A stretch of DNA of 64,000 nucleotides from Antitrichia curtipendula (lineage: Eukaryota; Streptophyta; Bryopsida; Hypnales; Leucodontaceae). The DNA lies in NCBI GenBank assembly GCA_951230915.1, contig OX579637.1, positions 24,366,001-24,430,000 of the forward strand, written 5' to 3'. A model generated the notes under the pieces. The model had not been told where the DNA came from. It saw only the letters and a list, made by a program, of their open reading frames with translations, and ran no database searches. Both the position numbers and the translations under genes were made by a program. Positions 1-64,000 of this stretch are shown in pieces; the first letter of the stretch is position 1; each line of letters starts with the position of its first letter.

Positions 1-1613
1 CAATCAATGTCGATCTTGTTCGCCAAGTCCATGTTAGTGGGGAACATGTCCTCCATCAATGCCCATGACGTGAGATCGCACTCTCGTTTAGGCTCTTGTG
101 CAACGAAGTTTCTTGAAATTTTCTCCAATTCCTTTGCAACTTGTTGTGGTCTGTCCACTAAGAAGATGCATGCGACCTTCCAATGATAGTATGTGGCCCC
201 CAACTGTGACAACCGATCTCGAAGCATTCTGTTTTCTTTTTCGAGGTCCAATCTCGACTGCTGTATAGAATGAGGAATCACAGGAAACGAGAGTGAATCT
301 TGGGTCTCCTAGAGATCATTTGTGGTAGTATCTTCTATGATTGCTGTAAAAAGCGCATTTGGAGTCATTGAAGAATGTTTGGCACGCTTGGCAAGAGGAG
401 AATGGTGAAGCAAATCATCGGTGAGGTCACCTACAACCTTGTCCAAATGATGTGAATCCGGCTCAAAAAAGGCGTCATCCATGTCCGACAAAGTAAAAGT
501 GTCTTGTACTTTGTCTCTAAGGCGTTGCAGTTCTATAGATTGTTGAGAGAGGAGACAATTTTTGTGTTCACACTCAGATTGCAACTTTCTGACATTGCTT
601 TGCAGCAAAGCAATGGTCATGTCCTTGGTCTTTAGGAGATCGAGAGCCTTAGCTAGAGTCATAGTATTGTCAATTCGACTCACTATAGATTGAGGGATGG
701 AAGCACGGACAACTACTTCCATGGGCATGTCATCGTTTGGACCAAATTTGAAAACGTTGTTGGCATCTTATGTTGGCAACGGTGGGTCTGGACCTGCTGC
801 TGAAGTTGATCATGACCCAATTTGCGCGATTGAACATTGCACCTTTGGGAGGTTTTTCACTCTCTGACCTTGTGACGCTAAACGGTTCTTGTCATTTTCA
901 ATCTGAACTTCGGTGGGGCCCATAGTGTCCACAGTATCTTGTGCTATCTTTGACTTCCGCGTACCGTCAAAATCAGGATCTTCTCTGGAATCATCACTGT
1001 GAACTTCAGTAGCTATTCTGTTTTTAGGAGCACTTTGAATAGGTCCAAGTCCCCCGTCTGGAAAAGCCATAACACCTCTTGGTATTAATTCGCTTGTTGG
1101 ATGTGCCACGTACGTAGTTTCCTTGATTGTACTCCAATCGACGCCCTTTTTTAGGGCCACCTCAACATATGCTCCTCTAGCGATGAAGAGAAGTACTTTA
1201 TTTTTGTCTATGTTGGGTTTTTTATAAATAGCCTGCCACAATTCTATACACCTTTGAGTGAACTTTGGATTTTCATAATGCTTCAGATTTGCCTTGTTAG
1301 TGTGACGGTTGTGATAATGGCGCCACGCCGGAAACATCTTGCTGATGTGACACCATTCGATGTAGTCTTTGCAGGTCTGCATTGTCCATGGCTTTGGCTC
1401 CTCATTCCACCCTTTAAAAGCAATGTGATTTTCACTATTCAATACATGTAACCGCTTCTTATGCATGGTGCCCCTGCGCTTCCGAGTCCTGTCTTTGGCA
1501 GCCTTCCTGAGGTAACCAGGAGTGCGCGTTGTCCGAGGGAGAGGAAGTGACCCATCATTGTTGCCTCCGATAGCCATGGGATCTCTATACGTCGAGAGCT
1601 TGCAATAATACAA
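1..1613 (-). pseudogene. Decayed coiled-coil ORF, truncated by the left edge
   Basis: One reading frame runs from a Met at 1613 to the window edge with only three stops: TGA at 810-812, TAA at 768-770 and TAG at 309-311. I read this as one old gene of at least about 535 residues. The N-terminal part is basic (an RKAAKDRTRKRR stretch) and rich in Trp, His and Tyr. After the first stops come Leu/Gln/Lys heptad-like segments (LLQSNVRKLQ, LSQQSIELQRLRDKV), and after the last stop LDLEKENRMLRDRLSQLG, all typical of coiled coils. I do not recognise the family. A GC-rich short-repeat array lies directly upstream (1740-2090). A similar array and a Leu/Lys/Glu-rich remnant sharing a PMEV motif lie at 33.1-35.05 kb in the other orientation, so this is probably a repeated-element gene rather than a host gene. 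Confidence 0.55.
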
Positions 1614-1739
1614 GCTTGGATGAATGAAGTAAGAAGTAAATATTCAACACAAGGATCACGCATGTAGCCACTAAAGGATACAAGACAGAGAGCTAAAGTG
1701 GAGAATGAAGGTGAAGAAAACCGTATGGGCGCATGGATA

Positions 1740-2090
1740 TATAGGTGGGCGAGCACGGGTGCACTTTTTTTAAAGACGCGTTCTGGGTGACTTCAGGTCC
1801 AAATGGGGCAACTTCAGGTCAAATGGGGCGACTTTGGGTCCAAGAGGGGGCAACCACGGGTCTGAGCGTCCACCCGAAGTTGCCTCAACCGCGGTCTCCT
1901 TTACCCGCATTCTCCCATACCCGTGTTCTCCTACCCGCGGTCGCCTACACCCGTGTTCTCCTATCCGCGCTTGCCCCAACCCGAGGTTGCCCTTATACGA
2001 AGTCGCCCCTACCCGCGGTCATTGTGTACCTGCAGTCGCCCGTACATGTCACACCCTTATGCGCCCCTAAATGTGCCACGCGGACACCAC
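1740..2090. repeat. GC-rich degenerate 14-17 bp tandem array that switches orientation
   Basis: The stretch is far more GC-rich than its surroundings. It is built from 14-17 bp units such as TACCCGCGGTCGCC, TACCCGTGTTCTCC and AACCCGAGGTTGCCCT. The first part (about 1785-1860) carries the complementary sense (GGGGCGACTTTGGGTCC), and the second part (about 1865-2040) the forward sense, so the orientation flips in the middle. Several long overlapping ORFs here on both strands are by-products of the repeat. Related arrays occur at 33110-33480 and, inverted, at 63736-63960. Confidence 0.7.
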
Positions 2091-2240
2091 ATGGCATCCA
2101 CGTGGCTTAGGTAAAAGGAAGGTAATTTTTTGAAAAGTCAAAGGTAAATTTGACTTTATGTGACGTCGCGAAGGGTTTATTAGATGTTGTGTGACGTCTG
2201 TCTGTCGCGATGTCGCCAGGTCCGACAGAACAACCCTGGT
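2064..2240 (+). repeat. Segment repeated in inverted orientation at 37803-37980
   Basis: About 175 bp match the reverse complement of 37803-37980 over most of their length. Shared landmarks are CCACATGGCATCCA, GTCAAAGGTAAATTTGACTT, two GACGT-containing blocks and a final AGAACAACCC. At 2.2 kb it leads directly into the gag-like ORF, so it is probably retroelement leader or LTR-end sequence. Identity looks like roughly three-quarters by eye. Confidence 0.65.
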
Positions 2241-3524
2241 TGACAGAGCAAATGGCTTGCCTAGTGAAAGGACAAAGCCAACAAGCTCATCCAAAGTTTC
2301 ACAAATCAGGTTCGCATTCAATTGGAGTTTGGTGCAACCACTGTGGTCAATTGAATCAAACTCCTACATTTTGTCCATTGTTCAAGGACAATCCACCTCC
2401 ACCACGTCCACGAGGACCAGCCGAGTCATATCGACATCCAAATGCCCAAAACCAAGTACGATCCAACAATCATTTTGACAGGGCTCAATCTACTAGATGT
2501 CCCACTTGTAAAAGTTCACAAGGTTTAGGTCAATGTTGGATAGAAAACAATGTGATTTGTGAGCGTTGTGGTGATCACTACCCTACAATCCATTATACCA
2601 CTTTGACAAAGTCATTCTACTAGAATTTCCTAAAGCAGACTATGCCAAACATGCTAGAAAAAACCAACGAGGTATTTGTTTTACAGAGATTAGAGAAGCA
2701 ACTGGCCCACCTAATATGTATTATGATCATTCTAACAACCATCAGACTCAAAATCCACCTGCTGCAATACTAACAAACCAAGGAGTCATTCCATTACTGC
2801 CAACTCAGGATATACAAGATGCTAGATTTATAGCAAATCAGGAATGTGAAGGCTTTAGAGTCAACGAATTTGAAAATCCTTTGTTTGTCGGGGTTGCCAG
2901 TTCAAATACCATAGACATCCAAAAATCTCTACCTGCATTGGTAGTTACCAAAGGAGGCTCCAAAACCAGTCTTACTCCTTTGTTGAATCTGAAGAGATTC
3001 AATCTCTAGATTCTAACTTCTATAGTAGCTTACATCTTCATTCTTTCCAAGATTCCCCGCAATTCTCTGGTTTGCAGAGTACATTGAAGGAAACTACCAA
3101 AGAAGTGAGATTCAATGAAAATCTCCCCACAAAAACCAAATTGAATGAAAATGAGTTTCAATTCATTCAAGCAAGAACTCCTTTTCATCCACCAAGACCT
3201 ACATCTAGGGCTAAAATAAGAAAAAGTAGTAACCCTTCTTCTTCCTATAATCTATGGGATGATCTGTCTAGAGCAAAAGCTAACATTTCTTTTGGACAGT
3301 TGATCAGCATAGCATCAATGTTGCGGAAGCAGTTCAAGGAGGGTGCTACAATTCTTAGAGCTCTAAAAAGGGTAGGACAAGTCAACCAGATAGAACCTTT
3401 GCCAATGTTCAATCAAGTTGATGCTGACCTAAAAGAACCAAAAGCGGTGGTTATGAAATCTAAAACAGACCTTCGGAAGTCTAAAGAAACCTTTGAGCCA
3501 GTAGAAATTGAGGTTGAAATTTAG
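2210..3524 (+). pseudogene. Ty3/gypsy gag region, Cys/His motif remnant
   Basis: Broken reading frames run in the sense of the pol domains downstream. At 2210-2623 two Cys-rich motifs are visible: CNHCGQ...FC with a spaced His/Cys, then CPTCKSS...CERCGDH. These fit a degenerate nucleic-acid-binding segment of a retroelement Gag. ORFs at 2716-3009 and 3072-3524 continue in different frames with charged, low-complexity sequence and no motif I can name. Many stops and frame changes show it is dead. Its place is just upstream of a protease-like segment. Confidence 0.55.
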
Positions 3525-3745
3525 AATAAGATTATTACCAAAACTCTAGTGGATGATGGAAGCGGGGTTATATCCTGCATTCACTATGCATAAATTAGGC
3601 TTTGAGATCACTCATCCATCTTTTGTTACTTTAAAATGTGTTGATCAAAAGTCGGTCAAAATCCTAGGTCAGAATAAAGATCTTAAGATCCAATCCGAAG
3701 GGGTAGATTATGTTGTTACTTTTGAAGTTTTAAGGAGATGATAAG
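3525..3745 (+). pseudogene. Retroviral-type aspartic protease remnant
   Basis: The translation has TLVDDGSG followed by a hydrophobic stretch and ITHPSFVTLKCVDQKSVKILG, which matches the layout of a Ty3/gypsy aspartic protease: a catalytic D-[SGD]-G-[AS] region, then beta strands. The active-site triplet here reads DDG. The frame is interrupted before and after. It lies between the gag remnant and the reverse transcriptase remnant, in the expected order. Confidence 0.55.
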
Positions 3746-5016
3746 ATCCATTGGTTACCCTTGTTTAAAGCTATTTAGGCGGAACCCTCCACCGATTTGG
3801 AAACAATAAAATGTATTGGTCCTGGTTATACAATTACGTTGACGATGGAACAAACCAACAGTGGCTTCAAGACCATCCTCGCTCTAATGATGATGCATAT
3901 GTTATTAGGGAAGTACCCTCTAGTCCAATAGCAACTGAAGGTACTAGAAGAGTACCGATTTAGCTCTCTGATGATACTACAGATAAGCAACATCCACCTG
4001 CACGTGAATCCATTCTTTAAAGTAGTTCTCTTCTCCTTTCAGAGACTCCCATTGTTGCCATAGAGGAGATTAGTTCTTCTAAGGTGATTACTCCAATACC
4101 ATTTTGTTTGGGAGGGCCTTATAGAAAAGAGGAGTGCCAAAGATGTGTAATACCATCGGAAGTTCAACAATGTATATCTAATCAAACCTTGTCTCTTCCA
4201 ATTAATTGCCACTAGTCCAAAGACTAGGATCTTTCACTTGCATTGACTATAGGGCAACCATCTTCATCTCTTGGAGGTCCAAAACGTAAACGGGTTTTTT
4301 GTAAGCGTAAAGACCGTCAAAACTTTAAGCCTTATCCAATTGTATCTACTAATTCTTGTATAGATAGTCATGTTGCTATCAAAGACTTTCCTATTGGTTG
4401 CAATCCTCCTACATGGTGGATACCAGGAGTGCATGGCAAATGGGGGAGAAGATATTGGTATACCAAGTGAAGAGCAAGCCATCCTATCACTTTCAAGAAC
4501 AAAAGAGGTATCTATTGTTTGAATTAAGGTATTCCCTTATGGAATATACAACGCCTCAACGAGTCTATAATAAAAGATCATGGAAACGGGAAGCTCAAAA
4601 GACATAGGGGAAGCAACAACTCTATTTCCCAAAAAGTTGAAGGACCACCCGCCAAACATTCAAGACTTGCACATTTTGGCTATCAAAATTCATGCTGCAA
4701 AGACTCTTCTCAGAACAAGTTCTACCCTTGCCATAAAACCAAGTGAAAAGAAAGATATAGAGGTTCTTCAAGATGGAAGTGAATGTGGACTTGTATCCTT
4801 TGTAGATGACATTTCTATAGAAAATGTCTATCATTTTGAGATTGATGGCACTCAAGATGTATCTTTGGATTCCATCCTAACAGAAAAAATTCTTCCTAAT
4901 CTACATTTTTGTAGAACCTCGGAAAGTCTCTAGGTAAAAACTGACCTACCTACCTATCCCTCAATACCAAATGATTGGTACCATGGTCTTAGCGATCCTA
5001 TCCATATTCAAGATTC
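3746..5016 (+). pseudogene. Degenerate protease-RT linker of the Ty3/gypsy element
   Basis: Only short broken frames are seen (for example 4243-4470 and 4580-4933, the latter acidic). They lie between recognisable protease and reverse-transcriptase segments of the same element and have no recognisable domain of their own. I treat this as decayed linker polyprotein, not as separate genes. Confidence 0.4.
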
Positions 5017-6950
5017 TGACTGGAAAGAGATAGATGTCTCTTTTCTAGAAGAAAAACAAAAAATGATCAAAGTAGAGGTACATCTTGAAGGGGAAGAATT
5101 AGACAATTATCGGTCTTTAATAATGGAATACCGAGATGTATTTGCATGGTCTTATTGAGAGCTAAAAGGTGTAACCCCTCACATTGTTGAGTACCCCATT
5201 CCAGTAAAACCGGATACGATTTTGGCTAGACAAAGGCAGAGGCGAATGAATCCAGCCCTTTAATTGATAATTAACCCCTAAAGGTCAAAGATTATGTTTT
5301 CACCAAAATCGCTCCAAAACTGCCATTTCTAATACAAGTACCAAACTTTGAAAAAAATAACACTCTTAGAAAAATGTAATTGTAGGATCTTGTAATAAAC
5401 TAGTTCAAGAAGTTGTGGAAAAAATTTCAGAAATTTCCACCTTGTGGATTGCAAGATAATAGCGTTTGAATTGACAAAAATGCTTTTTTGTCCCTACAAA
5501 AATATGGGTAGCTGCACTTCACAGGGTTACACTTTAATGAGAAAATGTCCAAAATGGTGGTTATTCTTTGGATTCATTCTTCAAGGAAAGTTGGCTACAT
5601 GCTTGAAAATTTTCAGATCATTTGGAATTGTAAAACATATAGGAAAAAAATAGTAATTAGAAAGAGGTAGAAAATGATTCAAAACACTAAATTGTTAAGA
5701 ATTTAGATATGGAATTGAAAAATGTCAATCTCAATGGTTGTAATGTTGTAATAAACAATCTACACCCAATGTTTTTATTTTTTTTCAAAAATAATGGAAA
5801 CTGAGTTAAATAAAGGACTTCAAAGTTTATTTTAAATTATAGAAATTCCATAACTACCCTCAAACTAAGAATCCTCATAACTCTTGACTCATTAACCAAA
5901 ATGGAATGATTAAAAGCTATCCGCATATGTATAAATCTAAAAAATAAATTTCAAATTTTTATGTTTTTTAAAAGTGTTTTTTGAAGAATTTTTTTGAGCT
6001 TCCCGGGCTGCCCGCTGAATAATAAAAATGACATATCATGCAATAACTTTTTATCCATGTAGTCAAAATTTATGAAAATTGTTGGGCCTTAAAGCTACTC
6101 CTTGGGCACATCTTGTGTGAAAATTTCAACGGAAATGAATAAAAATTCCGTTTGTAGTGAGCTGCCCAAAATCGCTATGTTATCAAAAAACAGTTTTTGG
6201 TCCTTTAGGGGTTAAAGCAGAAATTGGGCGTTTATTGGAAACCAAGTTCATTCGACCTATAGAAATCACACATTAGATTTCTCCAATGGTCTTGGTGTAG
6301 AAGAAAAATGGAAAACTCCTAGTGTGTATGGATTACCGCCAACTAAACAAACACTCAGAAAGACCATTTTTCCCTTGGTTCCTTTCATCAACACCATCAT
6401 GGATGAAGTGTCCGGTAACGAGTTATTCACCTTCATAGATGGATACTTAGGCTACAATCAAATTTTGATAGCTCCAAAGGATTGGTCCAAGACAGCTATG
6501 GAGAACATTTATCTATGTAGTAATGCCCTTGATCTTTGCAATGCACCATCCGCTTTCCAAAGGGTGATGAGTCTTGCATTCTCTAATTTACTACACAAAT
6601 CAATGACAATATACATTGACGACTTTAGCACCCAGTCCACTAGTAAGGACCATCTTCCGCTAGTAAAAGAGTGCCTTATACGTTGTAGACGAACTGGAAT
6701 CGCTTTGAACCTAAACAAACTATTTCTAGGGGTTAAAAAGGGAGTTTTACTAGGCTATGTGGTATCTAAAGATGGAAAAATGGCTGATCCCGAGAAGGTT
6801 AATGTTATCATAAACCTTCCAACACCCAAGGACGTCAAAGGTATTCAAAGGGTCTTTGGACATGCACAATATTATCAAGAATTGATCAAGGATTTTGCTA
6901 CTCATACACAACTCTTGACCAATTTGATAAGAAAAGTCGATCAAATTTGA
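5017..6950 (+). pseudogene. Ty3/gypsy reverse transcriptase, split by a MITE
   Basis: The N-terminal part of the RT (about 5050-5270: YRDVFAWSY, GVTPHIVEYPI, RQRQRRMNPAL) is interrupted by a 937-bp insertion. It resumes at 6216 with AEIGRLLETKFIRPIE, NGKLLVCMDYRQLNK and the ORF 6324-6950. That ORF contains FTFIDGYLGYNQILIAP, the catalytic YIDD box, LNLNKLFLG and LGYVVSKDGK, the standard RT order up to the connection domain. Collapsing the TTAA duplication around the insertion leaves the frame continuous across the site. Several stops remain, so the enzyme is inactive. Confidence 0.85.
5275..6211. mobile_element. MITE with piggyBac-like ends, TTAA duplication
   Basis: The 937-bp, AT-rich segment has no coding capacity. 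It begins CCCCTAAAGGTCAAA and ends TTTGGTCCTTTAGGGG, an imperfect inverted repeat of about 15 bp. TTAA flanks it on both sides (5271-5274 and 6212-6215). A TTAA duplication and CCC-starting ends are hallmarks of the piggyBac superfamily, so this is likely a non-autonomous derivative. Insertion into the RT frame is precise. A diverged second copy lies at 31368-32265 and a fragment near 50.5-50.9 kb. Confidence 0.75.
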
Positions 6951-7400
6951 CTGGACACCCTTGTGCCAACAAAGTTATGATGAGCTTAAAAAAAGGTTGG
7001 CAACCGCCCATGTCCTCAAACCTCCTAACTAGAACCAAGCACTTCATGTTTACTTTGACGCTTCTGCATTAGCAGTAGGCGCTACTTTGTGTCAAGTTGC
7101 AAAGGAAACAAGGAAAGAACATCCAATAGCATTCTCTAGTCGCCAGTTAACATTAGCGGAGTGCAATTACACTACCACTGAAAGAGAATGTCTTGCAATG
7201 ATTTTCTCGATTAAGAAATCTATATAAGAGATCTGCTCGCTAATACAATGGTCTTCTTTGTTGATCACATGGCCATTAAGTACATTGTAAACAAGGCAGA
7301 AGTGAGCGGTAGATTAGCTTGATGGGTTTTATTACTAACAGAGTTTGACTACACAGTAGAGTTTAAACCCGGGAAAAAACATGAGAGGGTTGATCACTTA
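6951..7400 (+). pseudogene. Ty3/gypsy RNase H remnant
   Basis: Following the RT, the translation gives LHVYFDASALAVGATLCQ, HPIAFSSRQLTLAECNYTTTERECLAMIF, then VDHMAIKYIV and FDYTVEFKPGKKH...DHLSR. This is the standard plant Ty3/gypsy RNase H series: DAS with the catalytic Asp, then S-R-x-L...Y-x-x-x-E-x-E-x-L, then the DH and DxLSR ends. Stops at about 7030, 7226 and 7320 interrupt it. Confidence 0.8.
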
Positions 7401-8699
7401 TCACGGATATCTGTGGAATTGGGAACTGAAGAAGTTAACGATGACTTCCTAGACAAACGACTCTTCACTGTTAGGGCTATGCCAACTTGGTATGAACATC
7501 TTGTACAATTCTTGAACATCCAAAAGTACCCTAAGGGCTTGGAAAAAAATGAACGTCGAAAAATTTGGGTCAATAGCACCTACCTTGCCCTCATTGATAA
7601 TAGATTGTACCGCCGTGGTATTGATGGCATACTACAACGTTGTGTCTCTTATGACGAGGTCTCATCCATCTTAGAGGCATGTCACAAAGGTGTATGCGGA
7701 ATCTACTTTTTGGAGCGACTGACATCTCAAAAAATACTTTGAACTGGATACTTTTGGCCCACTTAGTTTGCAGATGCGGAGGCTCACACGAAAAGATGCG
7801 ATGCCTGTCAAAGGTATGCCCGCAACAACACACGACTAGATCTTCTTTTCCACCCTACGCTATCCATTGCATCCTTCAAAAAATAGGGTATTGACTATGT
7901 GGGGCCATTTGCTCTCATCTCATCACAAAGAAACCAATACATCATTGTAGCCATGGAGTATTTGACCAAGTGGGCAGAAGAAAAGGTAGTGAAGAAAGCA
8001 AATGGGAAGTAGAATGCTATTTTTCTCTATGAAAACATTATCTCTCGCTTCGGATGCCCCAAAGTCTTAGTCAGCAATCGAGGAATTCATTTCCTCAATG
8101 AAACAATCAAGTACATGACAAAGATGTTTCAGATCAACCATCGGAAGACAACATCCTACCATCCGCAAACTAATGGACACACAAAAAGGATCAACCAAAT
8201 CCTAGTCCGCATCCTTTGCAAGACTGTCTCTGATACTATAAGAGTTTGGAACATCAAACTGATTCCAGCTCTATAGGCATACCGCACCGCTTATAATGTC
8301 ACAACACAAGCCATCCCTTTTTCCTTAATGTATGGGATTGTGGCTATTTTACCCATTGAATTTGAAATCAAGTCATTACGCATCGCAGTTAATGAGAGGT
8401 TGGACGACACTGATTCCCTACAAGATCAACTAGAGCAATTAGAGGCCCTAAACAAAGCGCGAAGGTCGACATCTCAGCACGTTGAAGTCATCCAAAGACA
8501 AAGAAAAGTAGCCTTCAATAAGAAGAGTAAGGTATGTACTCTTGAACCTGGTATGAGGGTTTTGGTCCAAGGTGTGAGAAAGATGGAGTTTCCAAGAAAA
8601 TATGATGCCCTATGGACTGGTCAATATATCATCAAGGAAACCTTTTCTAACAACTCACTTCAGCTTAAAAACTTGGATGGTTCGGAATTTCCAACCTGA
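7401..8699 (+). pseudogene. Ty3/gypsy integrase, catalytic residues lost
   Basis: An HHCC zinc-binding region (ACHKGVCG, then H...CDACQRYA) is followed by the core domain (GIDYVGPF, then YIIVAMEYLTKWAE). The second catalytic block reads VSNRGIHF where the family has an Asp, and the third reads PQTNGHTKRIN where a Glu is expected, so two of the three DDE acidic residues appear lost. The C-terminal ORF 8328-8699 ends with MRVLVQG...YDALWTGQYIIKE...LQLKNLDG, the usual GPY-like tail. Several stops confirm decay. Confidence 0.85.
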
Positions 8700-8702
8700 A
8701 CT

Positions 8703-9640
8703 AATGGGGGCCGTTGTAAGGAATATAGGGTGTAAAGATGTGAATTATACATCCAATTGTGGTTAACACCTTCATTTTTTTATTTTTTATTTTTTCAACT
8801 TAGTAGATTTTACCAGTTATTTTGTTGTTGAGAGAAAATGTAAAAGCTATATATGCCTCCAAACAAAAACAAAAACAAAATAAATAAATGATTATACATT
8901 AATATACAAAACAAAAGTAAAAATGTAATGTTTTTCATTGAAACTTTTGGTTGCAAAACCTTTTAGATAGTCAAGTAGGGTAGAAAGTGATTTTTGTAAA
9001 ATCTTTAAGGATAAGTTTTCCATCTACCATTGTCAAAGGATAGCGTACAGATAAAGCTACCAAAGCTTTCCATCAAAGGTTCTAAATGTAAAATAAAAAT
9101 ATTAAGATATCACAATCTTGAATCTTCCTCACTACATTGTTGACTATAAAAAGCAATTGGAGTTGCTAGGTTTTTGCAACTTTGGCGCTAACACTAGATG
9201 TAAGACTAGTCAAGCTTTTATATCTTGTCTTTTTCAATACACAACCTTGGTATATAAGCAGAGGGGGGACCCTTGGTTTCTATACTAGAGGTTGTATTGT
9301 TGCAGGTATAGTAGGTTAGCACATGGATCTTGGAAGGCATCAAGCTCCGTTGGTCTTACCAATTATTACTTTCAACATCCGCATATTCTATATAGAGAAG
9401 CTTAGTTTAGCGTAGTATATCTTCATTCGCTTCAGTCCAGGGGTCCTTGAACAGATCTTGCAACGTTTTTGGCATGCATACTTACCCATCGTCACCTATG
9501 GTGACTTGTGGGACTGTGTCATCTACATACTAATTTGAATATTGCCTTGAGTGATTTGAGAGGATCCTAGCACAAGGTGCTACTCTCTTTCTCTATACCC
9601 CCTTTCTACCTCACTTTTAGTCCAAACTCACTCCGTTGAG
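8703..9640 (+). repeat. Probable 3' LTR with polypurine tract and TATA box
   Basis: The integrase ends at 8699. A short purine tract AATGGGGG follows at 8703-8710, and TGTAAGG at 8716 is a plausible LTR start. A clear TATATAAG lies at 9251-9258. I cannot fix the 3' end, because no matching 5' LTR is in the window. A new gag-like ORF starts about 490 bp after the TATA box, so the same LTR may have served a second, tandemly joined copy. Confidence 0.45.
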
Positions 9641-10810
9641 GGAAGAAAGTGGTTTTGAAAACTTTTTTGGCTATAGATCCAAGCCAACTCCATTTGGAGC
9701 AAACATTACTTGCAATAGAGATTAGTACAAACTAAGAAAACATGTCAAGCCAAGAGGTTGATGGTCTTGCGGCATCGGCTATGGCATCCCTTAAACAAGA
9801 AGAGGCAACCATGATCCAAGTCTCGATTGAACTAATGCTACCGGAGAGACCGGAGTCACACCAAAACTTGGTGGAATCCACTGATGAGACTCCAGCGGAA
9901 CCATTCCGCACTCAGATTCCAAGTGAATCTTTGCCTCTTTCACCACTACCAAATGCAAGAAGAAGACCACAAGACGAAGAAGTGCAGCCTGGGCAAGAAT
10001 TTCCTTTGCACCGGAGGCCTCTTGATCAAGAAATATTAGGTCACTGGTTGCTAGCAGCCCAATCTATGTTGATTTTCTTGGATAATCATGTGGACAGTGC
10101 AACTGGGTTGCAGACTATGTTTGAAGGCTAATATGATGCTATGGACGACTTTGCCACTATAACTTGGACACCAACGGAATTTGGCCATCTCTTTGAGGTT
10201 AGGGATCCATTGATGCCATTTGACCAAGCACGGCGGGCAGCGTATATATTGGAAGTGATGTTGCAGCTTCTTGCATTCCTTGGAATGTGAAGATGCGATA
10301 ACTTGCTCAAAAGAAAAACAAAACAAACCTGCTACAGGGGTATTTTTACGCCTGACACGACTCACCGAATGTCTCCAGTTGTCGGAACTTGTTGGCAATG
10401 GTTACGAGTTACCGATTGACTTTCCGGTGACAATGGTTTGAACCCGAGGCCGGTTGGCGCTACCTCTTGGAGCTAGTGAAAAAGGCAAGAAAAACATCTC
10501 CGAGAACCACAAATGGGGACACCTTTTGTAGCTCCTAGTATTGAGGTCTTGGACCACTCTCCCTTCTTCTTTTCTTTATAATTTTTCTTTTTTCAATCTC
10601 TTAGTCCAAACTCACTCCGTTGAGGGAGTAAGGCTGGTTTGAAATATTTTTGGCTATAGGTCCAAATTTGTTCTATCAAATGAAGAGATGGGTTTTCTCT
10701 TCTACTTTCTATCTCCCCCTAATAGATCCAAGCTCATTCCATTGAGGGCGGAGGGATGGGTTCTTAATATTTTTTGTCTATAGATCCAAATCAACTTTGA
10801 TTGAGGGAGA
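9616..10810 (+). repeat. Dispersed short repeat around the gag-like ORF
   Basis: A segment of roughly 70-90 bp, built on TCCAAACTCACTCCGTTGAG followed by GGGA, then GGTTTTGAAAA..TTTTTGGCTATAG(A/G)TCCAA, occurs at about 9619, 10604 and 10726, with a partial start near 10786. The copies flank the 9742-10290 ORF on both sides. No coding function is visible. Confidence 0.55.
9742..10290 (+). pseudogene. Gag-like N-terminal ORF with one internal stop
   Basis: An open frame runs from ATG 9742 to TGA 10288-10290 with a single TAA at 10129-10131. The first half is acidic and rich in Pro, Ser and Glu. The second half has HWLLAAQSMLIFLDN, TWTPTEFGHLFEVRDPLMPFDQARRAA and a hydrophobic end. I do not recognise a defined domain. 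The position just after an LTR-like TATA box suggests the start of a retroelement Gag, but this is inferred from context. Confidence 0.4.
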
Positions 10811-11239
10811 TGAGAAACAACAAGAAAAATCTAAAATAAAATCTAAAATCTAAAATAAAATAAAAATAAAATAAAAATAAAAAATGAAGAAAACAGAGTG
10901 CAAAAAATAAGTTATGATCAAAAGTCATTTGTGGATAGTTGTAAGATATTGATTGCTCACATATTGATACAACTTCATTTATAGTCAAGACATATAAGAA
11001 TTCACCTTGTGGTGTGTTTCTTAAGTCCAATGACTTAGATAATAGAAGTATTCTTTCATAATGGTGTAGTACTAGAGGAAATCGACCCAAATCTTATAGT
11101 TCATATTGTAATACCACCCAAGATATGAGTTAGATTCCTAGTATGATCGCTAATTTTTGAAAGGATTGACATTGTGTCCATGGATAGCAAGAGGCTTCTA
11201 AGTTCTTATGATTGAAATCATACCTAGAAGGCCGCCATA

Positions 11240-14200
11240 TGTGAGTCCCATATTCATCACTTGGGACTCATGTTTTATTTTTTTGCGATTTTTGCAAAAT
11301 AAAGTTAGTAAAAACCTACAAAAAGTCATAAAAAGAATGTAAAGCCACAATAGGTATGTCACATGCCAAAATAGCATTTGGTCCCTTATAGGTTAATTTT
11401 TCCTAAATAAACCCAATTTCTACTTGTACATAGGTTAAAAACCAAAAAATTAGATAAATAGCAAGAATAAAGTAAATCTAGCCGAAATCAACCAAGCCTA
11501 CAATGCATATGACATCTTATGGCTAATATTGGTTTGAGGGAATACGTTGAAGTCCTAATTTCATTCCCGGAGATAAGTTTCATTTTTCCCATAGTATTGA
11601 AGAAATAGCGAAAATCCCAATTGTTGGCCTACAGGAATTACAAATTCAAGATGGACCCGTAAGAAGAATCTACAGGTGGAATATAGATTTCTAGGGTGGA
11701 AATCACATTTGGAACTCAACGGCAAAAACGATTTGCCAGGATTCTCTTGTATGTGAAAGAATTTCTAGTTGCCAAAATTAAAAGGAGAAGGCGGAATTTG
11801 ATTCTCCTCTGACCCGTGTGCAAAGTAAAAATATGAGCTTGCAAATCCTTTGTAGAATTCCATAAGAGGTTCCATAAAAAGTTTCGGAATTTCCTATAAC
11901 CCTTCCAAACGGTCAACCACCAAAACCTACAATGGAAAATTCCTGGAAATTATCCAGGTTGCGGTAAAATCTCACTAAAATTAGAATAGATTTTTTTATG
12001 CTAATAAGACGCCTCAACAAGTTCCAAGGCATTTCGATAGCCAGAAGACCCAAAACTGGCAAGATCCTCTCTAATCTAGCAAATTTGAAGTTGACCGTGA
12101 AGTTGACCGGCGTATCGGAAGCATACAAAGTCAGAATGAGGCCCAAGTTAGGTCTTTTCCTACTCCCTCATACCTACTTAAAATCCTAGGCTAGTTACTT
12201 TCCTTAGATTGGTCGAACTCCAAAAGTTGGATTTCTTACCCTTTTGTGGTTTCTAGTTGGCGCTAGCTTTTAGTGGGTTTTTAGAGGATGAAAAAAGAAG
12301 TGAGGAAATTACAAGAATTGAAAATGGCCTTCTGAAGCCAATGGCACCATCTGTTTGTGATTTGGAGTCCTTTTCCAAAAGTTAGAGTTTTGAACCAGCA
12401 TAGAAAGTCAAAACTTAAAGATTAGGATGAAAATCTTAGTTGATAAGATTACAGCATAGAAATTGAAGGGAGGTGAGAAACCTTGGGAAAGTATTTAAGG
12501 GGGGTCATTCTCTTTTCATTCCACCTCTTTTAGCCATTTTTTTGGCTTTGTAAACACGTTGGTCCATTAAACATGGACTTTTGGCCATTTAAGGCCCGAA
12601 GTTGTAAACGTGGTGTTTTTAGAGCATTTCAAGCTCTTTCTGTTGCTATTTTGTAAGCTCTAAAGGACATTGGAGTCCTTTCAAGTCTTGTTTATTGTCC
12701 TTGTACTTGTTTTGAAGTTTTTGCCAAAGTTTGGGTGATATTTTGGTTGTACTAACTCTAGTTTTGGTGTATTTGTTGTTCTTTCAAGTTTTTGTTTATG
12801 ACTTGAGCATTTCGTACTAATCCTAGAGGATTCTTACCTTATGACTAGCAATGCCGCTTAGGAAACACCTTTAGCTTGTTATAATTATGATTTTTTTTAC
12901 TAACTTCTTGTACTAGTGCGTCTTGGGAATACTTGCTATACTAACACTAACACGTTTGTTCCATTTGTCCCATTCGAGACAGCGGAGCTTTGATTTTGAG
13001 TATATAGAAGTTGATAAAAATTTAGAGTGTTTCCAAAATAACGGCGGAGCTTTGATTCTGATCTCTAGGATTTGATAGGAACTTAGTAGATTTTAGGAAA
13101 TACGGCGAAGCTATAGCCTTCTATACTTAGAATTTTGGAGACATTGCAAAACATGGCGGAGTTTTAAACTTAAGAGTAGATAGACTTGAAAGATTGCCCA
13201 CCACAACCGGCAAAACTTTGTGTAAATTTAAGTAGACTTCTTCACATATTTATAAATATGGTGAAGCTTTGAACCCTCCTCCTCTTACTTTGTAGCTAAA
13301 ACTCTCTCTTAGAATTTAGATCCTATGTGGGTTTTTTTTAAATTCTCCTAAATTTTCGTTTAAATTTGTACACTTGTCATGAAAATTTCTCCAAAAGTCC
13401 AAATTAGTGTTAGTTTGGGGACCAGCCCTTGTCTAGCCCCTCTAGGGTAGCCAAATCTCCAACAAGGAGACCTGGCCAGGCCCCAAGATTGGGTGGTCAA
13501 GTCTCGGCCCAGTTAGGCAAGCTATGGGACTAGGTGGCCAAGCCTCGGCTCGGCCCAGTTAGTCAGTAGGAGTAGGGAGGAGCGGCCAGGAAGGGGGATT
13601 TTATCTCCCCCTACCAACAAAGCAATAAAATTGTTTTTATTTATTTATTTTTAATTTTGTTTAGTTATATTTTAAGGGAGAAGGGAGAAGAGAAAGGAGA
13701 AGAACAAAAAAAATTAGAAGAAGAAGGAAGAAAACAAAAACTTAGAAGTTAGAAATAGTGAGGAAAAAAACAACAGTTAGAGGGAGAAATTAGCCACTAG
13801 GAGGAAGAATTTGCAACTCTATACTCACCACTCTTTCTCTCATTAGCAACTACAACTACAAGAAGAAGATCTATAGTTCAAACCTCCAATTTCGAACAAG
13901 TCAGAGTAGTTGTATTGAGTTTTTTCCAAGTTTTAGACTCAAATTAGTGTACATCTAATCTAGAGCTTTCTTAAAAAATCTCAAACATAGAATTTGGAGC
14001 TAAACTGAGCCAGATATGGCTGGATGAAGTTTGGTAGTCAAATTGGATGAAGTTTAGTAAGGTTTAAAATTTAGGAACAAAACTTAAAACTTAGATAGAG
14101 TTAAGAATCTACATTTTAGAACAAAAATTAGAATTTAAATTCCAAATTTTAGATTAGGAGAAATTAGTGGATGAAGTTTTAATAACCAATTACAAGTTAA

Positions 14201-15060
14201 AACTTCATCTATTGATACCTTTTTATAAAAAAACTCCAATTACTTAAAGTATGAACATTTTGGAAAGCTAAAAAGAAGAGCTCCAAGAGTAACTCAATTC
14301 AAATCTGAAAACAATAAAACTCTAAAAGTTAGAGTAGAGGTTAAATGAAGAAGGATTAATGAGATTAAGACAAGCAACAAAGTAAGATTAGAAAGTTAGA
14401 ATTAGGAACTCAAAGAAAAACCATAAAGCTTTCCATAATCAGTTTGAACTTTGAAAACAAGTTAAAAACAAGGAGGTTATCAAAAGATGAAGTCTTAGAC
14501 TAAGGTTGGATGAAAACTTAGGATAATCATCCAAATTAAACAAAACTTAGAATATTGGCATAAGTAACCTTCAAAAACTCATACGTGAAGTTTCACCTCA
14601 TTTCAATAGTTAGAACTCTCAAAAACCATGGATGAAGCTTGATGAACCAATTAAGCGGTCCAAACTTCATCCCTCCATAACTTTCACTAGGAAAGTCAGA
14701 TTGGGGTGATCTTTACACTTTGGAAAGGGCAAAGAGTTCTCTACAAGTTAGGATGGATAGTTAGGGTCTGACCTAACTTTCATGGAAAAAACCACAATGA
14801 CCTGAGTAATTGCCAAAAGCCTCAATTAAAACCAGTTTAAACCTATGTTTTGAGTTCATTCTATTACTTGAGGCACTTAGATACTACAAAAGATCCATTG
14901 CTTAGAAGGCACAGTGGACCAACGATTAGGCACCCTTTAGGATAAAAATTCACATAGAACTAGAATCTGGTTGTGCACGTTGATTTATCAAGGGTGGATA
15001 AAAAAGCACTCACACGCCTAAGCCTATTCATACTGATAATTAGGTGCTAGTTTATGATAG
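11240..15060 (+). repeat. Copy 1 of the major retroelement-like repeat family (+)
   Basis: This long segment shares ordered blocks with three other places. The blocks are a GAGTCC-rich start (about 11240-11500), a middle block with the GTTCCATAAAAAGTTTCGG region (11700-12550), a promoter-like stretch (12480-12900), a tandem GGCGGAGCTTTGA series (12980-13270), a GC-rich CCAGGCC block (13430-13590), a purine-rich block (13670-13760), and a tail with many GGATGAAGTTT motifs ending in the CCATTGCTTAGAAGGCACA block (14890-15030). Reverse-strand copies occur at 36870-35080 and 63620-38000, and a forward copy at 24100-31363. This copy has no gag ORF between the purine block and the tail, so it looks like an internal-deletion derivative. 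Confidence 0.65.
12975..13275 (+). repeat. Tandem GCGGAGCTTTGA series, period about 50-63 bp
   Basis: The motif (C)GGCGGAGCTTTGA or variants recurs at about 12981, 13044, 13103, 13155, 13208 and 13259, each followed by a variable AT-rich spacer with TTAGA. The reverse-strand family copy carries the same series as TCAAAGCTCCGC variants at about 42912, 42983, 43037 and 43100. It is therefore a conserved part of the element. Confidence 0.7.
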
Positions 15061-16599
15061 TAGTTTGAATAATCAATTTAGTATGGCAAGAAAATTTACA
15101 AAGAGGTGGTTTGGTCTTAGGTTGCTAAACTAGTCTATGACAATTTTACATATTTATTTTGAGAGTTCGATGGGATGGAATTGAAGATTCCAATTGCGGA
15201 TAAATGAATTAACATTTTTTGAAAAAGACTTGACTATCATTCTTCTAACAAGTTTGAAGATGACAAGCTTGACATTGAAGATAGAGGAGATGATGTGAAG
15301 GTAACATATAAGGAGTTGAAGATGAAGAATGTGAAAAATCTCAAGATTATCATGGCACCGAAGACTTGTATACGGCCACATCATTTCTTAATTAAATTGG
15401 CACATTCTAAAGGATGTGCAAATTTACAAAGGATGGATGTCATGATGTGGGCCATCTAATGCTTGAAATGATGTCTTAATTGTTAGGAAAAAGTGTTTAT
15501 ATTAGAAGTTTAGTGTCAGAAGTTGTTGGTGTTAGAGACTTGATGTTAGGAGCTTGGTGTTAGTTGTTTTGATTGTAGCTGTCTGCTAACCGGTTGGTTA
15601 GTAGTTGATACTAGAATTAGTGGGATTAAATTAGGGCCAGCTGCCTTGGGGTTTGTAGAGTCTATTTGAGGCAAGGGATAGTCTTTTGTTTGTTTCTATC
15701 TCTCTTTCTCTCTTATTTTGGTGGTTTGGAGGTGTAGAAGAACACTTGAAGTGCAAACTATGTAATAGCTATAGAGTTTTATGTTGAAGGAAACATTTAC
15801 GTAAAGGATTATGTATGGTATTTGGATAAAGTGTCATATCTAAGCAAGTTTTTAATTTTAGATCTTAATAGGTTGATCTAATATGATTCCAGGTTTGAGA
15901 TCCAGAACTATTATGAAGAAGGAGATATGAGGCCGCAAAGTAGAAGTGTTTGAAATCTAAAGTAACCAGGGAGAATGCATTGATGTGCCTAGATCTTATT
16001 GAGTTTGCTTTACGGATATAAAATTTGGAGATACATTCTTTACTTAACTTATTTCTTGTGTTAAAATCTTGATTTCTATGCATTTGGGATCTATGAGCAA
16101 TGCACAAAAGTACAACCGGAGTAGAAATTGTAATTAAGCAAAGTCAAAAGTGAAGAAATGTTCCTGCAAATTGCAAAATATCTTGGATTACAATGAAATT
16201 TAGTATATAAAAATTTGATAAGTTTATCTAATATGTAGAAAATTTTCAATGCATTTGAAAAGATTATCCATAAGATATAGTAGACCAAAGGCAGTTATGC
16301 CGATTTTAGGATTGTAATGAGAGTTATAAGATTAGTATTTGGATAAATGGGAGTTTGAGATAGGATTTCTAAAGGTTTTTTGAGAACTTAAGGGTAGAAA
16401 CTGTTTCCACACAAAGTATCACTGTAGCAAAGGCCTTGTGTTAATCTAAACTTACTCACTAATTATTGTGACAATCTCATTTATGACTCTGAGCTCAAAA
16501 TCTAGCTTTCGTCATTTTGGTGTCATAAGTGTCTTAAATGATTGGTTACATAGTCATAAATGATAGTCATTCATAGTCTATTTTGTACTAGTGGCCAAA
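15061..16599. other. AT-rich intergenic DNA, no gene seen
   Basis: Only short frames without codon-like structure occur here. I see no conserved motif, no clear repeat and no RNA gene. Confidence 0.5.
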
Positions 16600-18000
16600 T
16601 GCATGTCTAGATCCTTATTGTCTTGATGTCCAACTTTTGGAGCTACCCCTTAATCACCCATTTTTCTTACAAAGGAAGATTCATCAGTTTAGGATTGACT
16701 TTGATCACTTTGAGTCAAATCAAAATATTCTATTGGTGTCAAATGTGGACCTTGATCATTGCTATCTTGAGATTTGGCTCTCATTAGATACTAGTTTTGC
16801 AATTCTTTCAAAAAATTTGAAGCATTAATAGTTGATGTTGAAGGTCTTAAAGAGTGTTTGAAAATTTTTTATAAGCTTAGGCCAATGACATCTTCCTTTT
16901 AATGTTGAACCGTAAACTAGACCCTTTTTGTCTTGAATTCAAGCTTTCAAAGGTGGATACTAGTATTGCAAGTTTTTTAAGAATTTGAAGCATCAATCAA
17001 AGACGCTAGAAATTTTTTTATCTGTTAAGGCAAATGAATACTCCATCTTGGTGCTGAATCTCAAATAAGACCCTCTTTGTCTTGAGGTCCAACTTTTGGA
17101 TTTGAACACTTAAATTGCAATCTTTAAAAATAAAAAGATTAATTAATTTTGATATAAATCCAAGAACGTCAATATGAATATTAATTTTGATAATTTTGAA
17201 TTGAATTATAGGACCCTTGCAGTGCCAATTGTGCACCTTAATCTTTGTTGTCTTCATATCCACGTCTTTGAGCTTGACACTAATCACGCAAATTATTACA
17301 AATTAGAAGACTAATTTTTTTTAATATAAATGTGAGAATGTGAATATGAATATTAATTTGATCTAATAATATATTCATTGTGGCCATTGGGAGACCTCTT
17401 CATAAAGATTTTCTCTCTTAAATTTTTGATGATAAATTCTTGAAACGATTTGACTCTTAAAGGACATTGAGGCCAAAAAGTGGCCAATGTTGGCCTTGAA
17501 TGTTCATTGTAGAAACAAAAAGTGCATCTAATGGTCAATAGATGACTTGATTGTTCACAATAGAATATGTGTTTATGGATTTAGTTTTTGATCCCTTCTA
17601 GTTGGATTAGAGGACCCTTTTGGCTTCGAATGTTCGTCCAAATCCTTCTTGTCTTGAGGTTCACCTTTGAATTTTTGATTTGAACTCTCTAAGAACTAGC
17701 TGAAATTCTAATTTTATTATTTAAAATTAGCCATTGTTAGAGAATTCTGCCATTAGACTTTGCGAGATAAAATTCAATTTAGATCAATAAACTCTCTTAA
17801 GAGGACCCTCTTGGCACCGAGGATATTCTATAGCACTCTAATTTAGAAATTCAAGATTTGGATCTTTGATTTTAATTGGAATCATTTTATTAAAATTATA
17901 CAATTATTTTGTGTCAATCTAGCTTAATCAAACTAGGTTATGATTAGTTGATGTGAACTAATGGAACCCTCTCAACGTTAAGGAATTCTTACCTTTGATT
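16600..18000. repeat. Ancient degenerate tandem repeat, unit about 150-190 bp
   Basis: A block of the form GACCCT(T/C)TTTGTCTTGAGGTCCAACTTTTGGA...CTTGAC-ACTA-TTGCAA..TTTTAAAAATTTGAAGCATTAAT recurs, diverged, near 16610, 16745, 16915, 17065, 17220, 17630, 17800 and 17960. Spacing is about 125-190 bp apart from one larger gap. No coding sequence is evident. It reads like an old satellite-type array or expanded intronic repeat. Confidence 0.5.
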
Positions 18001-18899
18001 ATGAGTAGGTTTTAGTTTTTGGAATTAGAATTGAATTGGATTTTTTTTAAATGACCATGCTTTGTCAATGCTGCACTTGATTTAGTTCAGAGAGAACTTT
18101 TCTCCATCAATTAGACTGTGTATAGTGGTAGCTCTTGGTATTGAGAGGTGGCTAGGCCCCCTAGGTTATGATCACAATTGTAATAATGATATTGTATCGA
18201 TAAATCTAATTTATTTATTTCTGGTTCTAATTGCTGAATCTAGAATCAAAAATTTGAAAACATTATTTGTTTTTTATTAAGTATGTGATCAACCATTTTA
18301 GTTCATTCATCATTCCTCAACATCAAGGTGAAAGTAGAGTCTGCTTTCTTTGATTTCTAGATAACAAGTCACAAGATTTACACTTAGAATAATCCTTGCA
18401 TTTTTCTTCTTTATTTGCCAAGGTTATGGACCTAGCATCTCATTTTTGTCTCCATTTAATTAATTTTGACGGACTTAGATAATATGTAAATGTTCGTTTT
18501 CTTTCCCTTGGGGCTGAAAGGTAATGTCAAATATCTTAATTTGATCTCCAATTTCAAAATTTGAAAGGATCAATCCTACATAATCATTTTTTTTTCGCGG
18601 GGCCAAGGGATTAATTCCAGGCTTGTCGTTTTGATTTAGATTTCAATAATCTTGAATGGTTTAGATTTCAAAAGAATTAGGTCAGCTTCATGTGTCTTGT
18701 CATTGAAATATAAATTTGTTGTGCCCATATTTGAAAACATAGATACACGTTTTTTAATTCTGTAGCATTAGATTCTTTGAACATTTGATCAAGTCCGTAT
18801 CAAATGAAAGTTGTGCAAGTAGCATCGTGTTTCTTTGAAGGCTGTCATTCAATTATTGACCTATTCTTTTAACCAATCATTGTACAGGAAGAAGCTCCT

Positions 18900-21800
18900 C
18901 TATCACATCCTCATGAGTTCCACGCCATCAATCAAACTCATATGGGTGAAGACAAAGATGGGCATAGGAGCAAGTATGATGAAGATGTGGAGGAGAAAAA
19001 AAAAAACATTGCAAGTGAAGATGCTTAAAAAGTGAATTATATAGGTTTTATTTGCAAGTTGCAAATGAAACCTTATTCTATTTCTTGCCTTGGGATTCCT
19101 TTGTGCTAGATGGTTGTGATGCCAATGATCACATCAACATTGCAATGTGACTTCATGAAATTAGGGTAGGAGTTTGTGCACAGGTGTAGAGATGAATCTT
19201 GTGTCTTTTATGTGTCCGTCACTAATGAGTATGGAAACAATGAATAGGTCTCTGATGCAAAGAAAGACTCATGGGGACCATTGTAGAATGCAAAGAATGA
19301 TGTCTACAATGCCATTTTGAATGCAACACCGGGATTCCAACATCTTTAGAGCTCAAAGTTTTTTGTTTGCAATGGTAACCATCAGCTTCTTGCTTGGACT
19401 TCAAACATTTTTGGACACAATAGTCTTAAAGAGATTTGCACATCTTAGTGGATTCTATCATTCTTAAGCCTATGGGCCAAATTGATCTTGTCATGCATAC
19501 TATGCATGACATTAATAAGTGTGTATCTTTTTATGTATTTGTTGTTTTGAGTATTATTTGCTTCATTGTTTGTTAAAATTATCTAATGACATTTTTCTTC
19601 ATTACAGGCATATTGAATTTTTATTTATTAAGACAAGCTTAGTATATACATTGTATCAGGTTTATAAGTATGGAATTTTGCCTTTTGAAAAGTTTTCTAA
19701 GCACCTCAGTCTATCCGACACAATGCCAATGTAACCTTAGAAAAAGTTGGTATTCAATGTCTATTGAAGTGTTTATTTTCTTTATTATTTGGATATGATT
19801 TGCCTTACACCTCTTATTTGTATTAATACTCCTTAATATTTTAGCACAAATCTTGTCTTATTTAGTTTCTTAATGTTTTAACTCTTGTGCAATATAAGAT
19901 TACTACAACATTTGATGTTGCAGTACGTATATCCAAAGAGGAGACACTAGAAGAAGAGAAATCAAATGAAGGCATTTTGATTGCTGTGAATAATGGTAGT
20001 AAGGAGAAGACATCCAGATTAATACAAAAGTTGGAGAAGCTCATAGCACTTGCTAATCCTAGTATTGAGAAAGAATGGCTTCAAGAAGTATATTTGCTTT
20101 GGTAATGAAAATTTAATTATTTTCTTCCCCATACTTCATTTTGTTCTAGCTCTATCTTTTATTTGGTACAGATTGAGTGCTACTTGAGCTCAAAAATCTC
20201 TTTGAAGATGATTCTCAAGGAATTCCAATTGATTGCAAATTACAAAGAAAAAAGTGAAAAAAGTTGAAGTGGCTTTGATGGTAGAAGTCATTAATTCAAA
20301 CTAGAGAGGCACAAGCTGGTTGGAGAAAACAAATTGAAGGCATTTTTGACAAAAGCTTGTTGGTACATTAGGATAAGTACTTTACTTTGAATAAAATTAT
20401 ATTGATTCTTTTTTTGAGTTCTAAAATCTTTGACATTATTCTTTCTCTCATGATTTGTTTCAACTTAGGTAGCTTTATTTGATATTCTCTCCTTCTAAAT
20501 TTACAAATTGAAGAGGTAGGAGCCAAAATATTTGACAGCGTTGTGAAGAAAGATCAATTGGCATTGACTATGGACTATTTGCAAGAGCCAAAGACACTTC
20601 CAAATTACATTGAGGGATGGAGGATTTGAGTGTGGAACCATGCATTCTTGGTGCATTGATGTTTATAGGAAGTCAATTAACTTCAAGAAGCACAAGGGGC
20701 TGTGACCTTATTATGAGGCACGTGATCTATTGATGAGAATTTCATTTTGAATTTTCATTGTTATATCAATATTTCATTTTGCATTTGTTGTCTATGAAAC
20801 ATCATTTTTGCCTTATAATATATTTTATAAGACATTTTTGCCTTATAACAGTCCCTTTGCAATTCTACTCACCTGAAATCCCGACGCTTTACTGCACCAA
20901 CATGTCGTATCTTACTCTCCCCACAATTCCTACAGAGCTCCTCTAGAACAATATGGTCTACAACAAGGGTATCCGCCAACTCCACACTCAACCTCACCAA
21001 TGCTCTGCAAAACACCAGCATCATCCAGAACATTGATTATCAACGCCACTTTCACAAATTCTCTTAGCGATTGCGATTGCTCATGTGTTTGCTCCACTAC
21101 AACAATCAAAGATTTTTTAGTACTAGGATATTATCCTCATTAGATCTGTTAGACAATCATCTATGAATGACATTAGGTTAAACACTTGTATAAGAACCAG
21201 AGGCTTCATGCTTAAGTCCTCTTTTCACTATAATTCAAAACCTAGTTGTGGTACACAATAGGATTTCTGAACAGTTTTGCTTTCATCTACTAAAGATGAG
21301 GGCTCACAATACCAATGATCTCACTCTCATGGTACCAAATATGATGTTGATTATATATCACCTAGCAAAGGTGGCGTGGTGCTTAGCCCCATAGCTATAG
21401 ACTTTCTCAATGACTCAGAGATTACTATCAGTGAATTCATTTTGAATTCTTCTCCTACAGATGTGCTAGCCAATCCTTTATCCCAAGTGTACCATGACAC
21501 TGTCCAATTTGTTTACAAAGTTTGTAATTCAACTTTTCTTGTTGCAATTTTTGTTATTAAATTTTTTCATTTCAATTCATTTTTCTAATAATAATTTGAA
21601 TTTTGTTGCAGTACAAAGAAGCTATTGCAACACAAAGAGGCTAAGGAATGGTTCTTCAAAGTAATCCAATGTGACAAATCTTGCATTCACTTAATGGTTT
21701 TAGATATGCTAGAAGGGCTGTTAGTTCTAAATTTGTCAGTGCCTCTTAATGCTATTCCCAAATGGAACTTGGACTCTTCCATTTGGCTCCAAGAAGCTTT

Positions 21801-22830
21801 TGAGTTTATAAATGGACACCTTTATGATGATGGGGCTCTTATCATCATTCATTCTTGGAAGGCAAAGATAAGAAACAACATTCTAAAATATACAACTTTG
21901 TATTCCTTCCAAAAAAAGAAGGATTGGTGGAGAATGAACTAGATACACCTTGCTTCACCCATTTCTACTTCTTCCACGATATGTTGATATTCATTTTTAT
22001 TTTTCAATTTAATATGATTTATACCTTAAATTGTTTGCCTTGAGATTTGAGAATTGTATGTTTCTTTTTATTTTCCACTATAGTATAATTTTTATTAATT
22101 TAAAAAAAATGTAATCACTTTAGACTTCTATATTTCGTCTAAAATTTATACTTCTGTTTAAATTTTATTATCACTTTTAAAAATCAACCAATTGTTTTGA
22201 AACTTCTTTATTCTTTTAGACACAATGGTTTGCAATTGTATTGTTTGTCAAAAGCTTGGCTGGTGTTGGACCTGCTAGGTTTTAATTCCAACCATGTCTA
22301 AAGTTGAAAGAAATAGGTGTGGATGTTGCTATTGATGACATCCTTCAAAAGTACATCAAGAAGGAGAACTTGGCTATGAACAACAATTTTTGACCTTGGA
22401 GAGGGGCACAAGAGAGGAATCCTTGTATGTTGCAAATGCTTATTAAAGCATCATCACTTCCAAGCAACATTGTTATGGATTGTATTGTTGCAGTAGGTAC
22501 ATTTTGAAACATTTTTTATCTATTTTTTTATCAATTTGACTTCAATAGTTTTGTGCAATTGTTATTCAACTTTAAATAACTAAATTTTTTGTCTATGTAT
22601 TATTAGGGGTGTCCATCCTGACATGCAAGATTTTGAGCAGGCATTTCATTGCCGTTGAAGAAGTGAAAGCCATCTTTGATGTGATTTTAGCCCTCATTAT
22701 TTGTGCAGTTGCAGTTGTTTCAGCAATTGTTGGAGCATCCATTGAGCTTTCAGACAATCCAAATGCAAAGGAGGTTGAATTTCTACCCGTAGTGAAGAAA
22801 TCTTGTTTCAGTAAGTAAGTCTATTTTTAT
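18900..22830 (+). pseudogene. Worn multi-exon gene: ParB-like domain plus DNA methyltransferase
   Basis: Exon-like islands can be read on this strand. At about 19180-19450, after DSWGPL...NDVYNAILNATPGFQHL, comes FFVCNGNHQLLAW, which resembles the ParB/sulfiredoxin-fold signature (hydrophobic strand, G-x-H-x, then a helix). Further islands lie at 19887-20105, 20520-20630 and 21376-21520. The 21613-21950 island has LMVLDMLEG, then WLQEAFEFINGHLYDDGALIIIHSW, like the region after motif IV of amino-methyltransferases. Two exons joined across a GT-AG intron (22497-22606) give NIVMDCIVAVG, then VSILTC and RHFIAVEEVKAIFD, closely like the D-x-F-x-G-x-G...E-x-D SAM-binding motif of beta-class DNA methyltransferases. 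Stops in the ParB-like island show decay. The same architecture is seen at 55.4-58.6 kb. Methyltransferase end: fairly sure. ParB part: tentative. Confidence 0.5.
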
Positions 22831-24099
22831 ATTGCATATTTATTTCAATGATGTCTTGTTCTTTGATTCTACTGCTAGCACATTTAAAAATTGCAAAACT
22901 CAAAGATTTCTATGTAGACAAAAATTTAATGTATGAAGAAAAAAAGTTCAAGAAAAAAAAAATTCAAATTTTGAATATTTTTTGTTGTTGCCCTCCATCC
23001 TTTGTTTTGAGCTTATTTAGACATAACTTTTGTTCCGGGGCACCAATTGAAAAAAATATATAATCCCATGAAGCTTATCAATTTTTCCATCTTGAAAAAA
23101 GTTTCAAAAAGTCAGGACAAAAATTCAGCCCATAGGGTACCTACCCCAAAATCTTATTTGTCCCTCGAAGGGATAATGGTGCTTTGTGGTTTAATATTTA
23201 TCATTATTTTTTAAAGCTTTTCTTCAAGATAGAAAAATAAATTACCTCTATTGGGATATAAATTCTTTTTCAAGCAATGCTTGGGAATCAAAATAATGTC
23301 CAAATAAACTAAAAAAAATCAGACAACAATTTTTTTTTATAAATAATTGCATTGTTTAATTTTTTTTAATCTTTTTCATAGGTTACATTTTTTATTCATG
23401 GATAACATTTTATTTGTTTCATTTGGATTTGATTCTAAATGTTACAGACGATCTTATTTTTTGGTCAATTAGAGCAACTTCTAAAAAAAATAATGCATTA
23501 TAACCTACTCATAGGACAATATTGGTAGAAAATTATTATTTTTGAAAATGCCGGGAAAAAAAATTAAATAGAAAAATTGCCAAATTTAGCAAGAATTATA
23601 CAACCGAGTTGTTGTAAGAAAATAAAATTTTCAATATAAGTCATATTGTTCAAAGACCATCTATCATCAACTAATTTTTTGATAACAAAGTGATGAAGAT
23701 TGTACATTTGGAGAGAATGGAGGATGGAGAGGTAATTTTTAAAATGAAATCTATTGTCTATAATGAACCCTAAAAGGTATGGGATAATTCTAAAATTTAA
23801 CTATGTGAGCCCTATAGTTATCATCTAGGCCTCAAATTTCTTTTTCTTTTGCTCAAATTTTACTATTATTTCAGTTCAAAAAGACATTAAAAAAAGTATT
23901 GACATTGTATTTGATAGAAGTTCCTATAAATGCTATGTATTATTCCCCAAAAGTATGTGAGTGTTTTATGCACTTCCATACACCATTTCTAGTGTTTAAT
24001 TAAGTATAAAGCCTGTTGATTAGGAGTTTGAAATAGTTTTGAGCCCTTACAGCCAAAATAGTAGAAAACATTGGAATTAGATTATTACCAGATTTTTTC
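22831..24099. other. AT-rich DNA, no gene seen
   Basis: About 1.3 kb after the methyltransferase-like exon. Poly-A and poly-T runs dominate. A few words near 23.1-23.2 kb (TTTGTCCCTCGAAGGGATAA) vaguely recall the MITE ends of 6.2 kb, but I cannot delimit an element. Confidence 0.4.
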
Positions 24100-27004
24100 G
24101 TAGGTGCATGAGAACGATCATAGGCTAAAGAGTACGTAGTTAAGGTTGTCAAAAGTTTTCAGGGTCTTAAAAACTCTTATATGAAATTCACATAGAAGTC
24201 ACCATCCAATTTTTGAGGAAATTAGGAAATAAATCATATGAAACTTGCAGTTAAAAATTCACATTTGCAAAATGTGAGTGATTGTAGACTGGAAAGAGGT
24301 GTTTTTAGCTCAATAGCACACCAAGAGCACAGTGGTGAAGTCAGATTGCCAAGATTCCCTCCCAAGAAGAATTAAATTTGGAAGTATGAATTTAGATACT
24401 CCCACTTTTAGTACAAAGTCAAAGTTTAAACTTGCACTTAGTATTTTGGAGGCTTCCTGAGAACTACCCAAAAAATTTCATATATTTCTGGATTGCAAGT
24501 CAACTATATTTACCAACACTGGAAAATACATAGAAATTACTCAGGCAGTGATAAAATCCTACTAAAAATTGGAATTGTGTGCTTTAGCCTATCTAAGTGT
24601 TGAGTCAAATTTTATAACATTTCAATATCAAAAATTATTAAAATTAGCAATGGCAACACCTTTTAACGAGTTTACAAGATTTACGATTGTTTAACTGGTA
24701 TACCAGGAGCGTATGATGTTTGAATGAAGTCAACTTGAATCCTTTTCTTACTTTATTGAACCTTCCAAAAAACGTAAGCTAGTCAAAACCTTGAGAAAAA
24801 ATAAACTCCGACATTAATTTTGGATTTTCTATGTCTTTCATTAGTTTGCTAATTGCTAGTTTTTGCTTGCAAATTGGCTTAAAAGTAGGGATTGAGAACC
24901 TCTCATTCTAATTTATTTCTTCTAAAGACAATGGCTCAATCGGTTTGGCGTTTGGAGCAATTCTCCAAAAGTTAGAAAGATCTCAATAGTAGTGTAGAAT
25001 ATGAATTTAGTGTTAATTTGGTTTTACAGAGTACTTTAGGTAATTTGAGAGGAGAAGGGGGCCTCTTAAAAATACAAAAGGTCTCTTCTCTATTTTCACC
25101 CTTTTTAAAAATTTCCTTGCTTGGCTGCTTAAGGCTATTGTCTTTCGTTGTTGTATTATTGCCCAAACCATTAGCATTGTTTGAATTGTGGTCTTTAGAC
25201 CAAAAAACTTGCTTTTGGAATTGTATTGGAGCAATTTTCTCTTTCTTTGTTCCCATTATAAAACCTATTCAAAAAACTTTGAGGTCCCTTTGAAGAGTTT
25301 GGCAAGTATTGTCGTGTTTTTGAAGTTTATACTAACCATCTGCTATCAGTTATTGAAGTTTCAGTACTAAGCACTTGACAAACTTGTTGTGGGGGATTTT
25401 GCAACTCTAGCTTAAGAAAATCCCCTATGGATTTGCATGCTAACAATCTGTTTGACTTTTAGTTGTTGCAAATTTTCCTAATACCTTGACATTGAAAATA
25501 TGTGATTCAAGTGTTGTTTTGGTGTCAATTTGAAAGAACTTGGGTTGGAACCAAGCCTCCAAAAGTCCATGTTCACTCATTTTGTTGAATTGTTGTCTTG
25601 GAAATTGGTGAAAATCCACCAAAAAGTGGAGCTATTGCCTCCAAGCCAATTTACAAAGTCCTATATGTTGTTTGTCACACCTTTATTGTTTAAGTTTTGG
25701 CCAAACGCCCCCATATGACAAAGCTATCGACTTAGGACTAACTTTTAGTCCTAAAATCTTGGGGCTACCTCCCGGACAATAAAGCTTTGTTCTTAGTTAT
25801 AATATTTTTTGTATTTATTTTGTTGTGTGGATTTTCAAAAATAAACCCAAAATATTGGTTTAATTTCCAAAATTGAAATCTGAAAACCAAAAATTGGTGA
25901 ACAATTGCCAAAGTTCATGAAAACAAAAAAATCAAAATTTTGTTGTAAGCCCAGCCAGCCAGGCCGAATCTCCAGCCAACCGGGTTGAGAACCCAGCTAG
26001 CCAAATCAAGACTCCAGCCAACCAGATCAGTATTGGACAGTCATTCGTTGGTTGCTTGATTGCCCTTACAGGTTGTTTGATTTCTTGTATACATACATCA
26101 AAAACAACCAAAAGCTACCCAAAAGTGGGCGGATATCCCACGGTGTCTCAAATTTTTATTTTAGTTGCTTTTCTGATTAGTAGCCATCCTTGGGATTTGA
26201 ATCTTACCAAAAACTGAGAGATTGAGAGGGTGAGGTTTTCAAAATTTAGAAGCTTAAAATTTGAGTAGTAGTTTGAAGCTATGAGCTTTAAGTTTCAAAT
26301 TGCAGTTTAAAAAGTGGAAATTAAAGAAACCAGACATAGTTTGGAGGTCCAGAGTGAGTGGATTTCAAATAAATCAAAGTTAGAGTTAGAGGGTTTGAGA
26401 GTTCAAAAAATCAAAACTATCAAAGGTCCACCAAGTTTGACCAAGGTCCAAAGTGACCAAATTTTCAAGAAAACAAAACTAGAGTGAGTGGAGAAGTTGA
26501 GAGTTCAAAATCAGAACTATCAAAGTTAACCAGAATTGATTGAGGGCCTATAGTGATGGAATGTCCAAATCAAGAGTCAATTTTTTTATTTTTATTTTTT
26601 TAACAAATAGAATTTCCATTGAGAAAGGAAATAGTACAAGGAACCAGAAGGCATAGCCTTCAATGGGCTTTCTTTTATTTATTTCCACAACAAGACAAGA
26701 TTTACCACCTAAACAACGTCCTGTCTCTCACTAATTTTTCAAAAGAGCCAAGTGATTGAATGTCAAAGAAATCAAGCCATAGTGTTTAGAAATTAAATTA
26801 ACAAAGTGTGAGTAAAGAAAGCCTTATAAAATGATTGGGAGGTACAATGTGTTAACAAGCAAGTCATACTAGCTTAATTAAAAAATTTCATATGTTGCGT
26901 ATACTGGACAGGCCAAAAGTTGATAAAACTTCATTTTGGAGCTGGGATCTTAACGCAAACATGCATACAAGTGCACTAAAAAGACTAAAACAAGAGATTA
27001 GTAC
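24100..27004 (+). repeat. Copy 2 of the major repeat family, left part (+)
   Basis: Blocks of the 11240-15060 family appear in the same order. 24440-24900 matches 11930-12300 (GGCAGTGATAAAATCC...GGAGCGTATGATGTTTGAATGAAG). 25940-26100 is the GC-rich CCAGCCAGCCAGGCCG block, matching 13430-13590 and 42420-42600. The tail runs into the fold-back element at 27008. Overlapping ORFs of 60-94 residues at 24.97-25.4 kb lie on both strands and show no family signature. The copy resumes at 29659. Confidence 0.5.
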
Positions 27005-27454
27005 TTAGAGCAACCCCACGGCAGGGCACCAAGGAGGGAAGACATGGCCAGTGCGAGGGCCCGGGTTGAGTTTTTGCCCCACGGCAGACTCGCCAAGTGA
27101 AATTTTGAGCCTGACCACACCAGAATTCACAAAAGGGACGAGCAAATGGTGCGGCTTGGGCATGCTGTGCCAAAGGACTTGGGTGCTATTTTCAACATAC
27201 CGACCACTAGCTGGCCCTTGAATCAGTTCCACACTAGGCACAACAAGCTCGGCAGAGCAAACTATTGTATTCATAGTATCATAGGAAACAATTGTACAAT
27301 TACCATTCTACAGCTGAATCAAATACCAATGTCGTTGTTCCAATTACCATCAAGAAAAACTTTTGTTGGCAAAATGAGGATAGAGTTTCATTGGAATTTG
27401 GTGTGAAACTAGTGTAGAGAAATTGTTTTTATAATGAATCCATTGTCCAAGAAT

Positions 27455-27950
27455 ATGGGATAATTTGAAGATGAGAGCTTGACCACTCATTGTCAAAACT
27501 TTAAAATTGTGTTTGAAGTATAATTTTAGACCTTATTTATGCATCATAGAATAATATATTTTTTAAAACGTTGAACTAAGTTAATATAAAAAATCAATTT
27601 AACTTTCATCTCTGAAAATCTGTTTGAGATTTCAATCCTCCAACAAAAAGTTATGGACAAAATTCATAGAGGGGTTGGAAGAGAATTTTTTTGGACATTT
27701 TTAAACATTCTCTTTGAATTTTGTTCATAACTTTTTATTGAAGGATTGAAATCTCAAACGGATTTTTGCAGATGAAAGTTAAATTGATTTTTCACATTAA
27801 CTTACTTCAATATTCTTTGAAAAAAATTATTCTACTATGCCTAAATAAGATCTGAAATTATACTTCAAACACAATTTCAAAGTTTTGACTTAACTATGAC
27901 CGGTTGAGCTCCTACTAATTCTAATTTACATTATCCCATATGAGTTGTTC
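27455..27950. repeat. Long hairpin, arms about 200 bp
   Basis: 27455-27665 is complementary to 27718-27950 with a loop of about 50 bp. Paired landmarks are TATGGGATAAT, GTTTGAAGTATAATTT, AGTTAAATTGATTTT and the inner AAAAAGTTATGGACAAAATTC. It lies wholly inside the fold-back element, probably as an older nested palindromic MITE. Confidence 0.75.
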
Positions 27951-28228
27951 TACATCCTACCACCATATATGTATATAAAGAAATTTTCTACTCAATAGGA
28001 TATTCAAAGTAAGTTGGAAATGTTTGGAAGAATGTGAGATGATTGTTGGATTCAATTCTCTAATTTAATTGAGAGTTAAATTTTTGTAGATTGATTATCA
28101 AAGCTAAGAAATTGCTTGACATTGCATTCTGCACTTGGTGCTCCTTGGCGCGTCCGTTGTGGTGCAGAGGAGGAGCAGTCAGGCCGCGCTCTTCAAACCA
28201 ACAGTCTAAACTTGACTTGGCACCCTTG

Positions 28229-29632
28229 TACAGTCAGGTCCAGCTCAATTACGAATTTTTTGCATTCCCAATGAAAGAAGTTCCACTGCTGCCAACTTTG
28301 ACACCCTCTTGAGGGTGTCAAAATCTGTTTTTTTGCCTTGAATTTTTTTTTGAAGTTCATCCTATGTTAATAACATATGTGCAAACTTTCATGGCCAAAA
28401 GATTTATAGAAAGAAAGATACTCAAAGTCTACCAACATGTGTAGTTGCAAGAAAAATTTCACTACTACCAACTTTGCCACCCTCCCAAGGATTGAGAATT
28501 TTTCTTTTGCCTTGAATTTTTTCACATGATATCATGTCTATGTTGATAATATGTTTACCAAATTTCAAAAACAAAAGACTTACACAAAAAGAAGAATTCG
28601 AAATCTACCAACATGTAGTTGTAAAGGACAATTTCACTACTGCCAACTTTGCCACCCTCCCAAGGATTGAAAAAAACTTTTTTTGGCATGAAATTTATTG
28701 TCATGGAAGAATCTCTATGTTGATAATATGTGTGCCAAATCTCAAGTTCAAAAGACTCACACAAAAAAAGATATTTGAAATCTACCAATATAGGGAGTTA
28801 GAAGAGTGATTTTTTCTGCCCTTGTTATAGTGTCATTTTGTGGGTTAAAGTTTGACATGGATGTAAAAAATCATTCTCACAACTACACCTCTTGGTAGAT
28901 TTCAAGTATCCTTTTCTTGATATAAGTTTTGGACTTGAGATTTGTCACACATATCACCAACTTAGAGATGATCTCATGACAAAAATTTCATGGTAAATAA
29001 ACAATTTTTCAGCCCTTGGGAGGGTGACAAAGTTGGCAATAGTGAAATTGTTTTTCCAACTCCCTATGTTGGTAGATTTCAAATATCATTTTTTGTGTGA
29101 GTCTTTTGAACTTGAGATTTGGCACACATATTATCAACATGGAGATTCTTCCATGACAATAAATTTCATGCCAAAAAAAGTTTTTTTCAATCCTTGGGAG
29201 GGTGGCAAAGTTAACAGTAGTGAAATTGTTTTTCCAACTTCCTATGCTGGTAGATTTCAAATATCTTTTGTTGTGTAAATCTTTTGGTTTTGAAATTTGG
29301 TACACATATTATCAACATAGACATGATATCATGTAAAAGAATTCAAGGCAAAAATAAAATTCTCAATCCTTGGGAGGATGGCAAAGTTAGTAGTAGTGAA
29401 ATTTTTCTCGCAACTACACATGTTGGTAGACTTTAAATATCTTTTTTTTGGTAAATCTTTTTGCCATGAAATTTTGCACATATATTATTAACATATAGAT
29501 GAATTTGTAAAAAAAAGTTCAAGGCAAACAAACAAATTTTCAATCCTCGGGAGGGTGTCAAAGTTGGCAGCAGTGGAACTTCTTTCACTGTTAATGCAAA
29601 AAATTCGTAATTGAGCTGGACCTGACTGTACA
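28229..29632. repeat. Inverted repeat made of about 175-bp subunits (3 left, at least 4 right)
   Basis: The outer arms match closely: 28229-28311 (TACAGTCAGGTCCAGCTCAA...CCAACTTTGACACCCTC) is the complement of 29545-29632. Inward, a unit of about 172-189 bp bearing CACTACTGCCAACTTTGCCACCCTCC, ATGTTGATAATATGTG and AAATCTACCAACAT starts near 28269, 28458 and 28632. On the right it occurs in complement near 29010, 29194, 29368 and 29540, with a more diverged one near 28850. Mirrored peptides such as KNFFWHEIYCHGRISMLIIC in ORFs on both strands come from this symmetry and are not genes. Confidence 0.8.
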
Positions 29633-29658
29633 ACGAGCTAGCTGTGGGGTTGCCCTTA

Positions 29659-31363
29659 GTAGTCAAAGGAAGGAGAGAAAAACAAGAAGGTTAGAATTGA
29701 TTGTGCACTCATTTGAAATTGTTGACTTTATTAACCACTCTTTGATTTTTGGTTAAAACAAAAAACAAAAAAACAAATAAAGAGGCATTGACTTTGTAGG
29801 AGTTTTAGAATTTAGTTATTATTTGGAAAATGTTAAACAAGCTTGTTGGTGTTTTGTTTGACTTCTAAAACCATTAGCAAAATTAAAATTGATTAGATTT
29901 GTACGATTTTATGTCCAAAATATCTTAAAAGACAAAAGAGAAAATAAGAAAGAAATGAAGAAGAACCCAAAGGAAAGAGAGGATTTAGGCATCTTCAATT
30001 CATCAAATGAGTCTCTAAAATACAACGTTTAAATATAAAGAAGTTGAAATGGAGTTAGACAAAGCATACAATGACATCGTGGTTACAATAAACAAAGATG
30101 GAATCAATGAAGTTGCCGAATGGAAGGTCAGTAAATGAATCCTTCTTACAAATTTTTTGAATTTTTATCCAAAACATTAGATTAGAGTTTGAAGTTTTGA
30201 ATTGCAAGTTAAAATTAGAGTTTAAACATAGGAATTTAGGAAATCCAAAAGTGAAATTAAAAGTAGTTAGAAAACTACTGTAGCCTCTTAAAAAGATTTA
30301 AACCACAACAATTAAACAAAATTATCAAAAATTATTTTTGGATGAAAAATAGTAATAAAAATAGACGAAAGATCGAAAGTCATTCAAAAAATTCTTAAAA
30401 GGACGTTTAGAGTCTAGAATAAAATTAGAAGTCAAAAGGGGAAAGATAGAAGTAATTTTAAAATTAAAAAATAAATAACATTGACGTATGAAGCTTAGTG
30501 AATTGGACAATGATCAAACTTTATCCATAAAGACATTTTACTAAGGAATTCAATAGTAGTATCATTTTTACCTTTCAAAGAAGTTAAATTCAAAGTTTTT
30601 AAGATAAATTTATTTAATCTTAAGAGTAAATAAATTCCAAATTCCAAAGAAGTAGTAAGAAAGGATTGAAAATTTACCAAATAAGTCAAAAGATAATTAA
30701 GAAACAAATTAAGAGTTGAATGTTAAAAAAAAAAATTTTAGGATTGTAAAACTAGTCTAACTTTAGAAAATCACCTTATAACAATTGAAATAGAGTAGAA
30801 TGAAGTTTTAAATGAATTTGGTACAAGTTTCAATGAAAATCAACCAAAGTTGAGCAAAGCAAGTCAAATTTAGAATTTAGATTAAAGATTAAAAACCAAA
30901 AGTATCCAAAAAAATCTAAATTCAGTTTTGATAGTTAGAACATTAAGAATCTTTGGATGAAGTTTGAGAAGTTAGTTTTAAGGTCAAACTTCATCTACAA
31001 ATATTTGTCAGAGATTTAGGTCAAAATTAGATTTCTTTAGTTTATCATTTTAGAAAGGGCAAAATAAACTCTACAATATATTCTATTTTACTTATTTGCT
31101 TAACTAAATTTTATTGGTCTTCAATTTTGGCTTTCATAGTCAAATCCAACTCCAAATACTAATACATTTTGGATTTTGATTAAAAATTACAAGTGAAAGA
31201 TTTAGGAGTGGAAAACAACAAGAAGATTTTTTGCTTAGAAGGCGTAACTGGATTGCATACTTTAGATTCCTACAAGGATTTTATCAACAAAAACACTAAG
31301 AACTTGGTTGTATACATATTATTCTAAGGGTGGAAATAAAGCGCCCATAATCTCCTTCTAATC
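29659..31363 (+). repeat. Copy 2 of the major repeat family, right part (+)
   Basis: A purine-rich stretch near 29930-29990 resembles 13670-13760. The GGATGAAGTTTGAGAAG...CAAACTTCATC tail (30950-31000) and the TTGCTTAGAAGGCGTAACTGG...AAGGGTGGAAATAAAGCGC block (31225-31345) match the end of copy 1 (14890-15030). It continues the segment broken off at 27004 by the fold-back element and is cut at 31364 by a MITE. Confidence 0.55.
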
Positions 31364-31367
31364 TTAA

Positions 31368-32265
31368 CCCCTACACAACTGAGGCCTTTTCTCCATCAAA
31401 ATACACTAAAAAACACCACTTCTATTGCAAGAAGCAAAAAAAAATTTAAATTGTTATTTTTTGCATATCTAATTGTAGGATCTCATATAAGGCTAGTATA
31501 ATGATGTATTCAAGAAATTTCAAAAAATTTGATTGCATAGATTGCAAGATATTTGCATCCAAAGTGAAGAAAACAATTTTTTTGCACCTTGCTTGATTAG
31601 ATTTTTTCACTTTGAATCTTTTTAACTTCAATTTTTTGTTCTATCAAATTTTATTTTCTATGTTTGTATGTTGGATACTTGAATTGAGAATTTAGGAAAA
31701 AAAACTCAAGAAAAAAACACTTAATTTTTATTCATGAAAAAATTGTTAAGTAGATGTAGGTTCAAGATTGAAGGAAAAACAAAATCGAAATACAATTTCC
31801 AACTGTAAGACTGTTTTAGCAAGCAAATACAACCCTATCTAACAATTCTTTTTGAAAACTTGTAAAAATTGAATTAAAAAATGAATCTTATAAATTATTT
31901 TTTCAAGAAGATGTTTAGATTGCCTGAAAAAATAAGATTGTTCATAACTTTCTCATTACTAGTCCAAATAGAATGAATCAAAGCTTCAAATGTAAACAAT
32001 AATATATTGTTTTAGAAAAAATAATTTTAAGTAAATAATTTGACTTTTTGTGATTTTTTTGTACTGCATGCCAACCTCCATTTTTGGCTTACTGTGTGCT
32101 AATTTTTTTCCTAGGTCTTGGCTGAATTAAAAGTTATATATCTATGAAGCTTTCGCAAAACCGCACATGCTCAAAAAAATTCAAAAAGTTTTACTAAAAG
32201 TTGAGGTCGTAGAAACCTACATGGACCCAAATTGGTTTCCGAGGGGACAAATGATCTTTTAGGGG
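31368..32265. mobile_element. Second, diverged copy of the TTAA MITE
   Basis: The 898-bp, AT-rich segment starts CCCCTACACAACTGAGG after TTAA (31364-31367). It ends GATCTTTTAGGGG before ATAA (32266-32269, a decayed TTAA). Internal landmarks shared with 5275-6211 in the same order are TAATTGTAGGATCT, GATTGCAAGATA, CATAACT..T..ATTA..CCAAA(T)..AATGA and the CTAATTTTT/GTAATAT region. The two ends are less alike than in the first copy. Confidence 0.65.
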
Positions 32266-32269
32266 ATAA

Positions 32270-33109
32270 CTGTTTATACATCCCACATGGGTGGTTTTAC
32301 CTCCTATCATCCAATTTGTATAAAAAGCTTGTCTTCCTCAAATTTACACATGTAAGTAAGTGATTTTGAAACTTGATGCTGAACATTTTGGATTTTTTTC
32401 AAATATATTGTTGAAATTTTAAAAATTAAATTTTAAATTGTCGAAGCTACTTTGGGAACCTTAATTAAATATTTGGTATCAATGTACTAACTCTGTCTTG
32501 TTGGTACGATATTTGTTTTTGGATAAAATTTTCTCCAAAAAAAATTGTACATAGTCAAGTTTGTTTTTCAAAAGAATCTCACCATTGCGATTAGTGTGTT
32601 TCAATTCCACCTTAGAGATATTAATAATCAAGCTTTTTATTCTATCTTGTACCCAGTTCTATTTAACATTTTTTTAAAGAATCAAAATTACTTCATTTAT
32701 TTCTATTTTCTCGTAGACTCTCAATTAAATTCTCCACCATAATGAAATAAACCTCACAACTTTTTAGTGCCAAAAATTTAAGTTTAGGAAGTTAAAAGTC
32801 CTATATTCTTATGATCTAATCACAAAAAGTGTCCAAAAATTTGCTTCCTTTCCTTAAAATGCAAATATCTTGTAATCATTGTTGTCAAAACTTCTGAAAA
32901 ATTTCCACACATTTTTATAATAGTTAGTTAAAATATTTTACAGTTAGATGTGCCCAAAAATTAGAATTTCCAAATTTTTCTACTAGTTGCAATCAAAATG
33001 GCAATTCATAATATATTTTTGCCAGAAAAAATCATGGTCCTTTATTTATTTTTATTTTTTCTACATTTTGTAGAAATAACAACTTAATGGCTTCAACTTT
33101 TGAAGGGAT
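32270..33109. other. AT-rich DNA, no gene seen
   Basis: Short frames only, without motifs. No repeat or RNA structure stood out. Confidence 0.4.
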
Positions 33110-33480
33110 GCAAGTTCAACTTATCAATGGATGTCATTGCCGTATTTCTATATGGTCTTCAATCTTAGATCCATAGTTGCCTTAGATCCACGGTTATTGA
33201 AATTGTAGTTGCAGTATTTGCAGTCACCATCTTCTATTATTGAAAAGATCTTTAGTCCCTTTATCTATAGTCTTCCAATTTGCAGTCACCATCTGATGTC
33301 AAGGATTTGCAGTCGCCAAAAACTCAATGTTTGCCTTTACGTGATCATCCCTAGAAACAGACTTGTACATGCCCTACATCTAAATCCCTAGGCAACCTCA
33401 GGTACATCAACGTTCTCTTTTAGCCGTGGTCGCCACTTTCATTTGCTTTGCGCACTATCTTTCACCCGCCTTGAAGTGGC
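33110..33480 (+). repeat. Weak copy of the 14-17 bp GC-rich array
   Basis: Diverged units such as ATTTGCAGTCACCATC, ATTTGCAGTCGCCAA and TAGCCGTGGTCGCCAC recur through the stretch, like the units at 1865-2040 (TACCTGCAGTCGCCC, ACCCGCGGTCGCC). A coiled-coil coding remnant follows downstream at 34.7 kb, matching the array-then-gene order seen at 2090-1 on the other strand. Confidence 0.5.
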
Positions 33481-33799
33481 TAAATGCATGCACGTGAACT
33501 AAGGGTTTGAGTTGCAAAGGATATCTTTTGTCCTTTATATGGCTCATGTTCTTTGAAATTGCATTGCGTTGATGAGATAAGAAGCCTCACGATTGAGATT
33601 GGTTTTCTATTCTTTTTGTAAAATCACTCTATTTTTGTAAATATAAAGTTTAATGTGTTTATGTTAAACAACTCGCACATTGTAGATTTAGACTTGTAAA
33701 ATTTGACCACATATGTAGACTAGCATTTCACGTAAAAAATAGATTAGATGAATTTTGGAGGGTCTGGAGGGCTGTTTTGGGCTTGTTCCCAGTGCTGTT

Positions 33800-34560
33800 A
33801 TCTTGACAGCAAAAGAACGGCCGCTGTCAGAAAAAAATTTGGAAAAAAAAAAAAAAAAAAAATTTAAATAGAAAAATGAAAAAATAAGATGAACAATTTT
33901 TTATTTTTTTTAATATTTTTATGTATGGCGTGGCAGTTGCTTGGCCATGTCAAGCAGCTGTTGCGGCGCAGTTCCAGATAGTTTCAGAGTTTGAGAACCC
34001 TGGGGAACTTGCAGCCTTCCACACGGGCTGAATAACATGTAATGATTGTTGTAGAAGACAAAGCCCAACCATTGCCACTTACTGTATCTAAACATCTAAT
34101 TTGGTAGATGAAAAAGGCGCTTGGTAACAAGGATTGAAAAAGAACCAATAAACAACACAAAAAGCATGTATCCTCTCAAAGCACCCAAAGATTAAGTCTT
34201 TTTTGAACTGGACAAACAAATCAAAGCCTTAGACATACCAAACAATTAACAAATATGTGGACTAAATGACTAATGCCACATAAACAAGTTGTTTTTGCTT
34301 TGGCATCACAAGCACCTCATAATGGCTAGCAAGGCAAATTTTGCATATTGCAAGAGACCTAAATTCATGCAAAACTGCAAAAGTACTTGGAGGTATGGCT
34401 GAAGATGTATTTGGAGGTGGCACCTTACAAAAACGATAGTTTCTCTTTTTTTCTTGTGCAAATGGTGTATGGTATACTTGTATTGAAAGAGGAGGTGAAT
34501 TGAACAACCCTGAAGGAACTCTTTATTGGTGAATATCCTACAAAAATAACAATTTGGGGT
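33800..34560. other. AT-rich DNA with homopolymer, no gene seen
   Basis: A long A run (33846-33861) is flanked by AT-rich sequence. The 81-residue ORF at 34262-34507 (-) shows no family signature and is probably fortuitous. Confidence 0.35.
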
Positions 34561-34725
34561 GAAGAAGGATCAATCTATGCAAAATAGAAGATGAGCATAC
34601 TTATGAATACAACATATATATTTTCTATAGCGACAATAAAGATGTTGTCATGAAAGAGCAACCAAAGGCTTTCAAGGTAGAAGTAGATAGGAAGGGGGGG
34701 AAAAAGAGTTGAGGAGCCCCAATCA

Positions 34726-35046
34726 ATGTCGAAGGTCCACAAACAAGACATGGAAAATGTGGAGCCTATGGAAGTGGACCACATTGTTGGAGACAATGGA
34801 TCTAATGGAAGTGTAGGCAATTTGGAAGATGATTTAGAAGTGTGGAATGCTAGGATAGAAAGTGCAAGAGTAGTTTTGTATAAAACAATCGAGGATCTTT
34901 AGAAATTAAAAGAAAATGAACAATTTCTTTCAATGAATGCAATTGTTGTGGATAAATTGAGGCAAGAGTTACAGACAACTGCAAACACCATCACTGAAAA
35001 CAATAAGTTTTACTTTGATTTTAATAAAGTAGAAAAAAATAATTGA
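34726..35046 (+). pseudogene. Coiled-coil ORF remnant with one stop
   Basis: An open frame from ATG 34726 to TGA 35044-35046 has a single TAG at 34900-34902. It encodes an acidic stretch (EPMEVDHIVGDN...NLEDDLEVW) followed by a Leu/Lys/Glu-rich helical stretch (KLKENEQFLSMNAIVVDKLRQELQTT). The PMEV-then-coiled-coil arrangement and the array upstream recall the 1-1613 pseudogene, so I read it as a second fragment of the same gene family. Function unknown. Confidence 0.45.
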
Positions 35047-35079
35047 AGAAGAGAGCATAGAGATTATGAGCATTTATTT

Positions 35080-36870
35080 ACTTGCCTTTGATAAATACAT
35101 GAGCACACACAAGTTCTTGTGTGGTTTGTGTTTCTGTGTACTAAGTGAGTGCCTAGATGTGGTCCATTGTGCCTTCTAAGCAATGGATCTTGTCTAAGTT
35201 CCAACATGTATACAAACTTGCAAAAACAAACCAAGGGAACCTAATTTGCAAAAACAATGTGAACAGTTAAACTATTTAGGCTGCTATGGTTTTCTAAGAA
35301 AAATGGTGACAATCTAAATTTAAAAATTTCAAATTGTAATGAATTTCATGTCCATTCCAGAACATAAAATTCAAAGTGATCTGACCTTTCTAGTAAAAGA
35401 TATGACCGGATGAAGTTTAATCCTTGAAAAGGGCATTTAAACTTCATCCACCTTTTTCTTCTAGATATTAATTTCAATTTCACTTAAACTTTGAGCTACC
35501 TACTTTGATTAAAAGTTGCTTACAAATTCACAATTTTTACATTGGATAGATACTTTAAAACGATTTTCATCCAACTTCCTTCCGTAACTTCATCCTTCTA
35601 TAATTTGGAAAGTTTTGAATCTTTTTGAATGTTTGAACTATGATTAAACTCTTCTAAACTTCTTCTAAGATTTTGTAATTTTAAATTCCTATTTGGATTA
35701 ACTTCCTAAGCCATTATACTACTTTCTCTTGATTCTGTGGCTTAGCACTATTTTTGACAATTTACTATTTTAGAGATTTTGATATTTTTTACTAATAGGT
35801 GATAACTCCATTGCTTCAAAATTATAAGGCACTTGAAAATTGGACTTTCCTAGTGAAAGTTTTGCATAGATGCAGTTTGACTGCTAATCGGTATTTCAAA
35901 CTTTGTTTGCTATTTTTTATAATTCTACATATTGAAACTAATTTTGAAATTCAATTTTGACTTGTAGGAATTATTTACTTCCTAAATCTCTATATTTTTT
36001 ACTTTTGAAAGAACCTTTTTGATTTCATCCATCCCATTACTTATATTTCATTTGCCTATATATTTTTTGTTTTAACTCCAATTTCTATGTGATTTTTATT
36101 TTTGAAAACCTCTAATCTTCTACTATAGTATTTCAAATTCAAACTTGACCTGATACTTTGTTTTAATGGTTTGAGTTGATACTAGGCCTCAGCCCTACTT
36201 AAAACTTGTTAGTTAAGATAATTTGAAGAAAAGTAGAAAGTTTAACAACATACCTCAGACTTTGCTTTGTTGATTAGTTGTTCAAATACAACCTCAAATT
36301 CCTCTTTTTGTGCCATCTTGCCTTGGTTTGAATTTTTGTGTTCACTGCTAATTTTTATAAATTTTAATACAAAGCCAAAAATACACTAGTTCTACTTCAT
36401 CTAAGTCCCTATCTTTCCAACTTCATCTTCTTTTTTCATTTTTACTTCTTTTCCTTTAACACTATTCTAATTTAATTATTTATATTTTAATGATCTGACT
36501 TAATACTATTTTGAAGTTTGAAGCAATTATTTATTGCATTAGTTGGCATAAATCACATGCACTACAAGTTTACATAATTTGGACAATATCTACTTAACAC
36601 GCTTACTTTGTACAAATTCTAGATTTCTATCCTATTTACATGCGATATTTTGTTGTAATTAAGAAAAAACAATCTATTTAGGACCAAATGCTATATTGAC
36701 ATGTAATATACTTGTTTTGTTTTTTACACTCATTTGGGACCTTTTGTATATAATATTGCACTTGAAATTGTAAAAATAAAAAAATAAAAAAATATGAGTC
36801 CTAAATGACAAAATGAGGACTTATAGAGACATGCACACATTTTTGATGCTTATGCGATATTTAAAAGAAA
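35080..36870 (-). repeat. Copy 3 of the major repeat family, internally deleted (-)
   Basis: The upstream end (36870-36580) matches 11240-11500 and 63360-63620: ATTTAGGACCAAATGCTATATTGACATG and ATGACAAAATGAGGACT. The downstream end (35200-35080) carries the CCATTGTGCCTTCTAAGCAATGGATC block, and the sequence between has GGATGAAGTTT words (35405-35455). The middle blocks of the family are missing, so this is a deletion derivative. Confidence 0.55.
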
Positions 36871-37802
36871 CTTGAAATCCTTCAATGCAAGCAGTGGTAG
36901 GTGCAAAACAAAAGGTGAAGCCTCAGTGTACAAATAGATGGAGTTTTTTGCATCTTAGTTATATCTTCCATTTAGTAAGGCCTTGCAGCTTTCCATTTTT
37001 TGAGAATGAATTTGGAAGTTTTCTTGGTTAAATTTTTTCCTATATATTGTCAAACTATTTCCTTACAATTTACGAGTTTTAAGATGATTTTTAGTAAAGT
37101 TTTACTAAAAACACATGTAATTCTAGTATTGTATTACTAAAAATAATTTGAAAGGTCATAAATTATAGGACTCTACTACTAAAGCTACACTTAAAATATC
37201 CCTTTCCCTTATAGTGATGTTGATCTTGTTTTTGGACTATCAATTTAGAAGCAATAAAGGTCTCTAATTATGACAAGATTTTACTAAAATAGTGGTTGGA
37301 TGAACTGCAGAATATTGCAAAAATTTTGTTTGTCATTTTTAGGGTTTGGATTGGATGCAAAAGAAAATTTGAAAGAAAGTAGAAGTTTAATATTTTCAAA
37401 TGAGGCTTTATAGAATTATTTTGCATGGAATTGAAAGAAATAATTTTGTATTTTGACATCCACATTTTGAAGCAAAAAAGTGAAAGTAGTATATATATTA
37501 AACATCAAAGCAATATAATATTATTATACATAAGTACAATATCACAATATAAAGTTGTGGAAGTAGAATAAAAGAAGCCATCAAAACCCCATGAAGAAAC
37601 CATCCTTGCTAAAAAATGTGAGAGTGTATATAATATGACCCTATACTATAGGCCTTAAAATTTGTATACTATTACATTAAAACTAAATTGGTATTGCAAT
37701 AAACAAACCATGAAAATGTTTACCTGATTTTGATTGAGTTGCTTTGAAAACCACTTCCTTCACTTTGTTCGTAATTCTTAGACTCTCCAACCTCAAGTTT
37801 CC
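36871..37802. other. AT-rich DNA, no gene seen
   Basis: No coding frame or repeat that I can support. The 65-residue ORF at 37268-37465 (-) has no recognisable feature. Confidence 0.35.
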
Positions 37803-37980
37803 ACAAGGGTTGTTCTGGCAAACATTGCGACAACTCGACAAACAAATGTCAAACAACGTCTAATAAAGTCCCCATGACGTCTCGTAAAGTCAAATTTACC
37901 TTTGACTTTCAAAATTTTTATCACACTTTTACCTAGGCCACCTGGATGCCATGTGGCATCCGCGGGGCAAAATTTGGGGC
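37803..37980 (-). repeat. Inverted counterpart of 2064-2240
   Basis: Its reverse complement matches the 2.06-2.24 kb segment: CCACATGGCATCCAGGTGGC, GTCAAAGGTAAATTTGACTT, GACGTC and AGAACAACCC. It lies just beyond the 3' end of the (-) retroelement copy that starts at 63.6 kb. Confidence 0.65.
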
Positions 37981-39135
37981 GTTGTGAGCACTTATTTATC
38001 CACCCTTGGTAAATAATCAAGCACAACTGGTTTTTTTGTTTATGTTTGATTTTTAAGCTATTGGATGCCTAAGCGTTGTCCATTATGCCCTCCAAGCAAT
38101 GGATCTTTTTAACGTGCCTAAGTGTACTCAAACTCGCAACAACAACCAAGAAGTACAACTTTGAATGCAATACATGAGATTGTTGGCCGAATGGATCAAG
38201 CCAATGTGATTTTTTGTGTAAATCAAGAAAGTCAAAATTTTATGACACTAAGTCATAGAGAATTTTATTCCCTTTCCAAAAATATAAAATTCATCCTCAT
38301 GTGACTTTCCTAACCAAAGTTATAGGTGAATGAAGTTTTAGTTTTTGTAAGGCTAGTAAAAATTCATCCACACTTTTTATCTAGTTCCCTAATTTAAAAT
38401 GAATTTAGATTCTTTAGATGTGATTGAGGGGTTATTTTGTATCTAAAGTTCAAGTTTGGTCCTATTTGAATACTTCTTCTAATTTTTCATCCAAATTCAT
38501 CCTATAATTTCATCCTTCTATATCTCCTTTGTTCTTTAGTCTTTTCTTAAGTGTGAGGTACTTATAAATTCTACCTTACTCATTCTATAAGCCTATGGTT
38601 CTAACTTCCCATTCTAATCTAACTTCCAAGTTTTTGATTAGGATTCTTTAATTCTTGAGTTTTGGATTAACTTTTGTTAATTTAATATTTTTAGATTTTA
38701 ATATTTTTTCCTAGCAAAGTCTAATTCTAGCTTTCTAGATTGCTAAGACTCTTGTTGATTGGACTTCCCTACTAGAAGTTATTGATGAATGAAGTTTGAC
38801 TGCTAATTGGTTCTTCAAACTTCACCCGCTAATTACTCTCAATTTAGACTTGGAAATTAACTTTTGATTTCACCTATGTATTCTAGATGATCAAGTCCTT
38901 TTAATTCTATAATTCTTGTTCCAAAGTTTGTTTTTAACTAAACTTCATCCAAATTAGGCTCTAATCTTCATTCACTCCTATCTTACTCGTTTGAAGTCCA
39001 ATTTGAAAGTGTTAAATGTTTTTGCAAACCTCTAGATCTAGTATCTAAACTTCTTAATTTAAAACTTGAAAGAAAAGTATTCTTAACACTCTGTCTTGGA
39101 GTTATAGTTCGGCTTAAGGATTCAAAGAGGCTAAC
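37981..39135 (-). repeat. 3' tail of major repeat copy 4 (-)
   Basis: Read on the minus strand, this matches the tail of copy 1 (about 13960-15060): repeated GGATGAAGTTT words near 38790 and 38330, ending in the TTGGAGGGCATAATGGACAACG..TAGG block (38060-38105) and a TACCAAGGGTGGATAAATAAG block (37990-38015). It directly follows the gag ORF. Confidence 0.6.
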
Positions 39136-40840
39136 TTAAATAATCCCTAGAAGGTGGAAGAATTGATAATCCACCTCATCAAAGATGTCATCTTGAATGT
39201 TGTTGTAGAGGTTTCTAAGCTCTTCTTCATTTCCATTTCCATCCCAATTAGGTACTTGTCCACCATAGATAGGTGGACCTTGGTTCACATTACCAAATGG
39301 CATTTGTGACCAACCTTGGTTATTATTAGAGGGCATTCGAGCAACTCCATTATTTGGATTGTTGTAGTAACCTCCCTTATTAAAATTATTTGGGTTAAAA
39401 TTGGGATTAACATTATTTGAGTTTGAATTATAATTTGGCCCTTGACCATAATTTAGATTAAAATTTCTCTTCTGAGGGCAGTTGTTATTATTTTCCCAAT
39501 TTTGGTTATTACCCATATTGTTATTATCATAATCTACTTGGTAGATTTGACCACTCCTATTTTGGTTGGCTTGTTGGACTAAACTTGCTTGCATGTTTTT
39601 GCAAGATCTCGTTTCATGAGTTAATCCACAAAATCTACATTTAGCAGATTGATTAGGTGGAGATGGGCAATCTGGCAACATGTGCCTATGACCACAACAA
39701 TTAGTGCACCATATATGAGCCCTATTGTTATTTGGTTTATTTTTCTTTTCCCCTGATTTGGCCATATTGACTTGCAAGGTACCTACTTGTTTAGTAAGCT
39801 CCATCAATTGGGCTTCCATAGCCGAATTGGGATCCTTTCCTAATGGGTAGCCTTGCAGAGCTTGATTTCCAAACTGATTATTCTCAATTTGTTCAAGTGG
39901 GAGCCTAGATGCAATTTGGATAGGTGCCATTGGAAGCACATTCATATAACTCGGTTGCACATATGATGGTGGCTTTGCTATTCCCACATCATCCCTCTTC
40001 ACACCTACTTGGTCTAAATAATTGGGTTGGACCAAATTAGGAGGTATGTACGTTTCTCCTAAATGAACTATTTCCCATAAATTAGCTCTCTGATAGGGTG
40101 CAGGCAACGTTGTTGGACTAGCTTCTTTTACATATGCTTTCAACTTAAGCAGATACAAACCATTTATAAATTGGCGCATAAAATACGCATCCGATAATCC
40201 ATGGTCTGATAAACGTAACGAAATTTCCTCCAGTCGACCGTAATAATTATCTATCTGCTCTCCCGGAGCCATTTGTAATTCAGTAAGCTTCTCAAAAAGT
40301 TTTTCTTGGTAAAAAGTTGTTTTAAAATGGTTTAAGAATGCATCACGTAAACTAATCCAAGTATCAAAATGAGCAATTGGTTGCTTTTGGAACCAATGTT
40401 TAGCTTGGGCTATTAATGTACTTGAAAAAATACTAAGAAAAATGGGCATCAGCCTGCACATTATTAGCATTACATTGTGTCAAAAATTCATAAATGTAAC
40501 TATCTGGGTCTTCACCCATGCGACCTTTGTAATTTGGAAAAGGCACAAGCAAACAAGGCCGGTCGCTTTCATTATCTGGCCGCATTACAGTTGGGATTAC
40601 ATTGGCTGGAGTTGCCATATCGTTATTTGATTTTACTATTTAGAGCTCTTCACTAGACGTGGAAGAATTATTCAATTTGGATGATTTTCTGAAATTGATA
40701 AATTCAGATTCATCCAAATTGCGGATGACAGCCTCCAATTCTTGATCTTGCTGAAAAATGGAAGGGATCTTTACTTCTCCTCCTTCTACACTCCAAACTG
40801 GAATGTTTAACCAAGTTGGATTTTCTTTAGACTCATCCAC
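39136..40840 (-). CDS. gag: Retrotransposon Gag (gag-only element), two zinc knuckles, one frameshift
   Basis: The main open frame (40470-39136, 444 residues) has a Retrotrans_gag-type core: AKHWFQKQPI, DTWISLRDAFLNHF, FYQEKLFEKLTELQMAPGE, YYGRLEEISLRL. A CX2CX4HX4C knuckle (CTNCCGHRHMLPDC), a near-canonical second one (CRFCGLTHETRSC) and a long Asn/Gly/Pro-rich tail follow. The natural N-terminus lies upstream: 40618-40433 encodes NYKGRMGEDPDSYIYEFL in another frame, so a frameshift sits near 40450, and 40840-40640 continues upstream with one stop. Gag packages retroelement RNA. No protease, RT or integrase follows before the tail, so this is a gag-only, non-autonomous element. It is far better preserved than other ORFs here. 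Confidence 0.8.
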
Positions 40841-42410
40841 TAGAGTGGATCTATAGTAAAAATATCCTAATGGGGAATCTATTAAAAGAAATACATTAGC
40901 CTTGGGATCCTAAATTGGGCAACATTCAGACTTTAACTAACCAATTTGGACTATCACTCATGACGTCATACATTCCACATACAGAGTCTTCCCACTTAGT
41001 TTATAATACAAGGGCTCAAATTATAACGCATACAAATTCACAGACCAACTTGGATAAATCACCATAATACTACAACAACACTCAACACCCAACTTGGCTT
41101 ATATTCTCAAATTAAAAATCCCAAATTGGTAACATAGAACAAAAAACACACACATACTTATAAAATTAACACTATTCCAACTATGAACTCATAAGTTTCT
41201 AGGAATTTGGAAATTAAATTGCACTCACAACTTCCAATTAGTTACAATCTTAATCCGACTTGGACTCACATTCAATTTTCTATTTGGACAGGATACATTC
41301 TCATGGAAGGACAATAACAATCAATTCGGATTCATAGCTATAACTTCCAATTTTTGCACATTCTTTTTTATCACCCATCCATCAAACATTGACATACACA
41401 CAACGACCAATTTGGATTTAATTCATCTCATATTACCGAATTGGTGATTAAATCACTGTTAACAAAATTTAATTGTTTGTAAAATAAAATATCATCGTTC
41501 CATCTTAAGTCTTAATATTGCCATACTACTTTCTCTCCACTGAAATAGAGTTCTTCACTCTCCAATCAACTACCTCAACACTGCATTTATCACCAATCTT
41601 GGATGTGTTCATCACATTTGTAAACTCTCATAACTTCTACCACACTTATAATTCCAATTAGTATCTCAAAACTTCTCACTTAGACACTCAAAACAAGCAA
41701 AAATCTAACACACCAAAACAAACATATATGCAGCTACGATTTGGTTGGGACACGACTGGACTTTCACTCAACAGATGGTGCATTCCAATTTGAAAAGAAG
41801 AACTAAATAGGTTCCATAGCCGTTCTACTAACCGACTTGATTGCTTAACAATTAATATTCAACTGCCCAACTTGGCTTCACAACAAACTGCCTAACTTGA
41901 AACCAACTCGGTAACCATCACATCAGTCCAACTAGGATTTTAACTTGTACAATCTAGCTGGCATTATCCTCATAACTCCTATTTGGAATTGACATCATAA
42001 CACTCAGCCTTTAAACTGTGTTCCAACTTGGTAAAATAAGACTTTAAAAACACCAAATTGAAATGCAAACATACAAAAAAGGTAAACACAAATACATTCA
42101 CTTACAAGTAAACACCAAAAAAGCTTAAAATAAAAAACAATTTGGTTATCAACAGATCCTATCTATTCAAGTTGTAGAAGAGTGTTTTAGTGCCTCCTCT
42201 CCTCTTCAAACCTTTATTTCCTAGATGTTCGCAAATTCAAAAGTTTCCTATGGCATTTAATTCTACTTTACTCTTCACTTCCTTCCCTTTCTTATGCTAA
42301 TCTATTACTAATTCTACTCTAAATCATGATTTTTTTTATCAATGAGAACTTTTAGTCTAAGTTGTAGTGTCTTTTCTCCACTCAACTTGTTTTAAAAATT
42401 AATTTTATGC
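40841..42410 (-). repeat. 5' leader of the gag element with recurrent CCAAYTTGG words
   Basis: No ORF is seen. A word of the type CCAA(C/T)TTGG or its partial forms recurs roughly every 40-60 bp from about 40940 to 42080 (for example 40951, 41044, 41089, 41404, 41876, 42030). The word is itself a near-palindrome. The stretch lies between the GC-rich block and gag in the minus-strand copy and is absent from copy 1. Confidence 0.5.
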
Positions 42411-43549
42411 AAGGAGGATTCGGCCCCATCTCAAGCATCAGACAACCCAGCCAGTACTCAGGCAACCTAGTCGTGCTCAAGCAACCCATCCAATACTCAG
42501 CAGTTCGGCTACCCTCTTGATTGTTGCTTTGTCCTTGGCCCTCTGACTGTTGATTTGTTATGGCCCCCTTCCGATTGCTACTTTGTTCTAGCCTTCAGGT
42601 TGTTTGATGTTTTGAAATTTTTCCAATGCTAATCTTGCGTCTTTGGACCTTTGGAACAATAATTTTGACTTTTCAAGAATGTAAATTTTGAGACAATTAT
42701 TAAAACATGACTTGGAAGGCTTGGCACTCATTTCCAAATATTAGTGTAAATCACTACCTTGGAGTTGGGATGCTATGTCTACACTTACAAAATGTTTTGT
42801 CATTAGGATTTTTTGATACTGAATTTGGACTTCAAGAATTGATATTTGAAACAAAACTTGGTGATATGGCTAAACACTATATTTTTGAGGAATTTTCTAA
42901 GATTCTATGATTCAAAGCTTCACTGTGATTTTGATAAGCTTTCTAAATTTTTAAAACAAGTCTAAAACACAAAAGTCATAACTTCGCCTTGTTTTTGGAA
43001 ACACATCAAATTCTAAGACAATTTCTAACACATGCGGTCAAAGCTCCGCGGTGATTTTTGTCATATACTAAATTCTAAAATAATTTCTAACACATGGGAT
43101 CAAAGCTCCATTGTCCTGGATGGGACAAGTGAAATAAACGTGTTAGTACAACACCAACTACCATATGTTAGTATAACTTGTTAGTATAACAACTATCCAC
43201 AAGACGAGTTAGTACAAAAATTTAGTACAAAATTATAATCATAATAAGCTAAAGACCTTCTCCAAGTAGCATTGCCATTCATAAGGGAAGAATCTTCTAG
43301 GATTTGTACAAAATCCACAAGTCCTAAACAAGAACTTGAAGGAACAACAACAACACCAAAAACTATAGTTAGTACAACCAACATACTACCAAAATTTTGC
43401 TAAAAGTTCAAAACAAGTACAAAAACAACAAATAAGACTTAAAGGGACCCCAATGTCCTTCAAGGCTCACAAAATAACAGCAAAAAGAGCTTGAAATGCT
43501 CCAAAAACAACACGTTACAACTTTGGCTTCAAAATGACCAAATGCCATA
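42411..43549 (-). repeat. Middle part of major repeat copy 4 (-)
   Basis: Its reverse complement matches 12560-13600: AAGTTGTAACGTG...GGAGCATTTCAAGCTCTTT, GTTGTACTAACACGTTTATTTCACTTGTCCCAT, the GCGGAGCTTTGA series and the GC-rich CAGCC block (42420-42600). It ends exactly where the large inverted-repeat element begins at 43550. The continuation of the copy is found on the far side, from 62611. Confidence 0.7.
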
Positions 43550-43567
43550 TTTAACTACTTTTGGACT
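43550..43567 (+). repeat. Left terminal inverted repeat
   Basis: TTTAACTACTTTTGGACT pairs perfectly with 62593-62610. A further GTTCAAAAGTAAT word follows within about 25 bp, like the second AAAGTCCAAAATT word inside the right end, hinting at subterminal repeats. Confidence 0.8.
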
Positions 43568-43599
43568 ATTGAAAGTTCAAAAGTAATAAAATGCAAAAA

Positions 43600-44025
43600 T
43601 CTCCCGATGCATGGTGGTAGGCAATACATCGCCGGGAGGTTTCCGGTTTCAATGAAGTTCATTTATCAAAGGGTGTTGCAAGGCTCCTAGACGTCATTCA
43701 AGCATACGAACATGCATATGTAGTCTTCGAATGGATGCATGGTGTTTGGCAAGGCATCAGGACAAATCTAGATATACAGAAGTTCATTTTTCTAAGGGTT
43801 TCACATGCTCTCAAGAAGTCAACTGAAGCACACAAACATGCATCTCAAGATATATATGAAATGTGAATATGGATCAGTAAATAGCCTTTCATGCATGGTG
43901 ATAGGCATAACATCAGAAGATATCCATATACATTGAAGTTCATTTTGTTAAAGGTGCTGCAAGGCCTCCGAGAGGTGAATTGAAGCACATAAACATGCAT
44001 CTTAGGGACAATAGAAACTTTGAAT
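43600..44025 (+). repeat. Three tandem units of about 125-158 bp at the left end
   Basis: Each unit starts GATGCATGGTG(G/T)T.GGCA, then ACATC.G, then GAAGTTCATTT.T.AAAGGGT, then CAAGG.T.C.AG..GT.A..TGAAGCA, then AACATGCAT. Starts are about 43608, 43734 and 43892. The first unit begins with a half palindrome (ATCTCCCGATG). No coding sequence is seen. Confidence 0.7.
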
Positions 44026-44699
44026 GATGAATTAAATGCTACCAGTTGGAATATAGGTTCCAACTAGTAGGAATTGAATTACCTACAAATCTCTTGATGA
44101 AGTGCAAAACCTGTAAGGTGAGCGAGTCCATTTTGTATACCCTATACTTCATTGTCTTAGGCATCTTATGTCCTACGAAATGTAAAAACAGGTGTTTGTT
44201 GCGTGAACAACAAATGTGGAAATTTAGCCAGAATGTATATGAACATAGTACCTAGTAACATAAATATTGAAGAGCAAGGAGAAAGCAAATAACAACAAAA
44301 CAATGTCAACGACAATGATAAAAGAGAAATGAAAACAAATAATAAGAATAGTAACTATCCAGAAGAAAATTGTCTTGCAAAATTCTAATAACCGCTTAGA
44401 AGATCAATACAAGAAAAGAAAGAATAGAAAAGCTAACGGAGCGTGGGCAATTCCTACAACTATGGTATGCAATTTGAAGGTTGCCCTTGAGGAGAAACAA
44501 GAACATCACATTTTGTTGTTCATTGATAAAATGAAGGCATCCCACGCATGGCAGCTTCCACAACAACCACTACTAACTAAACTATAAGACATGCACGAAC
44601 CATTTACCAAGGAAACGAACGCTGCCATTGTCAAGAGGAACCAAAGAAATCATCGGGATATATCCCGATAGCCGTGTTGAGCCATGACACATTAGACCA

Positions 44700-47600
44700 T
44701 CAGGGGTTGACCTTGTTTGACCTATTCAAAGTTGCATGGGCAGCTTCTCTACTCTTCTGAGGAATAGTACGTGATTTTGGGTTAACTGTTTTGGACCAAT
44801 TCGTGTATAATACACAAGAAGCGTCCACCCAAGTGGGAGGCGTATTTTGCACTACCCATTTCCTGTACCAACAATTCCGATACCTCAATTCCAAGGTACT
44901 TTCAAAGTTATTTGGCTAATATTGGAGCAGGAACTTCCCGTTATTCTCGTGCCTTGCCTCTCTGCAAACGGCCAACAATGCTCTTCCTTGCCAAACAGCA
45001 CAAACTGTGGGATCTTTAGGTCTGAGAAGAACCCAAGAACCTGGGCAAATATCAACCCAAAGATTGAAGCTTTCCCTTGGCGCCTCATTTGCGGGTCCGC
45101 AATAAGGTTCCAATTCCTCTTCCTCAAGAATCATGTCGACAAGATTGATCGTCAAGCCCTGAGAAGATGGTTCTACTCTCCAATTGTACTTTGGCCAGAA
45201 GCCTTCAACCAATTCTGAAGGACAGTCGAGAAGGGGCTCCTTCAGCTCATGCAACACGTGTTTCCAGTACTCCATGTATACAGCAAAGGCGGTCGCAAAT
45301 CCCTCACATTTGGACATTCCGTTTGCCCAGTACTCAAGGTACTTCTCAGTTCCTAATAGAATCAAACCCTTGCTCAAGGTTGCTTTCTGTGTCGCTTCCA
45401 CAGCTCTCTCTTGATTTCCTATGGCTTTCGGAACTTCACTGTCCTACATAAGCTTGAAAGGAATAGGTTGAGGGCAACCCCGAAGGAGCTTTGGACGACC
45501 CACGCGATCTTTCTTCCACAAGCATCGAGAAGGTCTATCAGATGGAAGCCACTGTGAATCAACTGCCGACTTCTTATACTTCATGACGGGGACTCCATCA
45601 CTATCCACGTAGAATTGGAAGAGGTGCATTTACCCAAACCAATTAGTTTTGCCATACCACTGCACAAATAACCCTTTAGAAACGACTTGAAATCAGCAAC
45701 CTCTTGGATGATTTCCGGCATGAATGACAATTCCTAGGACTCCATGAAAGCTTTCATAAGATCCGCGACAACAAATTAAGTATAGGTGGCTGAAATCTAT
45801 TAGCTTTTGATAGGTGGCTGAAATACGCATCAATGTCCTCATGCGTATGTCCCACTAGTAGAAAACTGACCTGAATTTCCTTAAACACTCCTCGTGCAAT
45901 AAGCAAAGACAAGAATGCCATTAGATATTGGTTCTTGTTATCCTTGGCGGAGTTGTCAGGCTGAAGATAGAGATTCTTAGGAAGGGGGCGAGATCCACGT
46001 CGGGCTGACTCTAGAATCAATTTCAAAGCGTCCATACACCTAGATTTTCCTCTAAGTAGCGCGTCAAACATTGCATTTGTAGACGGATACGGGAAGAGTT
46101 CGCCCGTCTCCCGAATTGGTGGACCTTCAAGCCGCCAAAGCAGTTTGGCTAACGATGAAATGGTGAAGTTCGATTCGCCTGGTCAACACGCTGGTGCATA
46201 AGGGGCATATGCACCGTCGGCATGACCATGAGCCACCATTCCTATTACACTCATGGAAAGCTAACCCAAACCTTTTGTGGCCTTTGTTGTCACCCGAATT
46301 CTTGGAAGAGCAGTCTTCCTCGTATCCATCTTGTCATGAATAATGCACAATATATCATGAGGGTTTCTTTTTGATCCTCATGCCACGAGGCGTACAAATG
46401 ACAACACGATGCTTGATGGTTATGATGTTCAGTACTCTGCTTCACAAACTCCAAGAAGTCCAAACTTTCTTTAGATGACTTCAAAATGAACTGTTGTAGT
46501 TCATCACACTTCGTACACTTTACGAAAGAGCTTCTGAAAGGCTTGATGGAGACATTGTTGAAGCGCTGTATTTTTATCCTACTGATGGTGGATTGGTTCA
46601 CAGTAGGAAGCCCATACTCCACATTCAACTGCAAGTTCAAAAAACAAAAGCCTAAGCATCAAAGGCAGTGACAGTACAAAAAAGAAAAGACCATCAACAA
46701 CAATCAGAACATTAGTAGTGAAACAAGTGATCTCGCAAAAAAACAAGGGGATATCTCCCACTAAGCGGAAAAATCAAGTGAATCCCAGAGAGAGAGAGAT
46801 ATCGGGATATCTCCCGATAAGATGATACATGAAGTCAAACCCCACAAGAGAAATGTTTCGGGAGATCTCCCAATTACATTGCCCTCCACGAAATCTAGCA
46901 ATGTTCTAGACGAAAGTGATAATGAATTTATAAAAATACTTCATTGGCATCAGCATGAACACGTCTCTAGTTGTTCCCAGAAGGCAGAAACTTCAGTGTG
47001 TCCACTCTTCCGTTTCCAATGCATTGCATTTGGTGTGGCATTTGGTCAGCAATGTTGTCAATGATGGCTTCAATTGTACCAGTGACCTGCACAATTTGAA
47101 GTTGTGGGCGTTTTATCCCTTTGTTTCCATGTGTTGAAGAAACAACGCCTTCCTTGTACTTGTCAATGTACTTGTTAAAGGTTGACTTCGGGATTCCGTG
47201 AATAAGGTACCATGCCGTGGCACAAACTTCCACTCCCTCCAACATAATGTACTTCCGCTTCCTTGTCCAATCAACAATGTGTAGTTGTCCACCAATAACG
47301 ATTCCATACTCTCGATGCTCTTCAAAAGACTTCAAATAAAATCTCTGCCTGACCTTCAACGACTTGTGATGGAGAAAATATTGGCAGCAATGATTGTCAC
47401 AGCACTTCTCCAAACTAACCTTTTGAATTTCAAAGTCCGTAGTTTTGCGTGAGAATAGTGTGTCCTTCTCACGAAGAGAGGGTCGCCGAACAGTGAAGCA
47501 ATAGGCCGCCTTCTTTCTTCCACCTAAATAGGCTAGGGGATCCTGTACATCAGGAAAGGCAGCGAAGAGTTCCACTATATTCTTCAAACCCCGTCCACTA

Positions 47601-48318
47601 GGAAACCAGCACTCCGAAAGGGGCCAACAAGCATGGGACATGATTGCGTCTTGATTACCCACGAAAACATCAAGGACTGTCACACCTACATGGTCCTCAC
47701 CTAGAGTACAGTTCTAAAAGTAATCATCTGCCCGACAGCAACTTATTCGTTCGGAAGATAAAAGCACACCTACGGAATCAAGTCGATGCACCTTTAAACC
47801 GATCCACTCTTCCTAACAAATAAATGGACTTCCGTCTATATGGGGATCCGCAATCACTTCACAACATTGGCAACTCTCCACAACACTGTCCGGTTCACAA
47901 CATCGAATAGTGTCCGAAAACCTCTCTGGCAAGGATAGAGCATTAGATGCTGAGCTTCAACCACTACCAATGAAGGCCGTAAGAGAACAAAGACCTAGGG
48001 CTAGAACGGGATGGGCACACCAAGCCACTCCCCTTGAGGTCGACCTTCTACAATAGACCCTACTCCAACTTCCCCAAATTCTGGAAGGTGAAGCCACACT
48101 ATGTCACCATTAGTCAACAATATATCACGTGCACAAGATTCTTGAGATTCAGCCTCCCCGGTGGATTCACCTATGTATGGGGTGATGGCTTTATCAAACG
48201 ATTCAGAGCACGGCTCCATAGGGTCGGACTCACTGTCCCCAGAAAGCATAATAAAAAATTTGGTAATAGTAAACCTGCAAATGAGAATAAGGCCACCATT
48301 AGTCTGTAAACATATCAA
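44700..48318 (-). pseudogene. DUF7869-type transposase-like gene, several exons, frameshifted
   Basis: Read from 48318 to 44700. An N-terminal acidic segment (48318-48001) comes first. The 47683-46967 segment has a Cys/His cluster (KCCDNHCCQYF) and a STFNKYIDKY helix. Next is an exon from about 46630 after a CTTGCAG acceptor, with FVKCTKCDELQQF, and in a shifted frame IIHDKMDTRKTALPR. Then HGHADGAYAP, LYLQPDNSAKDNKNQ and VSFLLVGHTHEDIDAYFS, the signature series I associate with DUF7869 proteins. The C-terminal part (45629-44700) has WVLLRPKDPTVCAVWQGRAL and YRKWVVQNTPPTWVDAS. In-frame stops (TAG near 44925 and near 46954) and at least one frameshift (about 46360) show it is dead. The spaced acidic residues suggest an RNase-H-like transposase core; this is inference. 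Confidence 0.7.
46738..46880. repeat. Three 20-bp palindromes in an intron of the DUF7869-like gene
   Basis: Copies or near copies of the element's palindrome lie at about 46744-46760 (GGGGATATCTCCC), 46801-46819 (ATCGGGATATCTCCCGAT) and 46857-46876 (TTTCGGGAGATCTCCC). The intron runs from a GTATTT donor near 46943 to a TTGCAG acceptor near 46631 on the minus strand. Confidence 0.7.
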
Positions 48319-48337
48319 TGGAGAATTAACAAGAAGT

Positions 48338-48764
48338 CATTGGGAGATCTCCCGTTGAAAAATTCCAAATATTGACAAAGGGAAGTCATTGGGAGGTATC
48401 TCGATGTACATTCTCTACAATTGACGAAGTAAGCACATTGGGAGATCTCCCAACATAGCTTTTCAAATATTGACAAAGTAAACTCATTGGCAGATCACCC
48501 CATGTTCTTTAGTATTCACAAAAAGAAGGTCAATGAGAGGTATAACGATGTTCTGTTTTTTTAGTATTGACAAAAGAAAGTCATCGGGATATATTCCGAT
48601 GCAAGTTTTCCAGTACTGACAAGTGGAAGGCATTAGAAGAACTTATGATGTCAGTTCTATAGTACTGGTGAAATGAAGACATCAGGAGATCTCCCGATGG
48701 CAACAACGGATGACATAACGATGAGTATGTCAACTAGATCATGCTATTGGGATATTTCTCAATG
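48338..48764. repeat. Array of eight palindromes, period about 49 bp, plus one outlier
   Basis: Palindromes start at 48338, 48387, 48436, 48484, 48531, 48582, 48631 and 48680, that is every 47-51 bp. A ninth lies at about 48745. Best copies are CATTGGGAGATCTCCCGTTG, CATCGGGATATATTCCGATG and CATCAGGAGATCTCCCGATG. The 29-bp spacers are also alike (TTTTCCAGTACTGACAAGTG, ATTGACAAAGGGAAGT), so the whole 49-bp unit is repeated. The array lies just upstream of the first recognisable segment of the minus-strand gene. Confidence 0.85.
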
Positions 48765-49411
48765 ATTTCAAAGAGACATCCCTCCATGCAAGCAACATTA
48801 AATCCACTACTGACGCGTGATCTGGAATTCCGTAGAATACACTGCATACGTAGAATAAACCAATATTCGTACTGTAATTTCGTATTTGGTACAAGTCATC
48901 AGAGAAGGCACCACGACACCCTGCAACTTCATGCCTCTTCTCAGTGGCGAAATCAAGTGGTTGGGTCTCCACTGTAGTAAATAACCTTATAAACGGTCAC
49001 TACAAATGGCAAGGACAATCAAGTTTACGATAGTAACCTAAATTCATGCACATGGGAGTGGGTTCGCTTGGTAGTAGTTTAGCATTGCGAACGACAATCT
49101 TGATTCACCATATACCACTCATGCAATACGCGAGTGCAGTTTCAACATCGGACTGACAACTTTCAAAGGGCAAAAATTCAGAAGACTACAGAAGGTGACC
49201 TTCCATACTCTACACTCCTAGACTCAATTTCACTATCATTCCTTGTTAACATAGAATTCTATATTCTATTGGGAATATTGAAGTGTCCAAGGAATTTTGC
49301 ATAATGGACGGAGAGGATTTGCATAAGAAATTCATACCTGTACAGAAAAACAAGGATAGGGACGGAAATCTAAGTGCCTCAATTTGCAGGTGCTAACAAG
49401 GAGCAGCAACA

Positions 49412-49471
49412 ATGTCTCCTGACTCCGCAACCGTCCCTGCTCGTTCTCCTCCGCTCCTTAAAAAAAGAAAG
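49412..49471 (+). CDS. Possible first exon with nuclear-localisation-like peptide
   Basis: ATG 49412 opens a 20-codon frame, MSPDSATVPARSPPLLKKRK, that stops exactly at a consensus donor (AAAG then GTTAGT, 49472). The Pro/Ser-rich start and KKRK end look like a nuclear localisation signal. A similar Ser/Pro-then-basic start (WVKSPSRPIKSRRRRKD) is encoded at 53251. Which downstream exon it would join is unknown, and the call rests on the splice site and composition only. Confidence 0.3.
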
Positions 49472-49579
49472 GTTAGTTGGGGGGGGTTGGTTGAATTGCT
49501 CTAGATTTCGGAACTCTTGTTTTCCGCCCCAATTTCGAGAGGGTCCGCCGATCCAACCTCTTGACTTTCACGTGCACTA

Positions 49580-50240
49580 CTGAAGGTGTGCAGCACTGTG
49601 TCCAAGGCAGATCTGAAGATGCGGTCTTCTTTACAAATGTTCATTGTTTCTTAGACGCCGTGCTTCACTGACTGCAGAAATGCTGCGCGTGTGTAGCATC
49701 CCTAGAATTTTGAGCCCTTCCGAGAACTTTGACAAGATACGTGTGTACCTTCAATTCAAATCTGCACTGGATCATTCGAACCCGCACCACTAGGTCTTCA
49801 ACGGGGTACGTGCGGCCTGCAAGTTCAAATCTTCAACGAATTAAGGACTTTTCCGCAGCATTCACTACGGATATCCCCGGTCTTTTCCCCCTCTTTTTTG
49901 CAGCATTCACTGCAGATATCCCCGGTCCGTTCCCTCTCTATGTTTGGGAGTTCTTTAGTTGTAGGATCATGCATTAACTAGCCTATAAGTGCACGCGGTT
50001 CATGAGAGGTGCTCTTCTTGTTTTAATTCTTGTTTACAAATGTATGACTGCAGTTGAAACATCCACGTCCATAAATTGTGATGCTCCAACTGTGGCTACC
50101 GGATTTTTATTATTTTACCCCTCTTTGTAATGATATTCCATTTCTATGTATCCCAAAAAGTCAATAAGACATTGAGGCTCATAATGATTAAACTAAGTCG
50201 AATATTTCACATGTACTTAATTATTTTGTAAAAGTGACCT
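49580..50240. other. Moderately GC-rich non-coding DNA
   Basis: The composition resembles the gene-bearing parts of the element. A 20-bp word (GATATCCCCGGTC) is repeated at about 49870 and 49915 within a 50-bp direct repeat (GCATTCACT(A/G)C(G/A)GATATCCCCGGTC). No convincing gene. Confidence 0.35.
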
Positions 50241-50251
50241 CGGTCAATCTT

Positions 50252-50310
50252 CAGGGTTAAGGGTTTAGGATTTAGGGTTCCATAGAATTTAGGGTTCAAG
50301 AATGAAGATG
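50252..50310 (+). repeat. Degenerate telomere-like TTTAGGG stretch
   Basis: AGGGTTAAGGGTTTAGG, then ATTTAGGGTTCC and ATTTAGGGTTCAAG form a short run of diverged plant telomere-type units. It may be an interstitial telomere remnant or a telo-box-like promoter element. The run is too short to decide. Confidence 0.4.
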
Positions 50311-50499
50311 AATGTTTCAATTCAATGAGTTCAACGAATTCGGGGTTTATGATTCAAGAATTAGGTTTCAAGAAACAAAGGTCATGGTAATCAAAAGTGT
50401 TGTTCTGCAGTTCATATTTTAAAATGAAGGATTAATACTTTTAACCATTTAAATACATTTCTTTCAAAGTTCAGGGTTTTAAATTTCCTAGGGCACACA

Positions 50500-50900
50500 T
50501 TCTTTTTTAATAAATAATTTTTTCATTTGATTTTTGAGCTTCAAAAAATGAATTGTAGATCCTTTAGTTATAAAAGTTTTTGTTCTCGCATTTATTAAGA
50601 AATACCATTCAATCACAACGGTTGGAATGATCTAATGTATAATGAATTGCAGAAAATGAATATTTCTCAAAAACATTGAAAAGTGAAATCAATATAAAGC
50701 ACTTCAAAGTTTATTAATATGGACTAGAAATTCAATGACTATTCTAGAACTATAAGCCTTCATAACTTTTGGTTCATTGTTCAAACTAGAATAAATCAAA
50801 GATTTCAATGTACATACTAAAAAATAAATAGATCTAAGATCGGAATTCAATTTTCCAAAAAAGTGGTGTCTTAAAAATTTGTAAAGATGTAAGACAGTTA
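50500..50900. repeat. Fragment related to the TTAA MITE interior
   Basis: AATTGTAGATCCTTTAG, TTCAAAGTTTATTAATAT.GACTAGAAATTCAATGACTA and CATAACTTTTGGTTCATT...AGAATAAATCAAAGATTTCAATGTA occur in the same order as in 5380-5960. Neither end is recognisable here. This would be a nested older insertion inside the 19-kb element. Confidence 0.4.
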
Positions 50901-50947
50901 CTTTTAGGCCTCCAAATTTAAAAATGTCATTGACTTTCATTGAAAAA

Positions 50948-51275
50948 TGTCCAAACAACTTCATGAAAGTTGCAATTACTTTTGGGCTTTACAATCCACA
51001 ACAATAATCAACTTATTTCCATATGCAATTGATGTATCCAAGAGTTAAAAAAAATAGGGAATATAAGGGGTTTGCAATTTCATAGCCCCTAATTCAAAAC
51101 TCTTATGAACTTTTATCCAAACATGTCCAAAACAACTTCATGCAAGTTGCAATTACTTTTGGGCTTTACAATCCACAACAATAATCAACTTATTTCCATT
51201 TGTAATTGATGTACCTAAGAGTGAAAAAAAATAGGGAATATAAGGGGTCTGTAATTTCATGGCCCTAAATTTGAT
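50948..51275. repeat. Recent tandem duplication, unit 177 bp
   Basis: 50948-51124 is repeated from 51125 (AACTTCATG(A/C)AAGTTGCAATTACTTTTGGGC through AATAGGGAATATAAGGGGT(T/C)TG(C/T)AATTTCAT). The two units differ at only a few positions, so the duplication is much younger than the surrounding decay. Confidence 0.75.
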
Positions 51276-51299
51276 AATGTCATGGACTGTCCTCTTGGA

Positions 51300-53230
51300 T
51301 TTTGGGAGACTTGTTTCTTTTTTATATTTTATGTTTGTGTTGTGGAGTTTCAAGTTAGTAAAGAGTATTAAGGTAGTTTGGTATAGGCAAACATTATTAT
51401 TGCCTTCGTCTTACAAATTTGATCACAGTGCATATTTATTTGCTTTTGGAATTTGGAAAGCCAGATTCATAATGTACACCAAGACATCTTCCAATTGGGC
51501 ATCGGGGGATCTATTCAAATCTCTAGAACATTTAAATTTTAATCGGGGAGTCAATTCAAAACATTGAGAGATGAAAGATCTATATAAGCATTAAGAAATG
51601 CCCCAATCTACATAGACATTGGGAGATCTTCTGATGTTTGTATAGATTATGCTTAGTCTAGAGTTTATAGTATAGTGTAGAAGTAGTTAAATATGCCAAT
51701 TTACCATTCATTTCTTGGTAACGGTTTCTACTCATTTTGTCAATTTTATGTAAATATTGACTAGGATTTTTTTTATTGATGGTTGATTTTTAGGTACTTG
51801 AGTAGGGACACTTGCATCATTTTGGGCCCACATCATAGTGTATGATGTCCAATATATATGCATTGTGGAATACTATTATTGAAAAGATCTTTGCATATAT
51901 TTTTAGAGTGAAGATAGTTAATGTTTAGTGTGAGTAATTAAGGAAATGAAAAAAGTATATTAAACCCTAGACTCCATTTCTTATCCCTTCTCTAATTTCA
52001 AGTGAGGGTCTCACCACTCTAATTTCAAGTGAGCAGCTGATTCAACTTCTTTAATTTGTTGGAGAAGGGGTGCAATTTATATAATTCTATTGATTTTGTC
52101 GTCTACAAAAAAGTAGTTTCAATTGGTTTAGGTGTATGTCCTGCCTATAATTATAAGAAGTGACATTTGAATTCACTAGATTTACTTTTTGTATATGATT
52201 GGTATGCTTCATACGTAGTTGGAGTGAAAAATCGTTCATTTAATTGTACATGTTTGTGAGCCTACAATAAAATGAATACAATGTACTTGGCAATGATGAA
52301 TTGTAGGTATTAGGGTCATTTCCATCATTATGAGCCTACACTGTAGTAGGTGCTATACATTTCACATCAAAAAAAAATTGCAAATATCCACACACATCTT
52401 AATTTTGTAATTACAAATATCCACATACATAATATTCAATATATTGCCCACATGTATGATTGTCTGTGATGATATAGTATGTCATAAATAGAAGCTCACA
52501 TCTTTGCGTATCATGCTTTATAATGATATACTATGTGATTTTCAAAGGCCCATATCATAACCTATGAGGCAACCAAATCTAGTAAACAAACAGGATTCAT
52601 TAATATAGGTTTACAGTCAAAAAAGAAATTCTACAACAAATATTTTTTCCTCCTAGGAAATTAAAAATCCATGAGCGTCTACTGAGTTATGACTTTTCTA
52701 GAAAGCTTCTCTTATTTAATTTGAATTACAATATAATTATTTCTTTCAGGGTAAGAATTACGGTGAAGTGCACCAATAACAACAAAATGGGAGCACGTCC
52801 ATTGTGCTCTAAATTGTAATGCATGTATAGTTATGTTTCCAAAATTGAAGGTGCCCAGGATTAATATAAAGAATTAAATAAAAGGTACACAATGATTTTA
52901 ATTTGGTCGCTAATGGATTCCCTACCGCATGTAGCGTAACAATGTAATTGGCTTACGAAGTGCCCCCATCATTTAAAGAATGTTTTTGTTGTAGTGTCCT
53001 ATACTTAGAAACCAAAACCTTAACCAACTTTATAATATTTAAGGAAATGATAAAGGAATATGTAATTCAAAACCAAGTAATATCCCCAAAGAAGTTTTCC
53101 AATAACTAAGGGATTGATGAAGGAGTGTTGAATTAAGAAGCACACACACAAACTATCCCGTTTACTAATTGTAAGTGAAGAGTAACTCACTAACTTAATT
53201 ATCCCCCGCATAGTAAGTGAAGGTTAACTC
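51300..53230. other. AT-rich stretch inside the element, scattered half palindromes
   Basis: No gene is seen. Diverged palindromes occur near 51500 (CATCGGGGGATCT), 51541 (ATCGGGGAGTC) and 51617-51636 (CATTGGGAGATCTTCTGATG). Confidence 0.4.
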
Positions 53231-53239
53231 TCACTCATG

Positions 53240-54100
53240 ACAATGATGAGTTGATGACCCCTTCAGCTTGGGTCAAGTCACCTTCACGCCCTATCAAATC
53301 ACGCAGGCGGCGCAAAGATTGTTGTCAGGAGTTCTACTTGGCTCTTCCATTGGGTCTCCTCTTCCTCCCGCTGTCCAGCACGTCGGCGGATGCAGTCCAG
53401 TTTTGCTTGGTGGTGCTTCCTGCCCCCCTTGTCGCCTTCACCTGAGTTTCCATGCCTCCGCTTCTTGTTTGTCTCCGGCGCACATAGTGTAGAGATTGTG
53501 GAGTTCCTGTTTAGGATTCCTGCATTTGTGTTGCTGCTTCGTGCATGGTGGGCTTTGCGTTAATGGACATGTTCAACTAGACAGGAGTGCGTGCACTACG
53601 ACATGTTGCGTAGCGCCATTGAAGTAGTAGAGCAATAGAAGAACTTACTGCGCAGCGGCACGGTGACGTAGTTGTTTTTGTTTTCTAATGTAGAAGTGTT
53701 GAAGCGCCGAGAGGAAGCGATGGAGGGAACTTTAGTGGTGCTGCAACGTGGACTTCATTTGGCAGATTTTGATGTATGTGAGGAGGACTCTGTGGGATCG
53801 GACGTTTTGCATGACTTATGTCGCGTGAAGTTGAACAGTAGTGGCCTCGTGGCACAACTCTAGGTACAACTGGGGCGGTGTTGCGTGCTTCAGTCGCGGG
53901 AGGTCTTGGAAAAGCGCGAACTTTGTGGTAGGAGGGACGGATTAGCAAGTCGTGGCATTCCGTTGTGGTACGTGACATTTTCAATGTCTCTCTTCATTTT
54001 GTTTGTTGATAGAGAGTTGAAATCGTGTAGTTTGCATGAGTCTTTGTCATTTTCACTCGGTCACAATGCAAGATAGAGCAGAAATCACTTGTAGGTGTAG
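53240..54100 (+). other. CpG-containing, GC-rich block, possible 5' exons or promoter
   Basis: GC content and CpG frequency jump compared with 50-53 kb. Overlapping frames occur (53251-53445, 53268-53492, 53672-53863). The one starting MMTPSAWVKSPSRPIKSRRRRKD has a basic cluster like the candidate exon at 49412. The stretch lies upstream of the plus-strand genes and may hold their promoter or first exons, but I see no splice-confirmed structure. Confidence 0.3.
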
Positions 54101-54839
54101 TTCATTTGTGTAGTTTGTTTGTGTACTTTGCATGCTTCAGTTGCCACGCCGAGGTGTAGTATAGTGCAAAGAGTAATTTCCAAAGAGTTCGTCAAAGACA
54201 CTGTATGATTCATGTTCTGAGTGTCCATGATGCTCTGGAGCACAGATTTGCATTACAAATGATTTTTTGTGTTGTCTAAATGCAAAAGTTCTGGCTGATA
54301 CACTAGAAAGTGTAGCGTAGAGAATGTATTACAATTAGGTATTAGCATGAAATGGATTTAAGGTAATCTCCAATGCTTCTGTCATAGATGCTAAATGATC
54401 TATGATAGAATTGTGTACCACAAGGTGGTTGTGCACATTGTACATATTTATTATATTCAGTTAATAAAAAACTGAGTGGGCCATGAAATGGATTTGTACT
54501 TTGCAAGAATTTGTGAAGAGTCTGATTCTGGCAATGAGGCATTGTTGATAAACTGCACCATATTGTAAGCGTGGATAATTGTAGCACGTAGTCATGGCGA
54601 ACTCCTCCATACTCGCAAGAATTTAAGCGGAGTGGAATAACCCGTAAGTTTTCAATTCTCTTTCTCTTAGTGTCTGACTACTAACATGAGAAGCAACTGC
54701 AGAGTAGGACAAACAATAAAAATGAATTAGGTGCATAGGTACCTTCCAATAAAAATATGAAGAACCTCGAGTGTAGATCAAGTAGTTCAAGCATTTCCAG
54801 AAAGAGAGACGGATCACATGTATCGGATAATTGTGGTAA

Positions 54840-55200
54840 ATTATTATCGGGAGTTCTCCCGCTGTATATGTTGTGAAGACTGTTGATGGGATCTTTTCAT
54901 TGTAGACTGTTGAAAGAGGATAAAGAAAGACACACACTGTAAGTGGTCATGGATAAGTATTGGAATAATTCCCACTGAAATCTCAGTGGACTGGTGACAA
55001 GGATGCCTCTGGACCATCAGGAGATCTCCCGATGAGTACTTATAGAAGTTCTATTCATTAAATTATCTAAGTGTTCTTTTGGTCATGTCTACAACTTAAG
55101 CAACGGGATAATTTCCGTTAATTCTTGTAAGAAGGAGAGTTGGAATTGGATTTGCAATGAGATTCTACACAAGAACATCATTATATCTCCCAATGAAAAC
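54840..55200. repeat. Cluster of palindromes upstream of the ParB/methyltransferase gene
   Basis: Copies lie at 54844-54863 (TATCGGGAGTTCTCCCGCTG), 54958-54977 (diverged), 55015-55034 (CATCAGGAGATCTCCCGATG), 55101-55120 (CAACGGGATAATTTCCGTTA) and 55177-55196 (CATCATTATATCTCCCAATG). Spacing is irregular, unlike the 48.3-kb array. Confidence 0.7.
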
Positions 55201-55466
55201 ATAGTGGAATAATGAGAAAATGAGGCCGTTGGTCCATCCCGATAGTTAATGGTTGTCATACTGAACCTTTGAAAAGAGTCTAATATTTGATTGTGTGCGA
55301 CATTGGACAGAGATAATTCCTCAAAGGATTTTCCTATTGACTTGTCACCTGTTAGGCTGTACAAGTTCTGCACTCCGTGGTGCACACCTATCAATACAAT
55401 GGCAATAACTTCCCAGAAGCAGTGTTCCGATGTGATGTAAAAGTTACAATATAGGGCCTCGAGTGG

Positions 55467-58400
55467 ATGGACCAATCAGACAAGGCTGTGATCATATTTC
55501 CGAAGTTGGCATTCCGTAAGAAGAGTCACACTACGACGGGCTTGGACGTGATGGAGCTTCAGGGCTTAGATAGCTCCACAGTCTTGGTCATTGTTCAGGA
55601 GAATGTTCCTAGGAAGCAAGAGAAAAGAACATATGGGTTGATCGTGGACTACGCCACTATGGATCTCCAAATGTGCGAGACCTTCATTTGGAAAGGGATG
55701 CTCAACAAAACAGACGGTTCTCACTTCTGGACCTCGCAGGAGATGAAGAATGAGTGGGACATTATTGACAAGAACCGTCGGCAACCAAATGCCTCCACCG
55801 CAACACCTGCAGGCACACCTCCAAAGCTATCTTCAAAGAAGAAGGGGATAAAGCGGAAAGCCATTGCTGAAGCCCCAGGAGATTTTGTGGTGGAAGAAGT
55901 CGACGGAAAGGGAAAAAGCAAGAAGAAGATAAAAGTCGCTCCACTGACCATTCATCGCGCTGTGAACATGACGGATGCCGATATCGCAAAACTGGACACT
56001 AGTGAGGTGAAAGAGATACATAAGCTGTACAACCAGATATTCAAGCCAATGTACAAGTGGGAGAAGAAGCCATTTGCCAATAAAGCGAGTGAACTCTTGC
56101 AAGTCCACTACAAGTTCCTACACCAGGCTCTTCTTAGAAAACTTGTGTATAGAGGAATTGAGGAAGCACGTCTGGCAGGAATTAAAAATCAGATTCTCAT
56201 CGACATCGACGCCAACTACCAATCGGAGAACCGATGCATTACAGTTCTTCCGTTGAAGCGGGGTCCATACGGGCTGGACAAAACGGTGACCCTCTATGAC
56301 TCTTGTCCCCAAATGGAAAGTCTAACTGCCAAATCGCATTACTACATTATTGGTGGTCAGCACACTATTCAAGCGACAAAGAAGCTGACTAAGAACGAAG
56401 ATATCTTGGAGGCTGATAAGGCGAAGGCGTCTACGCTCAATATTATTCCCATGTAGGCACCGTATTCTACCAAGATGACTAAAATGATGCACCTCTCCAA
56501 AGTTCTGAATCAAAACGTTGCTGGTGAGCAGAAAGAGTAGAGCTTCACACAACAACTTGCTCACGCTTGAATGAAGTGGAAGGACATGGGCAGCCCATTG
56601 CCATCATATGGAGGAAAAATGCATTCACAAGCGTATAATGTAAATTCAACTTTCCGAATATGTTAATTCTTCTTCAACATGTCCTTTTTGTCTTGTTTAT
56701 AAAAGTCATCGAGATAACTCCCGATGTGCTCCCTATCGGGAGATATCTCGATGTCCATCATTCTCTAATTACCCTCCCACTTGACAACAGAATATCTCTC
56801 AATGTCGACTCTATTTTATGAAACATCCCATTTAGCGGGAACTATCCCGATGTTTATCAGTGAAATTGCAAATGGACAATCAATGGAAAATATCCCGATG
56901 GTTTGTAGATGACACTCGGCTTGGTCATTACCTCCACAATTAACAGTGTGAGTTTTCCTGTGCAGGATTTCTATTCGGTAATGTCCACCATCTTATGGGA
57001 TTCAAGAATCCTGACTCTGCGGATTTGAAAATTCTACTTCTATTCATGAAGAAGGACGAAGATGTGGACCGATGGATCCAGATTGCCAAAGACTTCCTGA
57101 GCCACAAGTTCCCTGACGGTAATGGACCCAAATCGAAGGGCAAGTGTAAACCATTGTCCTACACTGACTTCAAGCCCTTATACGGACTTGGAGATGAGGA
57201 CCTGAACTACTTGGCGGGACAAGTGGAGAAGGAAATAATGTGCATGAAGAAGACGACTCTGAACATCAATTTGTTTAGGAATGCATTGATTCCAATCAGT
57301 GTGGCAGCAGGCCGAAAGAAGAAGGTGAGGGCCATGAAGAACAAGTTCATGTGCCACTACGATTGTCACCCGCTTCCAAGCAAGAAGCCCGAATACATTC
57401 CATACACGGCTGCGGAGTGGGAGGAATTTGCGGAAGAGAAGAAAATCACCCGGAAACAATTTGAATGGTGGGTGGATAAGAGTATGGCCACGGAACTAGA
57501 GAGGGAGTGGATGGAGGGGCGAACTAAAGCCCTCAACAAGACATGTGACCCAGACATGTGTCCGGACGCTGTCAAGACAATGTGGCAGTCGTATATGAAT
57601 TCCCATGCAGAAGAGGTGGAGGTTGCCATATCAAAGGTATTGAAAACGGAATACCTCTGCAAAATCATGGACAATAGAAGCTGGGACATTACAAAGATTC
57701 TGACTGAAGCTTTCGTCATGGCGTGGTGAAGCAAGGTCCCACATGTACTTCTAGTTCTTTTTTGAAGTCACAAGTGCCGGAGGCCATGCAAAACTCTTGG
57801 AGCATCACAAGTTGAAGCTTCTATTCAATGCTCTGGAGTACAAGGATGCTGCAGGACGCATTTTGAGAGCCCGTTCACATGCAATTCTCATAACAGCTGC
57901 TGCAGGATTTCACGCTGTATTGACACACTTGCAAAGGCGTTTTGAGGAGAGTAAGGTCCACATTTGGGACTGGCATGTAATCTATTACAATTCGGACAAG
58001 GTAGATGGCTTTCCCAAACCGGTAGCCAACACACATTACACCATGTACTTAGTCTTTCTTTTTGCCTATAATGAGGACCACGGGTCTACGAGCAACTTCC
58101 ACAGCTTCTTCCCGGGCAGACAGGAGATATTTGTCGTATATTTTCCAGGGAATGGGACGAAGTGGACACTTTGTACAGGCGCCCAATGATGCCTTAGTTT
58201 TTGATCGCCGCTACGGTTCACATATTCGGTGGTCATCTCAGCGACAATATGGTTATTGTGAATGTGAACGGCGGTCCAGAGTTCACATCTATTGGACTGG
58301 TGAGCTCATTTTCATTGATTTTTCAGGACTTGCATAGTGTCAACCACTTTTAAAGTCATTGCCTTCTGCTTGTTGGGTTTGTTTAGGTTACCAATAATAA

Positions 58401-58637
58401 GGTACTTGAAGTTGTCTTTGATACGGAGACATAATCAAAGTCAAAGACTGTTGCCAAGCAGATTTGGGACCAACTGCACATTCAACCGAATCCTGAAGAA
58501 GATGAGAACGAAGCCGCAGATGACCACCATGTAGGGAACGTGGATGATGTTGCGAATGATTCTCTGGGACAAACGTCGCGAAATAACTTGGAGCAGACAG
58601 ATATCGATCGGAATGACGAGGAAGTTGATGATTAGCC
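55467..58637 (+). pseudogene. ParB-like plus DNA-methyltransferase fusion gene, decayed
   Basis: The exon at 55467-56640 has a long Lys-rich linker (KKKGIKRK, KGKSKKKIK), then a ParB/sulfiredoxin-like domain: VLPLKRGPYGLDKTVTLYDS, then YYIIGGQHTIQATKKL in place of the usual G-x-H-R helix start. The same frame runs past stops at 56454, 56538 and 56568. After an intron (to CAG at 56964) comes 56965-57729, unrecognised, then TGA and a T-run frameshift near 57770. The next part reads VHIWDWHVIYYNSD...HYTMYLVFLFAY and, in a third frame, NMVIVNVNGGPEFTSIGL. This continues after an intron (58300-58385) with NNKVLEVVFDTET, resembling the SAM-binding motif of beta-class DNA amino-methyltransferases. 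It ends with an acidic tail at TAG about 58637. ParB-methylase fusions are known from phages and bacteria. A related gene lies at 18.9-22.8 kb. Confidence 0.5.
56700..56905. repeat. Palindromes within the intron of the ParB/methyltransferase gene
   Basis: Copies at 56707-56726 (CATCGAGATAACTCCCGATG), 56734-56753 (TATCGGGAGATATCTCGATG), 56833-56852 (TAGCGGGAACTATCCCGATG) and 56881-56900 (CAATGGAAAATATCCCGATG), plus a weak one near 56787. They lie wholly between the two coding exons. Confidence 0.75.
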
Positions 58638-58751
58638 AATGGAGAAGGATAAACGAGGGGCTCATACCACAGACAGGACGAGAAGTGATTGCAAGGACGG
58701 CGAATCACTGAGTTCGGACATCAGAAAGGTTAGTGACTCACGTGAATCTAA

Positions 58752-58771
58752 CATCGGGAGATCTCCCGTTG
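58752..58771. repeat. Palindrome in intron 1 of the HAD-domain gene
   Basis: CATCGGGAGATCTCCCGTTG, 19 of 20 positions equal to the consensus, lies in the short intron between 58729 and 58802. Confidence 0.85.
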
Positions 58772-59334
58772 ACTATTCTACATCGCATTTGATTACTTTC
58801 AGAAATAGAGGATATCTGACTTGCTCTGCCTACAAGATAAGTCCCCAACGCCAGTGCTGCCTCTGGATGACTTGGTTCATTCATCTTCAAGAGGTGGCGC
58901 ACGTAGTGGAATGTCTAGAGAGGGACATAGAAAAGTGAAGTCGCGATTGGTCAAGGGAAAGAAGGGTTCTCAATCGACTCCGGTAAAGGATTTGACAGGT
59001 TGGCGAAAGGAGTTGAGGACAAAGCGCAGACTGGATATCAACTTAAGTAATTCTTACTTGCCTGACAGCCTTGTAAATTCTGAAGCAAACCTTGGAGGGA
59101 ATGCAAGCCCAGTCGGGTCCTCCCTAAAACCGTCGAGGGTACATGTTGCTGCATTTGTGAATCCAAAAGCTTGCAATGCAGCATCCGTTCTTTTGTCATG
59201 TTCTACAATATGTGTTTCTGCTTCTGTGTTGGCATCTGACATTGCGAGATTGCCTGAGAGGAAGGACGCATTTGAGACCCTAAATCGTCATTCTGTTGTT
59301 GAAGATCTCGTGCGAGAGGAGCACCGCAGCGATG

Positions 59335-59438
59335 CAACGGGAGATCTCCCCATGCCTACTCCCAAGGTTTGCACTCTTGGTCCTCAAGGGGTCGAGACGG
59401 CGGAGCCATATATTACTCCATCGGGAAATATCCCAATG
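59335..59438 (+). repeat. Two palindromes inside the HAD-gene coding exon
   Basis: CAACGGGAGATCTCCCCATG (59335-59354) and CATCGGGAAATATCCCAATG (59419-59438) lie in frame and encode ATGDLPM and PSGNIPM, so the DNA repeat also makes a short peptide repeat. A third, weaker match (AAAAGATCTCTCGTTG) near 59505 gives AKDLSL. Confidence 0.75.
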
Positions 59439-60716
59439 CCTGTTGATCATGATGGGACGCCTTGCTCAGTAGTGGCAGAGAATGAAAATCTGGAATGTGC
59501 TTCAGCAAAAGATCTCTCGTTGCTCAGACCCAAGATGTTACCCCGGAGGCGAAAATGCCTAACAACATTCTTGACGATACCTTAGCGGACTTGAAACAGA
59601 TGAGTCTGGACGCAAGCACTCCCAAGTTGAATCCACTGCTATTGGTCCAACATTCTGGACTTATGTATGTAGACAGGCTCGCTGTCAAGACTAGGTTTAA
59701 GGATCTAGTTGATTTTCCGAGTTTTCATGTTCACCAATCGCTAGATTTGGGGAGTCGCCGCTCCTCAAAAGTCATGACCGCGTGGGAGGCGCACCGTTCT
59801 TTGTACCATGACATTCTTCAGATTGCTTTGGACCATGGATTGCAGGGAATAGAGGACTTTCGCATAGAACATGAAGCCCTTTTGCCTAGGAAGGTTGTCA
59901 ATGTTCAAAAGACTCGGACTGAAGAGAATGTCATCAAAGGTACTTTAAATGATAGTCTACATGATTCAAGGTGTTTCATTCAGTCCATTAGGCTTTTGTA
60001 TGGATTCATTTCTGACTATATTATGCTCTAATTTATTGTAGATTGTGTTGGACCCTTGACAATGCAACCGCGGACACTGGAAAAGATAGCGCAGCGACAG
60101 TATACAGTCGTGCTTGACTTGAATGGAGTTCTTCTTCACATGTCCTATATCCGTAATGAAGTCTATGTTGAGCTTTGCCCAAGTGTCACGAGTTTTCTGA
60201 ATTGGCTGCGTGGTAAAGCAGAAGTTGCTTTCTGGAGTAGTGTAACTCCAAAGAACCTCGACAAGTTGTTGGACACTGTATTTGGAATTGTTCTTTTGGC
60301 CGTGGAGATGTTATTTGTCTAGCTCAAGGGGCATGCACAATGTCCACGTACAGGGCTCCAACTGCATCGAATAAGCCGGTCTTTCTGAAAGAACTGGGAA
60401 CATTTGCACGCCTTGCCGGTTTATCTAGTTTTGATAACATTCTTCTAATTGATGATAGTCCACTAAAAAAACTCTTGAATGATCCACACAGTGTTGTTTT
60501 CCCTCAGTCCTTCTGCGGAAAAACGGATGACAACTTCCTACTTATGCACATGATGTCGTGGCTTGATGGCCTCTTCTTGTCTAATGACGCAGTGCCAGTG
60601 TATGTGAGGAATAATCTTCTTTCTGGCGGACAGGATCCAGTGGACCCCCTATCCAGTGAAGGCTTCGGAATCATGTCAGGAATAGTGTGTGGTTGATTCA
60701 TGTGTACATTAGGCTT

Positions 60717-60736
60717 CATCAGGAGTTCTCCCGATA
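60717..60736. repeat. Palindrome just after the HAD gene stop
   Basis: CATCAGGAGTTCTCCCGATA lies about 20 bp past the stop codon at 60696-60698. The region from here to 61240 shows no gene. Confidence 0.7.
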
Positions 60737-61247
60737 CTGAATACGGCGTTTCACTTTTATCAGACTATATATTACCTTGAGTGTAGATTGTAATTTTCTT
60801 TGTAATTGCACCCATAAATTGTAGAACAGACATGTTTTTCAACTTGTAAATGGTTTTCAAGCTCAAACATTATTGAATACGGGTTATTAGTTAACTGGTA
60901 CCTTGAGAGAACTCATTGTAAATGCATAGTTGATATGTTTTTTGAATGATTCCACACTTTTACTCAGTGTGATTTCTATGTAGTTGTGGTCCTTGGTTTC
61001 GTGTTTCATTTCTATTTTTGTGTGGACATTTTGCCCGTGCACGTCATGCGTTACCTGTCCCTTGCATTTTTTTTAAATATGTACTTGGCAAAGAGTAACC
61101 ACAATTAACGTGTAATTAATAGTTTATCTCTAAGACATTGCGTATGAGGAATGCGGAGTTTGGTCTTTTTTCAAGTAGCGCACTGATATGGATAGGCTAA
61201 CTCCTATGTCTTTGATATCCAATTTCTAGTGATGTAATGCTTTATTT

Positions 61248-61495
61248 GTAGATCTCCCATTGCATAGGGGTTCTTAGGAAACTGCTTCTTCATTGTAAGT
61301 GTATCAGGAGATCTTCTGCTGTTTAAAGGTTCTCAGTAAAGTGAGTACTCTTTAGAATAACATCGGGATACCTCCCCCTTGCTTAAGGCTTCTTTATAGT
61401 AACTTCACCAAGTGATCTCTCTTTATTTTAAGGTTCTTAGCAAAGTGAGTTTTCTTTGGAACAATACCAGGATTTCTCCTGTTGTTTGATGGTTC
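61248..61495. repeat. Second palindrome array, period about 50-58 bp, diverged
   Basis: Units start near 61248 (AGATCTCCCATTGC), 61304 (TATCAGGAGATCTTCTGCTG), 61360 (CATCGGGATACCTCCCCCTT), 61409 and 61466 (ACCAGGATTTCTCCTGTTG). Shared spacers are TTTAAAGGTTCT.AG.AAAGTGAGT..TCTTT.GAA.AA. The spacer differs from that of the 48.3-kb array, so the two arrays arose separately around the same palindrome. Confidence 0.65.
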
Positions 61496-61542
61496 TCCTG
61501 TATCTGTTTAATTGACATTCTTGCTGAGTTCTGTTGCTGCAG

Positions 61543-62028
61543 AAGGCGGTTCTTGTTGTTTTGACAGGTGATTTCTGCGTTGAGGGCGGTATTTTGGATC
61601 TTCCTCATGAAGTCGATGTTCCTTCTGGTTTCCGGGGCTTCTTTAAACAATTGGTTGAACAGAATCATTGTGGGTTGTCTTTCTCCATGAATATATTTAC
61701 TTTGACGGAGCTCTTAAGGCGTCTTCTCCTACGAAGAACTTTAAAGGGGTTTCTCTTTTTTGCCAGTGCGGACATTCCTCACAAGAATGATCCTTATCCG
61801 AACCGTGCTGGATTACTGAAGCGTATTTTAGGGAGCTCTAGACAACGAAGCATTCTTTGGAATCAAACAATTGTATTACTTGAGGTAAATCCTCTTAAGT
61901 GGCCACGTTCTTATTTGTTAGGTCCCTCCATACGAGTGAGGGATGATATAGATCCTTTGAAATTAGAAGTCCTGTGTTATGTACGAAAAGAGCTTATTGT
62001 TCCTGGGAAATTGTTTAAGCGTCAGTGA
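61543..62028 (+). CDS. Unrecognised exon, last coding piece of the element
   Basis: An open frame runs to TGA at 62026-62028. It is preceded by a good acceptor (GTTGCTGCAG, ending 61542), so it is probably a 3' exon. The translation has KAVLVVLTGDFC, IPHKNDPYPNRAGLLKRIL, LEVNPLKWPRSYLLGPSI and DDIDPLKLEVLCYVRKEL, which looks conserved rather than random. I do not recognise the family. It lacks internal stops over about 160 residues, unlike its neighbours. It could join the HAD gene upstream (skipping its stop) or belong to a separate gene. Confidence 0.4.
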   Translation, partial: KAVLVVLTGDFCVEGGILDLPHEVDVPSGFRGFFKQLVEQNHCGLSFSMNIFTLTELLRRLLLRRTLKGFLFFASADIPHKNDPYPNRAGLLKRILGSSRQRSILWNQTIVLLEVNPLKWPRSYLLGPSIRVRDDIDPLKLEVLCYVRKELIVPGKLFKRQ

Positions 62029-62538
62029 AGTTCACTTGTGCAGATATTGTTGGAAATGCCTTTATTGTTTTTATGGGCAACTTGTTGAACATTTCCTTCT
62101 TTATCGATATGAATAAAATGTGATGAACCTTACGGACCTTTCAGTGGCTTTGAAGTTTGATTCCACCGTATCCTTATTAGTGCGTATGTTCTCTTATACC
62201 ATATATTTGAATGCGGAGATTACATCGGTAGATTTCTGGATCCTACTTTTGCAGGGAAATACTAATGGGTCAAGCCTTACTTAGTCCTTGTAATAATTTC
62301 AGTTGACAAATAACCATTGGAATCTGGTTCTTGCAACACTTACGATCCCAATGACTTGGATCTACACTACATTGGCAAAACTCCCAATCATTCATCTCAA
62401 TTTCTATGTACAAATAAATGCTCTATGCTTGAAATGTCGTAGTTATTATGTTTCTGGTCTTCTTCTTCTATTTGAATATGGTTGACTTCATTTTGTTTTT
62501 CCCACTTCCATAGGCATTGCGGTCTCTAAATCCGTAAG

Positions 62539-62558
62539 AACGAGAGGTCTCCCGATGA
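62539..62558. repeat. Last palindrome, next to the right end
   Basis: AACGAGAGGTCTCCCGATGA lies 35 bp inside the right inverted repeat, mirroring the ATCTCCCGATG half site 32 bp inside the left one. Confidence 0.65.
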
Positions 62559-62592
62559 ATTCTACCATGACAAAGTCCAAAATTCCTCCTAA

Positions 62593-62610
62593 AGTCCAAA
62601 AGTAGTTAAA
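62593..62610 (-). repeat. Right terminal inverted repeat
   Basis: AGTCCAAAAGTAGTTAAA is the exact reverse complement of 43550-43567. Immediately outside begins retroelement sequence matching 12545-11240 in complement. Confidence 0.8.
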
Positions 62611-63620
62611 TTGGGCATCCAAAAAAGTTCAACTAAATAAACTAATGTGTTACAAAAAAATGGCTAAAAGGAGTCAGTTGAGAGGAAAGGGGGTGCCCCT
62701 TTATACTCTTTCAATGGCATCCACCTCCTTTCATTTCCTCGTGGTAATCTTATCATTTGGGATTTTAATTCTAAATTATCATTTTTGAGTTTCTATGTTG
62801 GACCAATTTCTAATTTTTGGAGATTAACTCCAAATCACAAACAAGTTGCACCATTGACTTTAGAAGGCCATTCTTAGTCAAGTAGAACTTCCCACCCCTT
62901 TTTCCTTCGCCAAAAATACAAAGAACTCTAACGCCAACTTAACAATCAAAAGAGTGAGAATCCCAACTTTTGGAGGTTAACGTTTCTATGAAAAGTAACT
63001 AGCATAGGCTCATTAGTAGGTGTAAGGGAGTAAGAAAAGACCCTGCTATGACTTCAATCCAACTACAGGTGCTCACAATACATTAGTCAACTCCTCGTTT
63101 TGATCTTCAATTTTGTCAATTTTGAAGAATCTTAATATTTTTTATTCTTCTGACTATCAAAATGCCACGAACCTTGTTGGAGTGCATTATTAACAGAAAA
63201 GAAGCTATGCTAATTTTTAGTGAGATTTTATCGCACCCTGGATAATTTCTATTAGTTTTCCATCATAAAATTTGGCGGTTGACCGTTTGGAAAGATATCT
63301 TTAGAATATCAAAAAAATTTGAAATTTTTTATGGAACCTCTCATGGAATTCCACAAAAGATGTACAATTAGGGCAATTTGTAATAAACACGCTATATATG
63401 TACAATTTTTGGGCTTTTATCCTATTTACATACAAAATTTGGATATAATTGAAGGAAAACACTCTATTTAGGTCCAAATGCTATATTGATGTGTGGCATA
63501 CCTAATTTGATTTTACACTCTTTTTGGGATTTTTTGTATATAAAACTTCACTTAAAACTGTACCCCTCCCAAAACAAATCACGAGTTCCAAATGACAAAA
63601 TGGGGACTCACATGTGCGTG
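62611..63620 (-). repeat. Upstream part of major repeat copy 4 (-)
   Basis: Its reverse complement matches 11240-12560: GAGTCCC.., ATAGCATTTGGACCTAAAT, GAGGTTCCATAAAAAATTTC, AACGGTCAACCGCC, GAAGTCATAGCAGGGTCTTTTC and GGCTTTTTGTAACACATTAG. It continues downstream at 43549 after the 19-kb insertion. Confidence 0.65.
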
Positions 63621-63735
63621 TTGGTCATTTGGTTTGGGCAACCACATATGAGATAACGCGGGTGAGTGACAGTAGGTGGGAGAGTGTGGGTTTAAGAGAT
63701 TGCTTAAGTATCGCGGGTTCTAGAGCGTCAAAGGC

Positions 63736-63960
63736 ACAACTGCAGGTGGCACGGCGGGACCATAAGGTGCCCTTATTGGACCTATTGTTGCCCTTTTTGG
63801 ATCTCTAGACACCCTTTTAAGATCCGCAGTCTCCACTTTTGTACCCACGCATGTCCCATACAGACCTACGGCCGATATTTTGTCGCACTCGCATGCTCCT
63901 CCTCTTATCTGAGGTCGCCTACACGCGGTTACCAACTACAATCACCCGCCTTCGCCTACT
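63736..63960 (-). repeat. Inverted copy of the GC-rich short-unit array
   Basis: Read on the minus strand, ATATATAAGTAGGCGAAGGCGGGTG and following units match 1737-1860 (ATATATAGGTGGGCGAGCACGGGTG). Units such as GAGGTCGCCTACACGCGG match ACCCGCGGTCGCC at the start of the window. The gene it would precede lies beyond the right edge. Confidence 0.6.
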
Positions 63961-64000
63961 TATATATTCAGTCGTCTATGCGATATTTGGCATCTTCATT

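Follow-up and report, generated by a model that had tools for sequence, protein, structure and literature searches.

CACTA/EnSpm transposons have CACTA ends, a 3-bp target duplication and subterminal repeats, piggyBac and Kolobok elements duplicate TTAA, KDZ (Zisupton) elements produce 8-bp duplications and Sola1 and Sola3 elements produce 4-bp duplications. In the bacterial ParB-parS system a ParB protein is paired with a dispersed short palindrome. ParB-methyltransferase-like proteins reportedly also occur in transposons of green and red algae, as Iyer 2011 and Petroll 2025 are said to describe. Target duplications of 4 bp characterise Sola2 (PMC3627910). Sola1-1_Ec32 of Ectocarpus, a DNA transposon of 21.5 kb, carries a gene opposite to its transposase coding for a ParB-like protein of 1104 aa with an (N4/N6) methyltransferase domain predicted by its authors, who suggest that ParB-like proteins of this sort attach to and label the transposon that encodes them; the terms phosphatase, palindrom-, subterminal and binding site are absent from the main text (PMC12477816). 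Judged by this description, Sola1-1_Ec32 is the closest known element to the family reported here.

The window, i.e. the whole stretch of 64,000 nucleotides of Antitrichia curtipendula DNA that was analysed, contains an element of 19,077 bp (43542-62618); the features of this element, its flanks and the counterpart of the flanks are:

11839..12946, minus strand: uninterrupted retroelement counterpart (another copy), insertion point at ~12581-12584
43538..43541, no strand: left target duplication CCAA, from the flanking sequence
43542..43567, plus strand: left terminal inverted repeat (TIR) ATGCCATATTTAACTACTTTTGGACT, from inverted-end comparison
43590..62557, no strand: 33 palindromic sites, consensus CATCGGGAGATCTCCCGATG, at most 6/20 mismatches, starting at 43590, 43911, 44651, 46744, 46800, 46856, 48338, 48387, 48436, 48485, 48582, 48680, 48745, 51617, 54845, 55015, 55176, 56707, 56734, 56785, 56833, 56881, 58752, 59335, 59419, 59503, 60717, 61243, 61302, 61361, 62223, 62370 and 62538
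44703..46260, minus strand: DUF7869 catalytic part of the predicted transposase and C-terminal SH3/chromo-barrel-like domain, with stops and frame breaks here
46264..46655, minus strand: start of the second exon of the predicted transposase, with paired cysteines and the region of the first catalytic Asp, in two frames here
46931..48333, minus strand: 5' exon of the predicted transposase gene, in two frames with stops in the window copy
55374..56654, plus strand: first exon of the ParB-motif gene, with an IIGGQHTV motif in relatives
56998..58359, plus strand: ORF2, with D-x-x-G-F/Y-H and N-V/I-N-G-G-P/A-E/D-F/I-T motifs in relatives
58363..59522, plus strand: low-complexity acidic/disordered stretch, in the same place in relatives
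60032..60693, plus strand: NIF/HAD phosphatase-like gene, motif I DLNG, window frame broken at ~60280
61528..62028, plus strand: small terminal gene, its 166-aa frame uninterrupted in the window copy
62593..62618, minus strand: right TIR, 24/26 identical to the left TIR
62619..62622, no strand: right target duplication CCAA, from the flanking sequence

The first-pass annotation had placed the element at 43550..62610, on an 18-bp inverted repeat which is exact (43550-43567 / 62593-62610). Extension of this repeat outward leads to the termini ATGCC...GGCAT and to TIRs of 26 bp (24 identical), and corrects the misplaced ends; the flanking CCAA duplication had been missed. An exact 4-bp flank match is found in 15 of 23 MITE-like copies (control 7/506) and is absent from eight of the 23, while no copy shows a match longer than 4 bp. 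The duplicated sequences vary among insertions and include CCAA, TCAT, ATTT and CTTT, among others. Genome matches to the terminal 160 bp of the element begin at base 1 in 39 of the 40 listed for the left end and 38 of the 40 listed for the right. The 17-bp TIR core, allowing at most one mismatch, has 931 + 944 matches in the genome against 1 + 0 for the reversed pattern, and the TIR matches are thus not due to chance.

When the flanks are joined at the ends originally proposed, a single BLAST alignment with the complement of ~11839-12946 passes through the junction (840/1,147 columns identical), which confirms that they are two halves of one retroelement copy. The counterpart, 71.5% and 81.2% identical to the flanks in the two main segments, holds CCAA once, near 12581-12584, when the corrected ends are used and the sequence and this alignment are read by eye. 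The supposed empty site in the window is accordingly an uninterrupted counterpart, but belongs to a diverged other copy and not to the same locus. Genome matches to the left flank (41000-43000) are parts of other repeat copies only.

These ends and duplications set the element apart from several known superfamilies. TTAA was rejected as the target duplication, as the flanks of the MITE-like copies show that the TIR reaches ATGCC and that TTAA is part of it; its position within the TIR and the varied duplications likewise exclude piggyBac and Kolobok membership. KDZ (Zisupton) does not fit, with no flank match longer than 4 bp in the 23 copies, nor does CACTA/EnSpm, given the ATGCC ends and the 4-bp duplication. 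The 4-bp duplication in the window element, in the copies on C1 and C8 and in the diverged relative D is shared with the Sola superfamily (Sola1/2/3), a likeness of duplication length. As described, Sola1-1_Ec32 resembles the window family in gene plan, with its giant size and a ParB-like gene opposite the transposase, and the plan of the window element is therefore not wholly new; the earlier statement that the cargo matches no known giant element was too strong (PMC12477816). It differs in its predicted methyltransferase domain, for which the window family yields no library match. The accessory gene type is also that of the green and red algal ParB-methyltransferase-like proteins as these are reported, although the hosts there are algae. 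Among the papers listed by the literature searches, with most subscription journals outside their reach, no plant element of this kind appeared, and no paper in the collection searched names DUF7869. The suggestion of an undescribed family can thus be retained for this lineage as far as searched, but not for the gene plan. Within the same scope, the phosphatase-like gene, the terminal gene and the ~20-bp palindrome with family-dependent arms are new.

A genome-wide search for further TIR pairs, which had been set as the refuting test, recovered such pairs and supports a family. Whole-unit copies on C1 and C8 share these ends but have duplications of their own; the segments of the C8 alignment span exactly 43542-62618, and the C1 alignment reaches within 3-6 bp of both ends. 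Relative D, of 23 kb, shows the same gene order. Among the end matches listed (the best 40 of 517 left-end and best 40 of 311 right-end candidates were scored), at least 20 paired-end elements were found, and 16/20 hold all three tested genes. The 1,875 TIR matches include MITE-like copies of ~240 bp. With the 100 of these 1,875 positions that were used (C1 up to 37.5 Mb), a right end lies at most 5 kb from four of nine NIF matches (random mean 0.06) and a left end at most 6 kb from three of nine transposase matches (random mean 0.07); the other 5/9 and 6/9 are counted as lacking an exact TIR match because no end lies in range. Gene searches scored the best 150 of 991 candidates for the transposase, 121 of 405 for the ParB-motif gene, 150 of 913 for the NIF gene and 150 of 307 for the terminal gene, and the genome-wide counts of matches are lower bounds. 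Ends, 4-bp duplication and whole-unit copies identify the window element as a giant TIR DNA transposon, and the shared ends, whole-unit copies and conserved gene set, which includes a divergent predicted transposase, bear out the proposed multi-gene family. The window copy is decayed, and it probably belongs to an extensive family of giant DNA transposons that move by cut and paste.

The core coding sequence of the element, 7,156 bp if the acidic stretch is left out, contains none of the 33 palindromic sites, each of ~20 bp, and the 44.9 kb of the window outside the element contains one further site. Across relatives, at loci hand-picked for divergence and open frames, the core coding parts are likewise nearly free of palindromes; at locus L058 two fall inside the coding interval, and one after this interval was shortened. 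The arms are family-dependent (CATCGGG, CATCTGG, CATCGTG, GACCGTG), and the palindrome is a putative site at which a protein encoded by the element recognises DNA of its own family. CACTA elements contain many short protein-binding repeats, for which the window palindromes are candidate equivalents, although here the sites occur throughout the element. The palindromes may be binding sites of the transposase only, following the known model of CACTA-type subterminal repeats, with another job for the ParB-motif protein. The retention of at least one palindrome (at most 7/20 mismatches) in all 21 MITE-like copies below 300 bp, against 0.3 in shuffled sequence, is as expected of a cis site needed for moving. 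In large elements, however, the palindromes extend beyond the ends and cover the whole length, introns included, and none occurs at eight loci sampled from the other DUF7869 clade; this reading is a serious one, with somewhat less than an even chance of being correct. More tentatively, and with a distinctly modest likelihood, the ParB-motif protein reads the palindrome in the element and its MITEs in a ParB/parS-like self-recognition, each family having its own spelling by which families are told apart. As in bacterial ParB-parS, one unit combines a protein that has a ParB motif with a short palindrome scattered along it, known here from sequence; the host is instead a plant nuclear transposon, and no ParA was found among the open frames scanned.

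The DUF7869 domain noticed earlier in the cargo is confirmed (E 4.4e-31), and the 5' exon of its gene is an open frame of 472 aa in the C1, C4 and C8 copies. Structure predictions were based on alignments of 30 (A1) and 60 (A2) of the 120 homologs listed, 228 having been found. In the first, of 661 aa, the C-terminal SH3-like part dominated the Foldseek and VIA matches, and the core was therefore folded separately. The resulting model resembles an RNase H-like transposase, and the conserved acidic positions map onto its RNase H-like topology. That it is instead a passenger, with the element moved by another transposase, would agree with the lack of a usable PDB sequence match and with a Foldseek search in which no proven transposase matched at E <= 0.001. 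Against this, a DUF7869 match lies inside 19/20 paired elements among the end matches listed, the acidic positions are conserved, and no other transposase gene was found among the open frames scanned in the element and its relatives, which makes a passenger role improbable. The best matches to the generic DUF7869 profile belong to another clade, with a ParB match within 30 kb in 4/150, while 103 of the best 150 of 991 window-type matches lie no more than 40 kb from a ParB or NIF match.

Opposite to the transposase gene, in the window element and its relatives, run the ParB-motif gene, the disordered stretch, the NIF/HAD-like gene and the small terminal gene, in that order. The ParB-motif gene has four stops in the aligned stretch of the window copy, with 55455-56456 open. 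Its proposed identity as a ParB/methyltransferase gene holds for ParB by motif only, the profile match being confined to E 0.04-0.09 at the GGQH motif; no methyltransferase domain was found in Pfam, NCBIfam, PHROGs or PDB profile searches, and the ParB alignment gave nothing usable against PDB sequences. ORF2 is probably the second exon of this gene, and it matches no protein family strongly enough to exceed a curated cut-off. An RRS1 match for ORF2 of relative D (E 5e-4, 20.3 bits, cut-off 25), seen in one of eight members, was dismissed as chance. The HAD-phosphatase-like gene is confirmed by the NIF profile, PF03031: E is 7.3e-6 for the window copy and 1.4e-14 for the C8 copy, and the latter match, like another of E 3.2e-15, is above cut-off. 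NIF/FCP1-SCP HAD phosphatases carry a DxD motif I with a second Asp. This Asp is absent from all six aligned NIF-like members, which have DLNG, and the activity of the predicted phosphatase is therefore doubtful. The terminal gene is possibly a degenerate HAD relative, as weakly suggested by hhalign against the NIF profile (probability 55, E 1.2e-4; ParB profile control, probability 0.1). In relative D, influenza PB2 was rejected for this gene as a chance match (Pfam E 0.06, 13.4 bits, cut-off 27).

The similarity of the NIF-like gene to TIM50 and to CTD phosphatases of cells would fit extra genes that are chance host passengers, of the kind found in Pack-type elements. The same genes, order and orientation are, however, maintained among relatives at 41-67% ParB protein identity, and purifying selection acts on those accessory genes for which it was measured (dN/dS far below 1 in the estimable cases, at loci hand-picked in the same way), so that chance capture appears very improbable. 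A degraded Maverick/Polinton or other virus-derived element would share the large size, the several genes and the sub-threshold PB2 match, but no polymerase, capsid or packaging domain exceeds the Pfam cut-off in the open frames scanned and the duplication is 4 bp, leaving this origin extremely improbable. An assembly artefact or segmental duplication, in favour of which nothing was found, is virtually discounted by flanks and 4-bp duplications that differ at each copy read.

For a self-moving giant transposon, the predicted DUF7869 DDE (or DDD) transposase would bind and cut the TIRs, perhaps guided on chromatin by its chromo-barrel-like domain. The genes on the opposite strand would help the element rather than ride as passengers. 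An element-encoded dimeric protein, either ParB-like or the transposase, may bind the palindromes along the whole element and so label both it and its MITEs as 'self'; such labelling could serve the synapsis of distant ends, the keeping of the element active, or chemical marking. For the NIF-like protein, the family name alone prompts the guess that its target could be RNA polymerase II or chromatin.

The window family extends to a plant a kind of giant multi-gene transposon, equipped with accessory genes of ParB type, that has been reported in algae, and its accessory genes are kept by selection where measurable. The palindrome provides a concrete, family-dependent candidate DNA site in both elements and MITEs. 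If the palindromes are indeed self-recognition marks, they would explain how distant ends are paired or element DNA is kept distinguishable in large elements, and why families whose TIRs are nearly identical do not mobilise one another.

The giant element spans 43542-62618 (19,077 bp), with terminal inverted repeats (TIRs) identical at 24/26 bp and CCAA as the flanking target duplication. The exact match of the 18-bp inverted ends reported in the first-pass annotation was verified, while its limits at 43550 and 62610 proved too far inward, as the TIR extends to ATGCC, the outer limit of the conserved end in most of 30 fetched TIR loci. Exactly four identical flanking bases occur in 15 of 23 MITE-like copies (short elements with the same TIRs) and five or more in none of the 23; 4-mers were shared between different copies in 7/506 control comparisons. 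The duplications of other elements are TCAT and ATTT (full-length copies on chromosomes C1 and C8) and CTTT (relative D, a diverged element on C1). When the flanks are joined, the alignment passes the junction against the complement of the retroelement copy at ~11839-12946. This counterpart, taken previously for an empty site, is indeed uninterrupted, but its identity of 71-81% makes it a relative rather than the empty allele of the insertion locus. Elsewhere in the window, ~177-bp tandem units make up a large inverted repeat at 28226-29633 (91% over 583 bp), and a 177-bp tandem duplication lies at 50912-51271, in the non-coding middle of the element.

Genome-wide, the TIR core matches at 1,875 places, against one for the reversed control pattern. 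The search for further TIR pairs that the annotation had proposed yielded at least 20 elements of 18.4-62.5 kb, pairing 20 of 40 left ends (best 40 matches per end); transposase, ParB and NIF matches all lie inside 16 of the 20 paired elements listed, and at least two of the three in 20/20. C1:25148555-25166962 and C8:25089159-25108493 align to the window element over its whole length, in segments, at 80-91% identity. The C1 copy differs by 5-24% per 300-bp bin, with a gap at ~48,680-49,407; relative D (23.0 kb) shares the gene order at lower identity. Among 100 places listed on C1, 14 inverted TIR pairs are <1 kb apart, 11 with 223 bp between pattern ends.

Judged against the C8 frames, the window copy is decayed: the transposase carries stops and frame breaks, the ParB gene four stops and the NIF gene a frame break, with further stops in ORF2 (second part) and in the acidic stretch (first part), while the terminal gene is open. 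Among the matches listed for each gene, a divergent transposase lies near 80/121 ParB matches, NIF near 93/121, both near 64/121, either near 109/121 and neither near 12/121. Wrong orientations number 0-2; random placement gave means of 1.3 and 0.65. Where estimable (11/15 NIF, 3/15 ParB, 4/10 ORF2 and 0/1 transposase pairs), dN/dS is 0.12-0.38. Relative D also contains a 548-aa open frame of coiled-coil-like sequence (L056:984-2627), with no Pfam match above cut-off and no counterpart among the window element's open frames.

The best matches of the generic DUF7869 profile belong to a different clade, in which only 4/150 listed have a ParB match within 30 kb and cargo genes are mostly absent near the frames; it is likely a separate transposon group. 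Many of its frames are intact (643 and about 1,071 aa; e.g. C3:4303204, C3:4306966 and C7:24092562), and it has perhaps been recently active. Chromosome C5 (37.2 of 400.2 Mb; 9.3% expected by length), which carries the window at C5:24366001-24430000, holds 50/150 transposase, 41/121 ParB and 49/150 NIF matches listed, 6/150 of the other clade and 0/40 WRKY matches. Possible readings are a sex chromosome or another gene-poor chromosome. The 40 WRKY matches in the genome indicate a streptophyte, probably a land plant whose WRKY family is small.

A dispersed palindrome (7-bp arms, 6-bp middle) was spotted by eye; when k-mers of the element were then compared with those of the remaining window, GAGATCTCCC ranked first (12 vs 0). 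At ≤6 mismatches the 20-mer CATCGGGAGATCTCCCGATG has 33 sites in the element, none in the core coding sequence (7,156 bp), and one in the other 44.9 kb of the window. The C8 copy has 37 sites and relative D 32, two in coding sequence. At ≤7 mismatches, all 21 MITE-like copies <300 bp have a site (shuffled, 0.3). At ≤5 mismatches, L058-L062, five loci fetched for the ParB gene, hold 39 sites in 34.1 kb, two inside core ORFs; the other DUF7869 clade (28.7 kb), TIR-locus flanks (54 kb) and shuffled sequences yield none.

Arm sequence varies with the family. Over eleven sequence sets, at ≤1 mismatch, CATCGGG arms were counted in the window (7), C1 (5), C8 (12), L058 (3), L062 (7) and D (2) and are absent from L059, L060 and L061; CATCTGG arms occur only in L061 (12), and CATCGTG arms only in D (5) and L060 (4). 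L059 has GACCGTG arms in five perfect repeats. Family arms at ≤3/14 mismatches give 20, 23, 12, 19, 13, 17 and 14 sites, a sum of 118 (three in coding sequence, none in a 73.6-kb control) that is partly circular because the arms were picked from the same sequences. Against this, the window copy shows hardly any excess of perfect 7-6-7 repeats (2 vs 0.9 shuffled), and compensated deviating arm pairs are rare there (9/113).

Giant eukaryotic transposons have been reviewed (excerpts of PMC6431247), and the portions consulted of PMC12477816 describe giant KDZ, EnSpm and Sola-1 elements in Ectocarpus, with Sola1-1_Ec32 carrying a ParB plus methyltransferase gene on the strand opposite to the transposase. 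Sola2 duplications are 4 bp, according to a section of PMC3627910; the word Sola is absent from the portions consulted of PMC7466625, on P. patens transposons. Since giant Ectocarpus elements including Sola1-1_Ec32 have been described, the window element is read as belonging to an already known kind, as a variant not described before within the literature searched, with Sola1 as a candidate superfamily.
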